From assembly GCF_024055715.1 (NCBI RefSeq), contig NZ_JAMXMV010000034.1, positions 1 through 64,000 on the forward strand: a stretch of 64,000 nucleotides of DNA, in the 5' to 3' direction. Below the pieces are notes generated by a model. The model saw only the letters and a program-made list of their open reading frames with translations, searched no databases and had not been told where the DNA came from. The DNA comes from Actinoallomurus soli (GTDB lineage: Bacteria > Actinomycetota > Actinomycetes > Streptosporangiales > Streptosporangiaceae). Position 1 is the first letter of the stretch; every line of letters starts with the position of its first letter. Below, in pieces: positions 1-64,000 of the stretch. The translations under genes were made by a program, and so were the position numbers.

Positions 1-89
1 CCGCGCGCCCGCTCGCCTCGGCGCCCACCGCCCTGCTCCTTCGACCGGGTCCGGCACTCGATGGACCGGCTCGTCGGGTCGGCCTCGGG

Positions 90-3000
90 TCAGCCGTTCC
101 AGACCTGGAGGCTGGAGATCTGGCCGGCGGGCCAGCCGGTGTTCGCCGTGACGTTGACCCGGATGTACCGCTGGGTGGTCGCGGTGATCGGGATGGTCAC
201 CGTGTTGTTGCTCGCGGGGTCGAAGGTGTAGGCGGCGGACGACTTCACGGTGGTGAAGTCACTCCCGTTCGTACTGCCGAGGATGGACAGCGTCTCGGTG
301 CGCGCGCCCCAGGACGCCGGCAGCTGCAGGACGATCCGGCTCGCGGTCTGCGCGGAGCCGAGGTCGACCTGGACCCACTGCGGGAAGGCGTTGTTGGCGC
401 TCTCCCAGTAGGTGCTCTGGTCGCCGTCGGTGACGTTGCCCGACGGGTAGACGTCGTTGTGGCTGGACTCGCTGGTGGGCCTGCCCGCCGCGAGGTCGGT
501 GGACGTCGTGCCCGTGCCCGTGCCGGTCAGTGCGACGGTCGTCGGACTGCCGGCCGCGTCACTGTTGATCGTCAGCGTGCCGGTACGGGTGCCGGACGCC
601 GTCGGCCGGAAGCTCACGTTGGCGGTGCAGGACGCGCCGGCCGACAGCGAGCTGCCGCAGTTGTTCGTCATCGAGTAGTCACCGGTGGCCACGACGGACG
701 ACAGCGCGGCCGCCGCCGAGCCGGTGTTGGTGATCGTCACGGCCTTCGCCGCGCTGGTCGTGCCGACCGCCTGGCTGCCGAAGCTCAGCGACGTCGGGCT
801 GGCGCTGAGCGTCGCGGAACCGCCGGACGATCCCCCGCTCGGGTAGACCTCGAACTCGGAGGCCTGCGCGGCGTTCCAGCCGGAGTTGGCGGTGACGTTG
901 ATGCGGACGTACCGGGCGTCCGTGGCCGGCACCGGGATGTTCACCACGTTCGTCGGCGAGGTGAAGGTGTACGTCGCGGAGCCGACGGCCGTGCCGAAGC
1001 TGGAGCCGTTCGTGCTGGTCTGCACCGACAGCGTCTGCGTGCGGGTGCCCCAGGCGGAGGACGGAGGCAGCTTCAGCGTCACCTTGCCGATGCTGTAGAC
1101 GGCGCCGAGGTCGACCTGCAGCCACTGCGGCCACGAGCCGTTCGCGCTCTCCCAGTAGGTGTTCGCGTCGCCGTCGGTCGCGGTCGAGGCGGTCTGCGTG
1201 CCGTTCACCTCGCTGCTGGCCGTGGCCGTCTTCCCCCGGGCGAGGTTGGTGTCGGTGCCGATGCCGCTGCCGGTCAGGGCGATCGTGGTCGGGCTGTTGT
1301 TGGCGTTACTGGTAACGGTGACGTTGCCCGTACGGGTGCCGGACGCGGACGGGGTGAACTTCACGGTCACGGTGCAGGACGCGCCGACCGCCAGGGTCGA
1401 GCAGGTGTTGGTCTGGCTGTAGTCGCCGCTCGCGCTGACGCCGGACACGGTCGCCGACGTCGTGCCCGTGTTGGTGACCGTGACGGCCTGCGTCGCCGAC
1501 GACTGGCCGACGAGCGTGCCGGGGAAGGTCAGGCTCCCCGGGTTCGGGCTGAGGATCGGCCCGGGTGCGACGCCCGTGCCGGACAGCGGGACGGTGTTGG
1601 TGATGCCGGACGCGGAGATGCTCAGGTCGCCCGTGCGCGAGCCTGTTGCGGTCGGGCTGAACTTCACGCTGACCGTGCAGGACGCGCCGGCCGCGATCGA
1701 GCCGCCGCAGGTGTTGGTCTGGCTGAAGTCGCCGCTCGTGGAGATCGAGCCGACCGGGGCCGCGGCGGTGCCGCTGTTGGAGACGGTGACGTTCTGCGCG
1801 GCGCTGGTCGATCCGGTCGCCACGCTGCCGAAGCCGAGCGCGGTCGGGCTGATCGAGATCAGCGATCCGTTGTCCGGCAGGTACGGCGGGAAGGCCGGGT
1901 TCGTGATGTTCTGGCACCCCGTCGAGCCGAAGACGCCGGAGTTGCCGCCGCCGTCGGTCAGCGTGAAGCCGACGCCGCAGTTGTAGATCGGCGCGGGCGC
2001 CTGCGTCCCGGTGGCGGTGCTGTTGGTGATCTTGGCCGAGCCGCCGACCTGCTCCTGCACGACCCAGGTGCCGGTGTTCTGGATCGTCGCGTTGTTGATG
2101 GAGACGTTCGTGATGCTGGACCCCGAGACGAACTGGATCGCCTCGAACGGACTCTGCTGGATGAGGACGTTGTCGACGTTGACCTGCCCGGTCATCGCCG
2201 CGTCACGTGCGTCGAACCACAGCGCGCCGACGCCGAAGTTCCAATGCGGGTCGAGGCTGCCCGAGCGGATGATCGTGTTGCGCAGCACGTCGGTACGGCC
2301 CAGCGGCGTGGAGGTGAAGCGCTGCGCGACATGGATGCCGCCGCCCTGGGTGAGGCCGGCGTCGATGACCCGGTTGTCGGCGACCGTGTTGTCGTGGCCG
2401 CCGTAAATGGCGATGCCGTTGGCGAGAATCGGATATTGGACGGTGTCGTGGTCGAACGAGTCGTTCGCGTCGGCGTTGGTGTCGGACCAGGTCGCCAGGC
2501 CGTCGTCACCGGTGTTGCGCACGTCGCTGTTCGTGACCTTCGAGGAGGTGACGCCGTCGTGGAAGTTGACGCCGTCCGCCGTCGTGTCGCGGATCCGCAT
2601 GCCGTTGAAGACGAGGCCCGTCATGGGCCCGTCCATCCAGGCGCCGACCTTCTCGTGCTCGATCCAGATCCGGTCGACGGTGGAGTTGCTCAGCGCGCCG
2701 CCGATGCCGTTGACCTGTGCGCCGTCGTTGCGCTCCTGGACGTCGCCGAAGATGGCGAAGTCGGCGAGGTGGACGTTGGCGGTGCCGTTCGGCGCCCAGC
2801 CGCCGTAGAAGCCGGGAGCCGCGCCGACGATCGTCGAGTGCCACATGCCGGCGCCCTTGATCGTGACGTTGTCCAGGACCAGATGCCCCGGGATCTTGAA
2901 TGTTCCCTCGGGGATCCAGACGGTGCCACCGGCACCGGCCGCGGAGATCGCCGCGTTGAACGCCGCGGTCGAGTCGGCGCTGCCGGTCGGGTCGGCGCCC

Positions 3001-3644
3001 TTGCTGGTCACCGAGACCGAGCCGGACGGCTGCGACAGGGCGCCCGAGACGTTCTCGAAGTCGGCGAAGTCGATCGTGTAGGAGGAGGCGTTGTCACCCG
3101 CGTCGACCTGCAGCCGGAACTTCGTGCCCGCCGGGTAGGTGGTCGAGAAGAGACGGTGGGTCTCGTCGTAGAAGTGGTGCGGGTTGCTCCCCGGCGTGTT
3201 GGTGAACGGGTAGTCCCCGTAGTACCAGCTGTAGGCGTTGGTGAGCGTGAAGTCGCTCTGCTTCGTGCCGTTGACGTAGAAGGACAGCGGGGCCGTGTAG
3301 ACCGAGCCGTTCGAGCTGTCCGGGATGCTGTAGCGGAAGACGATCGAGTTCGTGGCGACCGGGGTGGTGAACTCGACGTACTTGCCGCTGCCCTGCAGGG
3401 TCACGGCCTTGCGGTAGGAGGCCTCGGCGGGCAGCGTGTTGTAGGCGGAACTGGGGCCGATGACCGTGCCGTTCGTCGTGGCGTTCTCCGCCTGGACCTC
3501 GACGTACGGCAGTGTCGCGCCGACACCGCCGCTCGCCGCCGCGTCGGCGGGCCCGGCCGACAGCAGGACGAGGCCGACGGCGACGAGCAGGCCGCTGAGG
3601 AGAGCGCCGAGACGGGTTCGGCGTCTCGCGTACTGATCGGTCAT
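90..3644 (-). CDS. Secreted GH87 alpha-1,3-glucanase with ASH and discoidin domains
   Basis: An 1184-residue secreted enzyme, expected to cleave alpha-1,3-glucan (a fungal wall polymer) outside the cell. The start is the ATG at 3644, directly before a signal peptide (Arg-rich n-region, hydrophobic core, ending about ADAAA near residue 36); the reading frame stays open upstream but looks non-coding. Next comes a carbohydrate-binding-like beta domain (about 40-190), then a right-handed beta-helix catalytic domain (about 195-560). In the latter, ADGVN and TGDDG place three Asp residues 23 and 24 apart, the spacing I recall for the GH87 catalytic triad. The C-terminal half alternates three ASH (choice-of-anchor D) domains and two F5/8 type C (discoidin) domains. 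The gene is divergent from a LacI regulator. The family call is strong; the exact linkage cut is inferred. Confidence 0.88.
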   Translation of the reverse strand: MTDQYARRRTRLGALLSGLLVAVGLVLLSAGPADAAASGGVGATLPYVEVQAENATTNGTVIGPSSAYNTLPAEASYRKAVTLQGSGKYVEFTTPVATNSIVFRYSIPDSSNGSVYTAPLSFYVNGTKQSDFTLTNAYSWYYGDYPFTNTPGSNPHHFYDETHRLFSTTYPAGTKFRLQVDAGDNASSYTIDFADFENVSGALSQPSGSVSVTSKGADPTGSADSTAAFNAAISAAGAGGTVWIPEGTFKIPGHLVLDNVTIKGAGMWHSTIVGAAPGFYGGWAPNGTANVHLADFAIFGDVQERNDGAQVNGIGGALSNSTVDRIWIEHEKVGAWMDGPMTGLVFNGMRIRDTTADGVNFHDGVTSSKVTNSDVRNTGDDGLATWSDTNADANDSFDHDTVQYPILANGIAIYGGHDNTVADNRVIDAGLTQGGGIHVAQRFTSTPLGRTDVLRNTIIRSGSLDPHWNFGVGALWFDARDAAMTGQVNVDNVLIQQSPFEAIQFVSGSSITNVSINNATIQNTGTWVVQEQVGGSAKITNSTATGTQAPAPIYNCGVGFTLTDGGGNSGVFGSTGCQNITNPAFPPYLPDNGSLISISPTALGFGSVATGSTSAAQNVTVSNSGTAAAPVGSISTSGDFSQTNTCGGSIAAGASCTVSVKFSPTATGSRTGDLSISASGITNTVPLSGTGVAPGPILSPNPGSLTFPGTLVGQSSATQAVTVTNTGTTSATVSGVSASGDYSQTNTCSTLAVGASCTVTVKFTPSASGTRTGNVTVTSNANNSPTTIALTGSGIGTDTNLARGKTATASSEVNGTQTASTATDGDANTYWESANGSWPQWLQVDLGAVYSIGKVTLKLPPSSAWGTRTQTLSVQTSTNGSSFGTAVGSATYTFTSPTNVVNIPVPATDARYVRINVTANSGWNAAQASEFEVYPSGGSSGGSATLSASPTSLSFGSQAVGTTSAAKAVTITNTGSAAAALSSVVATGDYSMTNNCGSSLSAGASCTANVSFRPTASGTRTGTLTINSDAAGSPTTVALTGTGTGTTSTDLAAGRPTSESSHNDVYPSGNVTDGDQSTYWESANNAFPQWVQVDLGSAQTASRIVLQLPASWGARTETLSILGSTNGSDFTTVKSSAAYTFDPASNNTVTIPITATTQRYIRVNVTANTGWPAGQISSLQVWNG

Positions 3645-3985
3645 GTACTGCTCACTCTCGGTGAGGCCCCGTGCGGTCACGGACCCCTGGAAGACCCGCT
3701 CGCGCGCACGCCGGCGAGCGGGAGGAACCGGATCGAGGGCCGAGACGGGCGGGGCGGGCGGGGGGGTGGAGCGTGTTACAGGGAAGGTAACTCCCCCGAC
3801 ACCCCAGCGCAATATCCGAACAAATCGATGCAACTTCGTATTCGGACTTCTGCAAAATCTCACGATGCCGACGCTGAAAGACCGTGGGTTGACGGCCGTC
3901 ACCGGTGGTCACGACGATGACCACGTCGCGTGCGCCGGCACCGGTGGGCGGCATCACGCGGCGTCCGCAGAGAGGGGACTTCCGT
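3645..3985. promoter_or_regulatory. Divergent promoter region between GH87 gene and LacI regulator
   Basis: 341 bp without a gene. It must hold both divergent promoters. The only symmetry I see is a 6-bp inverted repeat (TCCGAA at 3815-3820, TTCGGA at 3841-3846) in an AT-richer stretch at about 3811-3865. It is weak, and it does not match the palindrome at 7990-8005. An alternative in-frame GTG start for the LacI gene lies at 3905. Confidence 0.4.
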
Positions 3986-4996
3986 ATGGGGCGGCCAGGG
4001 GGCGAGCGGCCGACGCTGGAGAGCGTCGCGGCCCGGGCGGGCGTGTCGCGGGCGACGGTGTCCCGCGTGGTGAACGGCCTGTCCGTGACACGGGCGAGCG
4101 AGGAGTCGGTGCGACGGGCCATCGAGGAGCTGGGCTACGTTCCCAACCATGCCGCGCGAACGCTGGTGACCCGGCGCACCGATCTGTTCGCGCTCGTGGT
4201 GCCCGAGCCGACGACCCGCGTGTTCTCCGCCGACCGGTTCTTCGCAGGGGTCGTCCAGGGCATCAGCCAGGAGCTGGAGGCCGCCGACAAGCAACTGGTG
4301 CTGATGCTGGCCGGATCGGCCGCGAGCCACGACCGGATCGAACGCTCGGTGGCCGCCCGCCACGTCGACGGCGTGATGCTCGCGTCCCTGCACGGCGCCG
4401 ACCCGCTTCCGGCGGTCCTGGCCCGGATCGGGATCCCCGTCGTGTGCAACGAACGCCCTCTCGGCTCGGTCTCCGTGCCGTGCGTCGGTGTCGACAACCT
4501 CGGTGGCGCGGTGGCCGCGGTGCGTCACCTGCTCGGTACGGGGCGGCGCCGGATCGTCACGATCGCCGGCCCGCCGGACATGGTCGCGGGGATCGACCGG
4601 CTGGCCGGCTACCGGGAGGCCCTGCGCGCGGAGGGGCTGCGGCCCGTCGTCGAGGTCGGCGACTTCACGCCCGGCTCCGGCGCGGAGGCGATGCGGCGGC
4701 TCCTCGCAGCCGAACCGGAGCTCGACGCGGTCTTCGCCGCGTCGGACCTGATGGCCGGCGGCGCGCTCGAGACCCTGCGCCGGGCGGGCCGGCGGGTGCC
4801 GGACGACGTCGCGGTCATCGGATTCGACGACGTCGACCTCGCGCGGGACACCGACCCCCCGTTGACGACCATCCGGCAGCCGATCACCGAGATCGGCCGC
4901 CGGATGGCGCGCCAGCTGCTCAGCCTGGTGGACGGGGCGGAGATCGATCCGGTCGTCACCCTGCCCACCGAGCTGGTCGTCCGCGAGTCGGCCTAG
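3986..4996 (+). CDS. LacI family transcriptional regulator
   Basis: A 336-residue repressor. The N-terminal helix-turn-helix (PTLESVAARAGVSRATVSRV) and hinge helix are followed by a periplasmic-binding-protein-like sugar-sensing domain ending in the usual FDDVDLA and TTIRQP blocks. I chose the ATG at 3986 because GAGAGGGGA lies eight bases upstream and the HTH then begins at the usual distance; a GTG at 3905 would add 27 residues. It lies divergent to the GH87 gene and convergent (2-bp gap) with the GH64-GH16 operon, so it is the obvious candidate to control these glucanases. The palindrome at 7990-8005 is of LacI type. Its ligand cannot be read from sequence; a glucan oligosaccharide is inferred. 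Confidence 0.9.
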   Translation: MGRPGGERPTLESVAARAGVSRATVSRVVNGLSVTRASEESVRRAIEELGYVPNHAARTLVTRRTDLFALVVPEPTTRVFSADRFFAGVVQGISQELEAADKQLVLMLAGSAASHDRIERSVAARHVDGVMLASLHGADPLPAVLARIGIPVVCNERPLGSVSVPCVGVDNLGGAVAAVRHLLGTGRRRIVTIAGPPDMVAGIDRLAGYREALRAEGLRPVVEVGDFTPGSGAEAMRRLLAAEPELDAVFAASDLMAGGALETLRRAGRRVPDDVAVIGFDDVDLARDTDPPLTTIRQPITEIGRRMARQLLSLVDGAEIDPVVTLPTELVVRESA

Positions 4997-4998
4997 AT

Positions 4999-6414
4999 TC
5001 AGCTGCCGAAGACCTGGAACTCCCAGAGCGAGTAGCCGTACGGAGTCCCCCGCTGGGTTCCGTACATCCGCACATAGCGGCCGGATCCGGAGACGCTCAC
5101 GTCCTGCACCCCTCCGGTGCCGCTGCCGGTCGAGTACACGGTGGTCCAGTTCGTGCCGTCGCCGGACGTCTGGATCTGGAACGCCTTGCCGTAGGCGGCC
5201 TCCCAGTTCAGCACGACGTGGCTGAGCTGGTGCACGGCACCCAGGTCGACCTGGAGCCACTGCGGGTCGCTGAACGCGCTCGACCAGCGCGACGAGGTGT
5301 TGCCGTCGGTGGCGTTCGCCGCGGCGGTGCCCGAAGCCTCGGTCGAGGAGGCGGTCGTCGGCCTGCCCTGGGACAGGTTCGTCCCGGTCCCGCCACCACC
5401 CGGCGCCTTGTTGTAGACGGCCACGTAGTCGACGTTGAGCTGCCCGCCGGACACGGTCGCGGAGTTCGGACCGCCGCCGAACGCGTCGGGGAAGCCGCCG
5501 CCCATCGCGAGGTCGAAGATGATGAAGAACGGGTGGTCGACGGCGTTCGCCCAGGTCGCGGCGTCCACGCGGTTCGCGCTCAGCGTGAAGTAGTTGCTGC
5601 CGTCGAGGTACCAGCGGATCTGCTCCGGCGAGACGGACCGGTCGATCTGCACGGCGTAGGTGTGGTACCCGGTCTGGCAGCCGGGGCACGCGTGCTCGCC
5701 GCTGCCGATGCCGGTGGACTCGTTGCACGGCCCGCCGGGGTTGGTGCCGCAGTGCAGCGTGCCGAAGACCGAGCTGCGGCCGTTGACGTCCTCCAGGATG
5801 TCGACCTCGCCCGACGTCGGCCACGAGGTGCCGGTGCGCAGCGTCGAGCCGAGCATCCAGAAGGCCGGCCAGTACCCGGCACCGTTCGCCGTGGTGACGT
5901 TCGGCTGCTGGATCGAGGCCTGCATCATCACGACGCCGCCCGGGGGCGCGCCGAACGTCGCGGCCTGCGTCTCGACCCGGCCGGACGTCCAGCCCGCGCG
6001 CGGGTCCGAGCCCGAGTGCAGGGCCTTGAGGACGAGGTGCCCGGCGCCGTCCTGGTAGACGTTCGCCGTGCTGTTGGTCATCGTCTCGATCTCACCGGTG
6101 CCGAAGCTGCTGCCCGGCCCGGTGTCGTACTTCCAGGTCCCGGTGTTGAGGCCGGTGCCGCTCGCGCCGGTGAAGTCGTCGCTCCAGGTCGTGGTGAAGC
6201 CGGCGGGCGGCGCGGGTACGGCGGCGGGCGCGGCCGTGCCCGCTCCGGCCGGTGCCGCGCTCGCTCCGGCGGGAGCGGCGGCGGCCCCCGGGGTGATCAG
6301 GCCGGCGGCGAGGACGAGCGCCCCGGCGGCGGCCCTGAGCCGGCCCTTCCACGAGGCGCGGCCGGTGGCCGGCGGCCGCTCGCGATGGCGTCTCGCGTGC
6401 CGTTCGAGATGCAT
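4999..6414 (-). CDS. Secreted GH16 endo-beta-1,3-glucanase (laminarinase-type) with C-terminal discoidin domain
   Basis: A 471-residue secreted beta-glucanase. It has a long Arg-rich then hydrophobic signal region (about 1-50), an Ala/Pro-rich linker, a GH16 jelly roll (about 72-330) with the catalytic motif GEVDILE placing E203, D205 and E208, then a Gly-rich linker and one F5/8 type C domain (about 345-471). The start ATG is preceded by GGAG at good spacing. It is the second gene of an operon with the GH64 gene 89 bp upstream. Its discoidin domain is closely similar to the one at the N-terminus of the GH64 protein (shared stretches SSAFSDPQWLQ and WEAAYGKAFQIQ). Beta-1,3-glucan is the likely substrate; other GH16 specificities are possible. 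Confidence 0.9.
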   Translation of the reverse strand: MHLERHARRHRERPPATGRASWKGRLRAAAGALVLAAGLITPGAAAAPAGASAAPAGAGTAAPAAVPAPPAGFTTTWSDDFTGASGTGLNTGTWKYDTGPGSSFGTGEIETMTNSTANVYQDGAGHLVLKALHSGSDPRAGWTSGRVETQAATFGAPPGGVVMMQASIQQPNVTTANGAGYWPAFWMLGSTLRTGTSWPTSGEVDILEDVNGRSSVFGTLHCGTNPGGPCNESTGIGSGEHACPGCQTGYHTYAVQIDRSVSPEQIRWYLDGSNYFTLSANRVDAATWANAVDHPFFIIFDLAMGGGFPDAFGGGPNSATVSGGQLNVDYVAVYNKAPGGGGTGTNLSQGRPTTASSTEASGTAAANATDGNTSSRWSSAFSDPQWLQVDLGAVHQLSHVVLNWEAAYGKAFQIQTSGDGTNWTTVYSTGSGTGGVQDVSVSGSGRYVRMYGTQRGTPYGYSLWEFQVFGS

Positions 6415-6503
6415 GTGTGCTCCTTCACCGGGGTCGTACGGCGCGGGCCGTACGACCCCGTTGGTGGGCGGGGGTCACCGTGGTGGTGCGGGGAGCGGTT
6501 CGG

Positions 6504-7868
6504 TCACCAGCCGACGGCGACGAGCAGGTACTGCGGGTCGCCGTGGGAGATGAACGAGGACTGGCCGGCGTAGTCGTCGTAGGGGAAGCCGTAGGCCAGG
6601 TGGTTGATCGCGTGGTCGTGCCAGAACTTGGCGTAGTAGTTGGCCGGAGCCGCCTTGTAGTACTGCGTCGGGTCGGACCACTGCGACTGCGGCAGCTGCG
6701 CGACGTGGCGGTTCAGCGCCGCGCACATGCCGGCGTTGTTCGCCAGTGAGCCCGCGCAGCCGGTGATGTTCGAGGTGCTCTCGTTGACGCCGACCGACTG
6801 GGCGTAGCTCGTGAAGTAGTTCGCGTACTGGCCGCCGGCCCGGAACGCGCTGTCACTGCCCGGAGCGGGGATGTAGTACGGAGCCTGGACCGTGGCCAGG
6901 TGCTTGAACTCGGTCGGCACCTCGTCCTGGAACCGCTGGAAGGTCGCCGCCCGGTCCTCGGCGAACGTCGCCTGGTCCTCTCCCACCTGCGTGTCGTACC
7001 CGTCCTTGGCGTGCAGGCGCATCGCCAGCTTCAGGCCGAATCCGTCGACGCGCGTGGTGTTGCCGTTGAACACCGCCGGGCCGATGGTGAACTCGATGAA
7101 GTCGCGGTACTGGCTGGTCGGCGAGCCGAGGTAGAAGTACATCCGGCCGGCGGAGTTCGCGGGCATGTCGATGTACGGCTGCTCGGCGATCGAGTGCGTC
7201 TGGCCGTTCCAGCTCCAGTACACCTGGCTGTCGGGGTACTTGCCGTTGGTCCGGTTCAGGATCTTGAACATCAGGACGTTCTGGGCGGCGGGGATGCCGC
7301 TGGTGTCGCCCCAGAAGGAGTCCGGCGGCGGGGTCGTGGTGGTCCCGCTGTAGACGGCGAACTCCCACAGCGAGTAGCCGTACTGGGTGCCGCGGGCCGT
7401 CCCGTACATCCGGATGTAGCGTCCGGTGCCGTTGACGCTCAGCGTCTGGGTGCCGCCGGTGCCGGTCGTGGTGCTGTAGATCGTGGTCCAGCCGGCGGAG
7501 GGGTTGTCGGACACCTGGATCTGGAACGCCTTCCCGTACGCCGCCTCCCAGGTGAGCACCACCTGGCAGATCTGCTGCGACGAGCCGAGGTCGATCTGCA
7601 GCCACTGCGGGTCGCTGAACGCGCTGGACCAGCGCGTCCCGGTGCTGCCGTCCACGGCGGCCGAGGCGGGGGTGCCGGAGTTCTCGGTGGAGGAGGCGGT
7701 CGTCGGGCGGTTCAGCGCCACGTTGCCGCCGCCGCAGGCGGCCGCCCTGGCCGGCCCGGAGGTGGCGGCGACGAGGCAGCCGACGAGGAGTGCCATCGCG
7801 GTGCACACGGTCACCAGGACGTGCAGCGGCGTGCGGCGCGATGCCGCGGAGCGGGGGTCGAAGTGCAT
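6504..7868 (-). CDS. Secreted GH64 beta-1,3-glucanase with N-terminal discoidin domain
   Basis: A 454-residue secreted enzyme: signal peptide (to about residue 43), F5/8 type C domain (about 45-175), short Thr/Pro linker, then a GH64 catalytic domain. E259 (in DFIEFT) and D275 (in RVDGFG) are 16 residues apart, the spacing of the catalytic Glu/Asp pair in laminaripentaose-producing beta-1,3-glucanase. AAAGGGAG lies five bases before the ATG. It is the first gene of the GH64-GH16 operon, whose promoter overlaps a LacI-type palindrome. The family releases short laminari-oligosaccharides from beta-1,3-glucan, complementing the GH16 and GH87 enzymes next door. Confidence 0.9.
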   Translation of the reverse strand: MHFDPRSAASRRTPLHVLVTVCTAMALLVGCLVAATSGPARAAACGGGNVALNRPTTASSTENSGTPASAAVDGSTGTRWSSAFSDPQWLQIDLGSSQQICQVVLTWEAAYGKAFQIQVSDNPSAGWTTIYSTTTGTGGTQTLSVNGTGRYIRMYGTARGTQYGYSLWEFAVYSGTTTTPPPDSFWGDTSGIPAAQNVLMFKILNRTNGKYPDSQVYWSWNGQTHSIAEQPYIDMPANSAGRMYFYLGSPTSQYRDFIEFTIGPAVFNGNTTRVDGFGLKLAMRLHAKDGYDTQVGEDQATFAEDRAATFQRFQDEVPTEFKHLATVQAPYYIPAPGSDSAFRAGGQYANYFTSYAQSVGVNESTSNITGCAGSLANNAGMCAALNRHVAQLPQSQWSDPTQYYKAAPANYYAKFWHDHAINHLAYGFPYDDYAGQSSFISHGDPQYLLVAVGW

Positions 7869-7989
7869 GCGGCTCCCTTTCGTGCGGAGGGAGAAGACGC
7901 GGGACCGGCGGGGGCGGGCCCGAACGGTGCCGCGACGGGGCGGGGGTCACGGTACGCCGGATGCCGTCGGATACCGGCGGGAAACCTTA

Positions 7990-8005
7990 CTGAGAGCGCT
8001 CTCAG
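7990..8005. promoter_or_regulatory. Perfect 16-bp palindromic LacI-type operator
   Basis: CTGAGAGCGCTCTCAG is perfectly self-complementary with the central CG typical of LacI-family sites (compare the CebR/MalR/CcpA style). It lies just downstream of the -10 of the GH64-GH16 promoter, over the expected start of transcription, where bound repressor would block initiation. The adjacent LacI regulator (start 3986) is the natural candidate to bind it. Confidence 0.8.
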
Positions 8006-8009
8006 AGAG

Positions 8010-8068
8010 AAGGTGGCCCCGTTTCCCGCGCGAGTCAAGAGAGTCAGGATGTAACATTTCGGTAACAT
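8010..8068 (-). promoter_or_regulatory. Promoter of GH64-GH16 operon with upstream 11-bp direct repeat
   Basis: Reading the minus strand: -35 TTGACT at 8033-8038, a 17-bp spacer and a weak -10 CACCTT at 8010-8015. Upstream of the -35, GTTAC occurs twice in 11-bp register (within 8051-8068), the pattern used by PhoP/GlnR (OmpR-type) regulators. The promoter and the repeat are seen; the activator is inferred. The rest of the 382-bp gap 7869-8250 shows nothing else. Confidence 0.5.
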
Positions 8069-8250
8069 GGTCGCGCCTGGAAGACTCGGCGCGCCGGACG
8101 TATGCGCTGGCCAGGGGATTTGTTGTCCGCCCCACCATTGGACCCGGGAAACTTCGGCGAAATCCTCCCGACGCCGAGACGGAACCGAGGGGTGGCCCAC
8201 CCCGATGTGGCCGAGCGACCGCCGGAACGTGCTCGCCCAGACCATCCGTG

Positions 8251-9654
8251 TCAGTGGTGAAAGCTCATCGCGTTCTCGCGGCCGTAGATCGGCTCCGCCT
8301 GAGCGTCGAGTTCCGGCAGCAGGCCGCGCAGGTCCTCGACCAGCCGGTCGGCCAGGTCGCGGGAGAACCCATTGCGGCAGACGATCCGCAGCACCGCCAG
8401 GTCCTCGCGGTTCGCCGGGAACGTGTAGGCGGGAACGAGCCAGCCGAACTCCCGCAGCCGCCGGGACACGTCGAAGACGTTGAAGCGGGTGATGTCGTCG
8501 GCGGTCGTGAACGCGAAGACCGGCAATTGGTCTCCGCGGGTCAGCAGCCGGAAACAGCCGAGTCCCTCGATCTGGTCGGCAAGGGACGTCGCCACTTCCC
8601 GGGTGGCCCCCTGCACCGCGGCGAAGCCCTCGTGGCCGAGCCGCAGGAAGTTGTAGTACTGCGCGATCACCTGAGAGCCGGGCCGGGAGAAGTTGAGAGT
8701 GAATGTCGGCACGTCACCGCCCAGGTAGTTCACCCGCTCGACCAGATCGTCGGGCAACGCCTGCCGATCCCGCCACAACACCCACCCGACGCCCGGATAG
8801 ACCAGCCCGTACTTGTGTCCCGAGGTGTTGATCGAAGCGACCCGTGACAGCCGGAAGTCCCACTCGAGCTCCGGCTCCAGGAAGGGCGCGATCATGCCGC
8901 CGCCCGCCGCGTCAACGTGCACGGGCACCTGCAGGCCGGTGCGCGCCTGCAGCCCGTCGAGCGCCTCGCAGATCTCGGCGACCGGCTCGTAGCTGCCGTC
9001 CATCGTCGACCCGAGGATGGTGACGACGCCGATCGTGTTCTCGTCGCACGCCTCGGCGGCCTGCTCCGGGCCGAGGTGGAACCGCTCACCCTCCATGGGC
9101 ACAAGGCGTGCCTCCACCTCGAAGTAGTTGCAGAACTTCTGCCAGCACACCTGGGCGTTGACGCCCATCACCAGGTTCGGGCGGGTGCCGTGGGAGTAGC
9201 GCTCGGCGTTGCGGTGGATCCAGCGGCGCTTGAGCGCCATCGCGCCGAGCATGCACGCCTCGCTGGACCCGATGGTGGAGGTGCCGACGCGAGCGTCGGG
9301 ATCCGGGGCGTTCCACAGATGGCTCAGTATCGAGACGCACCGCTCTTCCAGCTGGGCGGTCGCGGGGTACTCGTCCCTGTCGATCAGGTTCCGGTCGGCG
9401 GTGTCGCCCATGAGGGCGTGCCCCTCCGGCTCCATCCAGGTGGTCACGAAGGTGGCCAGGTTGAGCCGCGGATTCCCGTCGAGCATCAACTCGTCGCGGA
9501 TCAGCCGAGCCGCCGTCGCCGGCGCCATCGGCCTCTCGGGCAGCCGGTGCCGGGGCAGGACCGCCGTGACACCGGAAACCGGATCGGCCTCCCCGAACAG
9601 GGGGTTCACCCATATGGACGCCTGCCGGGTCTTCCCGTCACTCTGTGACGCCAC
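8251..9654 (-). CDS. gadB: Glutamate decarboxylase
   Basis: A 467-residue PLP-dependent enzyme converting glutamate to GABA and CO2 while consuming a proton; cytoplasmic. The GTG at 9654 is chosen because GGAGGA lies six bases upstream and the length then matches the family. Visible family blocks include NPLFGEAD near the start, a VHVDAAGGG segment with the Asp that contacts the PLP ring nitrogen, and INTSGHKYGLVYPG, which holds the Schiff-base lysine. The C-terminus ends in a short tail with His-His, reminiscent of the pH-responsive tail of bacterial GadB. I see no adjacent glutamate/GABA antiporter or GABA transaminase, so it stands alone. Confidence 0.92.
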   Translation of the reverse strand: MASQSDGKTRQASIWVNPLFGEADPVSGVTAVLPRHRLPERPMAPATAARLIRDELMLDGNPRLNLATFVTTWMEPEGHALMGDTADRNLIDRDEYPATAQLEERCVSILSHLWNAPDPDARVGTSTIGSSEACMLGAMALKRRWIHRNAERYSHGTRPNLVMGVNAQVCWQKFCNYFEVEARLVPMEGERFHLGPEQAAEACDENTIGVVTILGSTMDGSYEPVAEICEALDGLQARTGLQVPVHVDAAGGGMIAPFLEPELEWDFRLSRVASINTSGHKYGLVYPGVGWVLWRDRQALPDDLVERVNYLGGDVPTFTLNFSRPGSQVIAQYYNFLRLGHEGFAAVQGATREVATSLADQIEGLGCFRLLTRGDQLPVFAFTTADDITRFNVFDVSRRLREFGWLVPAYTFPANREDLAVLRIVCRNGFSRDLADRLVEDLRGLLPELDAQAEPIYGRENAMSFHH

Positions 9655-9892
9655 CTTCGCTCCTCCCCCGCACCCACCGCGAGCCAGTCTCGCAGGCGGT
9701 CGCCCTAGGCCGGGCAGGCGGCGGCTAAAGGCCACTTATGAACGGTTCCACGACGGGGGAAGCGAGACGTCCGCCCACGTCGCAGCCCTCGCCCGGGTGG
9801 GGCCTGGCGTCCGTCGCGATTCCCGGAACCGGGAGAATGGAAAGGCAGCAGGCCGAAATCAGCCCGTGACAGGGCGGGAGGCGACTCCTTCG

Positions 9893-10822
9893 ATGATCAT
9901 CGAGCTCGCGAACGCCGACACCCGTAAGATCCAGGCCGCGCTCACCACCACCCGGCACAGGATGGGCGGCGTGGCCACCGGCAAGGTCCTGACGTTGGTC
10001 ATCGTCACGAATGAGGCGGCCCAGTACGACGCGGTGCGCGCGTCGACCCAGGCGGCCCGTGAGAACCCGTGCCGGATCCTGGGTGTCATCCCGCGCGACA
10101 CCGCGGAGGAGGCCCGGCTCGACGCCGAGGTGCGCCTGGGCGAGACGGGCCCGGGTGAGACCGTACTGCTGCGCTTGTACGGCGAGGTCGCCGAGCACGC
10201 CGACTCGGTCGTGCTGCCCTTGCTCGTGCCTGACACGCCGGTCGTCATCTGGTGGCCGGGCACACCGCCCGAGCGGCCGAGCGGCGACCCGCTCGGAGCC
10301 ATGGCCCAGCGCCGGGTCACCGACGCGGCCAGCGGCCTGGATCCGCTGGACACGCTCAGGCGGCTCGCGGAGGCGTACTCCCCCGGCGACACCGACCTCG
10401 CCTGGACGCGCATCACACCGTGGCGGTCGCTGCTGGCGGCGATACTCGACCGGCCGCCCGACACCGACATCACGGCCGCCGAGGTCAAGGCAGAACCCAA
10501 CAATCCGAGCGCCGAGCTGCTCGGCGGCTGGCTCGCCGCACGCCTGTCCGTGCCCTGCGAGGTGCGCTCGACTTGCGGGCCCGGCATCACCGCCGTACGG
10601 CTGTCCACCAGGTTCGGTCAGATCGCGGTGACCCGCCCGGACGGCAGGGTCGCGACCCTGTCCCGGCCCGATCAACCGGACCGCCAGGTCGCGCTGCACC
10701 GGCGTCCGACCGCCGAACTGATCGCCGAGGAACTCCGCCATCTCGACCCCGACAACGCGTATAAGGAGGCGGTGACCCGGTGCGCGAAGGGCGAGTGCGG
10801 CCCCGATCGCATGACCTTCTGA
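9893..10822 (+). CDS. opcA: OpcA family glucose-6-phosphate dehydrogenase assembly protein
   Basis: A 309-residue cytoplasmic protein of the OpcA family, which assists and allosterically activates glucose-6-phosphate dehydrogenase in cyanobacteria and actinobacteria. The conserved core (LTLVIVTNE, NPCRILGVIPRD, LPLLVPDTPVVIWWPG, LAWTRITPWRSLLA) is intact. The start ATG at 9893 begins the conserved sequence and has GGGAGG 11 bases upstream. In actinobacteria opcA normally sits between zwf and pgl; none of its partners is present here, so this may be an extra, orphan copy. Its stop codon touches a 13-bp tandem repeat. Confidence 0.88.
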   Translation: MIIELANADTRKIQAALTTTRHRMGGVATGKVLTLVIVTNEAAQYDAVRASTQAARENPCRILGVIPRDTAEEARLDAEVRLGETGPGETVLLRLYGEVAEHADSVVLPLLVPDTPVVIWWPGTPPERPSGDPLGAMAQRRVTDAASGLDPLDTLRRLAEAYSPGDTDLAWTRITPWRSLLAAILDRPPDTDITAAEVKAEPNNPSAELLGGWLAARLSVPCEVRSTCGPGITAVRLSTRFGQIAVTRPDGRVATLSRPDQPDRQVALHRRPTAELIAEELRHLDPDNAYKEAVTRCAKGECGPDRMTF

Positions 10823-10885
10823 GGCCGGGCGGTGAGGCCGGGCGGTGAGGCCGGGCGGTGAGGCCGGGCGGTGAGGCCGGGCGGT
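10821..10885. repeat. Five tandem copies of a 13-bp repeat
   Basis: The unit GAGGCCGGGCGGT is repeated five times without a mismatch, followed by a partial sixth unit. The array begins inside the opcA stop codon and lies between opcA and the convergent GH54 gene. No hairpin is evident; it looks like slipped-strand expansion in a convergent intergenic gap. Confidence 0.95.
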
Positions 10886-10927
10886 GAGGCCCGCCGGACC
10901 GGCGGACCTCACCTGACGAGACCGGTG

Positions 10928-12772
10928 TCACCCGAGGGCGAACTTCTGCGCGGCGGAGCCGTTGCAGTCATAGATCTGCAGCCGCGTGCCGTTCGCCGTG
11001 GAACCGCTCGGCGAGTCGAGGCAGCGGCCGGACTGCGGATTGCGCAGCGAACCGTCCGCCTGCTGCTGCCAGACCTGACCGCCCACGCCGTTGCAGTCCC
11101 ACAACTCGACCTGCGTGCCGTTCGCGGTCCCGTTGCCGTTGATGTCGAGGCAGCGGCCGAGGGTGCGCAGAGCACCGTTGGACAGGTGCACCCAGTGCTG
11201 GTCCTCGGCGTACGACTGGCAGTCCCAGAGGTTGACCGCCGTGCCGTTGGCGCCCGTGTCGTCGCCGAGGACGTCGGCGCACTTGCCGCCCGGCCCGACG
11301 ATCGCGCCGCCGCCGTTCACCGCGAACTTCTGCGCCGCGGAGCCGTTGCAGTCATAGATCTGCAGCCGTGTCCCGTTCGCCGTGGAACCGCTCGGCGAGT
11401 CGAGGCAGCGCCCGGACTGCGGATTGCGCAGCGAACCGTCCGCCTGCTGCACCCAGACCTGCGCGCCGCCGCCGTTGCAGTCCCACAATTGCACCTGCGT
11501 GCCGTTCGCGGTCCCATTGCCGGTGACGTCGAGGCAGCGGCCGAGGGTGCGCAGCGAGTCGTCGGCGAAGTGCTCCCAGTGCTGGTCCTCGGCGTACGAC
11601 TGGCAGTCCCAGAGGTTGACGCCGGTGCCGTTCGTGCCGGTGTCGTCGCCGATGACGTCGACGCACTTGCCGCCCGGACCGGTGATCGTTCCCTGCGGAC
11701 CGTTCGGGACGTTCGTCTGGCCGGAGTAACCGACCGAGACGATGTTCGCCTGCACGGCGTTGTCGGCGGCGTCGGTCGGGTAACCGGAGGTCATCACGCC
11801 TTCGAAGAAGGTGCCCATGTTCCAGTTGCTGTTGTCCCCGCCCGTGCCCAGGATGATCGAACCCTCCTGGTGCATCGGGATGTAGCCGCCGCGGTTCGGC
11901 AGTGCGCCGTTCCACCAGGTGCTCAGGCCGCCGGACTGCGCGTTGCCGCCCTTGAGGGCGTACGTCGTCTGGCCGTTGTTCTTCAGCAGCGCCGTGACGT
12001 AGGTGCTGTTGTTGCCGAGGTTCGCGGTGTTGGAGCCGTCGGCGCCCTGGAACATCCCGTTCTCCAGGTCCGCCTCCACCCACGGCCCCGAGCCCGTGCA
12101 CGGCGCGAAGTAACACGTCGTCGCGATGCTGACGGCGTCCATGTGGCCGTTGCCGGTGTCGGACGGGACCGCTTCGGCGTTGCCGTAGTCGAAGCAGCAC
12201 GCGGATCCGACGTGCGTGCCGCTGGCCACCATGTACATCCCCTCGGGCTGGCCGTTCTGCGCCACGCCGGACCCGACGGCGTGCCGGTAGCCGTGCTGCG
12301 GGGAGATCCAGACGCCGTACACCTTGTGGCCGCCGGCGGTGACCTCGATCTCGCTCGCGTCCGCGGGCGAGTCGGCGCCGGTGCCCGCCGTGCCCGCCGG
12401 GGACGGGGTCAGGTCGTTGTGGCGCGACGTCTGGTCGTAGATCTTCGTGATGCTGCAGGTCGTGCCGTTGCAGAACGCGTCGTGATCGGCGGCGTTCGCG
12501 TAGCCGCCCGCCGCCAGCACGCCCACGTCGTGCGTGGCGTGGTCGGAGGCGCGGGTGAGCTGGTAGAGGGGGCCCGAGTACCCGGCGAACAGGGCGCGCA
12601 CGGTGCTGTGCGCGGCGACGCAGGGCGTGCCGGCGGCACCGTAGATGTCGCACGGCAGGGAGGTGGCGGCCTGCGCCGTACCGGTCAGGCCGGCCAGGCC
12701 GAAGAGGAGGACGATGATCGCGCCGATGGACCACAGGACGCGCCGACCGAGGGCGGGGCGATGTCTGCGCAT
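10928..12772 (-). CDS. Secreted GH54 alpha-L-arabinofuranosidase with two CBM13 lectin domains
   Basis: A 614-residue secreted enzyme removing arabinofuranose side chains from hemicellulose or arabinan. After a signal peptide (cleavage near TAQAA, residue 36), the GH54 catalytic domain (about 38-355) shows the hallmarks of Aspergillus AbfB: a vicinal cysteine pair C192-C193 in ACCFDYGN, a nucleophile candidate E237 in DLENG, and an acid/base candidate D313 in GGDNSN. The 44 and 120 residue spacings from C193 equal those I recall for the fungal enzyme. Two ricin-B/CBM13 beta-trefoils follow in place of the fungal arabinose-binding domain. GGAG lies nine bases before the ATG. The DNA of the two trefoils is nearly identical in stretches. 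Confidence 0.92.
   Translation of the reverse strand: MRRHRPALGRRVLWSIGAIIVLLFGLAGLTGTAQAATSLPCDIYGAAGTPCVAAHSTVRALFAGYSGPLYQLTRASDHATHDVGVLAAGGYANAADHDAFCNGTTCSITKIYDQTSRHNDLTPSPAGTAGTGADSPADASEIEVTAGGHKVYGVWISPQHGYRHAVGSGVAQNGQPEGMYMVASGTHVGSACCFDYGNAEAVPSDTGNGHMDAVSIATTCYFAPCTGSGPWVEADLENGMFQGADGSNTANLGNNSTYVTALLKNNGQTTYALKGGNAQSGGLSTWWNGALPNRGGYIPMHQEGSIILGTGGDNSNWNMGTFFEGVMTSGYPTDAADNAVQANIVSVGYSGQTNVPNGPQGTITGPGGKCVDVIGDDTGTNGTGVNLWDCQSYAEDQHWEHFADDSLRTLGRCLDVTGNGTANGTQVQLWDCNGGGAQVWVQQADGSLRNPQSGRCLDSPSGSTANGTRLQIYDCNGSAAQKFAVNGGGAIVGPGGKCADVLGDDTGANGTAVNLWDCQSYAEDQHWVHLSNGALRTLGRCLDINGNGTANGTQVELWDCNGVGGQVWQQQADGSLRNPQSGRCLDSPSGSTANGTRLQIYDCNGSAAQKFALG
10930..11697. repeat. 384-bp direct duplication encoding the two CBM13 domains
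   Basis: The last 768 bp of the GH54 gene consist of two in-frame copies offset by 384 bp (128 codons). Long stretches, for example around 10941-11065 and 11325-11449, differ by only a few bases, including silent sites, which suggests a recent duplication or gene conversion. Confidence 0.85.
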
Positions 12773-12861
12773 AGCGACGGCTCCAGAAGGCGAAGGAGAG
12801 CGACTCGTCTGCGGTGCCGGCGCGGCAGACTCACTGGCGGGGACATCTAGATGTTGACGTG

Positions 12862-12890
12862 ACAGTAAGCAGTCTGGTCGATCGCGTCAA
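12862..12890 (-). promoter_or_regulatory. Sigma-70-type promoter of the GH54 gene
   Basis: On the minus strand TTGACG (12885-12890) and TACTGT (12862-12867) are separated by exactly 17 bp, a strong housekeeping-type promoter match. It would give a leader of roughly 80 bases before the GH54 start at 12772. Confidence 0.7.
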
Positions 12891-12922
12891 TACATTGGCG
12901 AGCTTGTGGAATTGGCCTGCCG

Positions 12923-13696
12923 TCATTGTTGGATTTCGTGGAATTCTTGCGCTCCGACGACGCCGCCGGAGGGCTCAGCGGCGGTCTCGCGCACGAGTGC
13001 GGCGAAGTTGGCGGCGAGGCGTTTCGCGTTCCGCGCCGACTGCGGCTCGGCCTGCTCGGCCTCGGCGCGGAGCGCCCGCAGGTCCAACCCCGCCTCGGCC
13101 AGAGCCGCCTCGTCCCAGCGGTCGAGGCGGTCGGCGCCGGCCTCCGGATGGAACTGCACGCCCCACGCGCACTCCCCCACGCGGAACGCCTGCACCGGGC
13201 AGGCCTCGCTCTCGGCGAGGCGTACGACGCCCGGCGGAAGCTCGGTGATCTGGTCCCGGTGGTTCTGGATGAAGCGGAGTTCCCCGGACAACCCGGCGAA
13301 CAGCGGATCGGTTCCGGCCTCACGGCGCAGCGAGACCGGGCAGGACCCGCGCTCGGGCCGTCCGTGGTTCCCGCGCACCGTGCCGCCGACCGCGGCCGCG
13401 AGCACCTGGGCGCCCAGGCAGATGCCCAGCAGCGGAACACCATTGGCCACCGCGCGCCGGGTGAGCTCCCACTCCACCGGCAGCCACGGGGCGCGCCGGT
13501 CGTCGTCGGGCAGGAAGCCGCCGCCGAGCAGGACGACCGCGTCGAAGTCCTCCGGCGTGGCGGGGGTCGCGGCGCCGGGGACCACCTCCACCTGAAGGCC
13601 CATCTCCTCCCACCATGGCAGCAATCGCCCGATCCCGCTGCCCTCCGAGTTCTGGACGGCGAGGACACGAGGAGCCCGAAGAGACGAAGAAGTCAC
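12923..13696 (-). CDS. Class I glutamine amidotransferase (GMP synthase-like)
   Basis: A 257-residue cytoplasmic protein with a complete class I amidotransferase triad: the nucleophile Cys in LGICLGAQ, and His and Glu in WGVQFHPE. The oxyanion-loop block VLLGGGF is also visible. It lacks a synthetase domain, so like many stand-alone homologs it may act on gamma-glutamyl amides or supply ammonia to an unidentified partner. It is divergent from the agmatinase gene across 217 bp, so a link to polyamine or guanidino-compound breakdown is possible (gamma-glutamyl-polyamine hydrolases belong to this fold) but unproven. Confidence 0.82.
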   Translation of the reverse strand: MTSSSLRAPRVLAVQNSEGSGIGRLLPWWEEMGLQVEVVPGAATPATPEDFDAVVLLGGGFLPDDDRRAPWLPVEWELTRRAVANGVPLLGICLGAQVLAAAVGGTVRGNHGRPERGSCPVSLRREAGTDPLFAGLSGELRFIQNHRDQITELPPGVVRLAESEACPVQAFRVGECAWGVQFHPEAGADRLDRWDEAALAEAGLDLRALRAEAEQAEPQSARNAKRLAANFAALVRETAAEPSGGVVGAQEFHEIQQ

Positions 13697-13913
13697 CGGT
13701 GAACGGTATCGATCTCACTGGGACGGCGTCGCACCGCCCGGGATCGGTTCACCCGTGTACGCCACCGACCCGCTTGCCGACGCGCCACGCACCCAATACC
13801 ATCCGGATCCGTTGCCTACGAGGTCAGCGGGAACCGAATCCGCACGTTCCAGCGTCCTGCCGCACCGAAACAGTAGACGCCGACGCCGACCGCACGGCAG
13901 TGGAGGAATCACA

Positions 13914-14972
13914 GTGAGCCGCTACGGTCAGATGTTCGGTCCCGACATCACCTTCCTCGGCGTGGACCGCTGTGACCTGAACGATCTCCCCGGCGACGCG
14001 GACGTGGTCATCCTGGGCGCGCCCTTCGACGGCGGCACCTCGCACCGGCCCGGAGCACGCTTCGGGCCCAATGCCATCCGCCAAGCCTGCTATCTGCCGC
14101 ACGACGGCTCCCGCCCCAGCCTCGCGATGCGGGTCGACGCCCTGCAGGACCTGCGCGTGCTGGACGCCGGTGACGTCGAGACCTACGCCGGCGACATCGA
14201 GGGCAGCCTGCGCGCCATCGAGGACGCCGTCGCCCGCATCGCCGCCTCCGGCGCGATTCCCATCGTGCTCGGCGGCGACCACACCGTGGCGCTGCCGGAC
14301 GCCACCGGCGTGGCCCGCCACCACGGCTTCGGCCGCGTCTCCATGCTCCACTTCGACGCCCACGCCGACACCGGGCACATCGAGTTCGGCCACCTGTACG
14401 GCCACGGGCAGCCCATGCGGCGCCTCATCGAGTCCGGCGCCATCCGGGGCGATCGCTTCCTGCAGATCGGCCTGCGCGGCTACTGGCCGGGTCCGGACAT
14501 CCTGGACTGGATGGCCGACCGGCGCATGCGCTCGTACGAGATGACCGAGATCGTGACCAGGGGCCTGAACGAGTGCCTCACCGAGGCGTACGGCATCGCC
14601 CTCGACGACTGCGACGGCGTCTACCTCTCCGTGGACATCGACGTCTGCGACCCCGGCCACGCCCCCGGCACCGGCACGCCCGAGCCCGGCGGCCTGTCGG
14701 CGCGCCAGCTCCTCGACGCGGTCCGCCGCACCTGCTACGAGCTGCCCGTCGTCGGGCTCGAGGTCGTCGAGGTGGCCCCGCCGTACGACCACGCCGACAT
14801 CACCGCCTACCTCGGCAACCGGGTGGTCCTGGAGGCGCTCTCGGCGATGGCCCGGCGCCGCAGGGACGCCACCGACGGCACCCGCTGGGACCCGGCCGAG
14901 CCTCTGCTCGCGAACCGCCGTCCGAGCCGGTCCGCGAACCCCGGCGACGCCACCGAACCGGCGGCCCCGTGA
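13914..14972 (+). CDS. speB: Agmatinase family ureohydrolase
   Basis: A 352-residue Mn-dependent hydrolase cutting a guanidino group to urea. All metal-binding blocks are present: GGDHTVALP, HFDAHADTG, and SVDIDVCDPGHAPGTGTPEP. The GTG at 13914 has GGAGGA six bases upstream; an open frame continues further upstream but is not protein-like. Agmatine is the default substrate, but actinobacterial members also include guanidinobutyrase and guanidinopropionase, and sequence alone does not separate them. The divergent neighbour is a glutamine amidotransferase. Confidence 0.88.
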   Translation: MSRYGQMFGPDITFLGVDRCDLNDLPGDADVVILGAPFDGGTSHRPGARFGPNAIRQACYLPHDGSRPSLAMRVDALQDLRVLDAGDVETYAGDIEGSLRAIEDAVARIAASGAIPIVLGGDHTVALPDATGVARHHGFGRVSMLHFDAHADTGHIEFGHLYGHGQPMRRLIESGAIRGDRFLQIGLRGYWPGPDILDWMADRRMRSYEMTEIVTRGLNECLTEAYGIALDDCDGVYLSVDIDVCDPGHAPGTGTPEPGGLSARQLLDAVRRTCYELPVVGLEVVEVAPPYDHADITAYLGNRVVLEALSAMARRRRDATDGTRWDPAEPLLANRRPSRSANPGDATEPAAP

Positions 14973-14977
14973 TCGTA

Positions 14978-15009
14978 CGGCCGACGAAGAGCCGCTGAAC
15001 CTTCGGCCG
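14978..15009 (+). terminator. Stem-loop after agmatinase gene
   Basis: CGGCCGA pairs with TCGGCCG, with an inner AAG/CTT extension past a two-base bulge, starting six bases after the stop. There is no U-tract, as is common in actinomycetes. The remaining gap to 15269 holds an AT-rich island at about 15089-15130 that may include the lysozyme promoter. Confidence 0.5.
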
Positions 15010-15269
15010 GCCTCGCTCGCATCGCATTCCCGGTCGGACCGCCGTGACCGGGAGAGACGCGAGATCTCGCCAATTCGACTGCGCCAGTTGGGATAATTTT
15101 CCACTTTTTCGCGGGCGGCCGCGCAAGTTATCTACTAGGTGGGCACCCCGAGCCCGGAAGGAACGATCCCCGCCCCCCGATCCGCGGTCCCCCCGCCACC
15201 GCTACCGACAGCGCGAGCGTCCCCCGCGGAGTACACGGACAGTCCCCAGGCCCCTCCTTGGAGGATCAC

Positions 15270-16109
15270 GTGTCACCATTCAAGCGCTCCCCCCGTACGG
15301 CGCGTACGTCGTGTCTCACGGCGCTCTCCGCCGCCGTCGCCCTCTGCGGCGCGCTCTTCACCGGCGCGCAGACGGCCTCCGCCGCCCCGAACCCGATCAC
15401 CCATCCGGATCGCGACTGGCTGGGTTCCCAGGTCGCCAAGCACGAGCCCGGGTCGGGCCAGGCGATCATCCGGCCCAACGTCGCCCAGACCCCGGGCCTG
15501 GACGTCAGCGGGTGGCAGGGCAACGTCAACTGGTCCACCGTCGCCGCCAACGGCGCGAAGTTCGCCTACGTCAAGGCGACCGAGTCGACGAACTACACCA
15601 ACCCCTACTTCAGCCAGCAGTACACCGGCGCGTACTACGCCGGGATCGTGCACGGCGCCTACCACTTCGCGACGCCGAACACCTCCTCCGGCGCCGCCCA
15701 GGCCGACTACTTCGTCGCCCACGGCGGCGGCTGGTCCAGGGACGGCATGACGTTCCCCGGCATGCTCGACATGGAGTGGAACCCCTACGGCGCGGCCTGC
15801 TACGGGCTGTCGCCGTCCGGGATGGTCAACTGGATCCTCTCCTTCAGCAACGAGTACCACGCCAAGACCAGCCGCTGGCCGGTCATCTACACGGCGACGA
15901 GCTGGTGGAGCCAATGCACCGGCAACACCGGCGACTTCTCCTCCACCAACCCGCTGATGCTCGCCAACTACAACGGGTCCCCGGGCCCGATGCCGTACAA
16001 CTGGGGCTACCAGACCATCTGGCAGTTCGCCGACAGCGGCACCTTCCCCGGCGACCAGGACTACTTCAACGGCGACATCACGCGCGTCAAGGCACTCGCC
16101 AACGGCTGA
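15270..16109 (+). CDS. Secreted GH25 lysozyme (N-acetylmuramidase)
   Basis: A 279-residue secreted peptidoglycan hydrolase. The GTG at 15270 has GGAGGA at good spacing and starts a classical signal peptide ending near ASAAP (residue 40). The GH25 TIM-barrel begins with GLDVSGWQG (D78) and carries the catalytic Asp-x-Glu in GMLDMEWNP (D167, E169), the arrangement seen in Cellosyl and lysozyme M1. No separate wall-binding domain is present. It is followed by a strong hairpin, and a GH3 enzyme gene lies downstream on the same strand; both could act on cell-wall sugars. Confidence 0.93.
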   Translation: MSPFKRSPRTARTSCLTALSAAVALCGALFTGAQTASAAPNPITHPDRDWLGSQVAKHEPGSGQAIIRPNVAQTPGLDVSGWQGNVNWSTVAANGAKFAYVKATESTNYTNPYFSQQYTGAYYAGIVHGAYHFATPNTSSGAAQADYFVAHGGGWSRDGMTFPGMLDMEWNPYGAACYGLSPSGMVNWILSFSNEYHAKTSRWPVIYTATSWWSQCTGNTGDFSSTNPLMLANYNGSPGPMPYNWGYQTIWQFADSGTFPGDQDYFNGDITRVKALANG

Positions 16110-16114
16110 GCGGG

Positions 16115-16152
16115 ACCGGGCCGGGCGCGTACGCGGACGCACCCGGCCCGGT
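16115..16152 (+). terminator. GC-rich hairpin terminator after the lysozyme gene
   Basis: ACCGGGCCGGG (16115-16125) and CCCGGCCCGGT (16142-16152) form a perfect 11-bp stem six bases after the lysozyme stop. No U-tract follows. Confidence 0.7.
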
Positions 16153-16206
16153 ACCCCGGCGTACGGCCGGATCCTCCCGGCGACCCCTCGGACAGGAAGG
16201 AAGGCA

Positions 16207-16241
16207 GCGCGCCCGGCCGTCACGGCGACTGCCGGGCGCGC
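16207..16241 (+). promoter_or_regulatory. Perfect hairpin between a purine-rich ribosome site and the GH3 start
   Basis: GCGCGCCCGGC (16207-16217) pairs perfectly with GCCGGGCGCGC (16231-16241). It lies between a Shine-Dalgarno-like GGACAGGAAGGAAGG (16190-16204) and the start codon at 16251. Folding would bring the purine tract to about 11 bases from the ATG. It could equally be a second terminator or a leader regulator. Confidence 0.5.
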
Positions 16242-16250
16242 GACCCCGAG

Positions 16251-17378
16251 ATGCACGACAACTCCATGACCAGGCGCCGCGCGTTGATCGCCGGAGCCGG
16301 GGCGGCCTTCGCCACGGCCGGCCTGACCGGGACCGCACGGGCCGCCGGCCGGACCGTACGCCCCGCGGTGACCCTGACGCCGGAGCAGCAGGCCGGGCAG
16401 CGGGTCATCTACTCCTACTCGGGCACGACCGTGCCGCAGTCCCTGCTGGACGCGATCGCGGCGGGCAAGGCCGCGGGCGTCATCTTCTTCGGCGACAACA
16501 TCTCAAGCCTCAGCCAGATCGCCTCCGTCTGCGCCGACCTCCAGGAGGCGAACCGGTCCAGCCCGGTCACCGCGCCCCTGCTGCTGATGACCGACCAGGA
16601 GGGCGGCCAGGTACGCCGGCTGCCGGGCGGCCCGACCATGTCGGAGAAGCAGATCGGCCAGTCCGCCGACCCCGTGGCGGCCGCCACCGACGCCGGAGAC
16701 CAGGCCGGCCGCCTCCTCGCGAGCGTCGGCATGAACGTCAACCTCGCCCCGGTGCTCGACGTGTACCGCACCGCCGGTGACTTCGACGACCAGTACGGCC
16801 GGTCCTACAGCAAGGACCCGGCCGTCTGCGGCCAGTGCGGCAGCGCGTTCATCCGCGCGCAGCAGGCGGTCGGCGTCGCGGCGACCGCCAAGCACTTCCC
16901 GGGCCTGGGCCCGGCGAGCAAGACCCAGAACACCGACAACGGGCCGGTCACGCTGAACGTCTCGGCGTCGAACCTGCGGTCCATCGACGAGGCGCCGTAC
17001 GGTCCGGCGATCGGCGCCGGCGTCAAGCTGGTCATGGTGTCCTGGGCGGTCTACCCGGCGCTGGACGCCAAACTGCCCGCCGGCCTGTCGCCGACCATCG
17101 TGCAGAACGAACTGCGCGGCAGGCTCGGCTTCACCGGGGTGACGATCACCGACGCGCTCGTCGCCGGCGCGCTGTCGAACTTCGGCACCACGGCGCAGCG
17201 GGCGGTCTCGGCCGCGAAGGCCGGCATGGACCTCCTGCTGGTCTGCGGGGAGGACCCGAGCTACGCCCAGAGCGCGGTCACCGGCCTGGCCGACGCCCTA
17301 CGGAACGGACAACTCGGCCAGAGCGCGTTCGACGCCGCCCGGGCGCGTGTGACGAACCTGCGGACCGGCCTGGCCTGA
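16251..17378 (+). CDS. GH3-family beta-N-acetylhexosaminidase-like protein, Tat-type signal
   Basis: A 375-residue exported protein of the GH3 N-terminal-domain type (NagZ-like). A twin-arginine leader (TRRRALIAGAGAA) is visible; a second ATG at 16266 gives the same leader. Family blocks include LLLMTDQEGG, KHFPGLG and the candidate nucleophile Asp in GVTITDAL. The loop after KHFPGLG lacks the DxxxDSH-type sequence that carries the general acid/base His in classical NagZ, reading PASKTQNTDNG instead. It may therefore have another specificity or use another acid/base. It is preceded by the lysozyme gene and followed by a very strong terminator. Confidence 0.82.
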   Translation: MHDNSMTRRRALIAGAGAAFATAGLTGTARAAGRTVRPAVTLTPEQQAGQRVIYSYSGTTVPQSLLDAIAAGKAAGVIFFGDNISSLSQIASVCADLQEANRSSPVTAPLLLMTDQEGGQVRRLPGGPTMSEKQIGQSADPVAAATDAGDQAGRLLASVGMNVNLAPVLDVYRTAGDFDDQYGRSYSKDPAVCGQCGSAFIRAQQAVGVAATAKHFPGLGPASKTQNTDNGPVTLNVSASNLRSIDEAPYGPAIGAGVKLVMVSWAVYPALDAKLPAGLSPTIVQNELRGRLGFTGVTITDALVAGALSNFGTTAQRAVSAAKAGMDLLLVCGEDPSYAQSAVTGLADALRNGQLGQSAFDAARARVTNLRTGLA

Positions 17379-17384
17379 CGCCGG

Positions 17385-17426
17385 CGGGCGGGGCGCGCGC
17401 GGACCGGCCGCGCGCGCCGCCGCCCG
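17385..17426. terminator. Strong 18-bp stem terminator between convergent genes
   Basis: A hairpin of 11 perfect pairs around a 5-base loop (17403-17407), extended by seven more pairs past a single bulged G at 17419. It lies just after the GH3 stop and before the stop of the convergent NIPSNAP gene. Confidence 0.75.
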
Positions 17427-17466
17427 TCGCCGCGCCGGCGCGGTGTGGCCCGGGCGCCGGTCGTGG

Positions 17467-17787
17467 TCAGCCTTCTTTCGCCTCAGGGAGCAACGGCCGC
17501 ATGAAGGTCCGTTCGTAGCGGAGCACACACCCGCTCTCGTCCCTGATCCGATCGGCCTCGACGAAGTCGGGGTCGACGCCGAAGAGGCCGCGGTACTCCT
17601 CATAGGCGGCGAGGCTGGGGAAGCTGAACAGGGCCAGGGCCTTGTCGCTCGCGCCTTCGGCCGGCAGGAAGTACCCGTGGTGCGTGCCGCCGTGGAGATC
17701 GACCAGCTCCATCCAGCGGCGGCCGAAGCGCTCGAACGCGTCGATCTTCGCGGGATCGATGACGTACTCGACGACACAAGTGATCAC
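17467..17787 (-). CDS. NIPSNAP family protein
   Basis: A 106-residue dimeric alpha/beta-barrel-type protein of the NIPSNAP family (ferredoxin-like fold), function generally unknown. Family features are the opening VVEYVIDPAKIDAFE, the central HGGTHHGYFLP, and ALALFSFPSLAAYEEYR. The GTG at 17787 is preferred: AGGG lies seven bases upstream and the domain then starts at once. The upstream open frame is not protein-like. The start codon touches one arm of a perfect inverted repeat that looks like a regulator site. Confidence 0.82.
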   Translation of the reverse strand: MITCVVEYVIDPAKIDAFERFGRRWMELVDLHGGTHHGYFLPAEGASDKALALFSFPSLAAYEEYRGLFGVDPDFVEADRIRDESGCVLRYERTFMRPLLPEAKEG

Positions 17788-17817
17788 AGTTGACCCTACA
17801 TCGCCGATGATCACTTG
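17777..17817. promoter_or_regulatory. 10-bp perfect inverted repeat over the NIPSNAP start
   Basis: CAAGTGATCA (17777-17786) and TGATCACTTG (17808-17817) are perfect inverted copies with centres 31 bp apart, about three helical turns. The left arm overlaps the start codon. The layout suits two dimers of a transcriptional repressor; no regulator gene lies next to it. Confidence 0.5.
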
Positions 17818-17940
17818 CGGCCCCGCCGGCGGCGGCCGGTCGCGTCTTCCCCGACATGGGCGCGGGTGCACCGATGAGTCGGGGGCGCGATGAAGGTCGG
17901 TACTCCTGAGCAGTTCGCACGGACCGAAGGAGGAACGGCC

Positions 17941-18273
17941 ATGGCGAAGTTCGTGACCATCGGGTATGGCGACCAGGAAGGTTACGACCGCACCGACGCG
18001 GCGATCCGCGACCAGGCGCACGCGCATGACACTCGCCTGCTCGCGGCGGGAGCCGACATGGGGGTCGCCGGCTCGCCCGTACAGGTGCGGAACCACGACG
18101 GTGCCGGCCTGGCCGTGGAGCACGGATCGTTCATGTCGTCCGCTCTCCCGGTCGCCGGATTCGCGATCATTGAGGCGGCGACGCTGGAGGAAGCCGTCGA
18201 GCTCGTGTCACGGACCCCGTGCGCGGTCGCGCACGGGGTCGTCGAGGTGTGGCCGTTGCGGGAAGCGCCGTAG
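17941..18273 (+). CDS. YCII-related (DGPF) domain protein
   Basis: A 110-residue cytoplasmic protein with the YCII/DGPF ferredoxin-like fold. It opens MAKFVTIGYGD and contains the conserved GFAIIEAATLEEAVELV block. GGAGG sits at ideal spacing before the ATG at 17941. Members often accompany ECF sigma factors or act as small dimeric enzymes; no sigma factor is present here. It is divergent from the NIPSNAP gene, another dimeric alpha/beta-barrel-like protein, across about 150 bp. Confidence 0.82.
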   Translation: MAKFVTIGYGDQEGYDRTDAAIRDQAHAHDTRLLAAGADMGVAGSPVQVRNHDGAGLAVEHGSFMSSALPVAGFAIIEAATLEEAVELVSRTPCAVAHGVVEVWPLREAP

Positions 18274-18441
18274 GCCGCCGGCTCGACGCGGAGAGCCGTG
18301 CGGCGCGATGATGGCAACGGCCCGGTAGGCCCGCCGGTCCGCGCCGGGTCAGGCGGGCAGCCGGCCGGCGGGGGAACCGGCCGCGCAGCGTCCCGCCCGG
18401 GATACGAGGTGCGGGTCCGGGGCGACGGGCATCATCGGCTC

Positions 18442-18720
18442 ATGGCGCCCGATGACGGCTATCTTCTGGACGACCGGCAGGCCGAGGCCGGGACGCGCTT
18501 CGACGCCCTGGCGACGTTGGTCGACCCGTGGACGTTCCGTCATATCGATGACCTGGGCATCCGGGAGGGATGGCGCTGCTGGGAGATCGGAGTGGGCGGG
18601 GCCTCGGTGCTCCGATGGCCGGCCGACCGGGTGGGCGCCACAGGTCGCGTGCCGGCCACCGACATCGACGTGTCCTGGGCTCGGCGAGCGGCGGGCCGGC
18701 GCCGGCCCGTCACGGGCTGA
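18442..18720 (+). pseudogene. 5' remnant of a SAM-dependent methyltransferase
   Basis: The ATG at 18442 opens a 92-codon frame matching the first third of a class I methyltransferase: a QAEAGTRFDAL and FRHIDDLGI leader, then WRCWEIGVGGASV as the SAM-binding Gly-rich loop and ATDIDVSW as the acidic end of strand 2. Here the similarity stops, and the frame runs through Arg-rich codons to a TGA. Full members run to about 270 residues. I find no continuation in the other frames before the next gene, so this is a truncation rather than a simple frameshift. Confidence 0.65.
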
Positions 18721-18721
18721 T

Positions 18722-18762
18722 CCCTGGCGATCGCGGCCGTTAGGACGCAGCGATCGCCAGGG
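18722..18762. terminator. Perfect 13-bp hairpin between convergent genes
   Basis: CCCTGGCGATCGC (18722-18734) and GCGATCGCCAGGG (18750-18762) form a perfect stem with a 15-base loop. It lies between the methyltransferase remnant and the end of the minus-strand sugar operon and can terminate both. Confidence 0.75.
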
Positions 18763-18790
18763 GGGAACGACGGGCGGCCGCCGGCGGACG

Positions 18791-19804
18791 TCACGCCTTC
18801 GCCACGTGGGCCAAAGGCTCGCCGCGCAGGTGGCGGGCGACGTCTTCGGCGAGGATGCGGGCGGCGTTCGCGGCGGTCTGGCGGCTGGCGCCGGCCAGGT
18901 GGGGCGTCAGCACGACGCCCGGCGTGGTCAGCAGCCGCGACTCCACCGGGATCGGCTCCTCGGGGAAGACGTCGAACGCGGCGCCGAACAGGTGACCGCC
19001 CTCGATGGCGTCGCAGACGGCCTCGTAGTCGAGGAGGGCGCCGCGCGCGCAGTTGACGATGACGGCGCCGGGCCGCATCGCGGCGATCTGGGGCGCGCCG
19101 ATCATCCCCGTGGTCTCCGGGGTGACGCGGGCGTGCAGCGTGACGACGTCCGATCGGGACAGCAGCTCGTCGAGGGAGACCAGCTCGCCGACGGTGGTCT
19201 CGGTCAGGTACGGGTCGTGGATGAGCACGTGCGCGCCGAGGGCGGCGAGCATCTGGGCGACCCGGTGGCCGACCGCGCCGCCGCCCACCAGCCCGACCGT
19301 GCTGCCGGACAGCTCGATGCCGACCTCGTCGTAGCGGTAGTAGTCGCTGCGCCAGCGGCCGGCGGTGAGCTCGGCGTGGGTCTGCGGGATGCGGCGCGCG
19401 GCGGCGAGGATCATGCCGAGGGTGTGCTCGGCGGTGGCGCCGGCGTTGCGGCCGGGCGCATAGCAGACGGTCACGCCGTGCTCGGCCGCCGCCTCCAGGT
19501 TCGCGTTGACCGGGCCTCCGCGGCCGATCCCGATCAGCTTGAGCTTCGGGCACGCCTCGATGACGCGGCGGGTCAGCGGCGCCATCTGGGTGAGGCAGAT
19601 CTCCGCGCCGGCGAGCGCCTCGATCATCTGGTCCTCGGTGCCGGACGCCTCGTCGACCTCGGCGACCCGGCCGAACGGCACGATCGGCCAGTCCAGGGTG
19701 ATCTCGGCGAACTCCAGTTCACGCGGGGCCCGGGCCCGTACGGCGTCGATGAGGAGCCGGTTGAGGACGAAGTGGTCTCCTGCCGCGAGCAGGCGGGTGG
19801 TCAT
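18791..19804 (-). CDS. D-2-hydroxyacid dehydrogenase (NAD-dependent)
   Basis: A 337-residue cytoplasmic dehydrogenase of the phosphoglycerate dehydrogenase/formate dehydrogenase-like fold. The NAD-binding loop reads VGGGAVGHRVA, NCARGALLD holds the catalytic Arg, FPEEP the Glu, and TPHLAGAS the catalytic His. The ATG overlaps the preceding gene's stop by 4 bp, so it is the last gene of a translationally coupled operon. With two FGGY kinases in the same operon, an oxidised sugar acid or phosphorylated acid (as for erythronate-4-phosphate dehydrogenase) is a plausible substrate; this is inference. Confidence 0.88.
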   Translation of the reverse strand: MTTRLLAAGDHFVLNRLLIDAVRARAPRELEFAEITLDWPIVPFGRVAEVDEASGTEDQMIEALAGAEICLTQMAPLTRRVIEACPKLKLIGIGRGGPVNANLEAAAEHGVTVCYAPGRNAGATAEHTLGMILAAARRIPQTHAELTAGRWRSDYYRYDEVGIELSGSTVGLVGGGAVGHRVAQMLAALGAHVLIHDPYLTETTVGELVSLDELLSRSDVVTLHARVTPETTGMIGAPQIAAMRPGAVIVNCARGALLDYEAVCDAIEGGHLFGAAFDVFPEEPIPVESRLLTTPGVVLTPHLAGASRQTAANAARILAEDVARHLRGEPLAHVAKA

Positions 19805-20433
19805 GCGGTCTCCCGGACGGCGTTGAAGCTTTCGATGGGGGTGTTGAACTCCAGCAGGGCGGCCTCCTCGCGGGTGAGGCGGATCTCGGTCAGCGCGCAG
19901 TTGCGCACCGACGGGAAGATGCGCCGGTAGTCGCGGAGCGGCGCCCCGATCAGCTCGCACAGCGCGAGCCGGATGGCGGTGGTGTGCGCGACGACGAGGA
20001 CCCGCTCGCCGGGGTACCGGTCGACGAGGTCGTACAGGCAGCCGGTGAACCGGCGCACCGCCTCGGTGGGGTCCTCGCCGCCGGGGAGGTGGTCGGCGAC
20101 CGGGTCGGCGCGGAACGCCCGCAGCGCGTCCGGGAACTGCTCGTGCATCTCATCGTGGGTCAGCCCCTCCGCGTGCCCGAAGTCCAGCTCGCGCAGCCGC
20201 TCGTCGACGTTCGCGGGCACGCCGAGGACCTCTGCGCAGGCGGTCGCGGTCAGCTGGGCGCGGGTGAGATCGGAGGTCCAGACGGCGGCGAGCCCGGCCG
20301 TCTTCGCCCAGGCGGCGAGCTGCTGTGCCTGTTCGAGGCCGCGCGCGGTCAGTGCGACGTCACTGACGCCCGCGTAGCGATTCTCCGCGTGCCACTCGGT
20401 CTCTCCGTGGCGGACGAGGACGAGCTGGGTCAT
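19801..20433 (-). CDS. Histidine phosphatase family protein
   Basis: A 210-residue cytoplasmic phosphatase/mutase-superfamily protein. The RHG motif with the phospho-accepting His is in LVRHGETEWH, and the second catalytic His is in VVAHTTAIRL. It matches the cofactor-independent phosphatase branch rather than a full-length phosphoglycerate mutase. The ATG at 20433 has GGAAGGA upstream, and its ATGA overlaps the stop of the preceding FGGY kinase. It may remove the phosphate put on by one of the kinases or clear a dead-end phosphoester; inferred from context. Confidence 0.88.
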   Translation of the reverse strand: MTQLVLVRHGETEWHAENRYAGVSDVALTARGLEQAQQLAAWAKTAGLAAVWTSDLTRAQLTATACAEVLGVPANVDERLRELDFGHAEGLTHDEMHEQFPDALRAFRADPVADHLPGGEDPTEAVRRFTGCLYDLVDRYPGERVLVVAHTTAIRLALCELIGAPLRDYRRIFPSVRNCALTEIRLTREEAALLEFNTPIESFNAVRETA

Positions 20434-21929
20434 CGTGACGTTCCTTCCTGAGTCGGCGCCGCCCGGTCGGACGCCGCGCGTGCGCGTGCGTGGGCGGCCG
20501 TGGGCGCGGGCAGCCAGCCGCGCCGTTCCAGCTCGCCCACCAGGCGCAGGTACCCATCGTCGAACCGGTCGGCACGCGGGCCCGGGTCGATCGTTTCGCG
20601 GACCGCGACCATCTCGGCGGCGACCTCGGCGACGCGGCGGCCCGGCGAGGCGGCCAGGACGGCGGCGCCGAGCGCGGGTTCGGGGTCGGCCGGGAGGATC
20701 ACCGGCCGGCCGAGGACGTCGGCGCGGAGCCGGCACCAGTACGCGCTGCGCGCCGCGCCGCCCGTGAGGGTGATGTCGCCGCCGGTGGGCGCGCCGAGCA
20801 GGTCGAGGTGGTCGAGGCACAGGCGTTCGATGTACGCGACGCCCTGCAGGACCGCGGCGTAGTCGTCGGCCTCGTCGCCGGTGCCGCCGAGCAGGAAGCC
20901 GCGGGCGTCCGGCGCCGCGAACGGGAACCGCTCCCCCTCGGAGACCAGCGGGTACGCGAGGGCGCGCGCGGGCTCGTGCCGCTCCGCCAGCCGGTCCAGC
21001 TCGCGCAGGTCACGGCCGGCGAAGTCGCGGGCGAGCACGCCGGCGCCGGTGCTCGACGCGCCGCCGGGCAGCCATTCGCCGTCCGGCGCCCGGTGGGAGT
21101 ACACCGCGCCGTACGGGTCGTGGACGAGCTCTTCGGTGACGCCCTTCAGCACGAGCGTGGTCCCGAGCACGGAGTTCCACGAGCCGACGGTCAGCCGCCC
21201 GGCGCCGAGCTGCGCGGCGCAGCCGTCGGTCATGCCGGCGATGATCGGGGTGCCCCGGGGAATGCCGGTGGCCTCGGTCGCGGCCGCGCACACCGTGCCG
21301 ATGCGGGTGCCGGGCCGTACGAGGTCCGGCAGGGTGTCGGCGGGTACGCCGAGGGCGTCCATGACGCCGGCCGGCCAGGTCTCCTCGATCAGGTGCGCGC
21401 CGGTCTTCAGCGCGTTGCTGAGGTCGGCGGGCACGGCGTGGCCGGCCAGCCGCCGGTTGACGAAGTCGACCTGGTGGGCGAGGCGGGCCGGCCCCTGGTG
21501 CCGAGCCAGCAGCCACAGCAGCTTCGGCAGTGCCCACGCGGGCTGCATCCGCCGGTAGCCCAGCTCCGCCCACACCGCGGCGCCGGCCTCGTCGGCCCGG
21601 CGGGCCTCTTCGGTGGCGCGCGTGTCGTCGTACATGAGGCCGGGCGTCAGCGGCGTCCCGTCGGCGTCGGTCAGCAGGATCGTCCCGGAGGTGCCGTCGA
21701 CGGCGACGGCGCGCACCGCGCCGGGGGGTACCTCGCGCAGCGCCCGCCCGCAGGCGGCCGCGGTCGCCCGCCACCAGTCCTCGGGGTCCTGCTCGTGGCG
21801 GCCCGCCGCACGCCGTCCGGTCAGCGGCTCGGCACCGGCGCCGGCGATCCGGCCGGAGGCCGTGACGGCGACGACCCGTACGCTCTGGGTGCCCAGGTCG
21901 ACGCCGAGCCAGACCTCGTCGCCGCTCAT
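20430..21929 (-). CDS. FGGY-family carbohydrate kinase (D-ribulokinase-like)
   Basis: A 499-residue sugar kinase. The FGGY N-domain opens LGVDLGTQSVRV (phosphate-1 loop), and DGTSGTILLTDADGTPL resembles the plant/cyanobacterial D-ribulose kinase subgroup (AtXK-1/SePSK). Phosphate-2 and adenosine loops (GSWNSVLGTT, LTGGAARSAYW) are visible. The ATG overlaps the upstream kinase's stop by 4 bp. It lies in the seven-gene ABC importer operon. D-ribulose or a related ketose is the best guess for its substrate; the specificity is not settled by sequence. Confidence 0.85.
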   Translation of the reverse strand: MSGDEVWLGVDLGTQSVRVVAVTASGRIAGAGAEPLTGRRAAGRHEQDPEDWWRATAAACGRALREVPPGAVRAVAVDGTSGTILLTDADGTPLTPGLMYDDTRATEEARRADEAGAAVWAELGYRRMQPAWALPKLLWLLARHQGPARLAHQVDFVNRRLAGHAVPADLSNALKTGAHLIEETWPAGVMDALGVPADTLPDLVRPGTRIGTVCAAATEATGIPRGTPIIAGMTDGCAAQLGAGRLTVGSWNSVLGTTLVLKGVTEELVHDPYGAVYSHRAPDGEWLPGGASSTGAGVLARDFAGRDLRELDRLAERHEPARALAYPLVSEGERFPFAAPDARGFLLGGTGDEADDYAAVLQGVAYIERLCLDHLDLLGAPTGGDITLTGGAARSAYWCRLRADVLGRPVILPADPEPALGAAVLAASPGRRVAEVAAEMVAVRETIDPGPRADRFDDGYLRLVGELERRGWLPAPTAAHARARAASDRAAPTQEGTSR

Positions 21930-23416
21930 TCGGCTCCCCCGCGCAGGCTCGCGAGCGTCGGCCACGCCGCCGCGGTCGCGCCGCGCACCTCGAGGAACGC
22001 CTCGTACGTGCGAGCGTAGCGCTCGGCGTTCGCGGGATCCGGTGCGAAGACCTCGCCGGGCCGGACGTAGGCGCCGGCGGCCTCGCGCTCGCCGTCGGCC
22101 CGGCCGGTGGCCACCGCGCCGACGATGAACGCGCCGCGCGCGCCCGCCTCGGCATCCGCGCCGCGGACGACGGGGACGCCGGTCACGTCGGCGAGCATCC
22201 GCAACCACGCCGTGCTGGCCGATCCGCCGCCGCTGACCCGCAGCTCCACGGGGCGTTCGCCGGAGGCGGTCAGGCAGTCGCGGATCACCAGGCACAGCCC
22301 TTCGAGGACGGCGCGGGCCAGGTGTTCCCGGTCGTGATCGATGGACAGCCCGAGGAACGTCCCCCGTGCGCTCGGGTCCAGGAACGGCGCCCGCTCCCCC
22401 GCCGGTGACAGGTACGGCAGGAACAGCAGGCCGTCCGCGCCCGGCGGGCACTGCTCGGCCAGCAACGACAGCGCGGCGGGGTCACCGCCGAGGCCCAGCA
22501 TGCGGCAGGCCCAGTCGATCACCTGGCCCCCGGCGAGCGTCGGGAACGCCCGCAGGTAGCGCCGGTCGAGCGCGACGGTCAGCCCGGACGGATTCGTGTC
22601 GAGCAGCGGCTCGTCCAGCACGATCTCGGTGCACAGCGTGGTGCCGAGGATCGTGCAGGCCTGACCGGCCTCGACCGCGCCGACGCCGATCGCGGTGGAC
22701 GCCACGTCGTACGGGGCGAGGACCACGGGCGTGCCCGCGGGCAGGCCGAGCTCGCGAGCGGCGGACGCGGTCAGCGGGGCGACGCGGCGCCCGTCGCCGC
22801 GCAGCTCGGGCAGCAGCGGCCGGGCCCACTCCATCCCGTACAGGGCGAGGAGCTCGTCGGAGTAGGCCCGCTCGCGGATGTCCATGAACGGCGCCGAGCC
22901 GTCCGACAGGTCCGCGACGGGTTCGCCGGTCAGCCGCAGGAAGACCCAGCCGCCGCAGGTCAGCGAGGCGGCCGAGCGCGTGAGCCGGTCCGGGTCGCGC
23001 TCGCGCAACCAGGTGAGGATGGCGTTCGGCAGGCCGGCGAAGGTCAGCGACCCGTTGCGGCGGAACGCCTCCTCCAGCACGCCCTCGCGCGCCCAGCGCT
23101 CGACGATCGGCCCGGCCCGGCCGTCGTTCCACAGGATCGCCGGACCGGTCGGCTCCCCCGCCGCGTCGACCAGCCAGGACCCGTCGCCCTGCGCGGTCAG
23201 CGCCAGGTGGCCGACCGGGGTGCCGAGGCGTTCGAGCACCCGCCGCACGCCGCGCACGACGGCCTGCCAGACCTCGGCCGGGTCCTGCTCGGCGTGGCCG
23301 GGGGCCGGGTTCCGCACGGTGGTGTTCTGGCGTTCGACCACCAGCTCGGCGCCGTCGTCGCCGTAGCCGACCGCCTTGATCATCGTGGTGCCCGCGTCGA
23401 CGCAGATGACCGCCAT
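21926..23416 (-). CDS. FGGY-family carbohydrate kinase (polyol/erythritol kinase-like)
   Basis: A 496-residue sugar or polyol kinase and the first catabolic gene after the importer. It opens CVDAGTTMIKAVGY, and LTAQGDGSWLVDAAGEP resembles EryA-type erythritol kinases more than xylulokinase. Nucleotide-binding loops (TILGTTLCTE, VSGGGSASTAW) are intact. GGAAGGGAA precedes the ATG. It differs clearly from the second kinase downstream, so the operon encodes two distinct phosphorylation steps or substrates. A short-chain polyol substrate is suggested, not shown. Confidence 0.83.
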   Translation of the reverse strand: MAVICVDAGTTMIKAVGYGDDGAELVVERQNTTVRNPAPGHAEQDPAEVWQAVVRGVRRVLERLGTPVGHLALTAQGDGSWLVDAAGEPTGPAILWNDGRAGPIVERWAREGVLEEAFRRNGSLTFAGLPNAILTWLRERDPDRLTRSAASLTCGGWVFLRLTGEPVADLSDGSAPFMDIRERAYSDELLALYGMEWARPLLPELRGDGRRVAPLTASAARELGLPAGTPVVLAPYDVASTAIGVGAVEAGQACTILGTTLCTEIVLDEPLLDTNPSGLTVALDRRYLRAFPTLAGGQVIDWACRMLGLGGDPAALSLLAEQCPPGADGLLFLPYLSPAGERAPFLDPSARGTFLGLSIDHDREHLARAVLEGLCLVIRDCLTASGERPVELRVSGGGSASTAWLRMLADVTGVPVVRGADAEAGARGAFIVGAVATGRADGEREAAGAYVRPGEVFAPDPANAERYARTYEAFLEVRGATAAAWPTLASLRGGAE

Positions 23417-23447
23417 GGCCGTTCCCTTCCTCGTCTCGTTCGGGTCC

Positions 23448-24683
23448 TCACGCGCGGCCGTGGGAGGCGCGCGAACGCCGGGCCGCCGCGTCCAGTGCCA
23501 CCGCGAGCAGCAGCACCGCCCCGGTGACCATGTAGCGGAAGGAGGAGTTGAGGTTCAGCAGGGTGAGGCCGCTGGAGATGGACTGGATCACCACGATGCC
23601 CAGCAGCGCCGCGAAGGCGTTGCCGCGCCCGCCGAACAGGCTGGTGCCGCCGATCACCGCGGCGGCGATGGCGTTGAGGTTGACGTCGCCGCCGCCGGTG
23701 CTCTGGTTCGCGGCGGCGAGGCGGGCCGCGGCCAGCACGCCGCCGACCGCCGCGAGCGAGGTGCACAGGACGAACACCGAGGTGTAGACCGCCTTGACGT
23801 TGATGCCGGCCCGGCGGGCCGCCTCGACGTTACCGCCCACCGCGTAGATCGACTTGCCGAACCGCGTCCGCGCCAGCAGGTAGTGGGTGGCCAGCACCAG
23901 CGCCAGGAACAGCACGAACATCCAGCCCACACCCCGGGCGCGGCCGAGGTACCACACCGCCACCCCGAGACCGGCCAGCAGCACGGCGCTGCGCAGCACC
24001 AGCCCGCGCAGCGACGCCGCGGGCAGCCCGGCGTTCCGCCGCGCCCGGGCCCGCAGATATCCGGCGGCGAACAGCCAGCCCGCCGCGACGACCACGAGGG
24101 TGTACGAGAGCCAGGCGGGCAGGAAGTCGAGCTGGGCGAAGGTGACCAGGCCCGAGTCGTACGGCAGGTTGATCGACCCCTTGCTCCCGAGCACCCACAG
24201 CTGCACGCCGAGGAAGCCGAGCAGGCCGGCGAGGGTGATGACGAAGCTGGGCACTCCGAGCCGGTTGAACACCAGCGCGTACAGCAGGCCGATGATGGCG
24301 GCGGCCGCCACCGAGGCCGGCACGGCGAGCCAGGGCGACAGCCCCTGGTCGACGAACAGGATGGCGGTGAGGGCCGCCGCCAGGCCGCTCAGCGAGCCGA
24401 CCGACAGGTCGATCTGCCCGACCAGCAGCATCAGCCCGACGCCGAGCGCGATGACGCCGACCGGCGCGCACTCCAGGGTCAGGTTGACCAGGTTCACGCT
24501 GGACAGGAAGACCGGGTTGAGGATCTGCATCACGGTCCAGATCACGACCAGACCTGCCACGACCGGGACGACGCCGAGGTCGCCGCCGCGGAAGCGCGCG
24601 ATGAGCGCCCGCAGCCCGACGGGTTCCTCCGGCTCGTACCGTCCCTGCTCGGCGAGCGGCGGCGCGGTGCTCAGGTCACTCAT
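23448..24683 (-). CDS. Sugar ABC transporter permease (ribose/xylose type)
   Basis: A 411-residue integral membrane protein of the RbsC/XylH (BPD_transp_2) family. About ten to twelve hydrophobic segments are visible, with the characteristic GLMLLVGQIDLSVGS loop and ANQSTGGGDVNLNAIAAAVIGG. It is longer than RbsC (about 320), as XylH-like members are. The ATG at 24683 is chosen because the family sequence starts there and overlaps the ATPase gene by 8 bp. It acts as a homodimer with the ATPase encoded upstream. Confidence 0.92.
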   Translation of the reverse strand: MSDLSTAPPLAEQGRYEPEEPVGLRALIARFRGGDLGVVPVVAGLVVIWTVMQILNPVFLSSVNLVNLTLECAPVGVIALGVGLMLLVGQIDLSVGSLSGLAAALTAILFVDQGLSPWLAVPASVAAAAIIGLLYALVFNRLGVPSFVITLAGLLGFLGVQLWVLGSKGSINLPYDSGLVTFAQLDFLPAWLSYTLVVVAAGWLFAAGYLRARARRNAGLPAASLRGLVLRSAVLLAGLGVAVWYLGRARGVGWMFVLFLALVLATHYLLARTRFGKSIYAVGGNVEAARRAGINVKAVYTSVFVLCTSLAAVGGVLAAARLAAANQSTGGGDVNLNAIAAAVIGGTSLFGGRGNAFAALLGIVVIQSISSGLTLLNLNSSFRYMVTGAVLLLAVALDAAARRSRASHGRA

Positions 24684-25497
24684 CGCCGGCCCCTTCCTTC
24701 GCGCCCGCCGGCACCGTGCGGCGCGCACGCCTCTTGCGTCGGGTGACCGCGTTGTCCGCCGCCCCGGTGATCGCGGTGACGATCTGCTCGGTGGTGGCCT
24801 CGACCGCGTCGAAGACCCCGTTGTTGCGGCCGAGGCGCAGTACGGCGACCGTGTCGGCGACCGACAGCACGTCGTCCATGTTGTGGCTGATCATGATCAC
24901 TCCGTGGCCGCCTTCGCGCAGCCGGTCGATCAGGTTGAGGACCTCGGCGGTCTGGGCGACGCCGAGTGCCGCCGTGGGCTCGTCGAGGATGACGATCTTC
25001 GGGTCGCCGAGCAGCGAACGCGCGATCGCCACGGTCTGCCGCTGGCCGCCCGACAGCGCGGCGACGGGGACCGACAGCTTCGGGATCTTCGCGGACAGCC
25101 GCCGGAGCAGCTCGCGCGAGCGGACCTCCATGGCGACGTCGTCCAGGCGCATCCCGCGCAGCTCCCGGCCGAGGAAGAGGTTCTCGATCACGTTGAGGTT
25201 CTCGCAGAGCGCCAGGTCCTGGAAGACGGTGGCGATGCCGAGTTGCTGCGCCGCGGCCGGGCTGGGGATGGTGACCGGGCGCGAGTCGAACGTGATGGTT
25301 CCCGCGTCGGGCTGGTGGACCCCCGACAGGGTCTTGACGAGGGTGGACTTCCCGGCGCCGTTGTCGCCGACGACGGCGACGACCTCACCGGCCGACACGT
25401 CCAGGTCGACGTCGGTGAGGGCGGCGACGGCACCGAAGGTCTTGCTGATGCCCCGCAGCGACAGCAGCGGGCTCGGTTGGGAAGGCGATGGGGACAT
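24676..25497 (-). CDS. Sugar ABC transporter ATP-binding protein (single domain)
   Basis: A 273-residue ATPase for the ribose/xylose-type importer. Walker A is GDNGAGKST, the signature LSGGQRQTVAIAR and Walker B KIVILDEPTA. Unlike the fused RbsA/XylG of enterobacteria (about 500 residues) it has only one nucleotide-binding domain, as is common in actinobacteria, so it should dimerise. The C-terminus is Arg/Lys-rich. It lies between the binding-protein and permease genes. Confidence 0.92.
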   Translation of the reverse strand: MSPSPSQPSPLLSLRGISKTFGAVAALTDVDLDVSAGEVVAVVGDNGAGKSTLVKTLSGVHQPDAGTITFDSRPVTIPSPAAAQQLGIATVFQDLALCENLNVIENLFLGRELRGMRLDDVAMEVRSRELLRRLSAKIPKLSVPVAALSGGQRQTVAIARSLLGDPKIVILDEPTAALGVAQTAEVLNLIDRLREGGHGVIMISHNMDDVLSVADTVAVLRLGRNNGVFDAVEATTEQIVTAITGAADNAVTRRKRRARRTVPAGAKEGAGDE

Positions 25498-25559
25498 GCT
25501 GATCCTTCGTTCGTACGGCCGAAGCCGCCGGCGCCCCGTCCGCAGGCGCCGGCGGACCG

Positions 25560-26642
25560 CTACTTGATGCCGAGCTTCGCGCAGGCCGCGGCGTACGTCG
25601 GGGTGCAGACGTCGGAGACCTTGAGGGCGCCGCCGGGGCCGAGCAGGACCTTGGCGATGTTCTGCTGCGTGACCACGGTCGGGGTGAACAGCTGGGACGG
25701 CGTGTTGAACAGCGTGGTCTGCCCCGCGGGGGGCTTGCCCTGCAGGAACTCGTTCGCCACGTCGGCGGCGGCCTCCGCCACGATCTTGATGGGCTTGGAG
25801 ATCGTGTTGTACTGGTCGCCCGCGATGATCCGCTGCGCCGCGGCGAGCTCGGCGTCGTTGCCGGTCACCGGGGGTACGGGATCACCGGCCGCCTTGAACG
25901 CGGCGATGGCGCCGCCGCCGGTGCCGTCGTTGGCCGCGACGACCCCGGCGATCTGCCCGTTGAACTTGCTGATCTGGCCGCTCACCCAGTCCTGCGCCTT
26001 GGCCGGCTCCCACCCGGGCGTGTCGTACTCGGCGAGCAGCTTGAGCCCGCTGTTGTCGACGGCGCTGTGAATGCCCTTCTTGATCAGGCCGGCCGCGGCG
26101 TCCGTCGGCGAACCGTTGACCTCGAGGATCCCGCCCTTGGCGTTCGCCTGCTTGAGGTGGTCGACCAATGACTGGGCGATCAGCGCGCCGATCTTCTCAT
26201 TGTCGAACGACACGTAGTAGTCGGCCTTGATCGCCGGGATCGGCCGGTCGTAGGCGATCACCGCGACCTTCTGCGCCTGCGCGGTCCGTACGATCGAGGC
26301 GGCCGCCGCGGAGTCCACCGGGTCGATGACGATGGCCTTGACGCCCTGGGCCAGCACCGAGCCGGCCTGTTGCTGCTGCTTCGAGGCGTCGGCGCCGGCG
26401 TTCTGGTACAGCACCGTGCACCCCGGGCACAGCTGCTTCATCTTGGCCTTGAACAGCGGCGCGTCGTACATCTCGTACCGGGTGGAGGCGATGTCCGGCA
26501 TGAGGAAGGCGACCTTGGCGTTCTTGGCGTCGCCGGAGCCGCCGGCGCCGCCGGAGCCCTTCTGCGAGCAGGCCGCGGCGGCGGTGAGGGCGGTGAGGGC
26601 GGCCATCGCCGCGGCGGCCGTTCTGAGACGCGGCATTGTCAC
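25560..26642 (-). CDS. Sugar ABC transporter substrate-binding lipoprotein (XylF/RbsB-like)
   Basis: A 360-residue lipoprotein, type I periplasmic binding fold, capturing a sugar or polyol for the importer encoded downstream. The signal ends in a lipobox (TAAAAC), and the ribose/xylose-binding-protein blocks IDPVDSAAAASIV and ANDGTGGGAI are present. Start: GTG at 26642 (GGAGGA four bases upstream) or ATG at 26636 (ten bases). It is the first gene of the seven-gene operon, transcribed away from the DeoR regulator. Confidence 0.9.
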   Translation of the reverse strand: MTMPRLRTAAAAMAALTALTAAAACSQKGSGGAGGSGDAKNAKVAFLMPDIASTRYEMYDAPLFKAKMKQLCPGCTVLYQNAGADASKQQQQAGSVLAQGVKAIVIDPVDSAAAASIVRTAQAQKVAVIAYDRPIPAIKADYYVSFDNEKIGALIAQSLVDHLKQANAKGGILEVNGSPTDAAAGLIKKGIHSAVDNSGLKLLAEYDTPGWEPAKAQDWVSGQISKFNGQIAGVVAANDGTGGGAIAAFKAAGDPVPPVTGNDAELAAAQRIIAGDQYNTISKPIKIVAEAAADVANEFLQGKPPAGQTTLFNTPSQLFTPTVVTQQNIAKVLLGPGGALKVSDVCTPTYAAACAKLGIK

Positions 26643-26733
26643 GTTCTCCTCCGATGGTTCGGGGGCGAGGAGGCACGGCGGCCAGCGGAAGCCGCCTTCG
26701 AGGTGACGAACGAAACACCCGAGAGCGTGAACG

Positions 26734-26870
26734 TGTCAAGAGTTGCGTCGTTCTTAACGGGTGATTGTGTTATCGAATGTTACGAACGCAGCGGCACGTC
26801 GCCTCTCCACCCCGTCGTATCCCGCCACTGCGGCGGTCACCGCGAACGCGGGGTGTATGTTACGTTCCAC
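26734..26870. promoter_or_regulatory. Divergent control region with repeated TGTTA-CGAA elements
   Basis: Between the importer operon and its DeoR regulator. A perfect -35 TTGACA on the minus strand (26734-26739) serves the operon. TGTTATCGAA and TGTTACGAAC are in tandem at 26768-26787, and ATGTTACG recurs at 26857-26864, 80 bp from its first copy at 26777. TGCGTCGTTCTTAAC (from 26743) is an imperfect inverted partner. Such phased repeats suit a DeoR tetramer. Confidence 0.5.
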
Positions 26871-26909
26871 ACCGAATATCACATCCGGGTGCAGGGGGAA
26901 GGACCGCAG

Positions 26910-27728
26910 GTGGCAGAGGACGCGACGGCACCGGCCGCCGGCGAGGGCGCGGGCGCGCGAGAGCGCCGGGAGAAGATCCGTCAGCGCGTCGTGGACGAAG
27001 GCTTCGTGCACGTCAAGAGCCTCGCCGAGGCGTTCGACGTGAGCGTGATGACCATCCACCGCGACCTGGACATGCTGCAGAGCAACGGGTGGCTGCGCAA
27101 GGTACGCGGCGGTGCCACGGCGCAGCCGTCCGCGATCTACCACGGCGACGTCCGCCACCGCCTGCAGGCGATGGCCGAGGCCAAACGGCAGCTCGCCCAG
27201 GCCGCGGCCGAGCTCGTCTCCCCCGGATCGTCGATCATGATCGATGAGAGCACCACCGGCCTGGCCGTCGCCGAGCTGCTGCCGTCGCTGGGACCGCTCA
27301 CCGTGATCACCAACTTCCTGGCCGCGGTGAACCTCCTGGCCGGCAAGCCCGGCATCGACCTGATCGCGCTCGGCGGCGCGTACTACCCGGCCTACGACGC
27401 CTTCCTCGGCCTGCGCACCAGCGAGACCATCCGCTCACTGCACGCGGACGTGCTGTTCATGTCCACGACGGCGATCACGAACGGCCACTGCTACCACCAG
27501 TCGCAGGAGACGGTCGCGGTGAAGCGGGCGCTGATGGACTCCGCGGACCGCCGCATCCTGCTCGTCGACCACAGCAAGTTCACCAAGAACGGCCTGCACC
27601 AGCTCGCCGCCCTGACCGCCTTCGACCTCGTCATCGTCGACTCCGAGACCCCGCAGGACCAGGTGGCGGCGCTGCGCACGCGCGGCGTCCAGCTGCACGT
27701 CGCCGGCTCCGCGGCGCCTCCGCTCTGA
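26910..27728 (+). CDS. DeoR family transcriptional regulator
   Basis: A 272-residue repressor. A winged HTH (VHVKSLAEAFDVSVMTIHRD, then LRKVRGGA) is followed by the DeoRC sugar-phosphate sensor domain with GGAYYPAYDAFLG and the C-terminal LVDHSKF block. The GTG at 26910 has GGAAGGA upstream and leaves a short Ala/Gly/Glu-rich leader; upstream codons in the frame look non-coding. It is divergent from the seven-gene sugar operon and probably responds to a phosphorylated product of one of its kinases. Confidence 0.88.
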   Translation: MAEDATAPAAGEGAGARERREKIRQRVVDEGFVHVKSLAEAFDVSVMTIHRDLDMLQSNGWLRKVRGGATAQPSAIYHGDVRHRLQAMAEAKRQLAQAAAELVSPGSSIMIDESTTGLAVAELLPSLGPLTVITNFLAAVNLLAGKPGIDLIALGGAYYPAYDAFLGLRTSETIRSLHADVLFMSTTAITNGHCYHQSQETVAVKRALMDSADRRILLVDHSKFTKNGLHQLAALTAFDLVIVDSETPQDQVAALRTRGVQLHVAGSAAPPL

Positions 27729-27771
27729 GATCCTCTCGGGTTCGGGGGCCCGGCGCCCGCTCGGCCTCGGC

Positions 27772-27798
27772 GCTCCTCCGGACAGGACTCCGGGGAGC
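27772..27798 (+). terminator. Bulged hairpin after deoR-type gene
   Basis: GCTCC and CCGG pair with CCGG and GGAGC across an 8-base loop, with one bulged T at 27777. It lies 43 bases after the regulator's stop. Weak to moderate candidate. Confidence 0.35.
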
Positions 27799-27881
27799 CC
27801 GGCGCGTGCGGCCGAGTTGTAACGCGCGCGACATCGTGCGGCCATCGGCCGCTGGCGCGGCGGCCAACCGGGCCGCGGACG

Positions 27882-28958
27882 ATGCCGTCAGACATGAGGC
27901 GGCTCATTTCGATGGCGCTGGCGGGGGTCCTGGCGATCGGCGTCGTTATCGCGATCGTCGAGGGACGCGGATCATCGCATGGGACGATCACGATCCGCGG
28001 GGTGATCGGCTCGGAGAAGCAGGCGTTCTTCGGCGATCCCCAGGTACGTGAGGCGTTCGCCCGCAAGGGGGTGAGGGTCGAGGTCGATCCGGCCGGATCA
28101 CGGCAGATCGCCACCTCGATCGATCTCGCGCGGTACGACTTCGCCTTCCCCTCCAGCGCGCCCGCGGCCGACCGGATCCAGCAGGCGCGCCGGATCACCA
28201 TGAGGTACACCCCGTTCAGCTCCCCGATGGTGATCGCGACGTTTCAGCCGATCGCGGACCTGCTGGCACGGGAGGGCGTCGCCCGGCACGGCGCCACCTG
28301 GACCTTCGACATGTCGCGGTACCTCCGGCTGGTCGCACGGAGGACACGGTGGGACCAGGTGCCGAACAACACCGCCTATCCGGTGCGCAAGGACATCCTG
28401 GTCTCCACGACCGACCCCCGCAGTTCCAACTCGGCGGCCATGTACCTGGCCATCGCCTCGTACGTCGCCAACGGTGACACGGTCGTGCGCGGCGGCGCCG
28501 CGGAGAGGAAGGTGCTGCCGCTGCTGTCCGGGCTGTTCCTCGACCAGGGCTACACCGAGAACACGACGGAGGGCCCGTTCGAGGACTACCTGTCGCTCGG
28601 CATGGGCAAGACGCCCCTGGTCTGTGCGTACGAGGCGCAGTTCGTCGACGCCGGCGTCCGAGGCCGGCTACGGCCCGGCATGGTGCTGATGTATCCGTCG
28701 CCGACCGTGCAGTCCGCGCACACACTGGTGCCGCTCGACGCGAAGGGCGACCGTGTCGGCCGGCTGCTGACCACCGACCCGGAACTGCAGCGGCTCGCGG
28801 CCCAGCACGGATTCCGGACCGCCGACCCCGCGCGCTTCGCGAAGCTCACCGCCGACCACCGGATCCCGGTCGCGACCGACCTGATCGACGTGGTCGACGT
28901 CCCCTCCTACGACACCCTCGAGCACCTGCTGGACGGTGTCGCCAAGTCGTACGGCTAA
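27882..28958 (+). CDS. Membrane-anchored substrate-binding-like protein, first gene of TelA/VWA operon
   Basis: A 358-residue protein with one N-terminal hydrophobic segment (about residues 7-27) that probably anchors it, outside, to the membrane. The body resembles an extracellular solute-binding protein (type II fold). The motif STTDPRSSNSAAMYL parallels MTDPASSNSGFSAL in the VWA protein two genes downstream. No ABC permease or ATPase is nearby. The start has no good ribosome site; ATG 27894 is an alternative. The next gene, telA, starts ten bases after the stop. Function unknown; a role in envelope stress sensing with TelA is inferred. Confidence 0.75.
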   Translation: MPSDMRRLISMALAGVLAIGVVIAIVEGRGSSHGTITIRGVIGSEKQAFFGDPQVREAFARKGVRVEVDPAGSRQIATSIDLARYDFAFPSSAPAADRIQQARRITMRYTPFSSPMVIATFQPIADLLAREGVARHGATWTFDMSRYLRLVARRTRWDQVPNNTAYPVRKDILVSTTDPRSSNSAAMYLAIASYVANGDTVVRGGAAERKVLPLLSGLFLDQGYTENTTEGPFEDYLSLGMGKTPLVCAYEAQFVDAGVRGRLRPGMVLMYPSPTVQSAHTLVPLDAKGDRVGRLLTTDPELQRLAAQHGFRTADPARFAKLTADHRIPVATDLIDVVDVPSYDTLEHLLDGVAKSYG

Positions 28959-28967
28959 GGAGCCTCG

Positions 28968-30131
28968 ATGGCAGCTGAGGATCTCATCCTCACGCCCCCC
29001 GAACCCGTGGCCGCCGTCCCGGCGGACCGCGCGGAGACGCTGATCCCGATGGAGGACGCCCAACGTGACGAGCTGACACGGCGCGCGCGGACGTACGTGG
29101 ACGATCTCGCGGCGCTCGATCCCCGCAGCCCGGAGTTCATGAGCAGGATCGGTCAGGTGGCCGCGCTCGGCGACGGGGAGATCCGGGCGTCCGCGCAGGC
29201 GGCGAACAGGATGCTCGGCCGTTCGGTGGCCGCCCTGTCGGGGGCCAAGGGCGAGTCCGCGGACGCGCAGCAGCGCGTGGCCAAGGGCCTGGTGGAGCTG
29301 CGGCGCACGGTCGAGGATCTCGATCCCAAGGACGTCGGCAAGGTCACCGGCCGTCGGTTGCTGTCGAAGCTGCCGTTCGGCAGGTCGCTCCGCGACTTCG
29401 TCTCCCGCTACCAGTCGGCGAACGTCAACATCAACAAGATCGTCACCGCGCTGCGTTCCGGCCAGGACGAGCTGCGCCGCGACAATGCCGCCATCCAGAA
29501 CGAGCGCGCCGCGCTGTGGGCCACGATGGGCAAGCTCCAGGAGTACGCGGTGCTCGCGCAGGCGCTCGACGAGGCCATCGAGCCCGCGATCACGGAGACG
29601 GCGGACGAGGAGAAGGCGAACGCGCTGCGCGCCGACGTGCTGTTCCCCGTACGCCAGAAGCGGCAGGACCTCCTCACCCAGCTCGCCGTCTGTGCCCAGG
29701 GCTACCTCGCGCTGGACACCGTGCGCCGCACCAACGACGAGCTGGTCAGGGGCGTGGATCGGGCCGCGTCCACGACGGTGTCCGCGCTGCGGATCGCCGT
29801 GACCGTCGCGGCCGCGCTGTCGAACCAGAAGCTCGTCATCGAGCAGGTGAACGCCCTGCGGGCCACCACCGAGGACATCATCCGCACCAACGCGGAGCTG
29901 CTCGCCGGGCAGAGCGGGGAGATCCAGCGGATCGCCGCCGATCCGGCCGTCGGCGTGCAGACGCTGCGGACGTCGTTCGAGCAGATCTACCGCACGATCG
30001 ACGCCGTCGACTCGTTCAAGGCCCAGGCCGTGACCAACATGCAGGCCACGGTCGACGCGCTCGGCGCGGAACTGAACCGGGCGTCCGCGTACCTGAGCCG
30101 GGCTCACGAGCGGAACGAGCTCGAATCATGA
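28968..30131 (+). CDS. telA: Toxic anion resistance protein TelA family
   Basis: A 387-residue soluble, almost wholly alpha-helical protein of the TelA/KlaA family, known from tellurite resistance plasmids and from membrane-stress operons such as xpaC-yceH in Bacillus. Family blocks include LLSKLPFGRSLRDFVSRYQS, a long charged coiled region, VLFPVRQKRQDLLTQLAV, and NQKLVIEQVNALRATTEDII near the C-terminus. AAGGAG lies five bases before the ATG. The stop overlaps the next start (ATGA), so it is tightly coupled to the VWA protein. No ter genes are visible here. Confidence 0.92.
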   Translation: MAAEDLILTPPEPVAAVPADRAETLIPMEDAQRDELTRRARTYVDDLAALDPRSPEFMSRIGQVAALGDGEIRASAQAANRMLGRSVAALSGAKGESADAQQRVAKGLVELRRTVEDLDPKDVGKVTGRRLLSKLPFGRSLRDFVSRYQSANVNINKIVTALRSGQDELRRDNAAIQNERAALWATMGKLQEYAVLAQALDEAIEPAITETADEEKANALRADVLFPVRQKRQDLLTQLAVCAQGYLALDTVRRTNDELVRGVDRAASTTVSALRIAVTVAAALSNQKLVIEQVNALRATTEDIIRTNAELLAGQSGEIQRIAADPAVGVQTLRTSFEQIYRTIDAVDSFKAQAVTNMQATVDALGAELNRASAYLSRAHERNELES

Positions 30132-31738
30132 CCGGAGGCCGCGCACGGGCATGGCGCGTCGTCGCCCGGCTCACGGCCGCCGCGGTGCTGGCGGTCGTCA
30201 CGGGCTGCAGCGGCGGCACCGACGACGCCGGCAGACCCGGCACGCTGCGGATCCTCGCGGGCAGCGAGCTGTCCGACCTGGAGCCGATCCTCCGCGCGGC
30301 GACGAAGGCCACCGGGGTCGGCGTGAAGCTCGACTACGCCGGGACCCTCGACGGCGTCCAGCAGGTGCTCGGCGGTCAGGCGGACGCGCGGTACGACGCG
30401 GTCTGGTTCTCCTCCGATCGCTACCTGGCGGTGCACCCGGACGGCCGGTCCCGGCTGGGCCCCTCCGTGAAGATCATGTCTTCGCCCGTGGTCCTGGGCC
30501 TGCGCGCCTCGGTGGCACGCCGTCTCGGCTGGGATCGCACCAGGCCGACCTGGGCCGCGATCGGCGCCGCCGCGTCGGCCGGGAGGTTCACCTATGGCAT
30601 GACCGACCCCGCGTCGTCGAACTCCGGTTTCTCCGCGCTCGTCGGCGTCGCCGCCGCGCTGTCGGGTACGGGCGCGGCGCTGGACGGGCCGACCATCGAC
30701 CGGGTCGCACCCCGGTTGAAGGGCTTCTTCACCGCGCAGCGGCTCACGGCGGGCTCCTCCGGCTGGCTGTCGGACACCTACGCGCGGGACCCGTCCCGGG
30801 TCGACGGCCTGATCAACTACGAGTCCGTGCTGCTCGGCCTGAACGCCTCCCGGCGGCTCCCGGAGCCGCTCACCATCGTCTACCCGAGCGACGGCGTCGT
30901 CACCGCCGACTACCCGCTCACGCTGCTGTCCTCGGCGGCCGGACGGTCGGGGGACGCCTTCCGCAGGCTGACCGGCTACCTGCGGCGCGCCGAGGTCCAG
31001 CGCAGGATCATGACGCAGACGCACCGCCGGCCGGCCGACCCCGATGTGCGCCCGGCCGCCGAGTTCGCGGCCCAGCCGCCCGAGCTGCCGTTCCCCGCCC
31101 GCGCGGACGCGGTCGACGCCCTCATCGACGCCTACTTCAACCGGCTCCGCCGGCCGGCGCGCACGATCTACGTGCTCGATGTCTCCGGCTCCATGGAGGG
31201 CGCGCGGCTGGCGTCCCTGAAGGCCGCGCTGACGGCGCTGACCGGTGCGGACACCACGCTCGCCGGACGCTTCCGGCGGTTCCACGACCGCGAGGAGGTG
31301 ACGCTGCTGCCCTTCAGCACCCGGCCCGGAACTCCCGCGACCTACGTGCTGCCCGAGAGCCGGCCCGAGGCGGAACTCGCGCGGATCCGCGCGTTCACCC
31401 AGGGACTCGCCGCCGGAGGCGGTACCGCGATCTACGACAGCCTGGAGCGGGCGTACTCGATGGCCGAGCAGTCGGCGGCGCGACGGCCCGACCGGTTCAC
31501 CTCGATCGTCCTGATGTCGGACGGTGAGAGCAACAGGGGCGCGTCGGCCGACTCCTTCCGCGCCTGGTACGAGGGACGGCCTCCGCAGGCACGGCGGATC
31601 CCGGTCTTCCCCGTCCTGTTCGGAGAGGCGGCGACCGGGCAGATGACCACGCTGGCGCAGCTCACCCAGGGCAGGACGTTCGACGCCCGGACACAGTCAC
31701 TGTCCGAGGTGTTCAAGGAGATCCGTGGCTATCAGTGA
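30128..31738 (+). CDS. Lipoprotein fusing a substrate-binding domain to a von Willebrand A domain
   Basis: A 536-residue predicted lipoprotein: lipobox VVTGC at about residue 27, a solute-binding-like domain (about 35-330), then a VWA domain (about 350-530). The metal-ion-dependent adhesion site is complete: DVSGSM, the Thr in GGGTAIYDS, and the Asp in LMSDGES. The ATG overlaps the telA stop by 4 bp; the stop lies inside the next gene by 14 bp. It shares the TDPxSSNS motif with the operon's first product, so the two binding domains are related. Likely an outer-surface sensor or scaffold; the ligand is unknown. Confidence 0.88.
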   Translation: MTGGRARAWRVVARLTAAAVLAVVTGCSGGTDDAGRPGTLRILAGSELSDLEPILRAATKATGVGVKLDYAGTLDGVQQVLGGQADARYDAVWFSSDRYLAVHPDGRSRLGPSVKIMSSPVVLGLRASVARRLGWDRTRPTWAAIGAAASAGRFTYGMTDPASSNSGFSALVGVAAALSGTGAALDGPTIDRVAPRLKGFFTAQRLTAGSSGWLSDTYARDPSRVDGLINYESVLLGLNASRRLPEPLTIVYPSDGVVTADYPLTLLSSAAGRSGDAFRRLTGYLRRAEVQRRIMTQTHRRPADPDVRPAAEFAAQPPELPFPARADAVDALIDAYFNRLRRPARTIYVLDVSGSMEGARLASLKAALTALTGADTTLAGRFRRFHDREEVTLLPFSTRPGTPATYVLPESRPEAELARIRAFTQGLAAGGGTAIYDSLERAYSMAEQSAARRPDRFTSIVLMSDGESNRGASADSFRAWYEGRPPQARRIPVFPVLFGEAATGQMTTLAQLTQGRTFDARTQSLSEVFKEIRGYQ

Positions 31739-32354
31739 CCGGCTCGTCCGCTACCTCGGGTCCACGAAGAACCTCGTCGGCTCGGCGGGCGGCCTGGCCG
31801 GGCTGGGCCTGCACTTCACGGGTCTCGCCGGGCCGTACTGGCCGCTCATCGTGGTCGGTCTGTACGGCGCGGGGGCGCTCGCCGCACCACCGCAGAGGGT
31901 CACCCTCGTCATCGACGACACCGTCGCCCGGACCGGACGGCTGCGCGCCGATCTCGACGGGCTGCTCGCCCGCGCGGGTGAGCACCGCCTGCCCGCGGAG
32001 GCTCGGGAACGCGTCGACGTCATCGCGTCCGTGCTCCGCGACGTCCTGCTCCGATCCGACGTGCTGAGCGACTCCCCCGACCTGATGTACGAGGTGTCCC
32101 GCGCGGTCCGGACCGACCTGCCGACCAGCCTCGAGACCTACCTGAACCTGCCCCGGTGGTACGCCGTCCGCCGTACCGGCCATGGAACGGCGGGCGAGGA
32201 GCTCATCGCCCAGCTCGACCTGATCACGGCGTCCGTGATGAGGACCGCCGAAGCCGTCTACGACGCCGACCACCGGCGGATGCGCGACCACACGCGCTAC
32301 CTGCGCGACCGGGAGCCGGACGACGACCTCGGGTCGCCGCCGCGGGCCGGATGA
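31725..32354 (+). CDS. Small membrane protein of TelA/VWA operon (XpaC-like architecture)
   Basis: A 209-residue protein with two adjacent hydrophobic segments near residues 18-55 followed by a helical cytoplasmic-looking domain with many Arg/Asp residues (LPRWYAVRRTG, DHTRYLRDREPDD). AAGGAG lies five bases before the GTG, which is inside the end of the VWA gene. The layout, a transmembrane hairpin plus a helical domain next to telA, recalls Bacillus XpaC, the usual TelA partner. I do not recognise a family by sequence, so the comparison is by architecture and position only. Confidence 0.75.
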   Translation: MAISDRLVRYLGSTKNLVGSAGGLAGLGLHFTGLAGPYWPLIVVGLYGAGALAAPPQRVTLVIDDTVARTGRLRADLDGLLARAGEHRLPAEARERVDVIASVLRDVLLRSDVLSDSPDLMYEVSRAVRTDLPTSLETYLNLPRWYAVRRTGHGTAGEELIAQLDLITASVMRTAEAVYDADHRRMRDHTRYLRDREPDDDLGSPPRAG

Positions 32355-32526
32355 CGGGTCTGCGGGCGAGGGCCGTGAGCCGCCGCGGCCGGGGAACCGG
32401 CGGTGACCGAGACCGCGTTCAGGAACCGGTGGGGTGACACTGCACGGCCGGACTTGCTTAACTATGGGCGATCTTGTCATGACCGTCGGACCTCCGGAGT
32501 CGGCGGCGAGGTCATCGGAGGTGGCG

Positions 32527-32724
32527 ATGCGGGCCGGACGGTGGATGATCGTCGTCTGGCTGGTCATCGGAGGGCTCGCCGCCGGGCAGCGCCACTACTA
32601 CGCCCATTTCAACGGGAGCTGCTCCAGCTTCGCCACGATCGGCCTCACGATGATCTCCGGGCCGCTCAACTACATCGGTCTCAACCCGACCGCGTACTGC
32701 AAGGTTCCCCAGCCGAGCAAGTGA
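32527..32724 (+). CDS. Small membrane protein, unknown function
   Basis: A 65-residue protein with one N-terminal hydrophobic helix (WMIVVWLVIGGLAAG) followed by a short, mostly extracellular segment with two Cys residues and the ending PQPSK. GGAGG is five bases before the ATG at 32527; longer in-frame starts at 32434 and 32464 lack such a site. It resembles short single-helix proteins widespread in actinomycetes, but I cannot assign a role. It lies 172 bp after the TelA operon with no clear link. Confidence 0.6.
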   Translation: MRAGRWMIVVWLVIGGLAAGQRHYYAHFNGSCSSFATIGLTMISGPLNYIGLNPTAYCKVPQPSK

Positions 32725-32738
32725 TCTCCGGTCGTCCT

Positions 32739-33407
32739 TCAGCGCAGGTGTTCATCGGGAGCACGGACCGCGCGGGGGCGATACGTTCGCAGCCTCTTCA
32801 GGAGCCGCGACATCGCCTCGGCGCGCCGCTGGCGGCGGTACTCCACCCGGCCGGCGATCCAGAGGAAGAAGGCGGCCAGCGGGAGTTCGCCGAACAGCGC
32901 CAGGATCAGCGCGAGCGTCAGCTCGCCGCGGCTGTCGGCGGTCACCACGTCGAACCACGCGTCCACCAGCAGCAACGTGCCCGTGATCGCCGCGCTCAGC
33001 TCGATGTGCTCGCGGCCCTTCTGGGCGAGCCAGCCGGTGCGCAGGAGCATCGCGCACAGCCCGAGGTCGAAGCCGACCCACGAGGCGTTGTAGTGGGCCG
33101 CCTCGTGGCTGGTGGGCAGGACGAAGCTCAGGCCGGTGATCCACGGCAGCATGGCGACGCCCGCGCCGATGATCAGCCAGCCGGCCCAGCGCGGCACCAC
33201 CCGTGTCGGCCGGAGCTCACGTGTGAGCGTTCCCTCGAGCTGCTCGGTGCGGGACGTCTCGGGAGGCTCGACGGCCCGGGCCGTCTCCGCGGCGTGCGTC
33301 ACGGTCAGGTCCGGATCGGGGCCGTCCGTGGAGGAGGTCGGGGTGCGCGCGGCCGGGACGGGGGTGGCGGCCGGGTGGCCTTCGGGGGAACGGGGGTCTT
33401 GGGCCAT
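32739..33407 (-). CDS. Predicted four-helix membrane protein, unknown function
   Basis: A 222-residue protein. The first 90 residues are Pro/Thr/Glu-rich and look disordered. Four hydrophobic segments follow (around WAGWLIIGAGVAMLPWITG, WVGFDLGLCAMLL, LSAAITGTLLLVDAWFDVV, LTLALILALFGELPLAAFFLW), then a basic tail. The spacing resembles a family of actinobacterial four-helix membrane proteins without assigned function. The ATG at 33407 has no strong ribosome site. It is convergent with the small gene at 32527. Confidence 0.7.
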   Translation of the reverse strand: MAQDPRSPEGHPAATPVPAARTPTSSTDGPDPDLTVTHAAETARAVEPPETSRTEQLEGTLTRELRPTRVVPRWAGWLIIGAGVAMLPWITGLSFVLPTSHEAAHYNASWVGFDLGLCAMLLRTGWLAQKGREHIELSAAITGTLLLVDAWFDVVTADSRGELTLALILALFGELPLAAFFLWIAGRVEYRRQRRAEAMSRLLKRLRTYRPRAVRAPDEHLR

Positions 33408-33558
33408 GAGCCCATGATCCGCCGTCCGGGGCGTGCGTGAAGTCTGATTCGCGCATGTCGCCCGAGCTCGCCGGAACGGCGTCGTCCGCGCGGTGGCGCC
33501 GAAGTCGCCGACCGGCCCGGTCGAGGGCCACGGTACGGCGATCGATACGCTGAGGCTC

Positions 33559-33954
33559 ATGCGTTGGGTGGTCGCCGCGGTTCTCGACCTGTGCTGTGTC
33601 ATGGCGTTCGTGCTGCTCGGGCGGGCCGGGCACAGCGAAGGCGAGACCATCGCCGGAATCGCGAGGACGGCCTGGCCGTTCCTGGCGGGCCTGCTGATCG
33701 GCTGGGCGGCGACGCGTGCCTGGCGGCGGCCCGCGGCGCTCGCGGGTACCGGTGTCGGCGTCTGGCTGGCGACCGTCGCCGCCGGCATGGTCCTGCGTGT
33801 CGTCGCCGGTCAGGGAACGGCGGTCACCTTCATCCTGGTCTCCCTCGTCTTCCTCGGGCTGTTCATGTTCGGCTGGCGTCTCGTGGCCCGCCGGGCATGG
33901 CCTGACCCGTCGCGGAAGGCCACGGCCGCGCCGCGTGACGCGGCACGGCCCTGA
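33559..33954 (+). CDS. DUF3054 family membrane protein
   Basis: A 131-residue membrane protein with four hydrophobic helices and the DUF3054 pattern: an N-terminal helix containing DLCCVMAFVLLGR, AWPFLAGLLIGW, and a last helix ending in FMFGWRLVARR. GAGG is close before the ATG at 33559. Function unknown in the family. It is divergent from the four-helix membrane protein gene and convergent with the YciO-type gene (15-bp gap). Confidence 0.82.
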   Translation: MRWVVAAVLDLCCVMAFVLLGRAGHSEGETIAGIARTAWPFLAGLLIGWAATRAWRRPAALAGTGVGVWLATVAAGMVLRVVAGQGTAVTFILVSLVFLGLFMFGWRLVARRAWPDPSRKATAAPRDAARP

Positions 33955-33969
33955 TCCCGGCCCTTCGCG

Positions 33970-34590
33970 TCATTCGAAGAGGGACGGGTCTCCGGCGCCG
34001 ACCCGGACGATCTCGGGCTCATCCTGGGAGAAGTCGACCACTGTCGTCGGCACCGCGCCGCACTCACCCGAGTCGACGACGGCGTCCACCATGTGATCGA
34101 GTCTCTCCTTGATCTCCCAGCCCTGGGTCATCGCCTCACCCTCCCCCGGCAGGAGAAGGGTGCTCGACAGCAGCGGTTCGCCGAGTTCGGCCAGCAGCGC
34201 CTGGGTGACCGTGTGATCGGGGATCCGGACGCCGACGGTCTTCTTCTTGGGGTGCAGCAGCCGCCGCGGCACCTCTTTCGTCGCGGGCAGGATGAAGGTG
34301 TAGCGCCCGGGGGTCGCCGCCTTGATCGACCGGAACAGCGCGTTGCTGATCTGGACGAACTGGCCGAGCTGCGCGAAGTCCCGGCAGACGAGGGTGAAGT
34401 GATGGCTGCTGTCGAGCTGGCGGATCTCCCTGATCCGGTCGATGCCGTCCTTGTTGCCCAGACGGCACCCGAGCGCGAAGCACGAGTCGGTCGGATAGAC
34501 GATCAGGCCGTCCGCGCGGAGCAGGTCGACCACCTGACGGAGCGCCCGAGGTTGCGGATTGTCCGGATGCACATCGAAGTACCTGGCCAC
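33970..34590 (-). CDS. Sua5/YciO/YrdC-type L-threonylcarbamoyladenylate synthase family protein
   Basis: A 206-residue cytoplasmic protein of the YrdC-like fold, closest in pattern to the YciO branch. Visible are GLIVYPTDSCFALGC, IREIRQLDSSHHFTLVCRD, and KTVGVRIPDH. True TsaC/Sua5 enzymes make the threonylcarbamoyl-AMP used for tRNA t6A37; YciO members are less well defined and may not substitute. The GTG at 34590 starts the conserved region; the ribosome site is weak. It lies downstream of, and on the same strand as, the sialidase gene but behind a strong terminator. Confidence 0.85.
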   Translation of the reverse strand: MARYFDVHPDNPQPRALRQVVDLLRADGLIVYPTDSCFALGCRLGNKDGIDRIREIRQLDSSHHFTLVCRDFAQLGQFVQISNALFRSIKAATPGRYTFILPATKEVPRRLLHPKKKTVGVRIPDHTVTQALLAELGEPLLSSTLLLPGEGEAMTQGWEIKERLDHMVDAVVDSGECGAVPTTVVDFSQDEPEIVRVGAGDPSLFE

Positions 34591-34645
34591 CGAACACAGC
34601 TTAAGAGCAGACCGATCACGAGCGCACGCCCGGCCTGCGACGACG

Positions 34646-34681
34646 GCGAAGCCGCCCGCCGGTGAGAGCGGGCGGCTTCGC
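34646..34681 (-). terminator. 14-bp stem terminator of the sialidase gene
   Basis: Arms 34646-34659 and 34668-34681 pair perfectly over 14 bp with an 8-base loop, 13 bases after the sialidase stop (minus strand). Confidence 0.75.
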
Positions 34682-34693
34682 GGCCAGCGCGGC

Positions 34694-35893
34694 TCAGGAC
34701 AGGCCGCGCAGGTCGATGCGGCGGAACGTGATGGTCTCGTTGGCACCGGCGGTGCCCGTCTCGTACAGCAGGCCGACGGTGCGGGCATCGACCTGGACGA
34801 GGTCGGAGTAGGAGGCAGGCAGCGACGACAGCGTGAGCGCGGATCGCCAGGTGACGCCACCGTCGTGGCTGGTCCGCAGCGTCATCACCGCCCGCTTGGT
34901 CGGATCGGCCGGGCCGGAGAAGAGCAGTGGCGCCTTCGGCCCGCGCGCCTGCAGGACGCTGCCCTCCACGACCGGTCCGGCCAGCGCCGGCTGCGGGCTG
35001 AACGGCTGCCGCAGCGTCCGGCCGCCGTCCAGGCTGTAGGCGTCGGCCCGGTTTCCGGGCGCGGTGCCGTTCTGATCGCGGGTGTTGAAGTAGACACGCC
35101 CGTCCGGCAGTTCCGTGGCGGTCGTCTCGTTGACGTTCACCTGGCCGTCGGGGTTGTCGTCGACGTAGCCGATGTGCCAGGTCCGGCCGTCGTCGTCGCT
35201 GTAGAGGTCGTGCCCGCCGTAGTACTTGGCCTCCGACCCCAGGTCGGAGGCACCCGCGGGCGGGGCGATCGAGTGGTTCGCCGGGACGACGAGCCGTCCG
35301 CGGTGCGGGCCGTGGGTCAGCCGCGTCGCGTGGCCGGGCCCGGTCGCGTACCAGCGCCAGTTCGGCAGCTTGGCCGCGGCGGTGATCTCCCGGGGTACGG
35401 ACCAGGTCGTGCCGTCGTCGTCGCTGTACTGCACGAACACCCGCCGGCTGTTCTCGGGCGGCACCTGTCCGCGCAGGATCTGCGCCTCCGTTGCACTGCC
35501 GGCGTTGTAGGCGGTCAGCAGCACGACGCGGCCGCTCGCCGTGACGACGGGCGCGGGGTTTCCGGAGGTGTTCGGCCCGCTGTCCTGGACGACCCGCAGC
35601 GGTGACCAGGTGCAGCCGCCGTCGGCCGACCGCTTCACGACGGTGTCGATGTTCCCGGCGTCGCCGAGCCCGTCGGAGCGCCCCTCGGCGAACGCGAGCA
35701 GGTCACCCGACCGGGTCTCGACGATCGCCGGGATCCGGAACGCGCTGTATCCCTCGGTCCCCGCCGTGTACGGCACGGACACCTCGCACCGGCCCGGTCC
35801 GGCCTGGGCCGGTGTGATGCCGGTGGCCACGGCCGCGACCAGAGCTCCGGCGCTGACGGCGAGCACCGTATTCCCGCGCTTCTGCAGACGCAT
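34694..35893 (-). CDS. Secreted exo-sialidase (GH33)
   Basis: A 399-residue secreted neuraminidase releasing terminal sialic acid. A signal peptide (to about residue 31, AQA) is followed by the FRIP motif (FRIPAIV, the first Arg of the triad), the acid/base Asp in EGRSDGLGD, and four Asp boxes (SADGGCTW, SDDDGTTW, SDDDGRTW, SHDGGVTW). The Glu in NVNETTATE and the Tyr in SYSDLV suit the Glu/Tyr nucleophile pair. The ATG at 35893 is preferred over an upstream TTG. No discoidin or lectin domain is attached. No sialic-acid transport or catabolic genes are in the window. A palindromic operator overlaps its promoter. Confidence 0.92.
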   Translation of the reverse strand: MRLQKRGNTVLAVSAGALVAAVATGITPAQAGPGRCEVSVPYTAGTEGYSAFRIPAIVETRSGDLLAFAEGRSDGLGDAGNIDTVVKRSADGGCTWSPLRVVQDSGPNTSGNPAPVVTASGRVVLLTAYNAGSATEAQILRGQVPPENSRRVFVQYSDDDGTTWSVPREITAAAKLPNWRWYATGPGHATRLTHGPHRGRLVVPANHSIAPPAGASDLGSEAKYYGGHDLYSDDDGRTWHIGYVDDNPDGQVNVNETTATELPDGRVYFNTRDQNGTAPGNRADAYSLDGGRTLRQPFSPQPALAGPVVEGSVLQARGPKAPLLFSGPADPTKRAVMTLRTSHDGGVTWRSALTLSSLPASYSDLVQVDARTVGLLYETGTAGANETITFRRIDLRGLS

Positions 35894-35906
35894 CAACTTC
35901 CCCAAT

Positions 35907-35963
35907 CCGGACGTAGGACGTCCTATGTCCGGGAAAGTTATAGCGACCCGCCGAAAGCGTCAA
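35907..35963 (-). promoter_or_regulatory. Sialidase promoter with 26-bp near-perfect palindrome over the start of transcription
   Basis: Minus strand: -35 TTGACG (35958-35963), 17-bp spacer, -10 TAACTT (35935-35940). Immediately downstream, 35907-35932 is a 26-bp palindrome with one mismatched pair; its core is TAGGACGTCCTA and its ends CCGGAC/GTCCGG. It covers the expected transcription start, so a repressor site is likely. Confidence 0.7.
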
Positions 35964-36113
35964 GAGTGCGGCCCCGGCGGCTTCGACACGTCGGCGAGCG
36001 GCTCACGGACCACCGCCCCCCTCGTTCACTCGGCCCGCCGTGATCGCGGCGCCGCCGGGTGCCCGCGTTCGGGCACCCGCGTGCCTCTTACGCTGAGCGG
36101 GAGGAGGCGAACC

Positions 36114-37400
36114 ATGGCATCCATCCCCACCGGCCCCGAATCGGTGTTCACCTACGGCGCGCCGCAGTTGAAGTTCGGCCCGGGCGCGTCCGCCGAGATC
36201 GGATTCGACCTGACCCAGTACGGCGCGCGCCGCGTCCTGCTCGTCACCGATCCGGGCGTCGCGGCCACCGGCGCCCCGCAGCGGATCGCGGACCAGATGA
36301 AGGCGTACGGGATCGAGGCGGAGGTGTTCGACGGCGTCCACGTCGAACCCACCGACGCCGCTCTCCGCCGGGCCGTCGAGCGGGCACGCGACTCCGGCCC
36401 CTGGGACGCCTACGTCGCGGTCGGCGGCGGATCGAGCATCGACACCGCCAAGGCGATCAACCTGCTCACGACCAACGAGGGCGACCTGGCGGACTATCTC
36501 AACCCGCCGGTCGGCGCCGGACGGGCTCCGGCCCGGCCGCTGCTGCCCCTGATCGCCGTTCCCACGACGACCGGTACCGGCGCCGAGAGCACGACGGTCT
36601 GCGTGCTCGACGTGCTCTCGCTGAAGGTCAAGACCGGGATCAGCCATCCCCGGCTGCGGCCCACCCTCGCGGTGGTCGACCCGGACCTGACGATGACCCA
36701 GCCGGCGGGCGTCACCGCGTCGGCGGGCATGGACATCGTCTGTCACGCCCTGGAGAGCTACACGGCCAAGCCGTACACCTCCTTCGAGCGCAAGTCCCCC
36801 GAGCAGCGGGTGCCGTACTGCGGCGCCAATCCGGTCGCCGACATGTGGTCCGAACGCGCGCTGACCCTGATCGCCCGGTCGTTCCGGACCGCCGTACGCG
36901 ACGGGGACGACGCCGGGGCCCGCGGCGACATGGCGCTGGCCGCCACGTTCGCCGGCCTGGGGTTCGGCAACGCGGGCGTGCACATCCCGCACGCCGACGC
37001 GTACCCGATCGCCGGGCGGGTCGGAGAGTTCCGCCCGGCCGGCTATCCGGAGGAGCAGCCGCTGGTCCCGCACGGCATGGCGGTGGCGCTGACGGCGCCG
37101 GAGGCGTTCCGGTTCACCTTCGAGGCGTGTCCGGAGCGGCACGTACGGGCCGCACAGTTGCTCGCCCCGGACCTGGAACCGCCCGGCGACGGCGCGGAAC
37201 ACCTCCCACGGGCGTTGCTGAGTCTCATGCGGGACATCGGGATGCCCGACGGGGTCGGCGCGGTCGGTTACACCGGCGCCGACGTTCCCGCCCTCGTCGA
37301 GGGGGCCGTCAAACAACGCCGGCTCCTGGACATGTCGCCCCGGCCGGTGACGGAGGAAGACCTCGCACGGATCTTCACCCGCTCCCTGAGTCTGTGGTGA
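36114..37400 (+). CDS. Hydroxyacid-oxoacid transhydrogenase (iron-containing alcohol dehydrogenase family)
   Basis: A 428-residue cytoplasmic enzyme of the ADHFE1-like branch of iron-dependent alcohol dehydrogenases, which couples oxidation of a 4-hydroxyacid (such as 4-hydroxybutyrate) to reduction of 2-oxoglutarate. Conserved blocks: VFTYGAPQLKFGPGA, GGGSSIDTAKAIN, VPTTTGTGAEST, and a metal site with His residues in DIVCHALESYTAKPYTSF and HIPHADAYPIAG. GGAGG is eight bases before the ATG at 36114. No succinate-semialdehyde or GABA genes adjoin it; gadB is 26 kb away, so a metabolic link is speculative. Confidence 0.87.
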   Translation: MASIPTGPESVFTYGAPQLKFGPGASAEIGFDLTQYGARRVLLVTDPGVAATGAPQRIADQMKAYGIEAEVFDGVHVEPTDAALRRAVERARDSGPWDAYVAVGGGSSIDTAKAINLLTTNEGDLADYLNPPVGAGRAPARPLLPLIAVPTTTGTGAESTTVCVLDVLSLKVKTGISHPRLRPTLAVVDPDLTMTQPAGVTASAGMDIVCHALESYTAKPYTSFERKSPEQRVPYCGANPVADMWSERALTLIARSFRTAVRDGDDAGARGDMALAATFAGLGFGNAGVHIPHADAYPIAGRVGEFRPAGYPEEQPLVPHGMAVALTAPEAFRFTFEACPERHVRAAQLLAPDLEPPGDGAEHLPRALLSLMRDIGMPDGVGAVGYTGADVPALVEGAVKQRRLLDMSPRPVTEEDLARIFTRSLSLW

Positions 37401-37470
37401 CGTCGGCCGGGGCGCCGCCGGCCGCGTCATGGCGGGCCGGCGCGGACCTCCGTGTCGGCGCGGGGGCGGG

Positions 37471-37782
37471 TCATTCCGACCAGCAGTAGCTGACCCGTAC
37501 GCGCAGGGGACCGCCCCATTCGATGTTCACCCAGGTCCGGATGCCCCCCTGGTAGGGCTCGACGTTGTGGACGGTCATGCGCGCGTCTCCGATCTTCGGG
37601 ACGTTCTCGTCGTCCACCTCCACGATCGAGGCGTACACGAGCGTGGACGGGGTGATCCAGCTCGCTCCGACGTCGAGGATCACGTCTCCGTTCGCCGTGA
37701 AGTAGCCCCAGCCATTGCCCATGGCCTGGGTGCCATGCTTGACGGCGGGCTCAAGGATGGTGTTGACCGTCTGCAGTGTCAT
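37471..37782 (-). CDS. Small beta-rich protein, unknown function
   Basis: A 103-residue protein that I do not recognise. It has alternating hydrophobic/polar residues typical of a beta-sandwich (VILDVGASW, RTWVNIEWGGPLRVRVSYCW), a single Cys near the C-terminus and no signal peptide. GGGAG lies five bases before the ATG at 37782, and codon use matches the neighbours, so I take it as real. It is divergent from the large secreted glycosidase gene across 306 bp. Confidence 0.65.
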   Translation of the reverse strand: MTLQTVNTILEPAVKHGTQAMGNGWGYFTANGDVILDVGASWITPSTLVYASIVEVDDENVPKIGDARMTVHNVEPYQGGIRTWVNIEWGGPLRVRVSYCWSE

Positions 37783-38088
37783 GTTTCTCCCTTTCGGTAC
37801 CGTATGCGCGCCGGACGTCGTCTCTCGCAGGGCCCACACGCCGGGCGACCTTCCCCATCCGGCCCCATTCCCGCAGGCCCACCACGCCCATCCCGGCGAC
37901 ACGCCCACCCTCGCCATGGCCGCGGCAAAGGTGCGCCGAGACGCGCGCGACCCATATTCGGTCGGCCAATTCACTCATTGACGTGCGACTTTGTGGTGAT
38001 TACGGTCGAACGGCCACAGATGTGGATCTTGCCGGGCCGAGCGCGAATCCTCCGCTTCGCCGGGGCCGGCATCGAGGAAGGTGCGCCA
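37783..38088. promoter_or_regulatory. Divergent region; promoter of the (alpha/alpha)6 glycosidase gene
   Basis: 306 bp without a gene. On the plus strand TTGACG (37978-37983) and TACGGT (38001-38006) are 17 bp apart, a good housekeeping-type promoter giving a leader of roughly 75 bases. I see no palindromic operator and no clear minus-strand promoter. Confidence 0.6.
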
Positions 38089-40170
38089 ATGAGATGCAGG
38101 GCAGGAACCCGCCGAGGCGGGCGTGTCGTCGGCGTGGTCACCGCCGCCGTGGTCGGGCTCTCCACCGTGGTGTCCGGAGTGAGCACGGCCGGGGCGATCA
38201 CCGGTGCGTCGGTTCCGTCTCAGCCGTCGCTGGAATTCACGAACCCCAACAGCCAGGCGCTCTTCGGTACCGCGTACGAGGCCGCGTTGAAGAACGTGCT
38301 CCAGACCAACACGATCGGCTTCGATCCGGCGGTCTACAACAAGAGCGGCCTGATGGATCCGGGCGTGGGAATCCTGCGCGCGGGAGGCGGCTACCCCCAG
38401 CCGTGGACCCGCGACGCCTCGGTGAACAGCTGGAACGCCGCCAGCCTGCTGAGTCCGGCCGTGGCGCGCAACACGCTCTGGTCGGCGGTGGACAAGGACG
38501 CGGGCGGCGATCTGCGGGTCCAGCAGGACGATCAGCAGTGGGACCAGGTCATCTGGGTGACGGCCGCGTGGAACCACTACCTGGTCACCGGCGACACGAC
38601 GTTCCTGCGTGAGGCCTACCAGACCGCCGCCGACACCCTGACGATTCGCGAACACGCCACGACGGCGGGCTACAACTCCACTTACGGCCTGTTCACCGGC
38701 GCGTCCTTCTTCAACGACGGGATCGCCGGCTACCCGGCACCCCCCGCCGACGCCACCGAGTCGGTCAGCACCGGGTCCATGCCGTGGCCGGGCGTGGCCA
38801 CGGGAATGTTCCTGAGCACGAACGAGGTGTACTACGCCGCCTACGTCAACGCGGCGAACATGGCGGCGAAGGTCGGCCGCCCGGCATCCGAGGTCGCGTC
38901 CTACCGGTCCAAGGCCGCGCGGCTCAAGACGGCGATCAACAAACGATTCTGGAACCCCAAGACGGGCCTGTACAACTACATGCTGCTGGCGGACGGGACG
39001 GCCGGCCCGTACCAGGAGGGAACCGGGCTCGCGTTCGCGCTGATCTTCGGGATCGCGAACAAGTCCCAGGCGAGGTCGATCCTCGCGCACGCGGACGAGA
39101 TGACCTGGGGCATGCCCGACACCTACCCGAACTGGGCGCGCTACTCCGACGACCAGCCCGGCCGGCACAACGCCATCGTTTGGCCCGTCGTCCAGGGTCT
39201 CTGGGCGAAGGCGCTGGCGGGGCAAGGGGCGCAGGAGGCGTTCGCCTCCGAGACCGCGAGGCTGGCCAAGCTCGGCGACGACAACAGCGGGTTCTGGGAG
39301 ATCTACAACGGCCACACGGGCGTGGTCGACGGTGGCTGGCAGCGCCTGGGCGACACGGTGAAGTTCCACTGGGGCTCGGAGCCCGACCAGACCTGGTCGG
39401 CCACGGCCTTCCTCAACATGATCGACTCCGGGCTCTTCGGGCTGAACTTCGACGACCGGAGCCTGTCGGTGACGCCGACCCTCCCGGCCGGCTGGGGCGA
39501 CGTGACCCTGCGCGGCCTGCACTACCGCGACGCGACCCTGACGATCGCCCTGCACGGAGCGGGCACGAGGATCCGTTCGTTCACGATCGACGGCCGACGC
39601 GTGCACGGCGCCAGCGTCCCGGCGTCGCTGACCGGCGCGCACACCATCGACGTCACGCTCGCCGGCGCGGTCGACAAGGACCGAGACGGGGACGGCGTCC
39701 CCGACTCACGTGACCGCTGCGCGGACACCGCCGGCGCCAAGGCGCTCGGCGGATGCCCCGACCCCGGGCACATCGAGGCGGAGGACGCCCTCAACACCGG
39801 CGGCGTCAAGACGAACGTGAACCACTCCGGGTACAGCGGTCGCGCGTTCCTCGACGGACTCTGGGCCCAGGGAGCCGCGTCGTCGTACACCCTCCACCGT
39901 GAAACGGCAAAGCCCGGCCTGGGGAGCATCACGCTGCGCTACGCCAACGCCAACAACGACGCCCGTACGATGACGCTCTCGGTCGACGGCCGGAAGACGC
40001 GGCAGGTGACCTTCCCCAAGGTCTCCGACAGCTGGGACGATTGGGGCACCGTGACGGTCGCCGACATCCCCGTCAGCGGCTACGACCCCGTCGTCACCAT
40101 CGCGTACGAGCCCGGCGACAACGGATCCATCAACCTCGACTGGCTGGAGTTCCACGGCTCGGCGGGCTGA
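38089..40170 (+). CDS. Secreted (alpha/alpha)6-barrel glycoside hydrolase with Ca-binding linker and C-terminal CBM
   Basis: A 693-residue secreted protein. A signal peptide (to about AGA, residue 38) precedes an (alpha/alpha)6 toroid resembling the GH63/GH37/mannosylglycerate-hydrolase-like clan: PQPWTRDASVNSW, QQDDQQWDQVIWVTAAW, RFWNPKTGLYNYM, and W(S/A)AT-type ending with HWGSEPDQTWSATAF. A short thrombospondin type-3-like Ca motif (DKDRDGDGVPDSRDRC) links to a CBM6/CBM35-like domain (about 555-693). GAGGAAGG is upstream of the ATG. Substrate unknown; an alpha-glucoside or alpha-mannoside is the family norm. Confidence 0.8.
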   Translation: MRCRAGTRRGGRVVGVVTAAVVGLSTVVSGVSTAGAITGASVPSQPSLEFTNPNSQALFGTAYEAALKNVLQTNTIGFDPAVYNKSGLMDPGVGILRAGGGYPQPWTRDASVNSWNAASLLSPAVARNTLWSAVDKDAGGDLRVQQDDQQWDQVIWVTAAWNHYLVTGDTTFLREAYQTAADTLTIREHATTAGYNSTYGLFTGASFFNDGIAGYPAPPADATESVSTGSMPWPGVATGMFLSTNEVYYAAYVNAANMAAKVGRPASEVASYRSKAARLKTAINKRFWNPKTGLYNYMLLADGTAGPYQEGTGLAFALIFGIANKSQARSILAHADEMTWGMPDTYPNWARYSDDQPGRHNAIVWPVVQGLWAKALAGQGAQEAFASETARLAKLGDDNSGFWEIYNGHTGVVDGGWQRLGDTVKFHWGSEPDQTWSATAFLNMIDSGLFGLNFDDRSLSVTPTLPAGWGDVTLRGLHYRDATLTIALHGAGTRIRSFTIDGRRVHGASVPASLTGAHTIDVTLAGAVDKDRDGDGVPDSRDRCADTAGAKALGGCPDPGHIEAEDALNTGGVKTNVNHSGYSGRAFLDGLWAQGAASSYTLHRETAKPGLGSITLRYANANNDARTMTLSVDGRKTRQVTFPKVSDSWDDWGTVTVADIPVSGYDPVVTIAYEPGDNGSINLDWLEFHGSAG

Positions 40171-40178
40171 GCCCGCAC

Positions 40179-40211
40179 CGGGGCCGCCGGCACTCCATGC
40201 CGGCGGCCCCG
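40179..40211. terminator. Perfect 14-bp hairpin between convergent genes
   Basis: CGGGGCCGCCGGCA (40179-40192) pairs perfectly with 40198-40211 around the 5-base loop CTCCA, between the stops of the glycosidase and the DUF1963 gene. It can serve both strands. Confidence 0.8.
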
Positions 40212-40219
40212 TGGCAGGG

Positions 40220-40966
40220 TCACCCGTTGAAGTCGGAGAAGAACCGGGCCTGGTCGAACCGGCCGGCGGCCAGGTCCGTGTGGGTCATCACGAAGGACAC
40301 GAGGCAGAGAGGGCTTCCGCCGAAGTCGTGGCCGACGAGGTCGTCGGTCAGGTACAGCTGGGCGAGAAGGCTCTCCTCCGTGGGCGCGTCCACCGGGTTG
40401 CCCACGCCGCTGGTGCTCTCGTCGGCGTAGCCGCCGATCACGAGCTGGAGATCGGCGTCGGACCCGAGGCCGATGACGACCTCCGCGATCAGTTCCTCGT
40501 CGTGGACGTGCGGACCGAGCTCGATCGCGCTCTCCGAGCGTTCCACCGGAAGGGACCACCCCGCCCTGCCGTGCAGCGGAAGAGGGTCATAGACCGGCGC
40601 GTACCTGCCCTCCGGCACGTCGCGTTCGACGACCGGGACACCGGCCGGCACGTGGACGACCGCGCAGTGCTCCGGCACGATCTCCGGCTCGGCGAAGAAC
40701 ACCAGGCTCCCGTCCCGTGGGAGGTCCAGATCGCGGCTCCCCGCGGGAATCGCGGCGAGGTCGACGGTGGCGACACAGGCCGTGCCGGGCGGCCATTCCA
40801 CTCCCTCCGGCAGCGCCGGCCTGCCACCGAAACGGCCGGCCACCGGGCCGTCTCCCGCGCGGGACAGCTCGAACCGGGGACGCGCCAGGCGCAGCCACCA
40901 CGTGATCGCCTCGTCCGGCAGCCCCTCCTCAGCCGCCGCCGCACGAAACGCCTGTCGTAGCTCCAT
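40220..40966 (-). CDS. DUF1963 (YwqG-like) protein
   Basis: A 248-residue cytoplasmic protein with the DUF1963 pattern: GGRPALPEGVEWP at the N-terminus, LVFFAEPE, and a C-terminal GHDFGGSPLCLVSF followed by DLAAGRFDQARFF. Family function is unknown; YwqG in Bacillus sits near toxin and immunity genes. It is the last minus-strand gene after the P450, separated by 126 bp, so co-transcription with the peptide-P450 locus is possible but not evident. Confidence 0.8.
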   Translation of the reverse strand: MELRQAFRAAAAEEGLPDEAITWWLRLARPRFELSRAGDGPVAGRFGGRPALPEGVEWPPGTACVATVDLAAIPAGSRDLDLPRDGSLVFFAEPEIVPEHCAVVHVPAGVPVVERDVPEGRYAPVYDPLPLHGRAGWSLPVERSESAIELGPHVHDEELIAEVVIGLGSDADLQLVIGGYADESTSGVGNPVDAPTEESLLAQLYLTDDLVGHDFGGSPLCLVSFVMTHTDLAAGRFDQARFFSDFNG

Positions 40967-41092
40967 GGCGGAGCATTCTGCAGGATGCCGGCGACGGGCA
41001 CGCGCCTTTCCCGCGAAGCCGGTCGTCCCGTCACGCGGTCCCGCTGATCCCGTCGTCTGCGCTCGGTGAAGAACGGCGTCTCGAACGCGTTC

Positions 41093-42361
41093 TCAGCGCG
41101 GATCGACCAGGAGCTCGAACCCGGTTGGGGTGAGGGTGGCCCGGGCGTCGGTCCGCACTTCACCCTCGATGCGGAACCTCAGCCGTTGCAGAAGAACCGC
41201 GATTATTGTGATCATCTCGGTGCGGGCGAAGCGCGCTCCGAGGCACCGTCGTGGGCCGGCACCGAAAGGCACGTACGCGCCCGGCGGCGGCGAGAACTGC
41301 TCCCACCTTCGGATATCGAACCGCTCCGGATCGGGATAGCACTCGGCGACCCGGTGCGTGACCCAGAAGGGGATGACAACGCGCGATCCCGGCGGCAACG
41401 TCCACGAACCGCAGGCGGCGTCCTCGCTCACCGCCCGTCCCGCGACCCAGCTCGCCGGCCATAGCCGCAGCGTCTCGTCGACGGCCCAGCCAAGCTCCGG
41501 TGGCTCCGGTCCGGAGCCGACCCACCGATCCGCTGCGGCTCTCGCCGTCTCCTGCTGATCCCCGTGACGCGCCAACTCGACGAGCACCCACGCCGTCGCC
41601 GCCGCCGGGACTCCGTGCGCGGCCAGGAGTATCGAGGTCAGTGCGTCGACCACGGCGGCATCGTCGAGACCACCGCCGTAGAGCACGTCGACGAGCCCGC
41701 CCTCGCCGTCGCTCTTCGCCGTTTCCAGCAGCGCGGCGCGCATCTTCCGGGCCCGCCTGCTCGCGCGCCACTCCCGGCGCTGGACCAGCTTTACCCACTC
41801 CGGGAAATCATACGGGCTAGCGACGATCGGGAATAGGGCGTCCAGCATCGCCTGTGCCGTCTCCGGAATGGCGGAGGCGGCCCGGGTTCCGAAGCAGAAC
41901 CGGGCGACCGACGCCGAGGTGACCCCCGCGAGAGTCGCCATCAGATCGTCGATGCGGCCCCGCTGAAGCATTCGCTCGGACAGTTGCCCGGCTGTCCCGG
42001 CCAGCCAGCGCGCGTGTTCCTCGATCATCTCGGCGGTCATGCCGACGATGGCCGTCCTTCGAGTGGACATCCACGCGTTGAGCCGCGCGGAACCCGGTGT
42101 CGCCGTGGGCTTCTTCCGCCTCAGGTCACGATCCAAGTAGTTCGTTCGGTTCGTGTTCCGGAGTACGGCGTGCACCTCCTCAGGCCCTGTCACCAGAATG
42201 GTGCCCGGCCAGAGCCGCACCACCGGCCCGTACCGGCGGGCCACCGCATAGAAGAACCCGAGCCGATCGGCCTTATAAGAATGCACCGCGCTGGCGCGGT
42301 CGATGTCTAGGGCGGGTATCTCATCGGTATTCCGCGCGGTCCTGCTGATATCGGCAGTCAT
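41093..42361 (-). CDS. Cytochrome P450, probable crosslinking enzyme of the upstream peptide
   Basis: A 422-residue soluble cytochrome P450. The heme-binding loop FGAGPRRCLGARFA places the axial thiolate at Cys373; the K-helix ExxR is in DETLRLWP. The I-helix reads AAHGVPAAATA, lacking the acidic residue before the usual Thr, as occurs in P450s that do not hydroxylate. The ATG at 42361 has only a distant GGGGGA. A 31-codon peptide gene ends 89 bp upstream in the same transcript. Known P450s in this setting join aromatic side chains of a ribosomal peptide by C-C, C-O or C-N bonds; that role is inferred here. No ferredoxin gene is adjacent. Confidence 0.88.
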   Translation of the reverse strand: MTADISRTARNTDEIPALDIDRASAVHSYKADRLGFFYAVARRYGPVVRLWPGTILVTGPEEVHAVLRNTNRTNYLDRDLRRKKPTATPGSARLNAWMSTRRTAIVGMTAEMIEEHARWLAGTAGQLSERMLQRGRIDDLMATLAGVTSASVARFCFGTRAASAIPETAQAMLDALFPIVASPYDFPEWVKLVQRREWRASRRARKMRAALLETAKSDGEGGLVDVLYGGGLDDAAVVDALTSILLAAHGVPAAATAWVLVELARHGDQQETARAAADRWVGSGPEPPELGWAVDETLRLWPASWVAGRAVSEDAACGSWTLPPGSRVVIPFWVTHRVAECYPDPERFDIRRWEQFSPPPGAYVPFGAGPRRCLGARFARTEMITIIAVLLQRLRFRIEGEVRTDARATLTPTGFELLVDPR

Positions 42362-42450
42362 TGATCAACCAGTCCCCCAGCGTACCCGTCGTTCACCCGA
42401 TCGGCGCCTCCCGCTGGGAGCAGGAAAGCGGGAGGCGCCGGACACTCGAC

Positions 42451-42546
42451 CTAAACCCAGGCGTAACTGGCTGGGTGCTCCTTGATGCCCACCGTGCGCG
42501 CGATCTTGTGAATCACACGACTGAGCGGGGACGCCTGCTTGGCCAC
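42451..42546 (-). CDS. Putative 31-residue RiPP precursor peptide upstream of the P450
   Basis: GTG at 42546 to TAG at 42451, 31 codons, preceded by GGGAGG at ideal spacing and by its own promoter. The first two thirds are basic and helix-prone like a leader (KQASPLSRVIHKIARTVG); the C-terminus is KEHPASYAWV, in which Tyr28 and Trp30 are the only aromatic residues apart from the two His. A Tyr-x-Trp core next to a single P450 is the arrangement of biarylitide- and atropopeptide-type RiPPs. Expected chemistry is a Tyr-Trp (or His) crosslink followed by leader removal. No peptidase or exporter adjoins. The ORF and its signals are seen; the product class is inferred. Confidence 0.72.
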   Translation of the reverse strand: MAKQASPLSRVIHKIARTVGIKEHPASYAWV

Positions 42547-42582
42547 TGCACACCTCCCTCCGCCTGGAGCGGGACACAAATC

Positions 42583-42611
42583 ACGGTAATGCGCAGTCAA
42601 ATACCCGTCAA
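42583..42611 (-). promoter_or_regulatory. Strong promoter of the peptide-P450 operon
   Basis: Minus strand TTGACG (42606-42611) and TACCGT (42583-42588) at exactly 17 bp spacing, giving a leader of about 30 bases before the GTG at 42546. No operator symmetry is seen. Confidence 0.72.
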
Positions 42612-42636
42612 TCTACGGTCAGCGAAATAGGCATGC

Positions 42637-43872
42637 CTACATCCGCCGACTCGTACGGCCGGCGTTCGAGGTCGCACACAGAGCATCGTCGACCAGCCTG
42701 CTCTCGGCCGCTTCGATGCGGAGGACGTGGTCCGCCGATTCGGCGTTCGCGCCCGACAGGGAAACTGTGACGCCGCGCCGGCCGTCGGCGGTGACGCCGG
42801 TGGCGGTGATCCAGCCGGAGTCGCCGCCTTCGTGGCCCCAGTACATGCCGCCGCACGACAGCGGGCGGGAGAAGATCCCCAGCCCGTTGCGGGCGCCCGG
42901 CATGAGCGGCTCGAACTTCTCGCCCACGGGAACGGCCTGCTTCATCTGCGCCAGTTGCGCCGGGGGCAGGAGGCGGCCGCCCAGCAGGGCGCGGAAGAAC
43001 CGGTCGAGATCCGCGGTGGTCGAGACGAGCCCGGCCTCTCCGTTGCCGGCCAGGCCGACCTGCTCGGTGACGTCCACGAGCGGTCCACCGGTCTCGAACC
43101 GCTGGTAGGTCTCGGCGTGGGGCCGGGGCAGCGTGGGTGACGCGCCCGGCCAGAACGTGTGACGGAGACCGAGCGGCCGGACGATCCGGTCCCGTACCTC
43201 CTCATGCCACGGGTGCCCGGTGACCCGCTGGATGACCATGCCGAGCAGGACGTACCCGGTGTTGGAGTAACTCCAGTCCGTCCCGGGCCGGAAGTCCGGC
43301 CGGTGGCGCATCGCCCGCGCGACGATCTGCTCGGCGGTGTAGGTGTCGTACCGGTGCTGGTAGAAGTCCTCCGCCGAGGTGTAGTCGGGATAGTCGTCGT
43401 GGATGCCGCTGGTGTGCTGGAGCAGGTTACGGATGGTGATCGCGCGGCCGTCGTTGCCGTTTCCGGACACCACGCCGGGCAGCCATCGCTCGACCGTGTC
43501 GTCCGGGGAGAGCCTGCCCTCGCCGGCCAGTTGCAGGATCACGGTGGCGACGAACGTCTTGGTGACGCTGGCGATCCGGAGGTAGCCGTCCGGAGAGACC
43601 GGCCGCCGGGTCGTCAGGTCGGCGACGCCGCTGCCGGCGGTCAGGTCCCGGCCGTCAGGGGTGTGCAGGCGGGCCTGCACCCCGGTCACGCCGAGTGCGG
43701 TGATCGCGTCGGCGTCGCGCCGGAGCTCGATCCGGTCGCCGTGCTGTGGGGCCGCGCTCGCGCCGGGCATCCAACCGGTGGAGAGGGCTCCGGCCACGAT
43801 GGCGGCCAGGGCCAGGTTCCGCCGGGCGGATCGGCCGCGCCGCCGCGGTGGGTGAATCGCTGAGCTCGTCAT
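42637..43872 (-). CDS. Exported serine hydrolase (beta-lactamase/D-Ala-D-Ala carboxypeptidase family)
   Basis: A 411-residue exported protein. A basic n-region and hydrophobic segment (ALAAIVAGALSTGW) form the signal, cut near GASAAP. The class C beta-lactamase-like fold has the SxxK nucleophile in IASVTKTF, the YxN motif in WSYSNTGY, and HxG in GHEGGDSG. Close relatives include Streptomyces R61 DD-carboxypeptidase and various esterases; the substrate is not fixed by sequence. The ATG at 43872 lacks a clear ribosome site. It is divergent from a two-component system that may control it. Confidence 0.87.
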   Translation of the reverse strand: MTSSAIHPPRRRGRSARRNLALAAIVAGALSTGWMPGASAAPQHGDRIELRRDADAITALGVTGVQARLHTPDGRDLTAGSGVADLTTRRPVSPDGYLRIASVTKTFVATVILQLAGEGRLSPDDTVERWLPGVVSGNGNDGRAITIRNLLQHTSGIHDDYPDYTSAEDFYQHRYDTYTAEQIVARAMRHRPDFRPGTDWSYSNTGYVLLGMVIQRVTGHPWHEEVRDRIVRPLGLRHTFWPGASPTLPRPHAETYQRFETGGPLVDVTEQVGLAGNGEAGLVSTTADLDRFFRALLGGRLLPPAQLAQMKQAVPVGEKFEPLMPGARNGLGIFSRPLSCGGMYWGHEGGDSGWITATGVTADGRRGVTVSLSGANAESADHVLRIEAAESRLVDDALCATSNAGRTSRRM

Positions 43873-43984
43873 GGGCGTCGACGCTAGGTCTGGCCGGGGG
43901 AAGCGGACGATACAGCGCTCCAGTGAGAAAAAGGGGTAGTGGGCTGTAGTGCCCGGCCCGCTCACCGTGGCTCAGACTGTGCGG

Positions 43985-45139
43985 ATGAACTCCCCTGGGG
44001 CCGGTCGGCTTCCGGCGATGTGGCGCGGTCTGGCCTATCTGCTGGTGAGCCTGTTCACCGCCGCGGTCGCCCTGCTCGCGTCGCCCGTACTCATCGTCCC
44101 GGCGATGGCCCGCGCCTGGGCGTCCTGGCATCGTCGCCGCGCCGACCGGCTGCTGGGCCGTCCGCATTCCGGACCCGTCCGTGCCGGTGCGTGGCGGGTT
44201 CTCGGGTGGCTGGGCACGTACATCGTGACGGGTCTGGCGTTCGGGCTCGTCGCGGTGGTGTGCGCGGGCAACGCCGTGGCCACGGCCGTCACGGTGCCCT
44301 TGTGGTGGGCGTTGCCGGCCGGCACCCGTGCGGGCGGCTTCGCCGCCGGTGTCCCCCTGACCGGGTGGGGCACGGCACTGACCCTGGGAACCGGGCAGTT
44401 CGTCATCTTCGCCGCCCTGACGTACGGGCTTGTTCCACCGCTGGCGCGCCTGCACGCCCGCGTCTGCGTCGCGTTGCTGTCCCCCTCGGCCGCGGACCGG
44501 TTGGCGCGGCGGGTGGAGACGCTGACCGAGACGCGGGCCGGCGCCATGAACGCCCACGGCGCGGAACTCCGCCGGATCGAACGCGACCTGCACGACGGCA
44601 CCCAGGCCCGGCTGGTGGCCATCGCGATGCGGCTGGGCGCGGCCCGTGAGTCGCTCGGCGAGGATCCCGAGCTGGTGGGCAGGTTCCTGCGCGAAGCGCA
44701 TGAGAACACCGAGGAGGCCATGGCGGAGTTGCGCGAGGTGATCCGGACGATCTACCCGCCGATCCTCGCCGATCGCGGACTCGTCGGGGCGCTGACCGCC
44801 CTGGGGGCCCGGTCGGCGATCGACACCACCCTCGACATCGGCGACCTCGGCACGGTCCCCGCCGCGGTCGAGGCCGTGGCCTACTTCACCATCGCCGAGG
44901 CGCTCACCAACGCCGCCAAGCACAGCCAGGCCGCCCGGACCACCGTCCGCGCCGTACGCGCCGGCGACCGGCTGTCGATCGGGGTCAGCGACGACGGGAT
45001 CGGCGGCGCCGACGAGACGCTGGGCACCGGCCTCGCCGGGATCCGCCACCGCGTTCTGGCGCTCGACGGCACCGTGCACGTTCACAGCCCCACCGGCGGC
45101 CCGACCGTGATCACCGTGAGCCTGCCGTGCGGATCGTGA
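43985..45139 (+). CDS. NarL/LiaS-type sensor histidine kinase
   Basis: A 384-residue membrane kinase. The N-terminal half has four hydrophobic helices (a putative-sensor domain common in actinobacteria) with little extracellular loop. The dimerisation/phosphoacceptor helix (HisKA_3) carries His in RIERDLHDGTQARLVAIAM; the HATPase domain shows EALTNAAKHS (N box) and DDGIGGA (G1). The ATG at 43985 is preferred on protein grounds, with GTG codons at 43949 and 43961 as alternatives. The response regulator gene overlaps its end by 13 bp. The signal is unknown, probably membrane-associated. Confidence 0.9.
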   Translation: MNSPGAGRLPAMWRGLAYLLVSLFTAAVALLASPVLIVPAMARAWASWHRRRADRLLGRPHSGPVRAGAWRVLGWLGTYIVTGLAFGLVAVVCAGNAVATAVTVPLWWALPAGTRAGGFAAGVPLTGWGTALTLGTGQFVIFAALTYGLVPPLARLHARVCVALLSPSAADRLARRVETLTETRAGAMNAHGAELRRIERDLHDGTQARLVAIAMRLGAARESLGEDPELVGRFLREAHENTEEAMAELREVIRTIYPPILADRGLVGALTALGARSAIDTTLDIGDLGTVPAAVEAVAYFTIAEALTNAAKHSQAARTTVRAVRAGDRLSIGVSDDGIGGADETLGTGLAGIRHRVLALDGTVHVHSPTGGPTVITVSLPCGS

Positions 45140-45771
45140 TCGCCGAGGACAACGTCCTGCTCTCCAGCGGGCTGGAACTCCTGCTGACCGCCAGGGGCTT
45201 CGACGTCGCCGCGATCGCCCAGGACGCCCCCGCCTTCATCAGTGCCGTCGCCGAACACCGGCCCGACGTCACCATCGTCGACGTACGGCTGCCGCCGACC
45301 TTCCGCGACGAGGGCATCCACGCCGCCCTCCATGCCCGCCGCCGGTACCCCGGCCTGCCGGTGCTCGTCCTCTCCCAGTACGTCGAGCAGCAGTACGCCG
45401 GCGAGCTGATCTCCGACAAGCGCGGCGGCGTCGGCTATCTCCTCAAGGACCGGGTGAGCCGGGTGGGCGAGTTCGTCGACGCCCTGCGCCGGGTCGCCGA
45501 CGGCGGCACGGTCATGGACCCCGAGGTGATCGCGCAGCTCCTCACCCGGCACGCCCACGACCCGATCGCCGACCTCACACCGCGCGAACGCGAAGTGCTC
45601 GCCCTGATGGCCGAAGGAAAGGACAACGCCACCATCGCGGCCCGGCTCGTGATCACCGAGAACGCCGTGCACAAGCACATCGGCAACATCTTCGCCAAGC
45701 TCGGCCTCTCGCCTGCCGACAGCGGCCACCGCCGCGTCCTCGCCGTCCTCACCTATCTCAGCCGCCAATGA
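45127..45771 (+). CDS. LuxR/NarL family response regulator
   Basis: A 214-residue DNA-binding regulator. The receiver domain has the acidic pair EDN, the phosphoacceptor Asp in TIVDVRLPP, and Lys in YLLKDRV. The C-terminal LuxR HTH reads LTPREREVLALMAEGKDNATIAARL and KHIGNIFAKLGL. The GTG start lies within the histidine kinase gene, so translation is coupled and the pair forms one system. Target genes may include the divergent serine hydrolase and the operon itself. Confidence 0.92.
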   Translation: MRIVIAEDNVLLSSGLELLLTARGFDVAAIAQDAPAFISAVAEHRPDVTIVDVRLPPTFRDEGIHAALHARRRYPGLPVLVLSQYVEQQYAGELISDKRGGVGYLLKDRVSRVGEFVDALRRVADGGTVMDPEVIAQLLTRHAHDPIADLTPREREVLALMAEGKDNATIAARLVITENAVHKHIGNIFAKLGLSPADSGHRRVLAVLTYLSRQ

Positions 45772-45986
45772 GCCCCGGCACCCGCAGGGAAGCCGACCAC
45801 AGCGGTCGATCGTCAGGCACACCCCGGATGACAGATTCGGCTTACTCACCTTTTCGCGACAAGGGTTCCCGGGATGACCTATGTAGAACGACAGACTGAA
45901 GGATCGCCCGCACATCCCCGGCCCGGAGGAAAGGATCGTACGGCGGGCCGCGCCGGTCGCGACGCGAACCCGCCGGGGCGGTGCCG

Positions 45987-47225
45987 TTACCGGCGGGCGG
46001 ACAGGTATTCCGCGAGGTGGTCGATGACCTCGCGGGCGTCGTCCTCGATGCCGTAGATGAAGGTGGACTTGCGCCGTCGCAGCACGGGCAGCCCCAGCGC
46101 GTACAGTCCCGGGCTGTCGACCACGCCGCCCTCGTGGCGCAGCCGGCCCTTCTCGTCGAGCACGGGCACGTCGAGCCATCCGTAGTCGGGCCGGAAACCG
46201 GTCGCCCACACGATCGTGGCGATCTCGCCCCTCCGCAGGTCGAGCTGCAATCGCGTCGAGGCGGGCACCCGTGTGGGCGGGAGGCGCTCGGGAGGAGCGA
46301 CGTCGGCGTCGCGCCCGGCCCTGCGCACCCACTCGTCGAACGTGTCCAGCAGGCGTTCCAGTTTGAGGTCCGCGAGCGCGAACACGTTGCGCAGGCCGCC
46401 GGAGAACAGCGCGCGGCCGTCGCGTACGGCCGCCCAGCGACCCACCGGTTCGACTCCCATCGCGGTGAGCGCGTTGATGTCGAGCGTCGTCCGCTCGGGA
46501 GTTCCGACGAGCTGAGGAGAGGGGAGCCGCCGGGCCCGCTCGAGGTCGTCGACCTCGTCGTACCGCTGATCCCACAGACCGGAGGCGTCCATCCACCACA
46601 GCACGTCGCGGCCGCGGTACGTGCGCGGCATCCGTACCTGCTCCCCCACCGCGATGGTCACCGGCCGGCCCGACCGGCGCAGCTCCGCCGCCAGCTGCAC
46701 GCCGGTCGCCGAGGCCCCCACGACGAGCACGCCGCCGTCGGGCAGTTCGGAGGGGCCGCGGTAGTCGAACGGCGTCAGCTGCCGGACGGACGCCGGCACT
46801 GCGGCGGCGAGGTGCGGCACCGCCGGCCGGTTGCAGGCGCCGCTCGCGATGACGACCGTCCGGCAGCGGATCTCGCCACGGCCGGTCGTCACGTCGTACC
46901 CGTCGTCGGTGCGCCGCAGCGACGTGACGTTCGCGCCGGTCCGTACGGGAGCGCCGGTGACCTTCGCGAACCGCTCGATGAACTCGGTGACCTCCGCCAT
47001 CGTCAGGTAGCCGTCGGGGTCCGGGCCCTCGTAGTGGTGGCCCGGCAGGCGGCTCTGCCAGTTGGGCGTGAGGAGCCGCAGAGAGTCCCAGCGTTCGTGC
47101 CGCCAGGAGTTCGCGACCTCGCCGCGCTCCAGCACGACGTGGTCGATCGACCTTTCGCCGAGGAAGTGGCTCGCGGCGAGGCCCGCGTGCCCCGCGCCGA
47201 TGACGACGGTTGTGACGCGTTCGAT
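45987..47225 (-). CDS. Flavin-dependent monooxygenase-like NAD(P)-binding oxidoreductase with an ATC start
   Basis: A 412-residue FAD/NADPH enzyme of the flavin monooxygenase/thioredoxin-reductase-like superfamily. The FAD Rossmann loop is VVIGAGHAGLAAS, with ERGEVANSWRHERWDSLRLLTPNW as in related oxidoreductases, a second dinucleotide loop LVVGASATGVQLA, and the ATGFRPDYGWL block near the C-terminus. There is no ATG, GTG or TTG in frame near the FAD motif. The ATC at 47225 sits where homologs usually begin, with AGGGG eight bases upstream; a CTG at 47240 overlapping the OsmC stop is the alternative. It is in operon with the OsmC gene. Confidence 0.78.
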   Translation of the reverse strand: MERVTTVVIGAGHAGLAASHFLGERSIDHVVLERGEVANSWRHERWDSLRLLTPNWQSRLPGHHYEGPDPDGYLTMAEVTEFIERFAKVTGAPVRTGANVTSLRRTDDGYDVTTGRGEIRCRTVVIASGACNRPAVPHLAAAVPASVRQLTPFDYRGPSELPDGGVLVVGASATGVQLAAELRRSGRPVTIAVGEQVRMPRTYRGRDVLWWMDASGLWDQRYDEVDDLERARRLPSPQLVGTPERTTLDINALTAMGVEPVGRWAAVRDGRALFSGGLRNVFALADLKLERLLDTFDEWVRRAGRDADVAPPERLPPTRVPASTRLQLDLRRGEIATIVWATGFRPDYGWLDVPVLDEKGRLRHEGGVVDSPGLYALGLPVLRRRKSTFIYGIEDDAREVIDHLAEYLSARR

Positions 47226-47236
47226 GGCGGGGCCCC

Positions 47237-47785
47237 TCAGGCGACGTCGACGGTGACGTCCGTGGGGTTCGTCAGAGCGTCGAACACCGCGGAGCGCTTC
47301 TGGGACTGGGCCACCAGCGCTTCGATCTCCTGCCGCGAGGCGTCCGCGTCGATGGTGAACGTCACCTTGACGTCGGTGAAGCCGTTGCGGACGTCGCTGT
47401 CGGCGCCGAGGATGCCGCGAATGTCGTGCCTGCCCTCGACCGTCGACTCGACCGAGCGGAGCTGGATGCCGCGGTTCTGCGCGACGGACGCCACGCCCGC
47501 CGTCAGGCAGGCCGCCAGGCCGACGAGGAGGTACTCGATCGGCGTGATGCCGTTGTCCTCGGCCGCGAAGACCGCGGGGTGGTCGGCCTCGAACACCGAC
47601 TCGGTCTTGTGGCTCTGTTCCTGTCCGAGGCCGAAGAAGTCGCGGACCGTCGTGGTGCTGTGGACGCCGTCCTGCCACTTGGAGGAGGCCCGCCAGGTGA
47701 ACTGCGCAGCCTCGGGAGCTCCCTTCAGCGCGTCGCGCGCCTCGAGCAGCGCCTGCACGTTGACTCCGTTAGCGACCGTGGTCAT
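47237..47785 (-). CDS. OsmC family protein with a single cysteine
   Basis: A 182-residue cytoplasmic protein of the OsmC/Ohr fold. It has the central helix with PIEYLLVGLAACLTAG and the ending SAVFDALTNPTDVTV. OsmC and Ohr peroxidases use two cysteines; here only the one in AACLTAG exists in the whole protein, so classical two-Cys peroxide reduction is unlikely, and it belongs to the divergent OsmC-like branch. It is the first gene of a two-gene operon with the flavoprotein and divergent from metX across only 39 bp, so the promoters must overlap the coding ends. Confidence 0.87.
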   Translation of the reverse strand: MTTVANGVNVQALLEARDALKGAPEAAQFTWRASSKWQDGVHSTTTVRDFFGLGQEQSHKTESVFEADHPAVFAAEDNGITPIEYLLVGLAACLTAGVASVAQNRGIQLRSVESTVEGRHDIRGILGADSDVRNGFTDVKVTFTIDADASRQEIEALVAQSQKRSAVFDALTNPTDVTVDVA

Positions 47786-47824
47786 GTCGGATGATGCCCT
47801 CTCGTCGAATTACTCACATTCCCG

Positions 47825-49099
47825 ATGGGTTCGCTTGACAATACACCGACAGTGACGGGCACCATAGCCCCTGTGACGAATTCGGTTTCCGTGCTCGCCG
47901 CCGGGTCGGCCGGCACGGTCGAGACGCGGTATCTCGATCTCCCGGAGCCGGTGCGACTCGACTGCGGGCGTGAGCTGCACCCGGTCCGCGTGGCGTACGA
48001 GACCTACGGCGTCCTGTCCCCCGAGCGCGACAACGTCATCCTGGTGTGCCACGCGCTCAGCGGTGACGCCCACGCGGCGGGCCTCGCGAAGGCGCCGTCC
48101 GAGAAGAGCACACGCGACGGGTTCGGAGCCGAGGATCGCGACGGGCCGGACGTGAAGGGCCTCGGCTGGTGGGACGGGATGATCGGCCCCGGCAAGGCGT
48201 TCGACACCGATCGCTTCTTCGTCGTCGCCACGAACCTGCTCGGCGGATGCGGCGGGACGACGGGGCCGTCGTCCGTGGACCCGGCGACGGGCCGGCCGTA
48301 CGGGCCGGACTTCCCCGTCATCACCGTCGCGGACATGGTGCGCACCCAGCGGGCGTTCCTCGACGCACTCGGCATCGAGCGGCTCGCGGCGGTGGCCGGA
48401 GGCTCGCTCGGCGGCATGCAGGCCCTCGAATGGGCGATCCTGTTCCCCGACCAGGTCGACGCCGTCGTGGTGATCGCCAGCACGCACGCGCTGCACCCGC
48501 AGGGGGTCGCCTGGAACGCGATCGCGCGTGAGGCGATCATGCGCGACCCGGCCTGGCAGGGCGGCCGGTACCACGGAACGGGCCGCGCGCCCGACGCCGG
48601 GATGGGCGTGGCGCGGATGGTCGGCCACGTGACGTACCTGTCCGCACCGGCGCTGGAGGACAAGTTCGGCCGGCGGCTGCAGTACGCCGATGACCTCCGC
48701 TACACGATCACGGACGCGGAGTTCGCGGTCGAGAGCTACCTGCGCCACCAGGCCGGCTCGTTCGTCAAGCGCTTCGATGCCAACACCTACCTCTACACCT
48801 CGCGCGCGCTGACCTACTTCGACCTCGCGCGCCAGTACGGCGGCGGATCGCTCGAGCGGGCGCTCCAGGGCGTCTCGGCACGGACGCTGCTGATCGCGTT
48901 CAGCTCCGACTGGCTGTACCCGCCGTCCGCGTCGAGGGAGATCGAGGAGGCGCTCCTGGCCCTCGGCAAGCCGGTCGAGTGCCACGTGATCGACGCACCG
49001 TACGGCCACGACTGCTTCCTGCTGGAAGAGGCGCGGCAGACACCCATCATCCGCCGGTTCCTGAGTGACCCCCGTCCGGCCCACGGCGGGGCCGGATGA
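47825..49099 (+). CDS. metX: Homoserine O-acetyltransferase
   Basis: A 424-residue alpha/beta-hydrolase-fold enzyme making O-acetyl-L-homoserine from acetyl-CoA for methionine synthesis. The catalytic Ser is in GGSLGGMQALEW, the Asp in SSDWLYPP and the His in PYGHDCF; NLLGGCGGTTGPSS is the conserved loop. The start is uncertain: ATG 47825 is given, GTG 47873 would also keep the whole domain, and neither has a strong ribosome site. metY follows 19 bp after the stop, so both form the direct sulfhydrylation branch of the pathway. Confidence 0.92.
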   Translation: MGSLDNTPTVTGTIAPVTNSVSVLAAGSAGTVETRYLDLPEPVRLDCGRELHPVRVAYETYGVLSPERDNVILVCHALSGDAHAAGLAKAPSEKSTRDGFGAEDRDGPDVKGLGWWDGMIGPGKAFDTDRFFVVATNLLGGCGGTTGPSSVDPATGRPYGPDFPVITVADMVRTQRAFLDALGIERLAAVAGGSLGGMQALEWAILFPDQVDAVVVIASTHALHPQGVAWNAIAREAIMRDPAWQGGRYHGTGRAPDAGMGVARMVGHVTYLSAPALEDKFGRRLQYADDLRYTITDAEFAVESYLRHQAGSFVKRFDANTYLYTSRALTYFDLARQYGGGSLERALQGVSARTLLIAFSSDWLYPPSASREIEEALLALGKPVECHVIDAPYGHDCFLLEEARQTPIIRRFLSDPRPAHGGAG

Positions 49100-49118
49100 C
49101 GTCGAGGAAGAGACCTTC

Positions 49119-50456
49119 GTGACCGACAACCCTCCCCCCGCCGAAGAGGCCCGCGCGTTCGGGTTCGAGACACGGCAGCTGCATGCCGGGCAACGGCCCG
49201 ACCCGAACACGGGCGCGCGTGCGGTGCCGATCTTCCAGACGTCCAGCTACGTGTTCGAGGATCCCGAGTCCGCGGCGGCGTACTTCAACCTGCAGGAGTA
49301 CGGGAACACCTACTCGCGCATCATGAACCCGACCGTCGCGGTGTTCGAGGAGCGCGTGGCCAACCTCGAAGGCGGCTGCGGCGCGGTGGCGTTCGCCAGC
49401 GGCATCGCCGCGCAGGCCGCCGCGCTCTTCACGCTGCTCGAGCCGGGCGACCACGTCGTCTCGTCGTCGGCGCTCTACGGCGGCACGGTGAACCAGCTCA
49501 AGCACCTGCTGCGCAAGATGAGCGTGGAGCTGACGTGGGTCGATCCCGACGACCCGGACGCCTGGCGCCAGGCGGTCCGCCCGAACACGAAGGCGTTCTT
49601 CGGTGAGACCATCGGCAACCCCGCCGGGAACGTACTCGACATCGCGACCGTGGCGGCGGTCGCGCACGAGCACGACCTGCCGCTCATCGTGGACAACACG
49701 TTCGCGACGCCGTACCTGTGCCGCCCGATCGAGTGGGGCGCCGACATCGTGATCCACTCGGCGACCAAGTTCATCGGCGGCCACGGCACGAGCATCGGCG
49801 GCGTCGTCGTCGAGGCCGGAACGTTCGACTGGTCCAACGGCCGCTTCCCCGTGGTCGCGGACCCGTCACCGGCCTACCACGGCCTGCGGTTCCACGAGAC
49901 GTTCGGGACGTACGGCTACCTGATGAAGCTCCGGGCCGAGACGCTGCGCGATCTCGGTGCGGCCCTCTCGCCGTTCAACGCCTTCCTGTTCCTGCAGGGC
50001 CTCGAGACGCTGTCGCTGCGGATGGACCGCCACGTCGAGAACGCCCGGGCGGTCGCGGCGTTCCTGGAGTCGCACCCGCTGGCGTCGAACGTGACGTATC
50101 CCGGTCTGCCGGCGAGCCGGTACCGGCCGCTCGTGGACAAGTACCTGCCGCGCGGCGCCGGCGCGGTCTTCTCGTTCGACTGCGCCGGCGGCCGAGCCGG
50201 CGGGACGGCCCTCATCCGCGCCTTGACCCTCTGGTCCCACCTGGCGAACGTCGGGGACGCCAAGAGCCTGGTCATCCACCCCGCCAGCACGACGCACCGG
50301 CAGCTCGGCGACGACGAGTTGCGCGCCGCCGGCGTCGGGCCGGGCACGGTGCGCCTGTCGGTCGGCACCGAGTCCGTCGACGACCTGATCTGGGACCTGG
50401 AACAGGGCTTCGCGCATGCCGCCGCGGCGGCGGGAGAGAAGGGGGCGACGGCATGA
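49119..50456 (+). CDS. metY: O-acetylhomoserine sulfhydrylase (aminocarboxypropyltransferase)
   Basis: A 445-residue PLP enzyme joining O-acetylhomoserine with sulfide to homocysteine. The PLP lysine is in IHSATKFIGGHGT; TRQLHAGQRPDP and YSRIMNPTVAVFEERVA are MetY-family blocks. Its length of about 440 suits OAH sulfhydrylase rather than cystathionine gamma-synthase (about 380). The GTG at 49119 has GAGGAAG eight bases upstream. It lies between metX and a CoA-binding protein gene whose ATG overlaps its stop. Confidence 0.93.
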   Translation: MTDNPPPAEEARAFGFETRQLHAGQRPDPNTGARAVPIFQTSSYVFEDPESAAAYFNLQEYGNTYSRIMNPTVAVFEERVANLEGGCGAVAFASGIAAQAAALFTLLEPGDHVVSSSALYGGTVNQLKHLLRKMSVELTWVDPDDPDAWRQAVRPNTKAFFGETIGNPAGNVLDIATVAAVAHEHDLPLIVDNTFATPYLCRPIEWGADIVIHSATKFIGGHGTSIGGVVVEAGTFDWSNGRFPVVADPSPAYHGLRFHETFGTYGYLMKLRAETLRDLGAALSPFNAFLFLQGLETLSLRMDRHVENARAVAAFLESHPLASNVTYPGLPASRYRPLVDKYLPRGAGAVFSFDCAGGRAGGTALIRALTLWSHLANVGDAKSLVIHPASTTHRQLGDDELRAAGVGPGTVRLSVGTESVDDLIWDLEQGFAHAAAAAGEKGATA

Positions 50457-50968
50457 CCGGGCGAAGCGAGGAAACCGACGAGCACGGCATCGATCTCGCG
50501 CGGTACCAGGACGCCTCGGCGATCCAGCGCATCCTCCACACGGCCAGGACGATCGCCGTCGTGGGCCTTTCGGGCAACGAGCTGCGGGCCAGCCACTTCG
50601 TCGGCTACTACCTCAAGCGACACGGCTACCGTGTGATCCCCGTGAATCCCCGCGAGACGCGGATCCTCGGAGAGACGTGCTACGCGTGCCTGTCCGACGT
50701 TCCCGTGCCGGTGGACGTCGTGAACGTCTTCCGCGCGCCGGACGCACTGCCGGCGATCGCGCGGGAGGCCGTGGCGATCGGCGCCGGGGCCCTCTGGTGC
50801 CAGTTCGGCGTGGTCAACGAGGAGGGCGCGCGGATCGCCGAGGACGGCGGCGTGACGGTGGTCATGGATCGCTGTCTCAAGATCGAGCATGCGCGCTACG
50901 CAGGCCGGATGCACTGGCTCGGCTTCAACACGCAGCGCATCACGTCAGTCCGCGCAGGGCTCCAGTAG
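50453..50968 (+). CDS. CoA-binding domain protein (YccU-like)
   Basis: A 171-residue cytoplasmic protein with a single CoA-binding Rossmann domain: IAVVGLSGNELRASHFVGYYLKRHGYRVIPVNP and ALWCQFGVVNEEGARIAEDGGVTVVMDRCLKIEH. The ATG overlaps the metY stop by 4 bp. The same metX-metY-CoA-binding order recurs in other actinobacteria in my recollection. It may bind CoA released by MetX or regulate the pathway; no activity is established for the family. Confidence 0.88.
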   Translation: MTGRSEETDEHGIDLARYQDASAIQRILHTARTIAVVGLSGNELRASHFVGYYLKRHGYRVIPVNPRETRILGETCYACLSDVPVPVDVVNVFRAPDALPAIAREAVAIGAGALWCQFGVVNEEGARIAEDGGVTVVMDRCLKIEHARYAGRMHWLGFNTQRITSVRAGLQ

Positions 50969-50976
50969 TCGAATCG

Positions 50977-51459
50977 TCAGGGGCGGCAATGTCCGCCCAC
51001 CCAGTGCAGGATCGTCACATAGCTGGTGCCGTAGCCGGTGAGATCGAAGGGTCTGTGCTGCCGGAGGCTGTTCTCCAGGCCGGCGTACACGGTGGCGACG
51101 TCTGAGCTGATGTCGGCCGGGGCCTCGCCGGTCATCCTCTTCCAGATCGCCAATTGCCGGGAGGCCGACAAGGGATTGTCGTCGTTGGAGTCCACGGCCA
51201 TGGACTTCGCGGCATCGGCGCAGAACGCCGCCACAGACGCACCGCCGGCTCCCGGGCGCACGGAGGAGGTGGACGCCGACGGGCTCGCCGCCGCGGTCGA
51301 GGGATCGGCAGCCGTTGTGGATCCAGCACCCGTTCCCGTACTGGTCGATGTGCCGGCGCTGGTCGGTGAGGTGGGTTTTCCCGCCGATCCACCGCACCCG
51401 GAAAGTATCGTCATCATGCTGATCATGAAAACCGCCACCACCGACGGCCGAATATCCAT
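50977..51459 (-). CDS. Lipoprotein of unknown function
   Basis: A 160-residue predicted lipoprotein: hydrophobic leader with lipobox LSGC (about residue 21), a Ser/Thr/Ala-rich low-complexity stretch (about 25-70), then a small helical domain with two Cys residues (AFCADAAK and VGGHC) that could form a disulfide. GGAGG is six bases before the ATG at 51459. Similar Ser/Thr-linked small lipoproteins are common in actinomycetes. It is convergent with the metXY operon. Confidence 0.72.
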   Translation of the reverse strand: MDIRPSVVAVFMISMMTILSGCGGSAGKPTSPTSAGTSTSTGTGAGSTTAADPSTAAASPSASTSSVRPGAGGASVAAFCADAAKSMAVDSNDDNPLSASRQLAIWKRMTGEAPADISSDVATVYAGLENSLRQHRPFDLTGYGTSYVTILHWVGGHCRP

Positions 51460-51549
51460 GCCGCCCTCCCCTTGCATCGGCCCATCATTTCGCGTCGACC
51501 GCCCCGACATTCGTTCGCATGGCACGTCCGAAGCGATCGGGTTCAGGGA

Positions 51550-52164
51550 TCATGGAGTTGTGTTCTGCCACACTGTTACGCGCAGCTTGACCCAGAACGG
51601 CTGCGTTGCACTCGCGTCCAGAACCTTGAGGCCGATCATTCTTCCTGTCGCGCTGATACAGAAGGCGGTGCCGGGCGTACTCTTCACTTGATCGGCGAGC
51701 CTGTTGGTGGTCCTGCACGCCTGATACGTAGGAGTGCTTCCGCCGGAGAGCTGGAAGAGCCTGTTACCGCTACCGGCTCCGAACCCCTGGCCCTCGGCGC
51801 CCTCCCAGAGGTCCCCGCTCTCGCCTTGTACGAGCTGGTCCTGCCCCGGTGCCGCGGGGCCGAGGGGAGCACCGACCCCGGCCGGCATCGTGAAGTCGTA
51901 GGCGCCCAGCCGGGCACCGTTCGCCGTCGAGGGAGTGTCGCCGCCATCGGGCTGCTGAGACGGCCTCACTCCGCCGGCCGCCTTCGTCTCGGTCACCGTG
52001 ACGGTCGGCTGCGGCCCCGCTTTGTCCGCCGTCGCATGACCGGCGAAGAATCCTGCGCCCGTCAGCGCCACCAAAGCGGCACCGATGGCGGATATCCATG
52101 CCGGACCGAGTTCGAAGAAGCGCTCTAAGGCGCTTTTCTCCGGCCCTTTGCCACTCGTGCTCAT
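51550..52164 (-). CDS. Single-pass membrane protein of unknown function
   Basis: A 204-residue protein with a short N-terminal cytoplasmic segment, one hydrophobic helix (ISAIGAALVALTGAGFFAG, about residues 24-42), a Pro/Gly/Thr-rich linker and a C-terminal domain with two Cys (YQACRTT and TAFCISATG). I do not recognise a family. The ATG at 52164 follows a weak GGACGG. It is followed on the same strand by the lipoprotein gene 90 bp away; both may be envelope proteins. Confidence 0.65.
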   Translation of the reverse strand: MSTSGKGPEKSALERFFELGPAWISAIGAALVALTGAGFFAGHATADKAGPQPTVTVTETKAAGGVRPSQQPDGGDTPSTANGARLGAYDFTMPAGVGAPLGPAAPGQDQLVQGESGDLWEGAEGQGFGAGSGNRLFQLSGGSTPTYQACRTTNRLADQVKSTPGTAFCISATGRMIGLKVLDASATQPFWVKLRVTVWQNTTP

Positions 52165-52435
52165 GACCGTCCACGCCCCCGTACTCGCTCTACGCGGCGA
52201 CATGCCCCGTTGGAACAGTCATGTTCCCAGCCTCATCCGGGGAGCGGTAGCCCTACGGTGTATCTATTCCATTACCGGTCGCGAAGCTGAGCCCGATTCT
52301 CATTCCGGACTCACCCGAAACACCGTTCAGCATGGTTCCTCTGATCGCGTATCCGGAAGTCGCGCGGCGCAACCGGCCGCTCGGCGTCCCGGAGCAGGGG
52401 GACGGAATGTCGGTGGCGGTCGGTACGTTCGCGGC

Positions 52436-52762
52436 ATGTTCCGACAGGGAGACCTTCTCATCGTGCCCGTGCCCGACGACGCCGTTCCCGCCGAGGCGCA
52501 GGCGCTGCCGCCGGCGGAGCGCGACGGCCGCGGGCGGCTGGTCCTCGCGCTCGGCGAGGTGACGGGGCACGCGCACGCGGTCGTCGCGCCCGGCGCGCTG
52601 CTGCGCGACCCCGACCCGATGCGCCCGGACTATCTGCACCTGCCGTCCGGGGGCCGACTCGTCCACGAGGAGCATGCGGCGATCGCGCTGCCCAAGGGCT
52701 GGTTCCGGGTCGTCCGCCAGCGCGAGTACATACCCGGCGCGGTGCGTCCCGTCGCCGACTGA
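52436..52762 (+). CDS. Small protein paired with DUF6745-type gene
   Basis: A 108-residue cytoplasmic protein opening MFRQGDLLIVPVPDD, with a central GEVTGHAHAVVAPGA and ending in WFRVVRQREYIPG. It has no transmembrane segment. The pattern resembles short proteins found in front of DUF6745 genes. It lies 19 bp before that gene here, so the two form an operon. GACAGGG-like sequence follows rather than precedes the ATG, and the ribosome site is weak. Function unknown. Confidence 0.75.
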   Translation: MFRQGDLLIVPVPDDAVPAEAQALPPAERDGRGRLVLALGEVTGHAHAVVAPGALLRDPDPMRPDYLHLPSGGRLVHEEHAAIALPKGWFRVVRQREYIPGAVRPVAD

Positions 52763-52781
52763 GCAGGTCAGGAAGGTTCCC

Positions 52782-53870
52782 ATGAACACGCTGGTGACGC
52801 GGGACTGGCGGTCGGTGGCCTTCGCCACCGGTCCGGCCGATCGGGAGCGTGCCGAGGCGGGCATCCGCGCGGCGTACGCCGCGGCCGGGCTGACCGGTCC
52901 GGAGCGCTTCGTCTGGGCGCCGTCGCCCGCCTTCGGCGCGGTCGCGGCCGTGCTGCTGGACGATCCGGGGCATGCGGAGACATTGCGGCAGGGCGGCCTG
53001 GGCGATCAGGTGGATCGGGTCGGTGCCGCGTTGGGCACCGCGGATGCCGGGCGTTCGGTGCGTGACGCCGTGCGCACCCGGCCGTGGGAGGCGGCGCGGA
53101 CCGCGGCCCGGGCCGGGCTGAGCGCGCAGGAGTGGTCGGCGGCGTGGGCGCGCACCGGCGGTGACCTCTGGCGGCAGGTCGACGGGCTGGTCATCCGGAT
53201 CCGCCGGGGGCTCGGCGAGCTGGCGACCGGCGAGGCCGAGGCGCTGCTGCGGGAGGCGACCCTCGACGCGGTGCTCGGGCAGCACGACGCGCCGTGGCTG
53301 GCGCTGTTCGACGCGGTCGGCGGGCTGGAGGGTCTGGCGGGGCCGGCCGAGGCGGCGCGCGCGGCCGGCTGGTGGTGGCCGTACGAGCGACTCGTGATCG
53401 TCTGCGACCGTCCGTCGGAGCTCCATCGGGACGAGCCGGGCCGGCTACACCGCGGCGACGGTCCCGCGCTGAGCTACCCGGACGGTTTCGCGCTGCACGC
53501 CTGGCGTGGCATGCCGATCCCCGCCGACTTCATCGGCACCCTCACGGGGCTGACGGCGGAGCGGATCGCGGCGGAGGAGAACGCCGAGCTGCGCCGGGTG
53601 ATGCTGGAGAACTTCGGGTACGACCGCTACCTCGCGGAGACCGGCGCGCGGCCGCTCCACCGCGACGAGACCGGCGTGCTCTGGCGGATCGACCTGCCCG
53701 GCGACGAGCCCGTCGTCATGGTGGAGGTCGTCAACGCGACCCCGGAGCCGGACGGCACGAGCCGGACATACCATCTTCGGGTCCCACCGGGCACCCGCAC
53801 CGCGCGGGAGGGCGTGGCCTGGACGTTCGGCCTCACCGAGCAGGACTACCGGCCGGTCAGGCAGACGTGA
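52782..53870 (+). CDS. DUF6745-like protein of unknown function
   Basis: A 362-residue cytoplasmic protein. The N-terminal two thirds are helical and Ala-rich; then come WWWPYERLVIVCDRPSELH, GRLHRGDGPALSYPDGFALHAWRGMPIP, and a C-terminal beta part with VEVVNATPEPDG. These blocks match what I recall of the DUF6745 family, often seen with a short partner like the preceding 108-residue protein. GGAAGG precedes the ATG. Its end overlaps the end of the STM4011-type gene by 14 bp in convergent orientation. Confidence 0.75.
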   Translation: MNTLVTRDWRSVAFATGPADRERAEAGIRAAYAAAGLTGPERFVWAPSPAFGAVAAVLLDDPGHAETLRQGGLGDQVDRVGAALGTADAGRSVRDAVRTRPWEAARTAARAGLSAQEWSAAWARTGGDLWRQVDGLVIRIRRGLGELATGEAEALLREATLDAVLGQHDAPWLALFDAVGGLEGLAGPAEAARAAGWWWPYERLVIVCDRPSELHRDEPGRLHRGDGPALSYPDGFALHAWRGMPIPADFIGTLTGLTAERIAAEENAELRRVMLENFGYDRYLAETGARPLHRDETGVLWRIDLPGDEPVVMVEVVNATPEPDGTSRTYHLRVPPGTRTAREGVAWTFGLTEQDYRPVRQT

Positions 53871-54747
53871 GCGGTGCCGCACCCGTGCGGTGCGGCGCCC
53901 ACCACGGGCCGGCCGGGATCCGCTCGAGGACACCGCCGGCGAAGACGTCGTCCAGGCCGAGCGGCTCGAGGTGGACGTAGCCGATGTGGCAGTCGCAGAC
54001 CGCCAGCGGGCAGGGCCGGGGGCGCAACGCGGCGCGGAACGAGCCGTCGTAGAGGTTGCCGAGGACCTCCGGGACGAAGTGGCAGCGGCGCACCGTCCCG
54101 TCACCGTCGACGGAGATGACGCTGTCCCCGGTCCGGCAGGGCAGGCCCCGGCTGGCGTGCGGGTGCCGGCTGTAGCCGAACAGCGGGTCGATGGCGGCCC
54201 ACTCGGCGGCCTCGGCGTCGGAGTAGGCGTGCCCCTCGGCGGCGTTGACCCACAGGTAGGTCTCCGCCGGCAGGTCGGCCCGGAGCCGGCGGGCGTGCGG
54301 CAGGTGGTCGGGCAGCCCGACGATGCCCACGCTGTGCCGTACGCCTCGCTCGGTGAGTTCGCGGCATCTGCCGAGGAAGCGCTCGTACCGCACCTGACCG
54401 GGATGGTACGTCGCCCACAGCGCGAGCGTGGACGGGTCCGCGTCGGCGGTCCAGTCCAGGCGGGCGCTGAGATTGGTCTGGATCGCGACGCGCTCCACGT
54501 GCGGCAGGTGGCTGAGCCCGGTCAGGGCCCGGCGGTACCAGGACCGGACGAGTCCCTCGCCCCAGGGCGTGAACAGGACCGAGACGCCGTGGGACTGCGC
54601 CGCCACCCAGGCGGTGAAGCGTTCGAGGGCGGCGCGGTCGGCGCGCAGCTGTTCCGGGGTGTCGCGCCGCTTGGCGAACGGGCAGTACGGGCAGTCGTAG
54701 TCGCAGCTCGCGAGGGGGCCGCGGTACAGGATCGTCAGGTGGTCCAT
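53857..54747 (-). CDS. STM4011 family radical SAM protein
   Basis: A 296-residue radical SAM protein. CDYDCPYCPF (near residue 14) is the CxxxCxxC motif binding the 4Fe-4S cluster that cleaves SAM. More cysteines near the C-terminus (LPCRTGDSV, RRCHFVPEV, PCPLAVCDCHIGY) look like a second cluster or SPASM-like site. The start shares one base with the stop of the STM4012-type gene. It is the last gene of a five-gene run that matches the Salmonella STM4011-STM4015 set. The substrate is unknown. Confidence 0.85.
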   Translation of the reverse strand: MDHLTILYRGPLASCDYDCPYCPFAKRRDTPEQLRADRAALERFTAWVAAQSHGVSVLFTPWGEGLVRSWYRRALTGLSHLPHVERVAIQTNLSARLDWTADADPSTLALWATYHPGQVRYERFLGRCRELTERGVRHSVGIVGLPDHLPHARRLRADLPAETYLWVNAAEGHAYSDAEAAEWAAIDPLFGYSRHPHASRGLPCRTGDSVISVDGDGTVRRCHFVPEVLGNLYDGSFRAALRPRPCPLAVCDCHIGYVHLEPLGLDDVFAGGVLERIPAGPWWAPHRTGAAPLTSA

Positions 54748-56069
54748 CAGCGCGCCTCGTAGGCGTCCATGAGCGTCCGCACCCTCGGCGAGAACAGCGC
54801 CGGGCCGATCGCGTCGGAGTAGGCCAGGCCGTCCGGCGTGAGCCGGATGACCTCGGTCCGATCGTCGAGCCAGCCCCGGTCCGCCAGGGCCGTCAGTTCG
54901 GCGGCGAAGTCGGCGGCCGGGTCCGTGCCGAACCGCCGCCGGTAGTCCGCCCGCCGCAGACCGGACGCCTGCAGCAGGGACTGGAGGAGGTGACGGCGGC
55001 GCCGCTCGTCGTCGTCCAGCACGAAGCCGACGCGCGCGTCTCCGAACTCGCGGGTCCGTACGTACTCGTCGATGATGCCGCGCACGGCGCTCGCCCCGAC
55101 GGCGTACTCGAAGGAGTAGTGCAGTTCCGTCGTGTAGGACCGGGCGCCGCAGCCCAGGCCGACCATGCCGTCGGTCTGGCAGCAGTACGTGGTGCCGTCG
55201 TCGCCCGTGCCGGCGGACGGCCGCCGGAACATGCGCATCGACACCTGCTCGTAGCCGAGCCCGAGCAGGTGGTCGCGGCCGATGCGGTACAGCTCCAGCC
55301 GCTGGTCGTCCCAGCTCCTGCCCTGCCGGCCGAGCCCGGTGAGCGGCCGGACGTACAGCGGGTAGAGGTACAGCTCCTCCGGTTCCCAGGACAGCGCCGC
55401 GTCGAGCGAGGAGAGCCAGGACTCGGGGGTCTGGCCGTCGATGCCGTAGATCAGGTCGATGTTGAGCGTGTCGAAGCCGGTGGCGCGGATGCGGTCCAGC
55501 GCGGACTCGACCTCGGCGCGCTTCTGCGGGCGTACCGCGGCGCGGGCCTCGGCGTCGACGAAGCTCTGCACTCCGATCGAGACGCGGGTGGTCCCGCGTT
55601 CGGCGAGGACCGTCAGCCGGTCGGTGGTCGCGGTCGCCGGTGACGTCTCGACGCTGAGCGGGATCCGCGTGAGATCCGCGAAGCGCCCGGCGAGGTCGCA
55701 GAGGCGGTCCAGCTCCGCCGCCGTCAGATAGGTGGGCGTGCCGCCGCCGAACGCGGCGGTGGCGAAGGTCGCCTTGCCCAGAGCGTCGCCTACGGCGTCC
55801 GCCTGGCGTTCCAGCGCGTCCAGGTAGGCGGTCGTCAGCTCCTCGGGCGCGCCCGTACGGGTGAACAGGTTGCAGAAGCCGCAGCGCATCTCGCAGAACG
55901 GCACGTGCAGGTAGAGGAACAGCGCGTCGCGTCGCTCGTCCGCCCAGACGTCGGACAGCCGGGGACGCGGGGTGAGCGGCCGGTAAGCCGTCTTGTGCGG
56001 ATACGCGTAGACGTATCCCTGGTACGGGCGGGTCAGGTCCGGGGGCGCGGATGTGGTCGGCGAGGTCAT
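54747..56069 (-). CDS. STM4012 family radical SAM protein (HemN-like)
   Basis: A 440-residue radical SAM protein of the HemN/HemW-like group. LHVPFCEMRCGFCN holds the CxxxCxxC cluster motif, with AFGGGTPTYL and TTRVSIGVQSF as in HemN-like enzymes. The C-terminal wing is present. It need not be a coproporphyrinogen enzyme, since no heme gene is near and it lies in the STM4011-4015 set. The ATG at 56069 overlaps the previous stop (ATGA). Confidence 0.88.
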   Translation of the reverse strand: MTSPTTSAPPDLTRPYQGYVYAYPHKTAYRPLTPRPRLSDVWADERRDALFLYLHVPFCEMRCGFCNLFTRTGAPEELTTAYLDALERQADAVGDALGKATFATAAFGGGTPTYLTAAELDRLCDLAGRFADLTRIPLSVETSPATATTDRLTVLAERGTTRVSIGVQSFVDAEARAAVRPQKRAEVESALDRIRATGFDTLNIDLIYGIDGQTPESWLSSLDAALSWEPEELYLYPLYVRPLTGLGRQGRSWDDQRLELYRIGRDHLLGLGYEQVSMRMFRRPSAGTGDDGTTYCCQTDGMVGLGCGARSYTTELHYSFEYAVGASAVRGIIDEYVRTREFGDARVGFVLDDDERRRRHLLQSLLQASGLRRADYRRRFGTDPAADFAAELTALADRGWLDDRTEVIRLTPDGLAYSDAIGPALFSPRVRTLMDAYEAR

Positions 56070-56863
56070 GACAACAGGAACTCCGCGTATGGCACGGTCC
56101 ACACGATCTCATGGCCGAAACGGTGGCCCGTATGGCCGTCCTCGCCGTACGCGGTGCCGTGGTCGGAGCAGATGATGACGAAGCAGGGACGGCGCATCAG
56201 GTCGAAGAGGGCGCCGATGTGCCGGTCGACGTATTCGAGCGCCGCCGCGTGGGTGGCCCGCGAGTCCTGCCCGCGCTCGGCGCCGGCCGCGTAGAACCAG
56301 TTCGGCTGGTGCAGCGAGGACACGTTGACCAGCATGAAGAGCCTCCGGTCGGCCGGGAGGCCCGCGACCACGCGCTCGGCACGGGCGATCTGGTGCTCCA
56401 GCGACCTCGGGTCGGTCACGCCGAACTCCGGCTCCCAGTGGCTCTCGGCGAACAGGCCGGGCAGGGCCGAGCCGAGCGGGCCGCGCTTGTTGAAGAACCC
56501 CACGCCGCCGATGCAGACCGTGTGGTACCCGGCCTGGGCCAGCCCGGCCGGCAGGTCCGCGGCGTCGTACACCCACGTGCCGGGCTCCGTCGTCTCGCTG
56601 CTGGCGAAGCGAGCCGCGAAGAGCCGTGGATGCGGGCCGGGCCGGGCCGGGGTCGGCAGGAATCCCGCGAGGAAGGCCGCGTGCGCCGCGTAGGTGAAGC
56701 TGCCCGGCGTGTGCCGTCGCTCCCACCTGCCCTCCGGCAGCACCGCCGCCAGGGTGGGCGTTCGTCCGGCCGCCATCGACTCCACTGCGACGTCGTACCG
56801 CAACGTGTCCAGGGTGACCAGCAGCAGATCGTGGTCGCCCACGATGGCGTTCATGTCGCGCAT
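56066..56863 (-). CDS. STM4013 family sulfatase-like hydrolase
   Basis: A 265-residue protein of the alkaline phosphatase/sulfatase superfamily. The metal-binding opening LLLVTLDTLRYD is present, and FVIICSDHGTAYGEDGHTGHRFGHE carries the C-terminal Asp-His metal ligands. The classical sulfatase Cys/Ser-x-Pro-x-Arg formylglycine motif is absent, so it is more likely a phosphohydrolase or phosphotransferase. The start is the ATG at 56863 (GAGGG seven bases upstream) or 56854 (ATGA overlap). Confidence 0.85.
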   Translation of the reverse strand: MRDMNAIVGDHDLLLVTLDTLRYDVAVESMAAGRTPTLAAVLPEGRWERRHTPGSFTYAAHAAFLAGFLPTPARPGPHPRLFAARFASSETTEPGTWVYDAADLPAGLAQAGYHTVCIGGVGFFNKRGPLGSALPGLFAESHWEPEFGVTDPRSLEHQIARAERVVAGLPADRRLFMLVNVSSLHQPNWFYAAGAERGQDSRATHAAALEYVDRHIGALFDLMRRPCFVIICSDHGTAYGEDGHTGHRFGHEIVWTVPYAEFLLS

Positions 56864-57942
56864 GCCGGAACCCTCGTGGTCAGGGCGGCGGCGACCTGGG
56901 CGGCGTAGGTGTCCAGGCCCTCGGCGGGGCCGTCCGGCAGGCCGGTCAGGCCCGGCAGCAGGTCGCCGAACGCGTTGACCTCCGCCACCGCCGGACGCCG
57001 GCGGCCGGCGCCGATGAGCAGGTCGACACCGACCATGAGGCTGCCGGGGAAGCACGCCGCCGCCTCCGCGCAGATCTCGATCGCCCGCCGCCAGCCGGAC
57101 TCGCCGAGCAGCTCGCGCACCGCGCGCAGGTCCCCGCGTGCCCCGCCGAGATGCAGGTTCGTCATCGGGTGGCGGCTGGTGCGGACGACCGCGTGCGTCG
57201 GGCTCCCCGCGACCACCACCACGCGCAGGTCGAACACGCGGCCGCCGATCGACGCCTTGGGCAGCCAGGCCTCGACGTGCAGTCCGTCCGGAGCCAGCGC
57301 GTCGACGAGCGCCGCGACCTCGCGCTCGCTCTCGTACGAGCGGACGCGCAGCGAGTTGTGGAACTCTCCGTGGGCGTCGCGGGCCGCGGAGGTGACCGCC
57401 TTGATCCGGCCGGGGGCCACCTGCAGGGCGACGACCCCGGAGGCCGACGATCCGTGCGCCGGCTTGACGAACACCCGGCTCCGGCCGGTCTCCGCCATGC
57501 GGACGCGCAGTTCGTCGTAGCCGCGTACGGCCGGCAGCGCCGGCGGCACCGGCACGCCCGCCGCGCTGAGACGCGCGTGGCAGCGGCGCTTGTCGAACAT
57601 CACCGCGATCTCGCCCGCGTCGCCGAGCATCCGCGCCTCGCCGGCGGCGGCCGTGATCCGCCGGAGTCCGGCGGTGAAGGCCGCGTACCACCGCGCGGAC
57701 CCGGTGACGCGCGCGGGATCTCCCGGTCCGCGCAGCAGCGCGGCGGTTTCCGGGTCCTCTCCGGGAGAGTCGATGCGCAGGAACGTGCCCGGCTCGACGT
57801 GGATCCGGCTCCCCCGCAGCACGTCGCGCCAGTCGATGACACGCGGCTCGGGCAGGCCACGGCCGCGGCAGGCGGCGGCGAACAGCGCCGCCCGCCGGCC
57901 GCCCGGAACGGCGACCACGGTGAAGGCCGCCTCCGGCGTCAC
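56851..57942 (-). CDS. STM4014 family ATP-grasp protein
   Basis: A 363-residue protein with an ATP-grasp-type fold: FDKRRCHARLSAAGVPVPP (lid/central domain start), RVFVKPAHGSSASGVVAL (ATP-binding Lys and Gly loop), FDLRVVVVAG, and MVGVDLLIG then AVAEVNAFGD with the Mg-binding Glu/Asn. ATP-grasp enzymes ligate a carboxylate to an amine or thiol. It is the second gene of the five-gene set; its GTG overlaps the STM4015-type stop (GTGA). The substrate is unknown. Confidence 0.86.
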   Translation of the reverse strand: MTPEAAFTVVAVPGGRRAALFAAACRGRGLPEPRVIDWRDVLRGSRIHVEPGTFLRIDSPGEDPETAALLRGPGDPARVTGSARWYAAFTAGLRRITAAAGEARMLGDAGEIAVMFDKRRCHARLSAAGVPVPPALPAVRGYDELRVRMAETGRSRVFVKPAHGSSASGVVALQVAPGRIKAVTSAARDAHGEFHNSLRVRSYESEREVAALVDALAPDGLHVEAWLPKASIGGRVFDLRVVVVAGSPTHAVVRTSRHPMTNLHLGGARGDLRAVRELLGESGWRRAIEICAEAAACFPGSLMVGVDLLIGAGRRRPAVAEVNAFGDLLPGLTGLPDGPAEGLDTYAAQVAAALTTRVPACAT

Positions 57943-58868
57943 TCGTCGACCGCCACGTAGCGCTCGTCGTCCTCGGCCTTCTCCTGCTCGCTCAGGTCGA
58001 CCTCGACGCCGGGAAGCGCGGCCCGGACCCGTTCGACCATCCGGTCGCTGAGGAAGTGATGGTGCAGGTCGAGCCGCTTCAGGTGGGTGAGCGGCTGACC
58101 GGACAGCAACGCCTCCGCGCCCTCGTCCGTCAGGATGCCCATCGCCAGGCTCAGCGACTCCAGCCGGGCCACGACGGGCGCGCTCGCGACCGCCGCCGCG
58201 ATCTCGTCCTGGATCTCGCTGTCCTCCAGCCCGAGATGCCGCAGCGCGGGCAGCCGCTCTCCGCTCAGGACAGGGGCGAGGTCGGCCACGCCGGCGTTGC
58301 CGCCGTAGTTCTCGACGCCGAGCCAGAGGTCGAGGTGTTCGAGGTTCGGCAGGTCGCTGGCGGCCACCGCCCGCACCACATCCGCGGGCAGGCCGCCCGA
58401 CTCCATCCGCAGCACGGTCAGCGCCTCGCTCTTGATCGGGTCCATGGCGAGCCCGGTGCCGCCGCGCACCTCCAGACGCCGCAGGCCGGGGAACGCCGTG
58501 AACAGCGGCGTGATGTCGGACTGCTCGATCCAGGAGATCTCCGCCTCCTCCGCCTCGATGTCCCCGAGGAACAGCGCGCGCAGCTTCGGCAGCCGGCCGG
58601 CCGCCTCGACCAGCAGGTCCACCGGGTCGACCTCACCCGAGTCGTACGAGGCGCCCCAGTAGCCGATGACCAGGGCGGTCACCTGGGAGCCGTCGACCTG
58701 TCCGAGGAAGCGCTCGAACACCTCCTCGAACGCGGCCTCTTCGAACGCGGTGCCGATCCGCCAGGCGGCGGACGCCGCCGGCGGGAGCGGCTCCCCCGCT
58801 TCCTCGGCCAGCAGGAGATCGACGACCGGAAGGCCGTCGAATTCCGAGAGATGGTCGTCTATGAACAC
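57939..58868 (-). CDS. STM4015 family leucine-rich-repeat-like protein
   Basis: A 309-residue cytoplasmic acidic protein. Regular Leu-rich units (LPKLRALFLGDIE, FPGLRRLEVRGG, LPNLEHLDLWLG, LPALRHLGLEDSEI, LTHLKRLDLHHHFLSD) at about 25-residue spacing make a curved LRR-like scaffold. The GTG at 58868 has GGAAAGG-type sequence upstream; an upstream ATG at 58904 is possible. It is the first gene of the STM4011-4015 set and probably binds a partner protein or peptide substrate for the two radical SAM enzymes; this is inference. Confidence 0.85.
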   Translation of the reverse strand: MFIDDHLSEFDGLPVVDLLLAEEAGEPLPPAASAAWRIGTAFEEAAFEEVFERFLGQVDGSQVTALVIGYWGASYDSGEVDPVDLLVEAAGRLPKLRALFLGDIEAEEAEISWIEQSDITPLFTAFPGLRRLEVRGGTGLAMDPIKSEALTVLRMESGGLPADVVRAVAASDLPNLEHLDLWLGVENYGGNAGVADLAPVLSGERLPALRHLGLEDSEIQDEIAAAVASAPVVARLESLSLAMGILTDEGAEALLSGQPLTHLKRLDLHHHFLSDRMVERVRAALPGVEVDLSEQEKAEDDERYVAVDE

Positions 58869-59028
58869 AGCCGGAGACCTTTCCTCATGGATGACCCGAC
58901 ACATCTACCAGAGGGGGAAGACACTCGGCTGTCCGTTCGCGCGGAAACCGTTCGCCGCGGTCCCGAGGGCGGGGTTCCTCCCGGGAACCATTCCGTCAGT
59001 GACGCCCCAAACCGTACTGCGCAACCTA

Positions 59029-59072
59029 TTGCAACGATGCAGTGGCCCAGGCTACCGTCTTGCAACGTTGCA
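59029..59072 (+). promoter_or_regulatory. Sugar-importer promoter with two LacI-type operators
   Basis: In the 367-bp gap 58869-59235. Promoter: -35 TTGCAA (59029-59034), 18-bp spacer, -10 TACCGT (59053-59058). TGCAACGATGCA (59030-59041, one mismatch) overlaps the -35. TGCAACGTTGCA (59061-59072, perfect palindrome) lies on the expected transcription start. The two sites are 31 bp apart. No LacI gene adjoins within the window. Confidence 0.72.
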
Positions 59073-59235
59073 GTAACGCGGTCGACCAGCCGCCGAAACC
59101 AAGGTCTGCTTCGCCGGAGCGCGGAAATCCCGTCCCGGTCCGGCAGCACGGGTCGCGAAAGGCCGCTGCGTTCTCAGGCAGCCGTATCACAGGCCCTTGA
59201 ACACTCCACCGAGCTCCACGAAGTCCTGAGGTGAC

Positions 59236-60630
59236 ATGGGAATGACGCAGGGTTACGCAGGCGGCGGATTCCGTAGCGCCGGGAGGCGCCCACGGCGGCT
59301 GATCGGTCTGGCGGCCACCGCGGTGGCGGCGGTTCTGCTGACCGCGTGCGGCAGCGGATCGGACACCCCGCCACCGGGATCGGCCACCGGTCAGGCGGCA
59401 GGCGCCGGCTGCGCCGCGGGCGCCGTACCGCTGACCTTCTGGGGATGGCCGGCCGGCTACGACCTCGCGGTCAAGGAATTCAACACGACGCATCCGGGCA
59501 TCTGCGTGAAGCTGGAGAACGCCGGCGCCACGACCGCCGAGTACGTCAAGCTCAGCGACGCCCTCAAGGCGAAGAGCGGCACCCCCGACGTGGCCACGAT
59601 CGAGTACTTCGAGGTGCCGTCCTTCGAGATCACGAACAGTCTCGTCGACCTGTCGAAGTACGGCGTCGGCGCGGCGAAGAAGGACGTGGCCCCGGTGGCC
59701 TGGGCCCAGGTCACCCGCGGATCGGCGCAGTACGCGATGCCGGTCGATCTCGGCCCGATGGCCCTCTACTACAACTCCAAGGCGTTCGGCCGCCACGGCA
59801 TCCCGGTACCGGCGACCTGGACCGAGTTCGCCGCGGCGGCGGACAAGTTGCACGCCGCGGACCCGAAGGCGGCGATCACCAACTTCGACCCGGAGAGCAC
59901 CCAGGACGTGCTCGCGTTGATGCAGCAGTACAACGCCTTCCCGTTCACCTACGGCGGTGGACGCAAGCTCGGCATCAACTTCACCGGGCCGGCCCAGACG
60001 GCCTTCGCCGAGTACTGGCAGAAACTGATCGACAAGAAGGAGGTCACCACCGCCGCCGACTTCTCACCGGCGCAGTGGTCCAACCTCGACAGCGGCGTGA
60101 ACGCGGCCCGTCTCAGTCCGGCCTGGGGACCGGTGGGGATGCAGCTCAACGTCAAGAAGACCATCGGTGATTGGCGCGCCGCCCCGCTGCCGCAGGTCAC
60201 GGCCGGCCAGAACCTGTCGGGCAACTGGGGAGGCTCGGCGCTCGCCGTGATCGCCGGGACCGAACACGCCAAGGAGGCGGCGCAGTTCGTCCAGTGGTTC
60301 GGCGCCTCGCAGGACTCGTGGAAGATCCTCAGCGGCAAGGTCGCCGGCGCGTTCCCCGGTTATCTCCCGCTGCTGAACTCCCCCACGTTCCAGGACTCCA
60401 CGCTGGAGATCTCCGGCGATTCCAAACCGAACGCGGTCTTCGCCAAGGCCGCGCAGAACATGGTGAACCCGCAGTGGCCCCCGATCATGACCGCGGCGCT
60501 GACCCAGTGGACCTCCACCTTCGCGGGGGTCAGCAAGGGCACCGAGACGCTGCCGGAGGCTTTCAGGACCTACCAGCAGCAGATGGTCAAGTACGCGAAG
60601 GACCAGGGATTCACGGTCACCGAGGGCTGA
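59236..60630 (+). CDS. Sugar ABC transporter substrate-binding lipoprotein
   Basis: A 464-residue lipoprotein of the extracellular solute-binding family 1 (MalE/UgpB type). Lipobox LLTAC at about residue 38, then VPLTFWGWPAGYDLAVKEFN, and the family block YAMPVDLGPMALYYNSKAF. It delivers an oligosaccharide to the two permeases encoded next. Start ATG 59236, or ATG 59242 with better spacing from GAGGTG. It is the first gene of an operon under two LacI operators and ending in a GH2 enzyme. The ATPase is not encoded here, as usual for actinomycetes that share MsiK. Confidence 0.92.
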   Translation: MGMTQGYAGGGFRSAGRRPRRLIGLAATAVAAVLLTACGSGSDTPPPGSATGQAAGAGCAAGAVPLTFWGWPAGYDLAVKEFNTTHPGICVKLENAGATTAEYVKLSDALKAKSGTPDVATIEYFEVPSFEITNSLVDLSKYGVGAAKKDVAPVAWAQVTRGSAQYAMPVDLGPMALYYNSKAFGRHGIPVPATWTEFAAAADKLHAADPKAAITNFDPESTQDVLALMQQYNAFPFTYGGGRKLGINFTGPAQTAFAEYWQKLIDKKEVTTAADFSPAQWSNLDSGVNAARLSPAWGPVGMQLNVKKTIGDWRAAPLPQVTAGQNLSGNWGGSALAVIAGTEHAKEAAQFVQWFGASQDSWKILSGKVAGAFPGYLPLLNSPTFQDSTLEISGDSKPNAVFAKAAQNMVNPQWPPIMTAALTQWTSTFAGVSKGTETLPEAFRTYQQQMVKYAKDQGFTVTEG

Positions 60631-60640
60631 GGATCAGCAC

Positions 60641-61597
60641 GTGAAAACCGCCCAGCGCGCATCCGCTCTCCACGAACCGGCGAGTCCGGTGGTTCCGCCG
60701 CGCAGGACCCGGCCGGCCCGCGGCTCACGGCGGAGCCAGTGGCCCGGTGCCGTGTTCATCACACCGCACATGCTGGCGCTCGCCCTGTTCATGATCGTCC
60801 CGACGGTCTACGCCGTCTACGACAGCCTCCACCGGACCCGGCTGATCGGCGGCACGACATACTCCGGACTCGCCAATTACCGCACCGTACTGAGCTCATC
60901 GCAGTTCTGGGACGGCGTGCAGCGGGTGCTGCTGTTCGGAGTGATCCAGGTCCCGGTGACGATCGCCATCGCGTTCTTCTTCGCCGCGATCTTCGATGCC
61001 GGTGTCGTCAAGTTCGACAGGTTCTTCCGCACCGTGTTCTTCATGCCGTTCGCGGTGCCCGGGGTCGTCGCGGCGATGATGTGGTCGTTCCTGCTGCTCC
61101 CCCACTTCGGCCCGTATCCCCAGCTCCTGAAGGCCGTCGGGCTGGGGGACGTCGACTTCTTCTCCTCCGGACTGATCACGCCGACGATCATTCTCATCGT
61201 GATCTGGGAATGGACGGGCTACAACATGACCATCCTCTACACGTCGTTGAAGGCGATTCCCCGGGAGGTCACCGAGGCGGCCATCACGGACGGAGCGCGG
61301 CTCTCGACCATCATCCTGCGCCTGAAACTGCCGATGGTGCGCCCCGCGATCATCATGCTGCTGTTCCTCAACACGGTCGGGGCCCTTCAGCTGTTCACCG
61401 AGCCGTCCATCCTGGCCGCGTTCCAGCCGCAGGCGGTGTCCTTCGGCTTCACCCCCACCCTCTTCGTGTACAACACCGCGGTGGGCAGCGGGGACTACAA
61501 CCTCGGTGCGGCGGCGGCGGTCATCCTCGCGCTGCTCATCGGTGTCCTCTCGCTCGCCGCCTTCGCGGTGCGCCGGCGCAACGGGGAGTTCCGGTGA
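60641..61597 (+). CDS. Sugar ABC transporter permease, MalF/UgpA-like
   Basis: A 318-residue inner-membrane permease with six hydrophobic segments and the EAA loop (EVTEAAITDGARLSTIILRLKLP) that docks the ATPase. A basic N-terminus of about 35 residues precedes the first helix. The GTG at 60641 follows GAGGA. It pairs with the second permease, whose GTG overlaps its stop (GTGA). Confidence 0.93.
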   Translation: MKTAQRASALHEPASPVVPPRRTRPARGSRRSQWPGAVFITPHMLALALFMIVPTVYAVYDSLHRTRLIGGTTYSGLANYRTVLSSSQFWDGVQRVLLFGVIQVPVTIAIAFFFAAIFDAGVVKFDRFFRTVFFMPFAVPGVVAAMMWSFLLLPHFGPYPQLLKAVGLGDVDFFSSGLITPTIILIVIWEWTGYNMTILYTSLKAIPREVTEAAITDGARLSTIILRLKLPMVRPAIIMLLFLNTVGALQLFTEPSILAAFQPQAVSFGFTPTLFVYNTAVGSGDYNLGAAAAVILALLIGVLSLAAFAVRRRNGEFR

Positions 61598-62538
61598 GCC
61601 CGCGGCGGAACACGGAGAGGAGGGCGACCGCCTCGACGCGAGAACCGCGCCGGCGCCCCGGCGGAATCTCGCCCCGCCTGTACGGTCTCCCGCGGGGGAC
61701 CACCACACTCCTGACGCTCATCAGCGCGGCATTCGCGCTGTTCATCCTGGCGCCGCTGGTCTGGCTGCTGATCAACTCCACCAAGACGCAGGTGAACGTG
61801 TACGTGACGCCGGGATTCTGGTTCGCCCGGCCGTTCCGGCTGTTCCAGAATTTGGCCGACCTCGGCAGGAACGTCAGTGGCGCCGGGGTCTACCTGCGAT
61901 GGCTGGGCAACACCCTGCTCTACGCCGGAATCGCCGGCATCGGCTCGACGATCCTGTCGGCGATGGCCGGCTACGGTTTCTCCCGTTACCGGTTCCGCGG
62001 CGCCAACAGCATCTTCTACCTGGTGATGTCGACCCTCCTGGTGCCGGTCAGCGCGATCTCCCTGCCGCTGTTCCTGGTGTACGCCAAGGTCGGCCTGGTC
62101 AATTCGATCTGGGGCATGATCCTGCCCAGCATGGTCTCGCCGGTGGGCATCTACCTGATGCGGACCTACATCGACGCGTCGGTCCCCCGTGACCTGCTCG
62201 ATGCCGCTCGCCTCGACGGTGCGGGCGAACTACGCGTCTTCGTGCGCATCGCGCTGCCGCTGACCGTCCCCGGCCTGGTGACCGTCCTGCTGTTGACGGT
62301 CGTGACCGTCTGGAACAACTACTTCCTGCCGCTGGTCATCTTCAGCCGGAACAGCCTCTATCCGCTCACCGTCGGCCTGTCGGCCCTGTCCCAGGGGGCC
62401 GAAACAGGCACGAAGGCCAACATGGTCCCGGTGCTCATCACCGGCGGACTGGTCACGATCCTGCCGCTCATCGTCCTGTTCCTGCTGCTGGAAAGGTATT
62501 TCCGCGGTGGCGCGCTGCAGGGCAGCATGACCGGCTGA
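61594..62538 (+). CDS. Sugar ABC transporter permease, MalG/UgpE-like
   Basis: A 314-residue permease with six hydrophobic segments and the EAA loop (DLLDAARLDGAGELRVFVRIALP). An Arg-rich N-terminal tail precedes the first helix. GGGGAG is upstream of the GTG, which overlaps the preceding gene. The C-terminus YFRGGALQGSMTG is typical for MalG-like carbohydrate permeases. A GH2 glycosidase gene follows 52 bp later. Confidence 0.93.
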   Translation: MSPRRNTERRATASTREPRRRPGGISPRLYGLPRGTTTLLTLISAAFALFILAPLVWLLINSTKTQVNVYVTPGFWFARPFRLFQNLADLGRNVSGAGVYLRWLGNTLLYAGIAGIGSTILSAMAGYGFSRYRFRGANSIFYLVMSTLLVPVSAISLPLFLVYAKVGLVNSIWGMILPSMVSPVGIYLMRTYIDASVPRDLLDAARLDGAGELRVFVRIALPLTVPGLVTVLLLTVVTVWNNYFLPLVIFSRNSLYPLTVGLSALSQGAETGTKANMVPVLITGGLVTILPLIVLFLLLERYFRGGALQGSMTG

Positions 62539-62590
62539 GTCCCGCCTCACCCGAAGACCTGATTCAACGCTTCCATATCTTGGAGAAGAA

Positions 62591-64000
62591 ATGTCGTTGG
62601 TCCGCCCAGAATACCCCCGCCCTCATTTCGACCGCTCGCATACGTGGCTGAGCCTTAACGGATCGTGGGAATTCGCCACCGACCCGGCTGGGACGGCCAC
62701 CGTCGAGGAGTTGTCGCATGAGGATCGTGCGTGGCCTTCGCGGATCACCGTGCCGTTCGCCTGGGAGACCGAGGCGTCGGGCCTGGGAGTCCATTGGCTG
62801 GAGTACGGGTGGTACCGCAGGACGATCACGATTCCGGAGGAGTGGAGCGGTCAGCGGGTCGTCCTGCACTTCGGCGCCGTCCACCACTCGGCCGTCGTTT
62901 GGGTGAACGGCACGCGGGTCGGTGAGCACGAGGGCGGCTATACGCCTTTCGAGTTCGACATCACCGACACGCTGGACGGTCTGTCCGCCACCGTGCTGGT
63001 CCGGGTGTGGGCGCCGGTGGACAAGCGGGAGATCGTCCATGGGAAGCAGCGCAGTATCCCGCGTGACGACTACGACTCGTGCGCCTTCACGCCCAGCAGC
63101 GGCATCTGGCAGTCGGTGTGGCTGGAGGCGCGCCCGGCGACGTACGTATCGGCACTCGCGCTCGCTCCGTCGGACACCCTCGACGGGATCGTGGCGAACG
63201 TCACGGCCGCGGGCCCGTCGCTGAGCGGTGCCCGGCTCACCGTGTCCGTCGACGGGGGGCGGCCGGTGACGACCGAACTCGACGACGGTACGGTGCGGGT
63301 GCACCTGCGGATTCAGGATCCCCGCCTGTGGAGCCCGGCCGATCCCCATCTCTACACGGTCACCGTGACGCTCGAATCCGCGGACGGCACCGATCGCGTC
63401 GCGTCGCAGACCGGCCTTCGGCGGGTGACGGCCGACGGTGAGCACATCCTGCTCAACGACGAGCGCCTGTACGTGAGAGGCGTCCTCGACCAGGGCTACT
63501 GGCCTCGTACCGGTCTGACGGCCCCGGACGACCAGGCGTTCGTCACCGACCTCGAACTCGCCCGGGAGGCCGGCTTCAACCTGGTTCGTAAGCACCTGAA
63601 GCTGGAGGACCCGCGCTTCCTCCATCACGCCGATCGCCTCGGCATGCTGGTGTGGGCCGAGCCCGCCAGCACCGGCGTCTTCACACCTGCGGCCGTGGCC
63701 AGGTTCGAGGCCCAGATCGAGCCGATGGTCCGCCGTGACGGGAACCATCCCAGCGTCGTCATCTGGGGCCTGTACAACGAGGAGTGGGGCCTGGACTGGG
63801 ACGTCCCCGGCGACCCGGACAAGCAGGCGGCGGTCCGCCGCGCGTACGAGTCGCTGAAGAACCTGGACCCCTCACGTCCCGTCGTGGACAACTCCGGCTG
63901 GTCGCATGTCGCCACCGACCTCGTGGACTGGCACATCTACGACGAGACACCGGCCGGCTGGGCGACCAAGGTCCACGCGCTGCTGGCGGAACGCCGGCCC
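62591..64000 (+). CDS. GH2 family glycoside hydrolase (3' end beyond window)
   Basis: 470 codons are visible and the gene runs off the window. GGAGAAGAA precedes the ATG. There is no signal peptide, so it is intracellular and fits hydrolysis of the imported sugar. Order: sugar-binding jelly roll (about 15-190, with PFAWETEASGLG and GYTPFEFDIT), immunoglobulin-like domain (about 190-285), then the TIM barrel. NHPSVVIWGLYNEEWG carries the acid/base Glu at residue 397 after Asn396. The nucleophile Glu lies past the window end. Beta-galactosidase, glucuronidase and mannosidase are all possible. Confidence 0.9.
   Translation, partial: MSLVRPEYPRPHFDRSHTWLSLNGSWEFATDPAGTATVEELSHEDRAWPSRITVPFAWETEASGLGVHWLEYGWYRRTITIPEEWSGQRVVLHFGAVHHSAVVWVNGTRVGEHEGGYTPFEFDITDTLDGLSATVLVRVWAPVDKREIVHGKQRSIPRDDYDSCAFTPSSGIWQSVWLEARPATYVSALALAPSDTLDGIVANVTAAGPSLSGARLTVSVDGGRPVTTELDDGTVRVHLRIQDPRLWSPADPHLYTVTVTLESADGTDRVASQTGLRRVTADGEHILLNDERLYVRGVLDQGYWPRTGLTAPDDQAFVTDLELAREAGFNLVRKHLKLEDPRFLHHADRLGMLVWAEPASTGVFTPAAVARFEAQIEPMVRRDGNHPSVVIWGLYNEEWGLDWDVPGDPDKQAAVRRAYESLKNLDPSRPVVDNSGWSHVATDLVDWHIYDETPAGWATKVHALLAERRP

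Follow-up and report, generated by a model that had tools for sequence, protein, structure and literature searches.

Layout of the locus

The window analyzed here, a stretch of 64,000 nucleotides from Actinoallomurus soli, carries four closely packed genes at positions 27882 to 32354, which we call A, telA, C, and D. An initial annotation made from the sequence alone had placed the genes here with the same domains and an intact VWA metal site, and this held. Gene calls were made with our own codon-usage script, not with a standard gene finder, and wrong frames in loci L196, L200, and part of L205 were left out. The genes and their features are as follows.

27882..28958, plus strand: gene A, class II solute-binding-like protein with an N-terminal membrane anchor (358 aa)
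27888..27968, plus strand: membrane helix of A, residues 3 to 29 (AlphaFold helix; hydrophobicity judged by eye)
28410..28433, plus strand: TDPRSSNS of A, residues 177 to 184, conserved segment common to A and C
28968..30131, plus strand: telA, helical soluble TelA-family protein (387 aa)
30128..31738, plus strand: gene C, lipoprotein with a solute-binding domain and a VWA domain in one chain (536 aa)
30206..30208, plus strand: lipobox cysteine Cys27 of C (sequence alignments)
30278..31006, plus strand: solute-binding domain of C, residues 51 to 293 (SBP_bac_11, 39 bits, E 1e-9)
30602..30625, plus strand: TDPASSNS of C, residues 159 to 166 (alignment, six-frame motif scan)
31163..31699, plus strand: VWA domain of C with intact metal site (Pfam matches over residues 338 to 524)
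31725..32354, plus strand: gene D, membrane protein with two helices and a helical cytoplasmic part (209 aa, GTG start)
31773..31889, plus strand: putative membrane hairpin of D, about residues 17 to 55 (sequence and alignment judged by eye)

The spacing between A and telA is 9 nt, while telA and C overlap by 4 nt (ATGA) and C and D by 14 nt, so the claim that stops and starts overlap from telA on also held. The start of A is probably the ATG at 27894; homologues align from the second Met. The statement that no ABC permease or ATPase gene is near failed as worded. On the minus strand at 23448 to 26642, 1.2 kb upstream of A, lie genes for an ABC ATPase, a permease, and a sugar-binding protein (a ribose-type importer), with a DeoR-type regulator gene between them and A; they are a complete set of their own, outside the A-TelA-C-D operon. 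The statement that no ter gene is near held for what was searched, with no Pfam match to ter families among the 10 neighboring called genes tested (21926 to 37400) and no match in the whole genome to TerD, the one ter family sought at that scale. No histidine kinase or response regulator partner is encoded in the four-gene operon. A phage gene set was considered and rejected: in PHROG, TelA alone matches clearly, to a "tellurite resistance" family, and C matches weakly in its VWA region.

Solute-binding heads of A and C

The A protein has a single N-terminal membrane helix without a lipobox cysteine, followed by a class II solute-binding fold (AlphaFold model with pLDDT of 95.0 and pTM of 0.87). 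In C, the lipobox cysteine is invariant in 22 sequences and conserved at 90% or above across 42, and the metal site of the VWA domain, formed by D351, S353, S355, T433, and D465 (DxSxS, T, D), is invariant in 42 sequences; the model of the whole protein has a pLDDT of 92.7. Because profile comparison of A with C gives a probability of 97.3 (E 2.5e-11), the two heads are homologous. The TDPxSSNS motif, correctly noted before as common to both binding domains, reflects that homology; in all six frames of the window it is seen once in A, once in C, and nowhere else. From the family fold, the TDPRSSNS segment of A is inferred to line the ligand cleft. The candidate ligand-loop segments GSE, SSNS, and YE rank among the best-conserved parts of both proteins.

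Fold searches gave a sulfate-binding protein as the top match of A (Z of 23.7) and the hexose-phosphate binders AfuA and HptA, as well as ferric binders, as matches of C; HptA (6lkg) is among the matches of both. High scores also go to binders of thiamin, ferric ion, sugars, and polyamines, and rows naming other ligands were used to exclude no ligand family. The matches thus favor sulfate, hexose-phosphate, or ferric ion as possible ligands, but similarity of fold alone cannot settle which ligand is bound. Searches of PDB sequences with A and with TelA returned nothing useful; with C they returned VWA chains and weak HptA matches at profile positions 241 to 318.

TelA and the D protein

TelA matches PF05816 with 273 bits (cutoff of 30), and its gene is the sole copy in the genome. 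The window's D has no match in Pfam, the XpaC model PF10112 included. Only 1 of 26 D homologues matches PF10112, at an E of 0.2, and profile comparison of D with XpaC is weak (probability of 31, E 5e-4). Direct membership of D in the XpaC family was therefore not reached. Proteins in the D position of loci with the order C-D-A-TelA (see below) score 22.5 (L194), 39.5 (L195), 23.7 (L247), and 20.7 (L252) bits, and that of L195 is the only one of the four above the PF10112 cutoff of 29.8. The initial annotation stated that TelA works with XpaC-like membrane proteins; for D, such a likeness remains possible, resting on these positional homologues without a match of the window's own protein.

Conservation of the four-gene order

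Among 80 relatives of C from named genomes, the order A-TelA-C-D was found at 63 loci, A-C-D at 12, A-C at 4, and C alone at 1. The four-gene loci come from Actinomycetota, Chloroflexota (L148), Pseudomonadota (L159, L165, L171, and L174), Deinococcota (L181), and Dormiibacterota (L170). Carriers of the operon include several Streptomyces, such as L149 and L166. Since the order is kept in 63 of 80 loci and in five phyla, the genes do not form a chance row, and the outcome named beforehand as refuting the initial reading, a lack of joint conservation of the four genes, was not borne out. These loci are the best 80 of at least 215 relatives and are biased to close relatives of C. C and D overlap or lie at most 4 nt apart in 63 of 75 loci, as do TelA and C in 43 of 63.

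In the window's family, 150 genomes including its own hold 45 TelA genes above the cutoff, all in genomes with C. TelA adjoins C in 44 of the 45, the remaining pair being split by contig ends. With C places limited to those scoring 440 bits or more, the count is 59, in 59 of the 150 genomes, with A near in 54 and TelA near in 44; nine weaker places, kept apart, have A near in six and TelA in none. This count leaves out a TelA match under the cutoff (G032) and, for two genes that were split, the second fragment. TelA is absent in all four other genomes of the window's genus. Most flanks of the operon are unrelated, ordinary chromosomal genes.

Separable pairs and kinases in place of TelA and D

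The order C-D-A-TelA is seen at L194, L195, and L247 to L252 (TelA identified with Pfam at L247 and L250). TelA there is of a very different lineage, and the proteins in the D position show likeness to the XpaC family. TelA and D form a pair lacking both A and C at L199 and L214 to L217, the last of which adjoins TerD, and A-C pairs also occur alone, without TelA or D.

At L121, L122, L223, L227, L229, and L233, a gene for a Ser/Thr kinase overlaps A by 4 nt and is followed by C, and neither TelA nor D is present. The kinases were called by Pfam for L121 and L122 and by a profile from confirmed kinases for the others, and they have a two-helix stretch at their end. At L058, a kinase is fused to an A-like ectodomain, followed by C. 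On the C tree, the kinase-A-C arrangement is one gain and the L058 fusion a second; a kinase at L040, 1.2 kb upstream, was too distant to count. Because a kinase replaces TelA and D, we read A and C as a receptor and TelA (with D) as its output arm. This is the best evidence for that reading, and it lends independent support to the earlier inference of envelope sensing, in which signaling and ligand remain inferred.

The link between D and TelA is not strict. Of 134 C loci, 16 have D but no TelA, and 38 of the 54 loci lacking TelA also lack D. A tree-based test of TelA-D coupling on these 134 C proteins had low power, with 6 supported pairs only, and was not significant (median p of 0.5). The set excludes proteins that scored under 400 bits, fell outside 420 to 640 aa, duplicated another sequence, or lay close to the edge of a locus, and some genomes contribute two entries (L032 and L104, for example). 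Runs of small genes preceding A (L032, L034 to L036) or C (L039) were considered as conservon-like; those of L034 encode UPF0047, DUF3052, and peroxiredoxin proteins, and the idea was dropped.

Absence of a dedicated transporter

By a crude hydropathy count, none of the 40 extra directon members in the 80 loci has four or more hydrophobic helices. Since no multi-pass protein was found in the 80 directons, the operon has no dedicated permease, and the second refuting outcome, homologs regularly adjoining ABC permease genes, was not borne out for it either. An ordinary ABC importer was ruled out: the class II binding fold is present in A and C, but the window's operon has no permease or ATPase gene and the directon survey shows no permease. 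On a Vibrio plasmid, a more distant locus has TelA next to ABC genes (ATPase, permease, and binding proteins), and at L136 and L220 a MalK-like ATPase is encoded two genes upstream of A (Pfam run for L136).

Comparison with known systems

The TelA-XpaC (YaaN-XpaC) pair of Firmicutes, such as lmo1967-lmo1966, likewise consists of TelA and a small membrane protein without an enzyme or transporter, and at L195, a related operon with the order C-D-A-TelA, the D position is filled by an XpaC-family protein. However, the XpaC model does not match the window's D, and no binding proteins or VWA lipoprotein are described with the pair (relevant sections of PMC12791056). The Ter system (TerB, TerC, TerD, TerF/TerY, and TelA) shares TelA and a VWA protein, but the window's VWA domain lies outside the cytoplasm in one chain with a binding domain, no Ter equivalents of A and C are described (relevant section of PMC7824862), and membership in a Ter operon is ruled out for this genome, which lacks TerD.

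In HptASR of Staphylococcus aureus, a binding protein likewise serves as the sensor for a membrane signaling protein and not for transport (PMC8774646). Its output is a histidine kinase and a response regulator, whereas that of the window would be TelA and D, and it has one binding protein and no VWA domain. Free-standing actinobacterial "Substrate-binding and VWA domain-containing" proteins have the same domain pair as C, but they are only about 25 to 30% identical to it and lack A, TelA, and D beside them (seven loci, L062 to L068). The literature searched contained no description of an A-TelA-C-D operon; an earlier mention in a 2012 comparative paper on Ter systems is not excluded.

A proposed envelope receptor

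We propose, as the reading that the evidence favors by a modest margin, that the four genes encode one membrane-spanning envelope receptor. The data directly establish the four-gene unit and its conservation, the folds, the lack of a transporter, the exchange for a kinase, and the A-C and TelA-D pairs that occur apart. There are no ligand, interaction, or phenotype data, and complex formation, ligand-driven signaling, the bridging of A and TelA by D, the activity of TelA, and a protective outcome are all inferred. The sensing head outside would consist of the two homologous solute-binding domains, one on A, held by its N-terminal helix, and one on the lipoprotein C, whose VWA domain would use its metal site to dock a further protein, which might be A or else a partner in the wall or membrane. 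When A, C, or both bind ligand, the A-C arrangement would shift and the helix of A would move. The hairpin of D would pack on this helix in the membrane, with the cytoplasmic part of D holding TelA. Long and helical under the membrane, TelA would then switch state and alter the envelope, giving tolerance of an envelope-directed insult. In some bacteria, a Ser/Thr kinase with its own membrane hairpin stands in place of TelA and D, making the head reusable.

HptA, described as passing a G6P signal to a membrane kinase, is a sensory precedent for binding-protein heads (PMC8774646), and a Listeria TelA disruption mutant was 4-fold more susceptible to nisin and 2-fold more susceptible to tellurite (PMC12791056). 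Several observations stand against the receptor view: the kinase-A-C arrangement is one gain with the L058 fusion as the only second case, the tree-based test of TelA-D coupling was not significant, D also occurs without TelA, the XpaC Pfam model does not match the window's D and the profile comparison is weak, and the Vibrio TelA sits among ABC genes.

Alternative explanations

A structural shield remains possible. TelA, D, and C would stiffen the envelope physically, as a scaffold lying beneath and upon the membrane, with the solute-binding domains turned into adhesion modules for protein or wall and no signal passed. In its favor, a comparative study has TelA and the TerF VWA protein forming submembrane structures that block entry of phages and xenobiotics (PMC7824862), VWA domains typically bind peptides via their metal site (PMC7159879), and the conserved pocket segments might serve protein binding. 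Against it, the A-C head is coupled to Ser/Thr kinases, once by fusion, which makes a purely structural head unlikely, and the GSE, SSNS, and YE segments are among the best conserved.

Also possible, and rated somewhat higher, is a refinement of the receptor view in which the heads would detect an oxyanion or the phosphate status (phosphate itself, a phosphorylated compound, or something related), with TelA adjusting the envelope or anion handling to match. The fold matches of A to a sulfate-binding protein and of C to AfuA, HptA, and ferric binders speak for it. Phosphate-related genes also flank the unit, before or after, in four clades: PPK1 at L045 and L048 (Pfam for L048), PPK2 at L221, L222, L232, and L235 (Pfam for L221), a phytase-like esterase at L224 to L226, L234, and L253 (Pfam for L224), and PhoX at L185 (by annotation). 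However, these neighbors were counted post hoc with no control set, the flanks are mostly unrelated genes, and the fold matches, high for other binders as well, leave the ligand unfixed.

Less likely is an operon for defense against phages or bacteriocins, triggered by binding a surface molecule of the invader. It is supported by the link of Ter-type TelA to phage and xenobiotic resistance (PMC7824862), the nisin sensitivity of the Listeria mutant (PMC12791056), a Wadjet set adjoining the operon on a Variovorax plasmid, and the patchy presence of TelA (none of the four other genomes of the genus). Against it, the Wadjet neighbor is seen at one locus only and the flanks are mostly ordinary chromosomal genes; a known defense system is ruled out, since the four proteins match no PADLOC-DB 2.0.0 family at E values up to 1.

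That A and C serve an importer encoded elsewhere, with TelA a bystander, is very unlikely: both heads have an importer-type fold, and the Vibrio cluster and the MalK-like ATPases of L136 and L220 fit, but the 80 directons hold no multi-pass protein, the partners of A-C across lineages are TelA-D or kinases, and the nearest ABC set in the window is on the other strand with its own binding protein.

Implications

TelA is widespread and has envelope-stress phenotypes, but its mechanism is unknown, as stated for Listeria (PMC12791056). A fixed unit that pairs TelA with an identifiable extracytoplasmic receptor makes this mechanism tractable via the ligand of the head, and where a kinase stands in for TelA-D, its activity can be measured as an independent readout of that head. 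If the receptor reading is true, importer-type binding proteins would gain a new use as sensors. A bolder reading, which we hold open while leaning slightly against it, is that these loci represent a new class of transmembrane signaling with a paired solute-binding head, one VWA fused, and interchangeable cytoplasmic outputs. Those outputs, on which we are similarly hesitant, would mostly be TelA with an XpaC-like hairpin protein and elsewhere a hairpin-bearing Ser/Thr kinase. If so, TelA would be a signal-output protein and not an anion-resistance protein.

Organization of the operon and folds of its products

Open reading frames read directly from the DNA place four genes together:

27882 to 32354, plus strand: A (membrane-anchored solute-binding-like protein), TelA (soluble helical TelA-family protein, PF05816), C (lipoprotein fusing a second solute-binding domain to a VWA domain) and D (two-helix membrane protein, XpaC-like by position)

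A and TelA are spaced by 9 nt containing GGAG, TelA and C overlap at ATGA, and a 14-nt overlap joins C to D. Pfam results showed a 273-bit match for TelA, matches to SBP_bac_11 and VWA for C, a below-threshold SBP_bac_11 match for A, and no match for D. AlphaFold models of A and C, built on alignments of relatives from named genomes, are confident. In A (pLDDT 95.0), residues 3-29 form a membrane helix that leads into a binding-protein fold; C (pLDDT 92.7) has its binding domain before the VWA domain. The nearest solved structure to A is the sulfate-binding protein 1sbp (Z 23.7, rmsd 3.6, 275 residues); those nearest to the binding domain of C are AfuA, HptA, and ferric-binding proteins. A gene for a secreted sialidase-like (BNR repeat) protein lies at 34694-35893 of the window.

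The solute-binding domains (heads) of A and C are relatives: profile comparison aligned 260 columns (probability 97.3, E 2.5e-11), and both carry the segments GSE, TDPxSSNS, a Q segment, YE, and YP. S44, E45, S182, Q222, Y250, and E251 are invariant in 51 A sequences, as are S46, E47, S164, N165, Q204, and Y231 in 42 C sequences. Class II binding proteins build the ligand cleft from equivalent loops; no residue-by-residue mapping onto A or C was made.

Conservation of the four genes without a transporter

We scanned named genomes with the C alignment and used the best 80 of at least 215 loci. According to gene calls and profile labels, the order is A-TelA-C-D in 63, A-C-D in 12, A-C in 4, and C alone in 1. 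The 63 complete loci are spread over Actinomycetota, Chloroflexota, Pseudomonadota, Deinococcota, and Dormiibacterota; plasmid records of Variovorax and Sphaerotilus also carry A-TelA-C-D, and A-C-D is found in an Acidobacteriota locus (L175; L numbers denote related loci from other genomes or plasmids) and in a Deinococcus taeanensis plasmid record. Because the flanks vary among lineages, we regard the four genes as the unit. Among 150 genomes of the window's family, 45 have TelA and C, 14 C only, none TelA only, and 91 neither (Fisher p 3e-26, not corrected for kinship of the genomes), and C adjoins 44 of the 45 TelA genes. The unit is patchy within the window's genus, where TelA was found in none of four other genomes, one of which has A in two pieces and no C.

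Several neighborhoods were recorded alongside. The L117 genome carries, besides the four-gene operon, a second, stand-alone A copy with a cytoplasmic N-terminal extension (L117 14397-15875 = L041 3738-5174); this copy resembles the window's A more closely (76%) than does the A of the genome's own operon (57%). On a Variovorax plasmid (L184, 1752-19274), the operon has a flotillin and OB-fold gene pair on one side and a Wadjet (JetA-D) set on the other. An iron-uptake-type gene set lies directly upstream of the operon in L042, L044, and L118; that of L042 places an imelysin-cupredoxin protein (Pfam) between a multi-pass and a peroxidase-like protein.

The operon genes alone make up the directon (same-strand neighbors with gaps up to 100 nt) in 56 of the 80 loci, and of the 40 extra members in the remaining loci, none reaches four hydrophobic helices when these are counted simply by hydropathy. 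The initial annotation had described a four-gene operon with no transporter, a reading that lack of joint conservation or regular ABC permease neighbors in homologs would have refuted; neither was observed for this operon. Its statement that no ABC genes are near failed as worded: a ribose-type ABC set with its own binding protein, adjoined by a sugar kinase and a DeoR regulator, lies 1.2 kb upstream of A on the minus strand. In L136 and L220, a MalK-like ATPase lies two genes upstream of A with a Yip1-like protein in between, the L220 assignments resting on sequence starts similar to those of L136. The TelA cluster on a Vibrio penaeicida plasmid (L188, 2244-11028), which is more distant, does include transporter genes: it encodes an ABC ATPase, a nitrate-type binding protein, a VWA protein, an OmpA-fused protein, TelA, another binding protein, and a permease (BPD_transp_1), and is possibly a Gram-negative analogue.

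Exchange of partners around A and C

A-C occurs without TelA, D, or kinase in 28 of 134 C loci, and TelA-D pairs without A or C are found in L199 and L214-L217. Six loci lack TelA and D: L121 (Catenuloplanes), L122 (Actinoplanes), and four from the family of L121 (L223, L227, L229, and L233). In each, A is preceded by a Ser/Thr kinase gene, with a 4-nt overlap, and followed by C. This arrangement represents one gain on the C tree and is present in 4 of the 20 closest C loci of L121's family. The kinases end in a two-helix hydrophobic stretch with the topology of D's N-terminal hairpin, for which we do not claim homology. L058 carries a fusion gene joining a kinase to an A-like ectodomain, and C follows it. 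A cytoplasmic N-terminal extension of unknown family precedes the membrane helix of A in L033, L041, L201, and L202.

The order is C-D-A-TelA in L194-L195 and L247-L252, and A-C-(small membrane protein)-TelA in L193. An XpaC-like protein appears to occupy the D place in the rearranged operons, with only L195 (39.5 bits) over the PF10112 (XpaC family) cutoff of 29.8 bits; L194, L247, and L252 score 22.5, 23.7, and 20.7 bits. In a quick tree with long branches, the TelAs of the C-D-A-TelA type group with that of a TelA-XpaC pair (L197) and lie a long way from those of A-TelA-C-D operons (SH-aLRT 99). The two operon types thus use very different TelA lineages, and therefore the same four parts have been kept or assembled with both.

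In L053-L057 and L203, TelA and D are replaced, after a distant A-C pair, by a small membrane protein with one helix (~230-250 aa); the two tested had no Pfam match. An AAA+ ATPase (~555 aa, AAA_lid_6 domain) follows TelA-D in L214 and TelA in L198, with no ter genes adjoining. In L217 (5984-7125), the TelA-D pair adjoins a TerD protein, and in L201 (4186-9033) a TerD-AIM24 protein is encoded two genes upstream of the extended A; these two contexts hint at a possible tie to Ter systems.

A putative receptor with TelA as output

From the gene arrangements, we infer that A and C form a constant head that pairs with either TelA-D or the kinase; no function has been assayed for any member. A single-pass binding-protein ectodomain fused to or cotranscribed with a kinase has the architecture of a receptor, its signaling being untested, and by analogy the TelA-D version would be a receptor with TelA as output. 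The sensing device passing a signal to TelA, as initially proposed, is thus supported by the kinase swap and this analogy, the signaling itself remaining inferred. There is precedent in HptA-HptS, where a binding protein hands a signal to a membrane kinase (PMC8774646), and the structure comparisons of the two heads both include HptA among their matches.

In 16 of 134 C loci, D is found where TelA is lacking, and coupling of TelA to D did not reach significance in a pair test. TelA is encoded elsewhere in 4 of 17 genomes with a TelA-less C locus and is missing from the other 13; therefore, A-C-D can be present in the absence of TelA, in which case it must function in some other way. A possible ligand is phosphate itself or a phosphorylated compound; the support, from the fold matches and from phosphate-related neighbors of four clades (PPK1, PPK2, phytase-like esterase, and PhoX; a set assembled post hoc), is weak and comes without binding data.

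The component families of the operon are already known. Our literature search, which did not cover the main earlier Ter comparative paper, found no account of the conserved transporter-free operon or of the kinase swap. A Listeria TelA mutant is reported to have raised nisin and tellurite sensitivity by an unknown mechanism (PMC12791056), and we therefore infer that envelope protection is the likely outcome of the TelA-D receptor. With this inferred function, the operon would be a new form of the TelA-associated envelope stress systems, which are themselves known.

Follow-up and report, generated by a model that had tools for sequence, protein, structure and literature searches.

A conserved aromatic-ended peptide gene beside a cytochrome P450 in Actinoallomurus soli: a probable minimal P450-RiPP cassette

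RiPPs in which a Tyr and a Trp side chain are linked are already known: micitide 982 contains a Tyr C6-Trp C5' bond and lapparbin, a 'cyptide', a Tyr C6-Trp N1' bond (PMC13250620, PMC13383641, PMC12299652). Precursors of the form MxYxW occur among the biarylitides (PMC13417212), and ApyO, the P450 of the aminopyruvatides, forms a crosslink in YLY and also modifies substrate variants carrying YxW (PMC13192836). Atropopeptide leaders carry the motif KSLK (or RSLK, ESLK, KSRK, KPLK, PSLK) (PMC11450843). A survey of P450 RiPPs counts 1057 clusters in 11 classes (PMC12299652), and earlier P450-RiPP surveys may already contain the P450s described below. The locus considered here lies in a 64,000-nucleotide stretch of DNA from Actinoallomurus soli (the window). 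Like micitide 982 and lapparbin it combines one P450 with an aromatic-ended precursor for which the same Tyr-Trp side-chain bond is predicted, a likeness that is drawn by description and in which the bond is known for the two RiPPs and only predicted for the window pair. We propose, with a probability of about 0.8, that the pair is a RiPP precursor and its modifying P450 in a minimal two-gene cassette; we infer that the peptide is the substrate of the P450 and is subsequently processed.

The first-pass annotation had described a 31-codon GTG-started ORF behind a well-placed ribosome-binding site and, 89 bp further on the same strand, a P450, and this arrangement was borne out (Table 1). Translation of the ORF gives VAKQASPLSRVIHKIARTVGIKEHPASYAWV*, the precursor being written M(V)AKQASPLSRVIHKIARTVGIKEHPASYAWV, with the C-terminal end ASYAWV and with Tyr28 and Trp30 as the predicted ring residues. 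GGAGG is likewise found 5' of the precursor start codons of A. spadix and Actinomadura KC06 (see below), and a longer, 49-residue precursor read from an upstream TTG was dropped because conservation begins at the GTG/ATG behind GGAGG. Comparison with the KC06 precursor indicates purifying selection (pN/pS 0.298/0.667); against A. spadix pS is 0.23 and pN 0.13 and frame-shifted readings do not stand clearly apart, the signal being weak because few sites differ. A promoter upstream of the ORF had also been claimed. The element TTGACG-N17-TACCGT is present, and A. spadix has TTGACG-N17-TACTGT at the aligned position, but it fell below the threshold of a consensus promoter scan, which did not report it because TACCGT is too far from consensus, and it is not conserved in Actinomadura KC06.

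Table 1. Positions of the pair, its associated elements and nearby genes in the window.
Feature	Position	Strand	Remarks
Cytochrome P450, 422 aa	41093..42361	minus	Pfam p450, E=3.5e-42
Intergenic stretch with stem-loop	42362..42450	minus	Stem 12-14 bp, G+C-rich, without U-run
Precursor peptide gene	42451..42546	minus	31 codons + stop, GTG start
Shine-Dalgarno sequence GGAGGGAGG	42553..42561	minus	6 nt 5' of precursor GTG
Promoter-like element TTGACG-N17-TACCGT	42583..42611	minus	Read in sequence; aligned in A. spadix
Secreted class-C-beta-lactamase-like serine hydrolase	42637..43965	minus	Conserved in 5/8 Actinoallomurus genomes
Histidine kinase/response regulator pair	43949..45139, 45127..45771	plus, plus	Divergent from hydrolase

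A search with the P450 among 347 genomes of the order (threshold E=1e-40) returned one match in a congener at 83%, one in another genus at 66% and one at 34%. The first two are from Actinoallomurus spadix KCTC 9252 and Actinomadura sp. KC06, and an independent search with the peptide gave matches directly upstream of both P450s, VTKQASPLSRLILKLARMVGIKEHPASYIWH in A. spadix, ending YIWH, and MIKHASLIGRVRHTFARWVGIREHPATHYWL in KC06, ending HYWL. Precursor and P450 were both matched in no other of the 347 genomes, and a fourth peptide match (G024) was rejected as it sits within another gene. Across the window, A. spadix and KC06 the leader is conserved and the C-terminus is variable except at the ring residues, which are Y/Y/H and W/W/W; the middle residue is A/I/Y and the last one V/H/L. 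Conservation at the first ring position is not strict, KC06 having His there instead of Tyr. The co-conserved pair with variable C-termini that the earlier reading led one to expect is therefore present, as YAWV, YIWH and HYWL behind a conserved leader, with three more distant pairs in addition, and before the close P450 homologues the ORF is intact, neither absent nor frameshifted.

A pattern scan of genome contigs with the single P450 gave no matches, and an alignment-based pattern scan of 84,980 GTDB species yielded only A. spadix, KC06 and Nonomuraea deserti KC310, the P450 of which stands at 34%. Searching plasmids by tblastn added P450 homologues from Nocardia sp. NBC_00511 (42%, plasmid NZ_CP107850.1) and Streptomyces sp. 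NBC_00161 (27%, plasmid NZ_CP108158.1). These last three P450s were found without the peptide, and each has an RBS-led ORF of 26-28 aa upstream: MTKIMTLTVLRLNRGKMGGRYHWATPTG in N. deserti (end RYHWATPTG), MSRRLLYVAARLIGAKTRVRKYIWDVS in Nocardia (end KYIWDVS) and MAKKISFIVSRVFGRSGDMAGYYNYR in Streptomyces (end GYYNYR). All six precursors contain [YH]-x-[WY] with 1 to 5 residues after the motif, which reads YAW, YIW, HYW, YHW, YIW and YNY in the window, A. spadix, KC06, N. deserti, Nocardia and Streptomyces, respectively. An ORF of 20-40 codons with an SD-like sequence, Ar-x(1-2)-Ar near the C-terminus and a distance to the P450 of at most 300 bp occurs upstream of one of 30 control P450s versus 6/6 in the family. 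When only the members found without the peptide are counted, the comparison (3/3 versus 1/30) gives a Fisher value of about 7e-4, calculated by hand and only indicative because the three loci had already been noticed by inspection when the criteria were chosen.

A hairpin lies between precursor and P450 at five of the six family loci (z −2.0 to −5.4), the Streptomyces NBC_00161 locus having no such hairpin (z +0.4). In the three close loci two of its stem pairs are altered on both sides and pairing is retained. The element is probably a partial terminator or an mRNA stabiliser, its presumed role being attenuating or stabilising.

The I-helix of the window P450 is LLAAHGVPAAATAW and the heme motif is FGAGPRRCLG. 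An alignment with 47 other P450s places AAHGVPAA where the others have AGHETT, with Gly and Val, then Pro, at the positions of the Glu and Thr. It had been noted at first reading that the acidic residue before a conserved Thr is missing; the acid is indeed missing, but the Thr is not kept, since with AAHGVP in the place of AGHETT both residues are replaced. The usual Thr is Val, Ile or Ala in all six family P450s and is followed by Pro in each of them, and the acid is lost in five, with Glu retained in Nocardia. Oxygen activation in P450s usually relies on the I-helix Thr, and the unusual I-helix raises the question of how this P450 activates oxygen without it. AlphaFold, given a four-sequence alignment, yielded no usable structure of the window P450 (pLDDT 39).

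Reference P450s for phylogenetic comparison were picked via their precursors, namely tryptorubin-type (WYIWY with KSLK), cittilin-type (PYSYY) and biarylitide (MRYYH, MRYLH). In a tree of 48 P450s the six family members form one clade (92/97) separate from all three of these groups, with the deep placement uncertain because of long branches. A tree of 33 P450s, from which very long branches were left out and which includes the cittilin-type and 25 general actinobacterial P450s, again gives one clade (100/99) apart from both. On these trees we would place the six P450s together and outside every known group sampled. The comparison with peptide-crosslinking clades that had been suggested thus yields a clade of its own, and a grouping with terpene/fatty-acid hydroxylases, which would have spoken against the earlier reading, was not found, the clade lying inside none of the general actinobacterial P450 groups sampled. 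In the class search, cittilin-type P450s (L021, L022) had the highest scores of those not belonging to the family. Among NCBIfam RiPP-P450 models the best match of the window P450 is ApyO (NF050147), at 110.8 bits against a cut-off of 525; kinship with ApyO was rejected because the score is far below cut-off and unspecific, another P450 of the same genome reaching 150 bits.

The cittilins resemble the window pair in that a single P450 gene directly follows the gene for a short precursor (27 aa) whose C-terminal core is aromatic. They differ in their YxYY core, in keeping AGFETT in the I-helix and in their separate P450 clade, and none of the six family precursors matches the cittilin precursor model (NF038373; control 59.5 bits, cut-off 34), so the locus was not assigned to the cittilins. 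Biarylitides share with it the three-residue Ar-x-Ar ring, which is predicted here, and one P450 directly downstream. In contrast to the family precursors of 26-31 residues with a leader, and to the 31 residues and conserved leader of the window precursor, theirs have five residues with aromatics at positions 3 and 5; their P450s (L072, L073) lie far from the family clade, and a biarylitide identity was rejected on precursor length and P450. The two biarylitide loci themselves, MRYYH and MRYLH, come from two genomes of the same taxonomic family as the window genome, each directly before a P450; an initial biarylitide pattern in Streptomyces was discarded, its sole match lying within a larger frame. 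With P450-crosslinked RiPPs in the wide sense (cyptides) the pair shares an aromatic-ended precursor co-conserved with one P450, at six loci, the bond between aromatic side chains being predicted. The suggestion that a Tyr-x-Trp-Val core would be new or rare has to be divided: Tyr-Trp linked rings and MxYxW biarylitides are known, and the predicted ring is therefore not new chemistry in kind, but the P450/leader family looks new, and the novelty of the locus looks to lie there.

Atropopeptides of the tryptorubin type also have a two-gene cassette, a precursor of 25-30 aa, a basic leader and an aromatic C-terminus, and the ...KSYAWYIWY of Streptomyces tryptorubin precursors superficially resembles ...ASYAWV, which could suggest a truncated atropopeptide locus with the core AWV. 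Against this, KSLK or a variant of it is absent from all six family precursors. The window precursor has no WxxW or WxxY core; it ends in AWV, with no aromatic residue beyond the Trp, and lacks the xWxxxx core in which Trp2 is linked to a later aromatic residue. The tryptorubin precursor model (NF038372) detects its own precursor at 55.8 bits (cut-off 33) and is silent on 6/6 family peptides, and tryptorubin and cittilin precursors with their P450s behaved as expected as positive controls in the same analysis. The heme motif (FGHANERCWG in the atropopeptide P450) and the I-helix region differ as well, and the P450 clades are separate, although where the long branches attach at depth is uncertain. 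Atropopeptide identity was therefore rejected for want of the leader motif and core, and we attach hardly any weight to a truncated form. Even less likely, and in our view negligible, is a chance ORF before an ordinary P450: ORFs of 31 codons arise often in G+C-rich DNA and a comparable one precedes one of the 30 control P450s, but protein, position and RBS are conserved in three species, three more show a similar arrangement, and all three independently found relatives have such an ORF. Because the protein is conserved before the P450 in two other species and a short ORF precedes every P450 of the clade, it is confirmed that the ORF is not there by chance.

It could instead be a leader ORF that controls translation or transcription of the P450, the enzyme acting on an unrelated small molecule. 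A short ORF and a conserved hairpin directly before the P450 do resemble attenuation, and other biosynthetic genes are absent nearby. However, conservation is at the level of the amino-acid sequence, and no single regulatory codon is repeated in a row. The aromatic motif is found again even in peptides whose other residues can no longer be aligned, the 89 bp gap is without translational coupling, and no small-molecule cluster surrounds the pair in the window; we judge this explanation very improbable. That the P450 modifies the peptide in another way, by hydroxylation, by a Trp-to-backbone bond or by joining neighbouring aromatics (Tyr-Trp in HYWL), is unlikely but deserves more consideration. 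Sequence alone reveals no bond, H-Y-W in KC06 offers more than one joinable pair, and P450s elsewhere in RiPP pathways catalyse hydroxylation or form a bond to the backbone (PMC13192836, PMC13417212). On the other hand, every one of the six precursors has, close to its C-terminus, a pair of Tyr, His or Trp residues with exactly one residue between them, which is the spacing of the known three-residue biaryl ring, and we regard a specific Ar-x-Ar side-chain bond formed by the P450 as reasonably probable.

For the two-gene RiPP cassette we envisage that the leader, which is basic and probably helical and comprises about residues 1-27, would be bound by the P450 such that the C-terminal Tyr28-Ala29-Trp30 enters the active site. 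With electrons supplied by ferredoxin partners encoded elsewhere, the P450 would oxidise one aromatic ring and couple the other through a C-C or C-N bond with loss of 2 H, and this coupling of Tyr and Trp would close a three-residue ring before the leader is removed by host peptidases. The hairpin 3' of the precursor gene probably keeps the precursor transcript in excess over that of the P450. A further-reaching proposal, which we offer tentatively and consider rather unlikely, is that the P450s constitute an undescribed peptide-macrocyclase clade, marked by Val, Ile or Ala for Thr followed by Pro, that converts 26-31-residue precursors into three-residue Tyr-x-Trp, His-x-Trp and Tyr-x-Tyr rings with a bond type new to RiPPs. 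The family adds a P450 clade and a new leader family, and its predicted natural Tyr-x-Trp, His-x-Trp and Tyr-x-Tyr substrates would be useful for studying P450 bond choice and in peptide stapling. Because the precursor genes are too short for usual annotation and no NCBIfam model detects them, such cassettes would be overlooked or listed as solitary P450s; the enzymes of Nocardia and Streptomyces carry no annotation beyond 'cytochrome P450', without an entry for the peptide gene. Rfam and PADLOC gave no matches.

No peptidase, transporter or redox partner adjoins the pair in the window, and neighbouring genes are common only to the two Actinoallomurus genomes that have the pair. In three congeners homology to the window breaks off within the hydrolase gene bordering the pair, about 17-40 bp short of its 3' end, and neither precursor nor P450 is found beyond that gene; the two are thus present or absent together. 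The secreted hydrolase was rejected as a leader peptidase because congeners that lack the pair also have it and because it does not adjoin the pair in KC06. On the other side of the hydrolase lies a divergent histidine kinase/response regulator pair.

Several features of the distant loci may be added. The unannotated Nocardia precursor MSRRLLYVAARLIGAKTRVRKYIWDVS (L074) lies at 5844-5927, and the annotated start of its P450 (5953) falls inside the hairpin, so that a GTG about 40 bases further on is probably the true start. In N. deserti and Streptomyces NBC_00161 the P450 gene is immediately followed by one for an MFS-type transporter, which is not the case in the window or A. spadix. In N. 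deserti (L018, 8620-11583) precursor, P450 and transporter, the last identified by reading of the sequence, stand in a row, with a large SARP/AfsR-like regulator upstream on the opposite strand. At the Streptomyces NBC_00161 locus (L075, 2687-7164) the genes for precursor, P450, MFS transporter, alpha-hydroxy acid oxidase and LLM flavin-dependent oxidoreductase follow one another, possibly as a larger version of the cassette.

Follow-up and report, generated by a model that had tools for sequence, protein, structure and literature searches.

The window analysed here, 64,000 nucleotides of the Actinoallomurus soli genome (contig NZ_JAMXMV010000034.1, positions 1 to 64,000), carries an intact and overlapping STM4015-4014-4013-4012-4011 gene set at 53857-58868 on the minus strand, together with two plus-strand genes beside it. 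The features are as follows:

57939..58868, minus strand: STM4015 family LRR protein, 309 aa, GTG start (NF038076, 390 bits against a cut-off of 275)
57942..57962, minus strand: codons of the STM4015 C-terminal tail, RYVAVDE-COOH, the proposed modification site (C-terminal conservation in homologues)
56851..57942, minus strand: STM4014 family ATP-grasp ligase, 363 aa (NF038074, 434.5 bits against 175)
56066..56863, minus strand: STM4013 family hydrolase or transferase of the alkaline phosphatase superfamily, 265 aa (NF038075, 413.8 bits against 250)
54747..56069, minus strand: STM4012 family HemN-like radical SAM protein, 440 aa (NF006067, 646 bits against 380)
53857..54747, minus strand: STM4011 family radical SAM protein with a SPASM-like, Cys-rich C-terminus, 296 aa (NF038073, 411 bits against 200)
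52782..53870, plus strand: DUF6745 protein, 362 aa, convergent accessory gene (PF20530, 362 bits)
52436..52762, plus strand: small conserved protein, 108 aa, with GEVTGHAH and HEEH motifs, accessory, upstream of DUF6745

Successive genes of the five-gene set overlap by 4, 13, 4 and 1 bp, their order is the usual one for STM4011-4015, and each of the five adjacent, same-strand genes encodes a protein that exceeds its own curated NCBIfam cut-off. These results bear out the first-pass annotation, made from the sequence, as to the placement and the identity of all five genes. Its description of the cluster at 53857-58868 as complete holds for these five, but the boundaries were drawn too narrowly, as the 108-aa and DUF6745 genes (52436-53870, plus strand) had been missed. 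For STM4015, the GTG at 58868, which is preceded by AGGAAAGG, yields a homologue-like N-terminus and is a better fit than the ATG at 58904 chosen by the ORF finder, to which the reading frame is open. The locus is of the same kind as the gene sets covered by NF038073-NF038076 and NF006067, here with the DUF6745 pair and a single LRR gene. Such sets span many phyla, Salmonella included, yet have no assigned function; our literature searches on the gene names, DUF6745, 2RA8 and the domain combinations found no described function for the system, and an earlier description within work on ATP-grasp amidoligases is possible. The gene set is known and widespread, while the reading of its LRR protein as a substrate, developed below, appears to be new here.

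The DUF6745 gene is convergent with STM4011 and overlaps the 3′ end of the latter by 14 bp. Together with the 108-aa gene, it is a recurrent neighbour of the STM cluster in Deinococcus, Methylobacterium, Streptomyces and Chloroflexi, and the 108-aa gene, which matches phrog_27831, accompanies DUF6745 in both plasmid and genome loci. Within the order (Streptosporangiales), the high-scoring DUF6745 subfamily is linked to the STM cluster: of its 49 members, 48 share a contig with the cluster, and the remaining one lies on a separate contig of genome G242, in which the cluster's contig breaks off. Since the pair is often missing from STM loci of other phyla, we regard it as accessory to the cluster. 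The two genes also form a module of their own, being found next to each other, with no STM cluster, in Deinococcus ficus (L233, beside a VWA gene) and in Skermanella (L234). In Microcystis phage LMM01, gp175 (L235, 3968-5499) is a homologue of the 108-aa protein and gp174, the next gene, is as long as phrog_31813, the phage family with a match to DUF6745; the pair may therefore occur in phages as well. On the other side of the cluster, a sugar-type ABC transporter set (59236-62538, plus strand, thus opposite to the cluster) encodes a weakly MalE-like binding protein and two permease-like proteins; it adjoins the STM genes and gave no sign of belonging with them.

The proposal that the five genes act as one functional unit, for which phylogenetic profiling had been suggested as a check, was borne out when four of the families were profiled across 131 genomes of the order and the genome lists were compared by eye. 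Hits above cut-off were obtained in 77 genomes for STM4015, 77 for STM4014, 78 for STM4013 and 77 for STM4011, and the carriers were the same genomes with three exceptions: one with STM4013 alone (G208), one with an STM4011 remnant at a contig end (G233) and one in which STM4011 is cut by the contig end (G210). The cluster is present in about 60% of the sampled genomes of the order, and all four enzymes, including STM4012, are present in the 137 complete loci that were counted. Frequent occurrence of the families singly had been named in advance as the observation that would speak against a unit. It was encountered weakly: besides G208, two Chloroflexota contigs (L196, 5858-6688; L209, 6980-7846) carry STM4013 but none of the other four families, and co-inheritance is therefore not absolute. 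Loci L225, L226 and L227 of the order hold apparent cluster remnants, either STM4013 alone or C-terminal pieces of STM4011. The Salmonella STM4015-4014 DNA found no close match among 5,426 complete E. coli genomes. Three matches in phage collections (H15-H17) consist of Salmonella-type STM4013 sequence filed under phage or host names; two of the records are only 2-6 kb and one is a Salmonella contig. We treated them as probable host DNA and set aside a phage origin of the cluster. An anti-phage defence system was likewise rejected, as the PADLOC models gave no supporting match, the one weak hit being that of STM4012 to a single candidate model (E 9e-7).

The most conspicuous feature of the STM4015 family is its C-terminus. 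After following every STM4015 reading frame to its stop codon, we found that a Glu, as in LysW-type proteins, is the last residue in 268 of 272 distinct proteins; of the four that lack it, one is a wrong-strand ORF and another reads past a RYCSVAD tail. When the proteins were grouped at 60% identity, 73 of the 75 clusters ended in Glu, and the entropy across these clusters was 0.20 bits at this position compared to about 3-4 bits in the linker; the terminal Glu is also among the 12 invariant columns of a 41-sequence alignment. The tail has the consensus R-[YF]-x-[AS]-V-x-E-COOH directly before the stop codon, with Tyr or Phe at position -6 in 94% of clusters, and is preceded by an acidic linker (36.5% D+E vs. 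6% K+R) that varies in both length and sequence. STM4015 proteins span at least eight phyla, and the tail was found in Actinomycetota as well as, in 80 loci from named genomes, in Paenibacillus (RYPSLTE), cyanobacteria (RYCSVAE), Myxococcota (RYVAVGE in myxobacteria), Chloroflexota (RFVAVSE) and Planctomycetota (RYIAVSE). STM4015 proteins ending in Glu also occur in Deinococcus, Methylobacterium, Salmonella (YTE) and Bacteroides (ITE), the residues upstream being more divergent in the latter two.

This tail is confined to the LRR proteins. In a scan of all ORFs of the fetched loci, the motif was present in 230 of 273 LRR ORFs and in only 2 of 20,107 other ORFs, and as both of the latter (in L096 and L106) lie inside or beside LRR arrays, they are probably LRR fragments read in another frame; the scan thus revealed no other tail-bearing substrate. 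The last residue of STM4014, STM4013 and STM4011 is not conserved (at most 37%), and the C-termini of DUF6745 and the 108-aa protein, which are also conserved (YxPxx[EQ]T, VAD), do not fit the STM4015 motif. Because the LRR stop codon overlaps the start of the ligase gene, the last codon could have been biased by the overlap itself. However, 20 LRR copies located off the enzyme cluster, on other contigs or far away, all end in Glu, and gene overlap is therefore not the explanation. Among the 137 complete loci, LRR genes number from 1 to 7 per locus while each enzyme is present once, with two split exceptions, and paralogues within one locus share 72% identity over the last six residues but only 17% in the linker. 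This pattern fits several substrates served by one enzyme set. Judging from these sequences, the STM4015 protein looks like a substrate rather than a passive scaffold. The first-pass annotation had pictured a substrate held by an LRR scaffold; the involvement of the LRR protein stands, as the probable bearer of the substrate site at its C-terminal Glu, whereas the passive role probably does not.

Structure prediction gave a confident model of STM4015 (AF2, pLDDT 92.9), for which the closest solved structure is 2RA8 (Z 31.4, 32% identity), the Bacteroides fragilis LRR protein Q64V53_BACFR. This is a solved STM4015 homologue that was deposited as uncharacterised, and our search of the literature on 2RA8 found nothing on modification. 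The STM4015 protein encoded in a Bacteroides locus (L011, 7683-8756) has an N-terminal extension that is WGR-like in appearance.

The model of STM4014 (AF2, pLDDT 94.6) places the ligase close to enzymes that act on protein C-termini. Its best Foldseek matches are LysX, DcsG and ArgX bound to LysW, and the best 8 of the 50 VIA-align rows listed are all LysX, ArgX or RimK (Z 23.0-24.2), followed by glutathione synthetase (Z 22.4) and by D-Ala ligases and PurK (Z 20-21). Sequence profiles give weak matches to the same nearest relatives, LysX, ArgX and RimK; the NCBIfam rimK_fam model scores 21.5 bits, far under its cut-off of 143.4. The invariant residues D238-x-R240, R254 and T261-N262 align with the DIR ... 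R ... TN of LysX. In the known systems, LysX attaches an amino group to LysW at the gamma-carboxyl of its C-terminal Glu, with LysX and ArgX recognising the EDWGE motif (PMC10433800), and RimK extends RpsF with glutamates at the C-terminus (PMC10092738). The kinship of the ligase to enzymes that act on protein C-termini and the near-invariant C-terminal Glu of its neighbour are two independent observations that point to one reaction. STM4014 is thus probably a LysX/RimK-type ligase acting on the STM4015 tail, as far as the predicted structure can tell, and the ligation step put forward in the first reading gains support from the same model.

The two radical SAM proteins have the features expected from their family assignments. 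In STM4011, the CxxxCxxC cysteines (C15, C19 and C22) are invariant and so are five in the C-terminal region (C204, C222, C246, C251 and C253), in agreement with the earlier description of a second radical SAM protein with extra C-terminal cysteines. This region matches SkfB (6EFN), a peptide-modifying enzyme and the nearest solved relative by sequence. The CxxxCxxC motif of STM4012 is present in 140 of 140 homologues, and its solved relatives are HemN (1OLT) and NocN, a HemN-type radical SAM methyltransferase. STM4012-like proteins were formerly named 'coproporphyrinogen III oxidase'. We rejected an identity as HemN or HemW, as the protein missed both NCBIfam cut-offs (133.1 bits against 324.95 for HemN; 139.4 against 205.4 for HemW), and that of HutW as well, while passing the STM4012 equivalog cut-off.

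A 22-sequence alignment of STM4013 showed D19, T57, D234, H235 and H247 to be invariant, with T57 at the nucleophile position. These metal-binding and Thr-nucleophile residues are those of the phosphodiesterases of the alkaline phosphatase superfamily, and the best solved relatives are nucleotide pyrophosphatases. STM4013 is accordingly predicted, from its sequence, to carry a Thr nucleophile of phosphoesterase or phosphotransferase type; the dephosphorylation put forward in the first reading is one candidate reaction. The earlier label 'sulfatase-like' is right as to the fold family (Pfam PF00884) and not as to a formylglycine sulfatase: the nucleophile position is an invariant Thr, and the C-x-[PSA]-x-R signature occurs in 0 of 147 homologues, a count that covered the Cys version, the Ser version being judged by eye. 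In Salmonella, a gene for a Cof-type HAD phosphatase follows STM4011 (L009, 11780-12514), and the Bacteroides STM4011 (L011, 10135-11700) has a long fused C-terminal extension that, judged from its sequence, is HAD-like in appearance. The two together hint at a phosphorylated intermediate.

We think it probable that the cluster is a protein-tail modification system, in which STM4014 loads the terminal Glu of STM4015 and the other enzymes process the tail or its cargo. STM4015 would display the C-terminal peptide R-[YF]-x-[AS]-V-x-Glu-COOH on its acidic linker; STM4014 would phosphorylate a carboxylate of the terminal Glu and join to it an amine, probably an amino acid; STM4012 (HemN-like) and STM4011 (SPASM-like) may next alter the attached group or residues of the tail; and STM4013 might remove or transfer a phosphoryl-type group. 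Underlying this proposal are the near-universal terminal Glu, which is confined to the STM4015 family, the co-inheritance of the genes, the multiplicity of LRR genes and the predicted ligase fold. Its counterpoints are that STM4014 scores far under the rimK_fam cut-off, that the ATP-grasp fold also serves non-protein substrates, as in D-Ala-D-Ala ligase and PurK, that the tail may be a structural cap, and that the terminal Glu is missing from a few LRR copies. Since LRR genes multiply while the enzymes remain single, and since neither a protease nor an exporter recurs in the cluster across the annotated loci, we lean slightly toward a modified LRR protein, rather than a released metabolite, as the end product. 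Naming the C-terminal Glu as the likely acceptor reduces five hypothetical families to one testable reaction. We are evenly divided on the broader idea that the LRR proteins represent a new class of genetically encoded carriers or modified effectors. In this view, a C-terminal warhead, cofactor or metabolite, which a RimK/LysX-like ligase and the two radical SAM enzymes build on the terminal Glu, would be common to proteins whose bodies differ, from Salmonella to Streptomyces and cyanobacteria.

A branch of the tail-modification reading, with which it is not mutually exclusive, takes the LRR protein to be a reusable, LysW-like amino-group carrier, on whose Glu the radical SAM enzymes build a small molecule that is then released as a diffusible metabolite. 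We consider this tentative. Structures of LysX and ArgX with LysW rank among those closest to STM4014, STM4015 linkers are acidic as is the EDWGE tail of LysW (PMC10433800), and pearlins offer a precedent for C-terminus modification with radical SAM steps (PMC9303977); against this, the cluster encodes no peptidase, no exporter recurs beside it, and up to 7 divergent LRR copies per locus would be odd for a generic carrier. Alternatively, the tail itself, with its Tyr or Phe at -6 in nearly all clusters and its Glu at -1, could be cross-linked or rearranged by the radical SAM enzymes in the manner of a RiPP, the ATP-grasp enzyme forming a graspetide-like link within the tail. The kinship of STM4011 to the peptide-modifying SkfB speaks for this, as does the presence of the graspetide ligase PsnB among the Foldseek matches of STM4014. 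However, PsnB ranks under LysX and RimK there, neither it nor any other graspetide ligase is among the 50 VIA-align rows listed, the tail usually offers no Lys, Ser or Thr at a set position for pairing with the Glu, and the LRR body greatly exceeds a usual leader in size. A RiPP precursor would be a short peptide whose core is cleaved off, encoded alongside a peptidase or exporter, whereas STM4015 is a 309-aa LRR protein and neither of these genes recurs in the annotated loci. We therefore judge this alternative unlikely.

Similarly improbable, in our estimate, is that the tail caps the LRR solenoid, or docks on the enzymes or another partner, while the substrate of the enzymes is some unrelated small molecule. 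The STM4015 model shows a fairly ordered tail (pLDDT 91 over residues 311-320, 79 at the last residue), and the ordered chain of 2RA8 (7-357) superposes up to the last residue of the STM4015 model, so the tail may serve as a structural cap. A cap or dock would rarely need an exact carboxyl terminus, however, and the Glu is the very last residue of 268 of 272 proteins despite the variable linker length; moreover, the resemblance of the ligase to enzymes of C-terminal Glu would be left unexplained. A pathway related to heme or porphyrins, suggested by the former name of STM4012-like proteins, is very improbable. It draws on the resemblance of STM4012 to HemN (1OLT) and HutW, but the missed family cut-offs described above tell against it, HemN-type enzymes include the methyltransferase NocN, and other porphyrin genes do not recur beside the cluster.

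For the tail-modification reading, the closest parallel is the LysW/LysX system, which likewise pairs a protein bearing an acidic linker and a C-terminal Glu with a ligase of the same fold, the nearest in structure to STM4014. The two differ in that LysW is a small zinc protein, with zinc-binding cysteines and EDWGE, while STM4015 has an LRR body and an R-[YF]-x-[AS]-V-x-E tail (RYVAVxE here), and in that the partners of LysW are lysine pathway enzymes whereas those in the STM cluster are radical SAM enzymes. RimK, an equally close ATP-grasp structure, also extends a protein C-terminus, that of ribosomal protein S6, but the STM cluster has a dedicated LRR protein as its proposed substrate and four clustered enzymes, and STM4014 scores below the rimK_fam cut-off. 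In pearlins (TglA, TmoA), the C-terminus of a ribosomal carrier is built upon, and the tmo pathway includes a radical SAM step (PMC9303977); the STM cluster differs in having neither a tRNA-dependent PEARL ligase nor a release protease, and in that the proposed carrier is a 309-aa LRR protein. If the proposal is correct, a folded repeat protein would join the short list of ribosomal carriers and precursors that includes LysW, pearlins and RiPPs, with two radical SAM steps.
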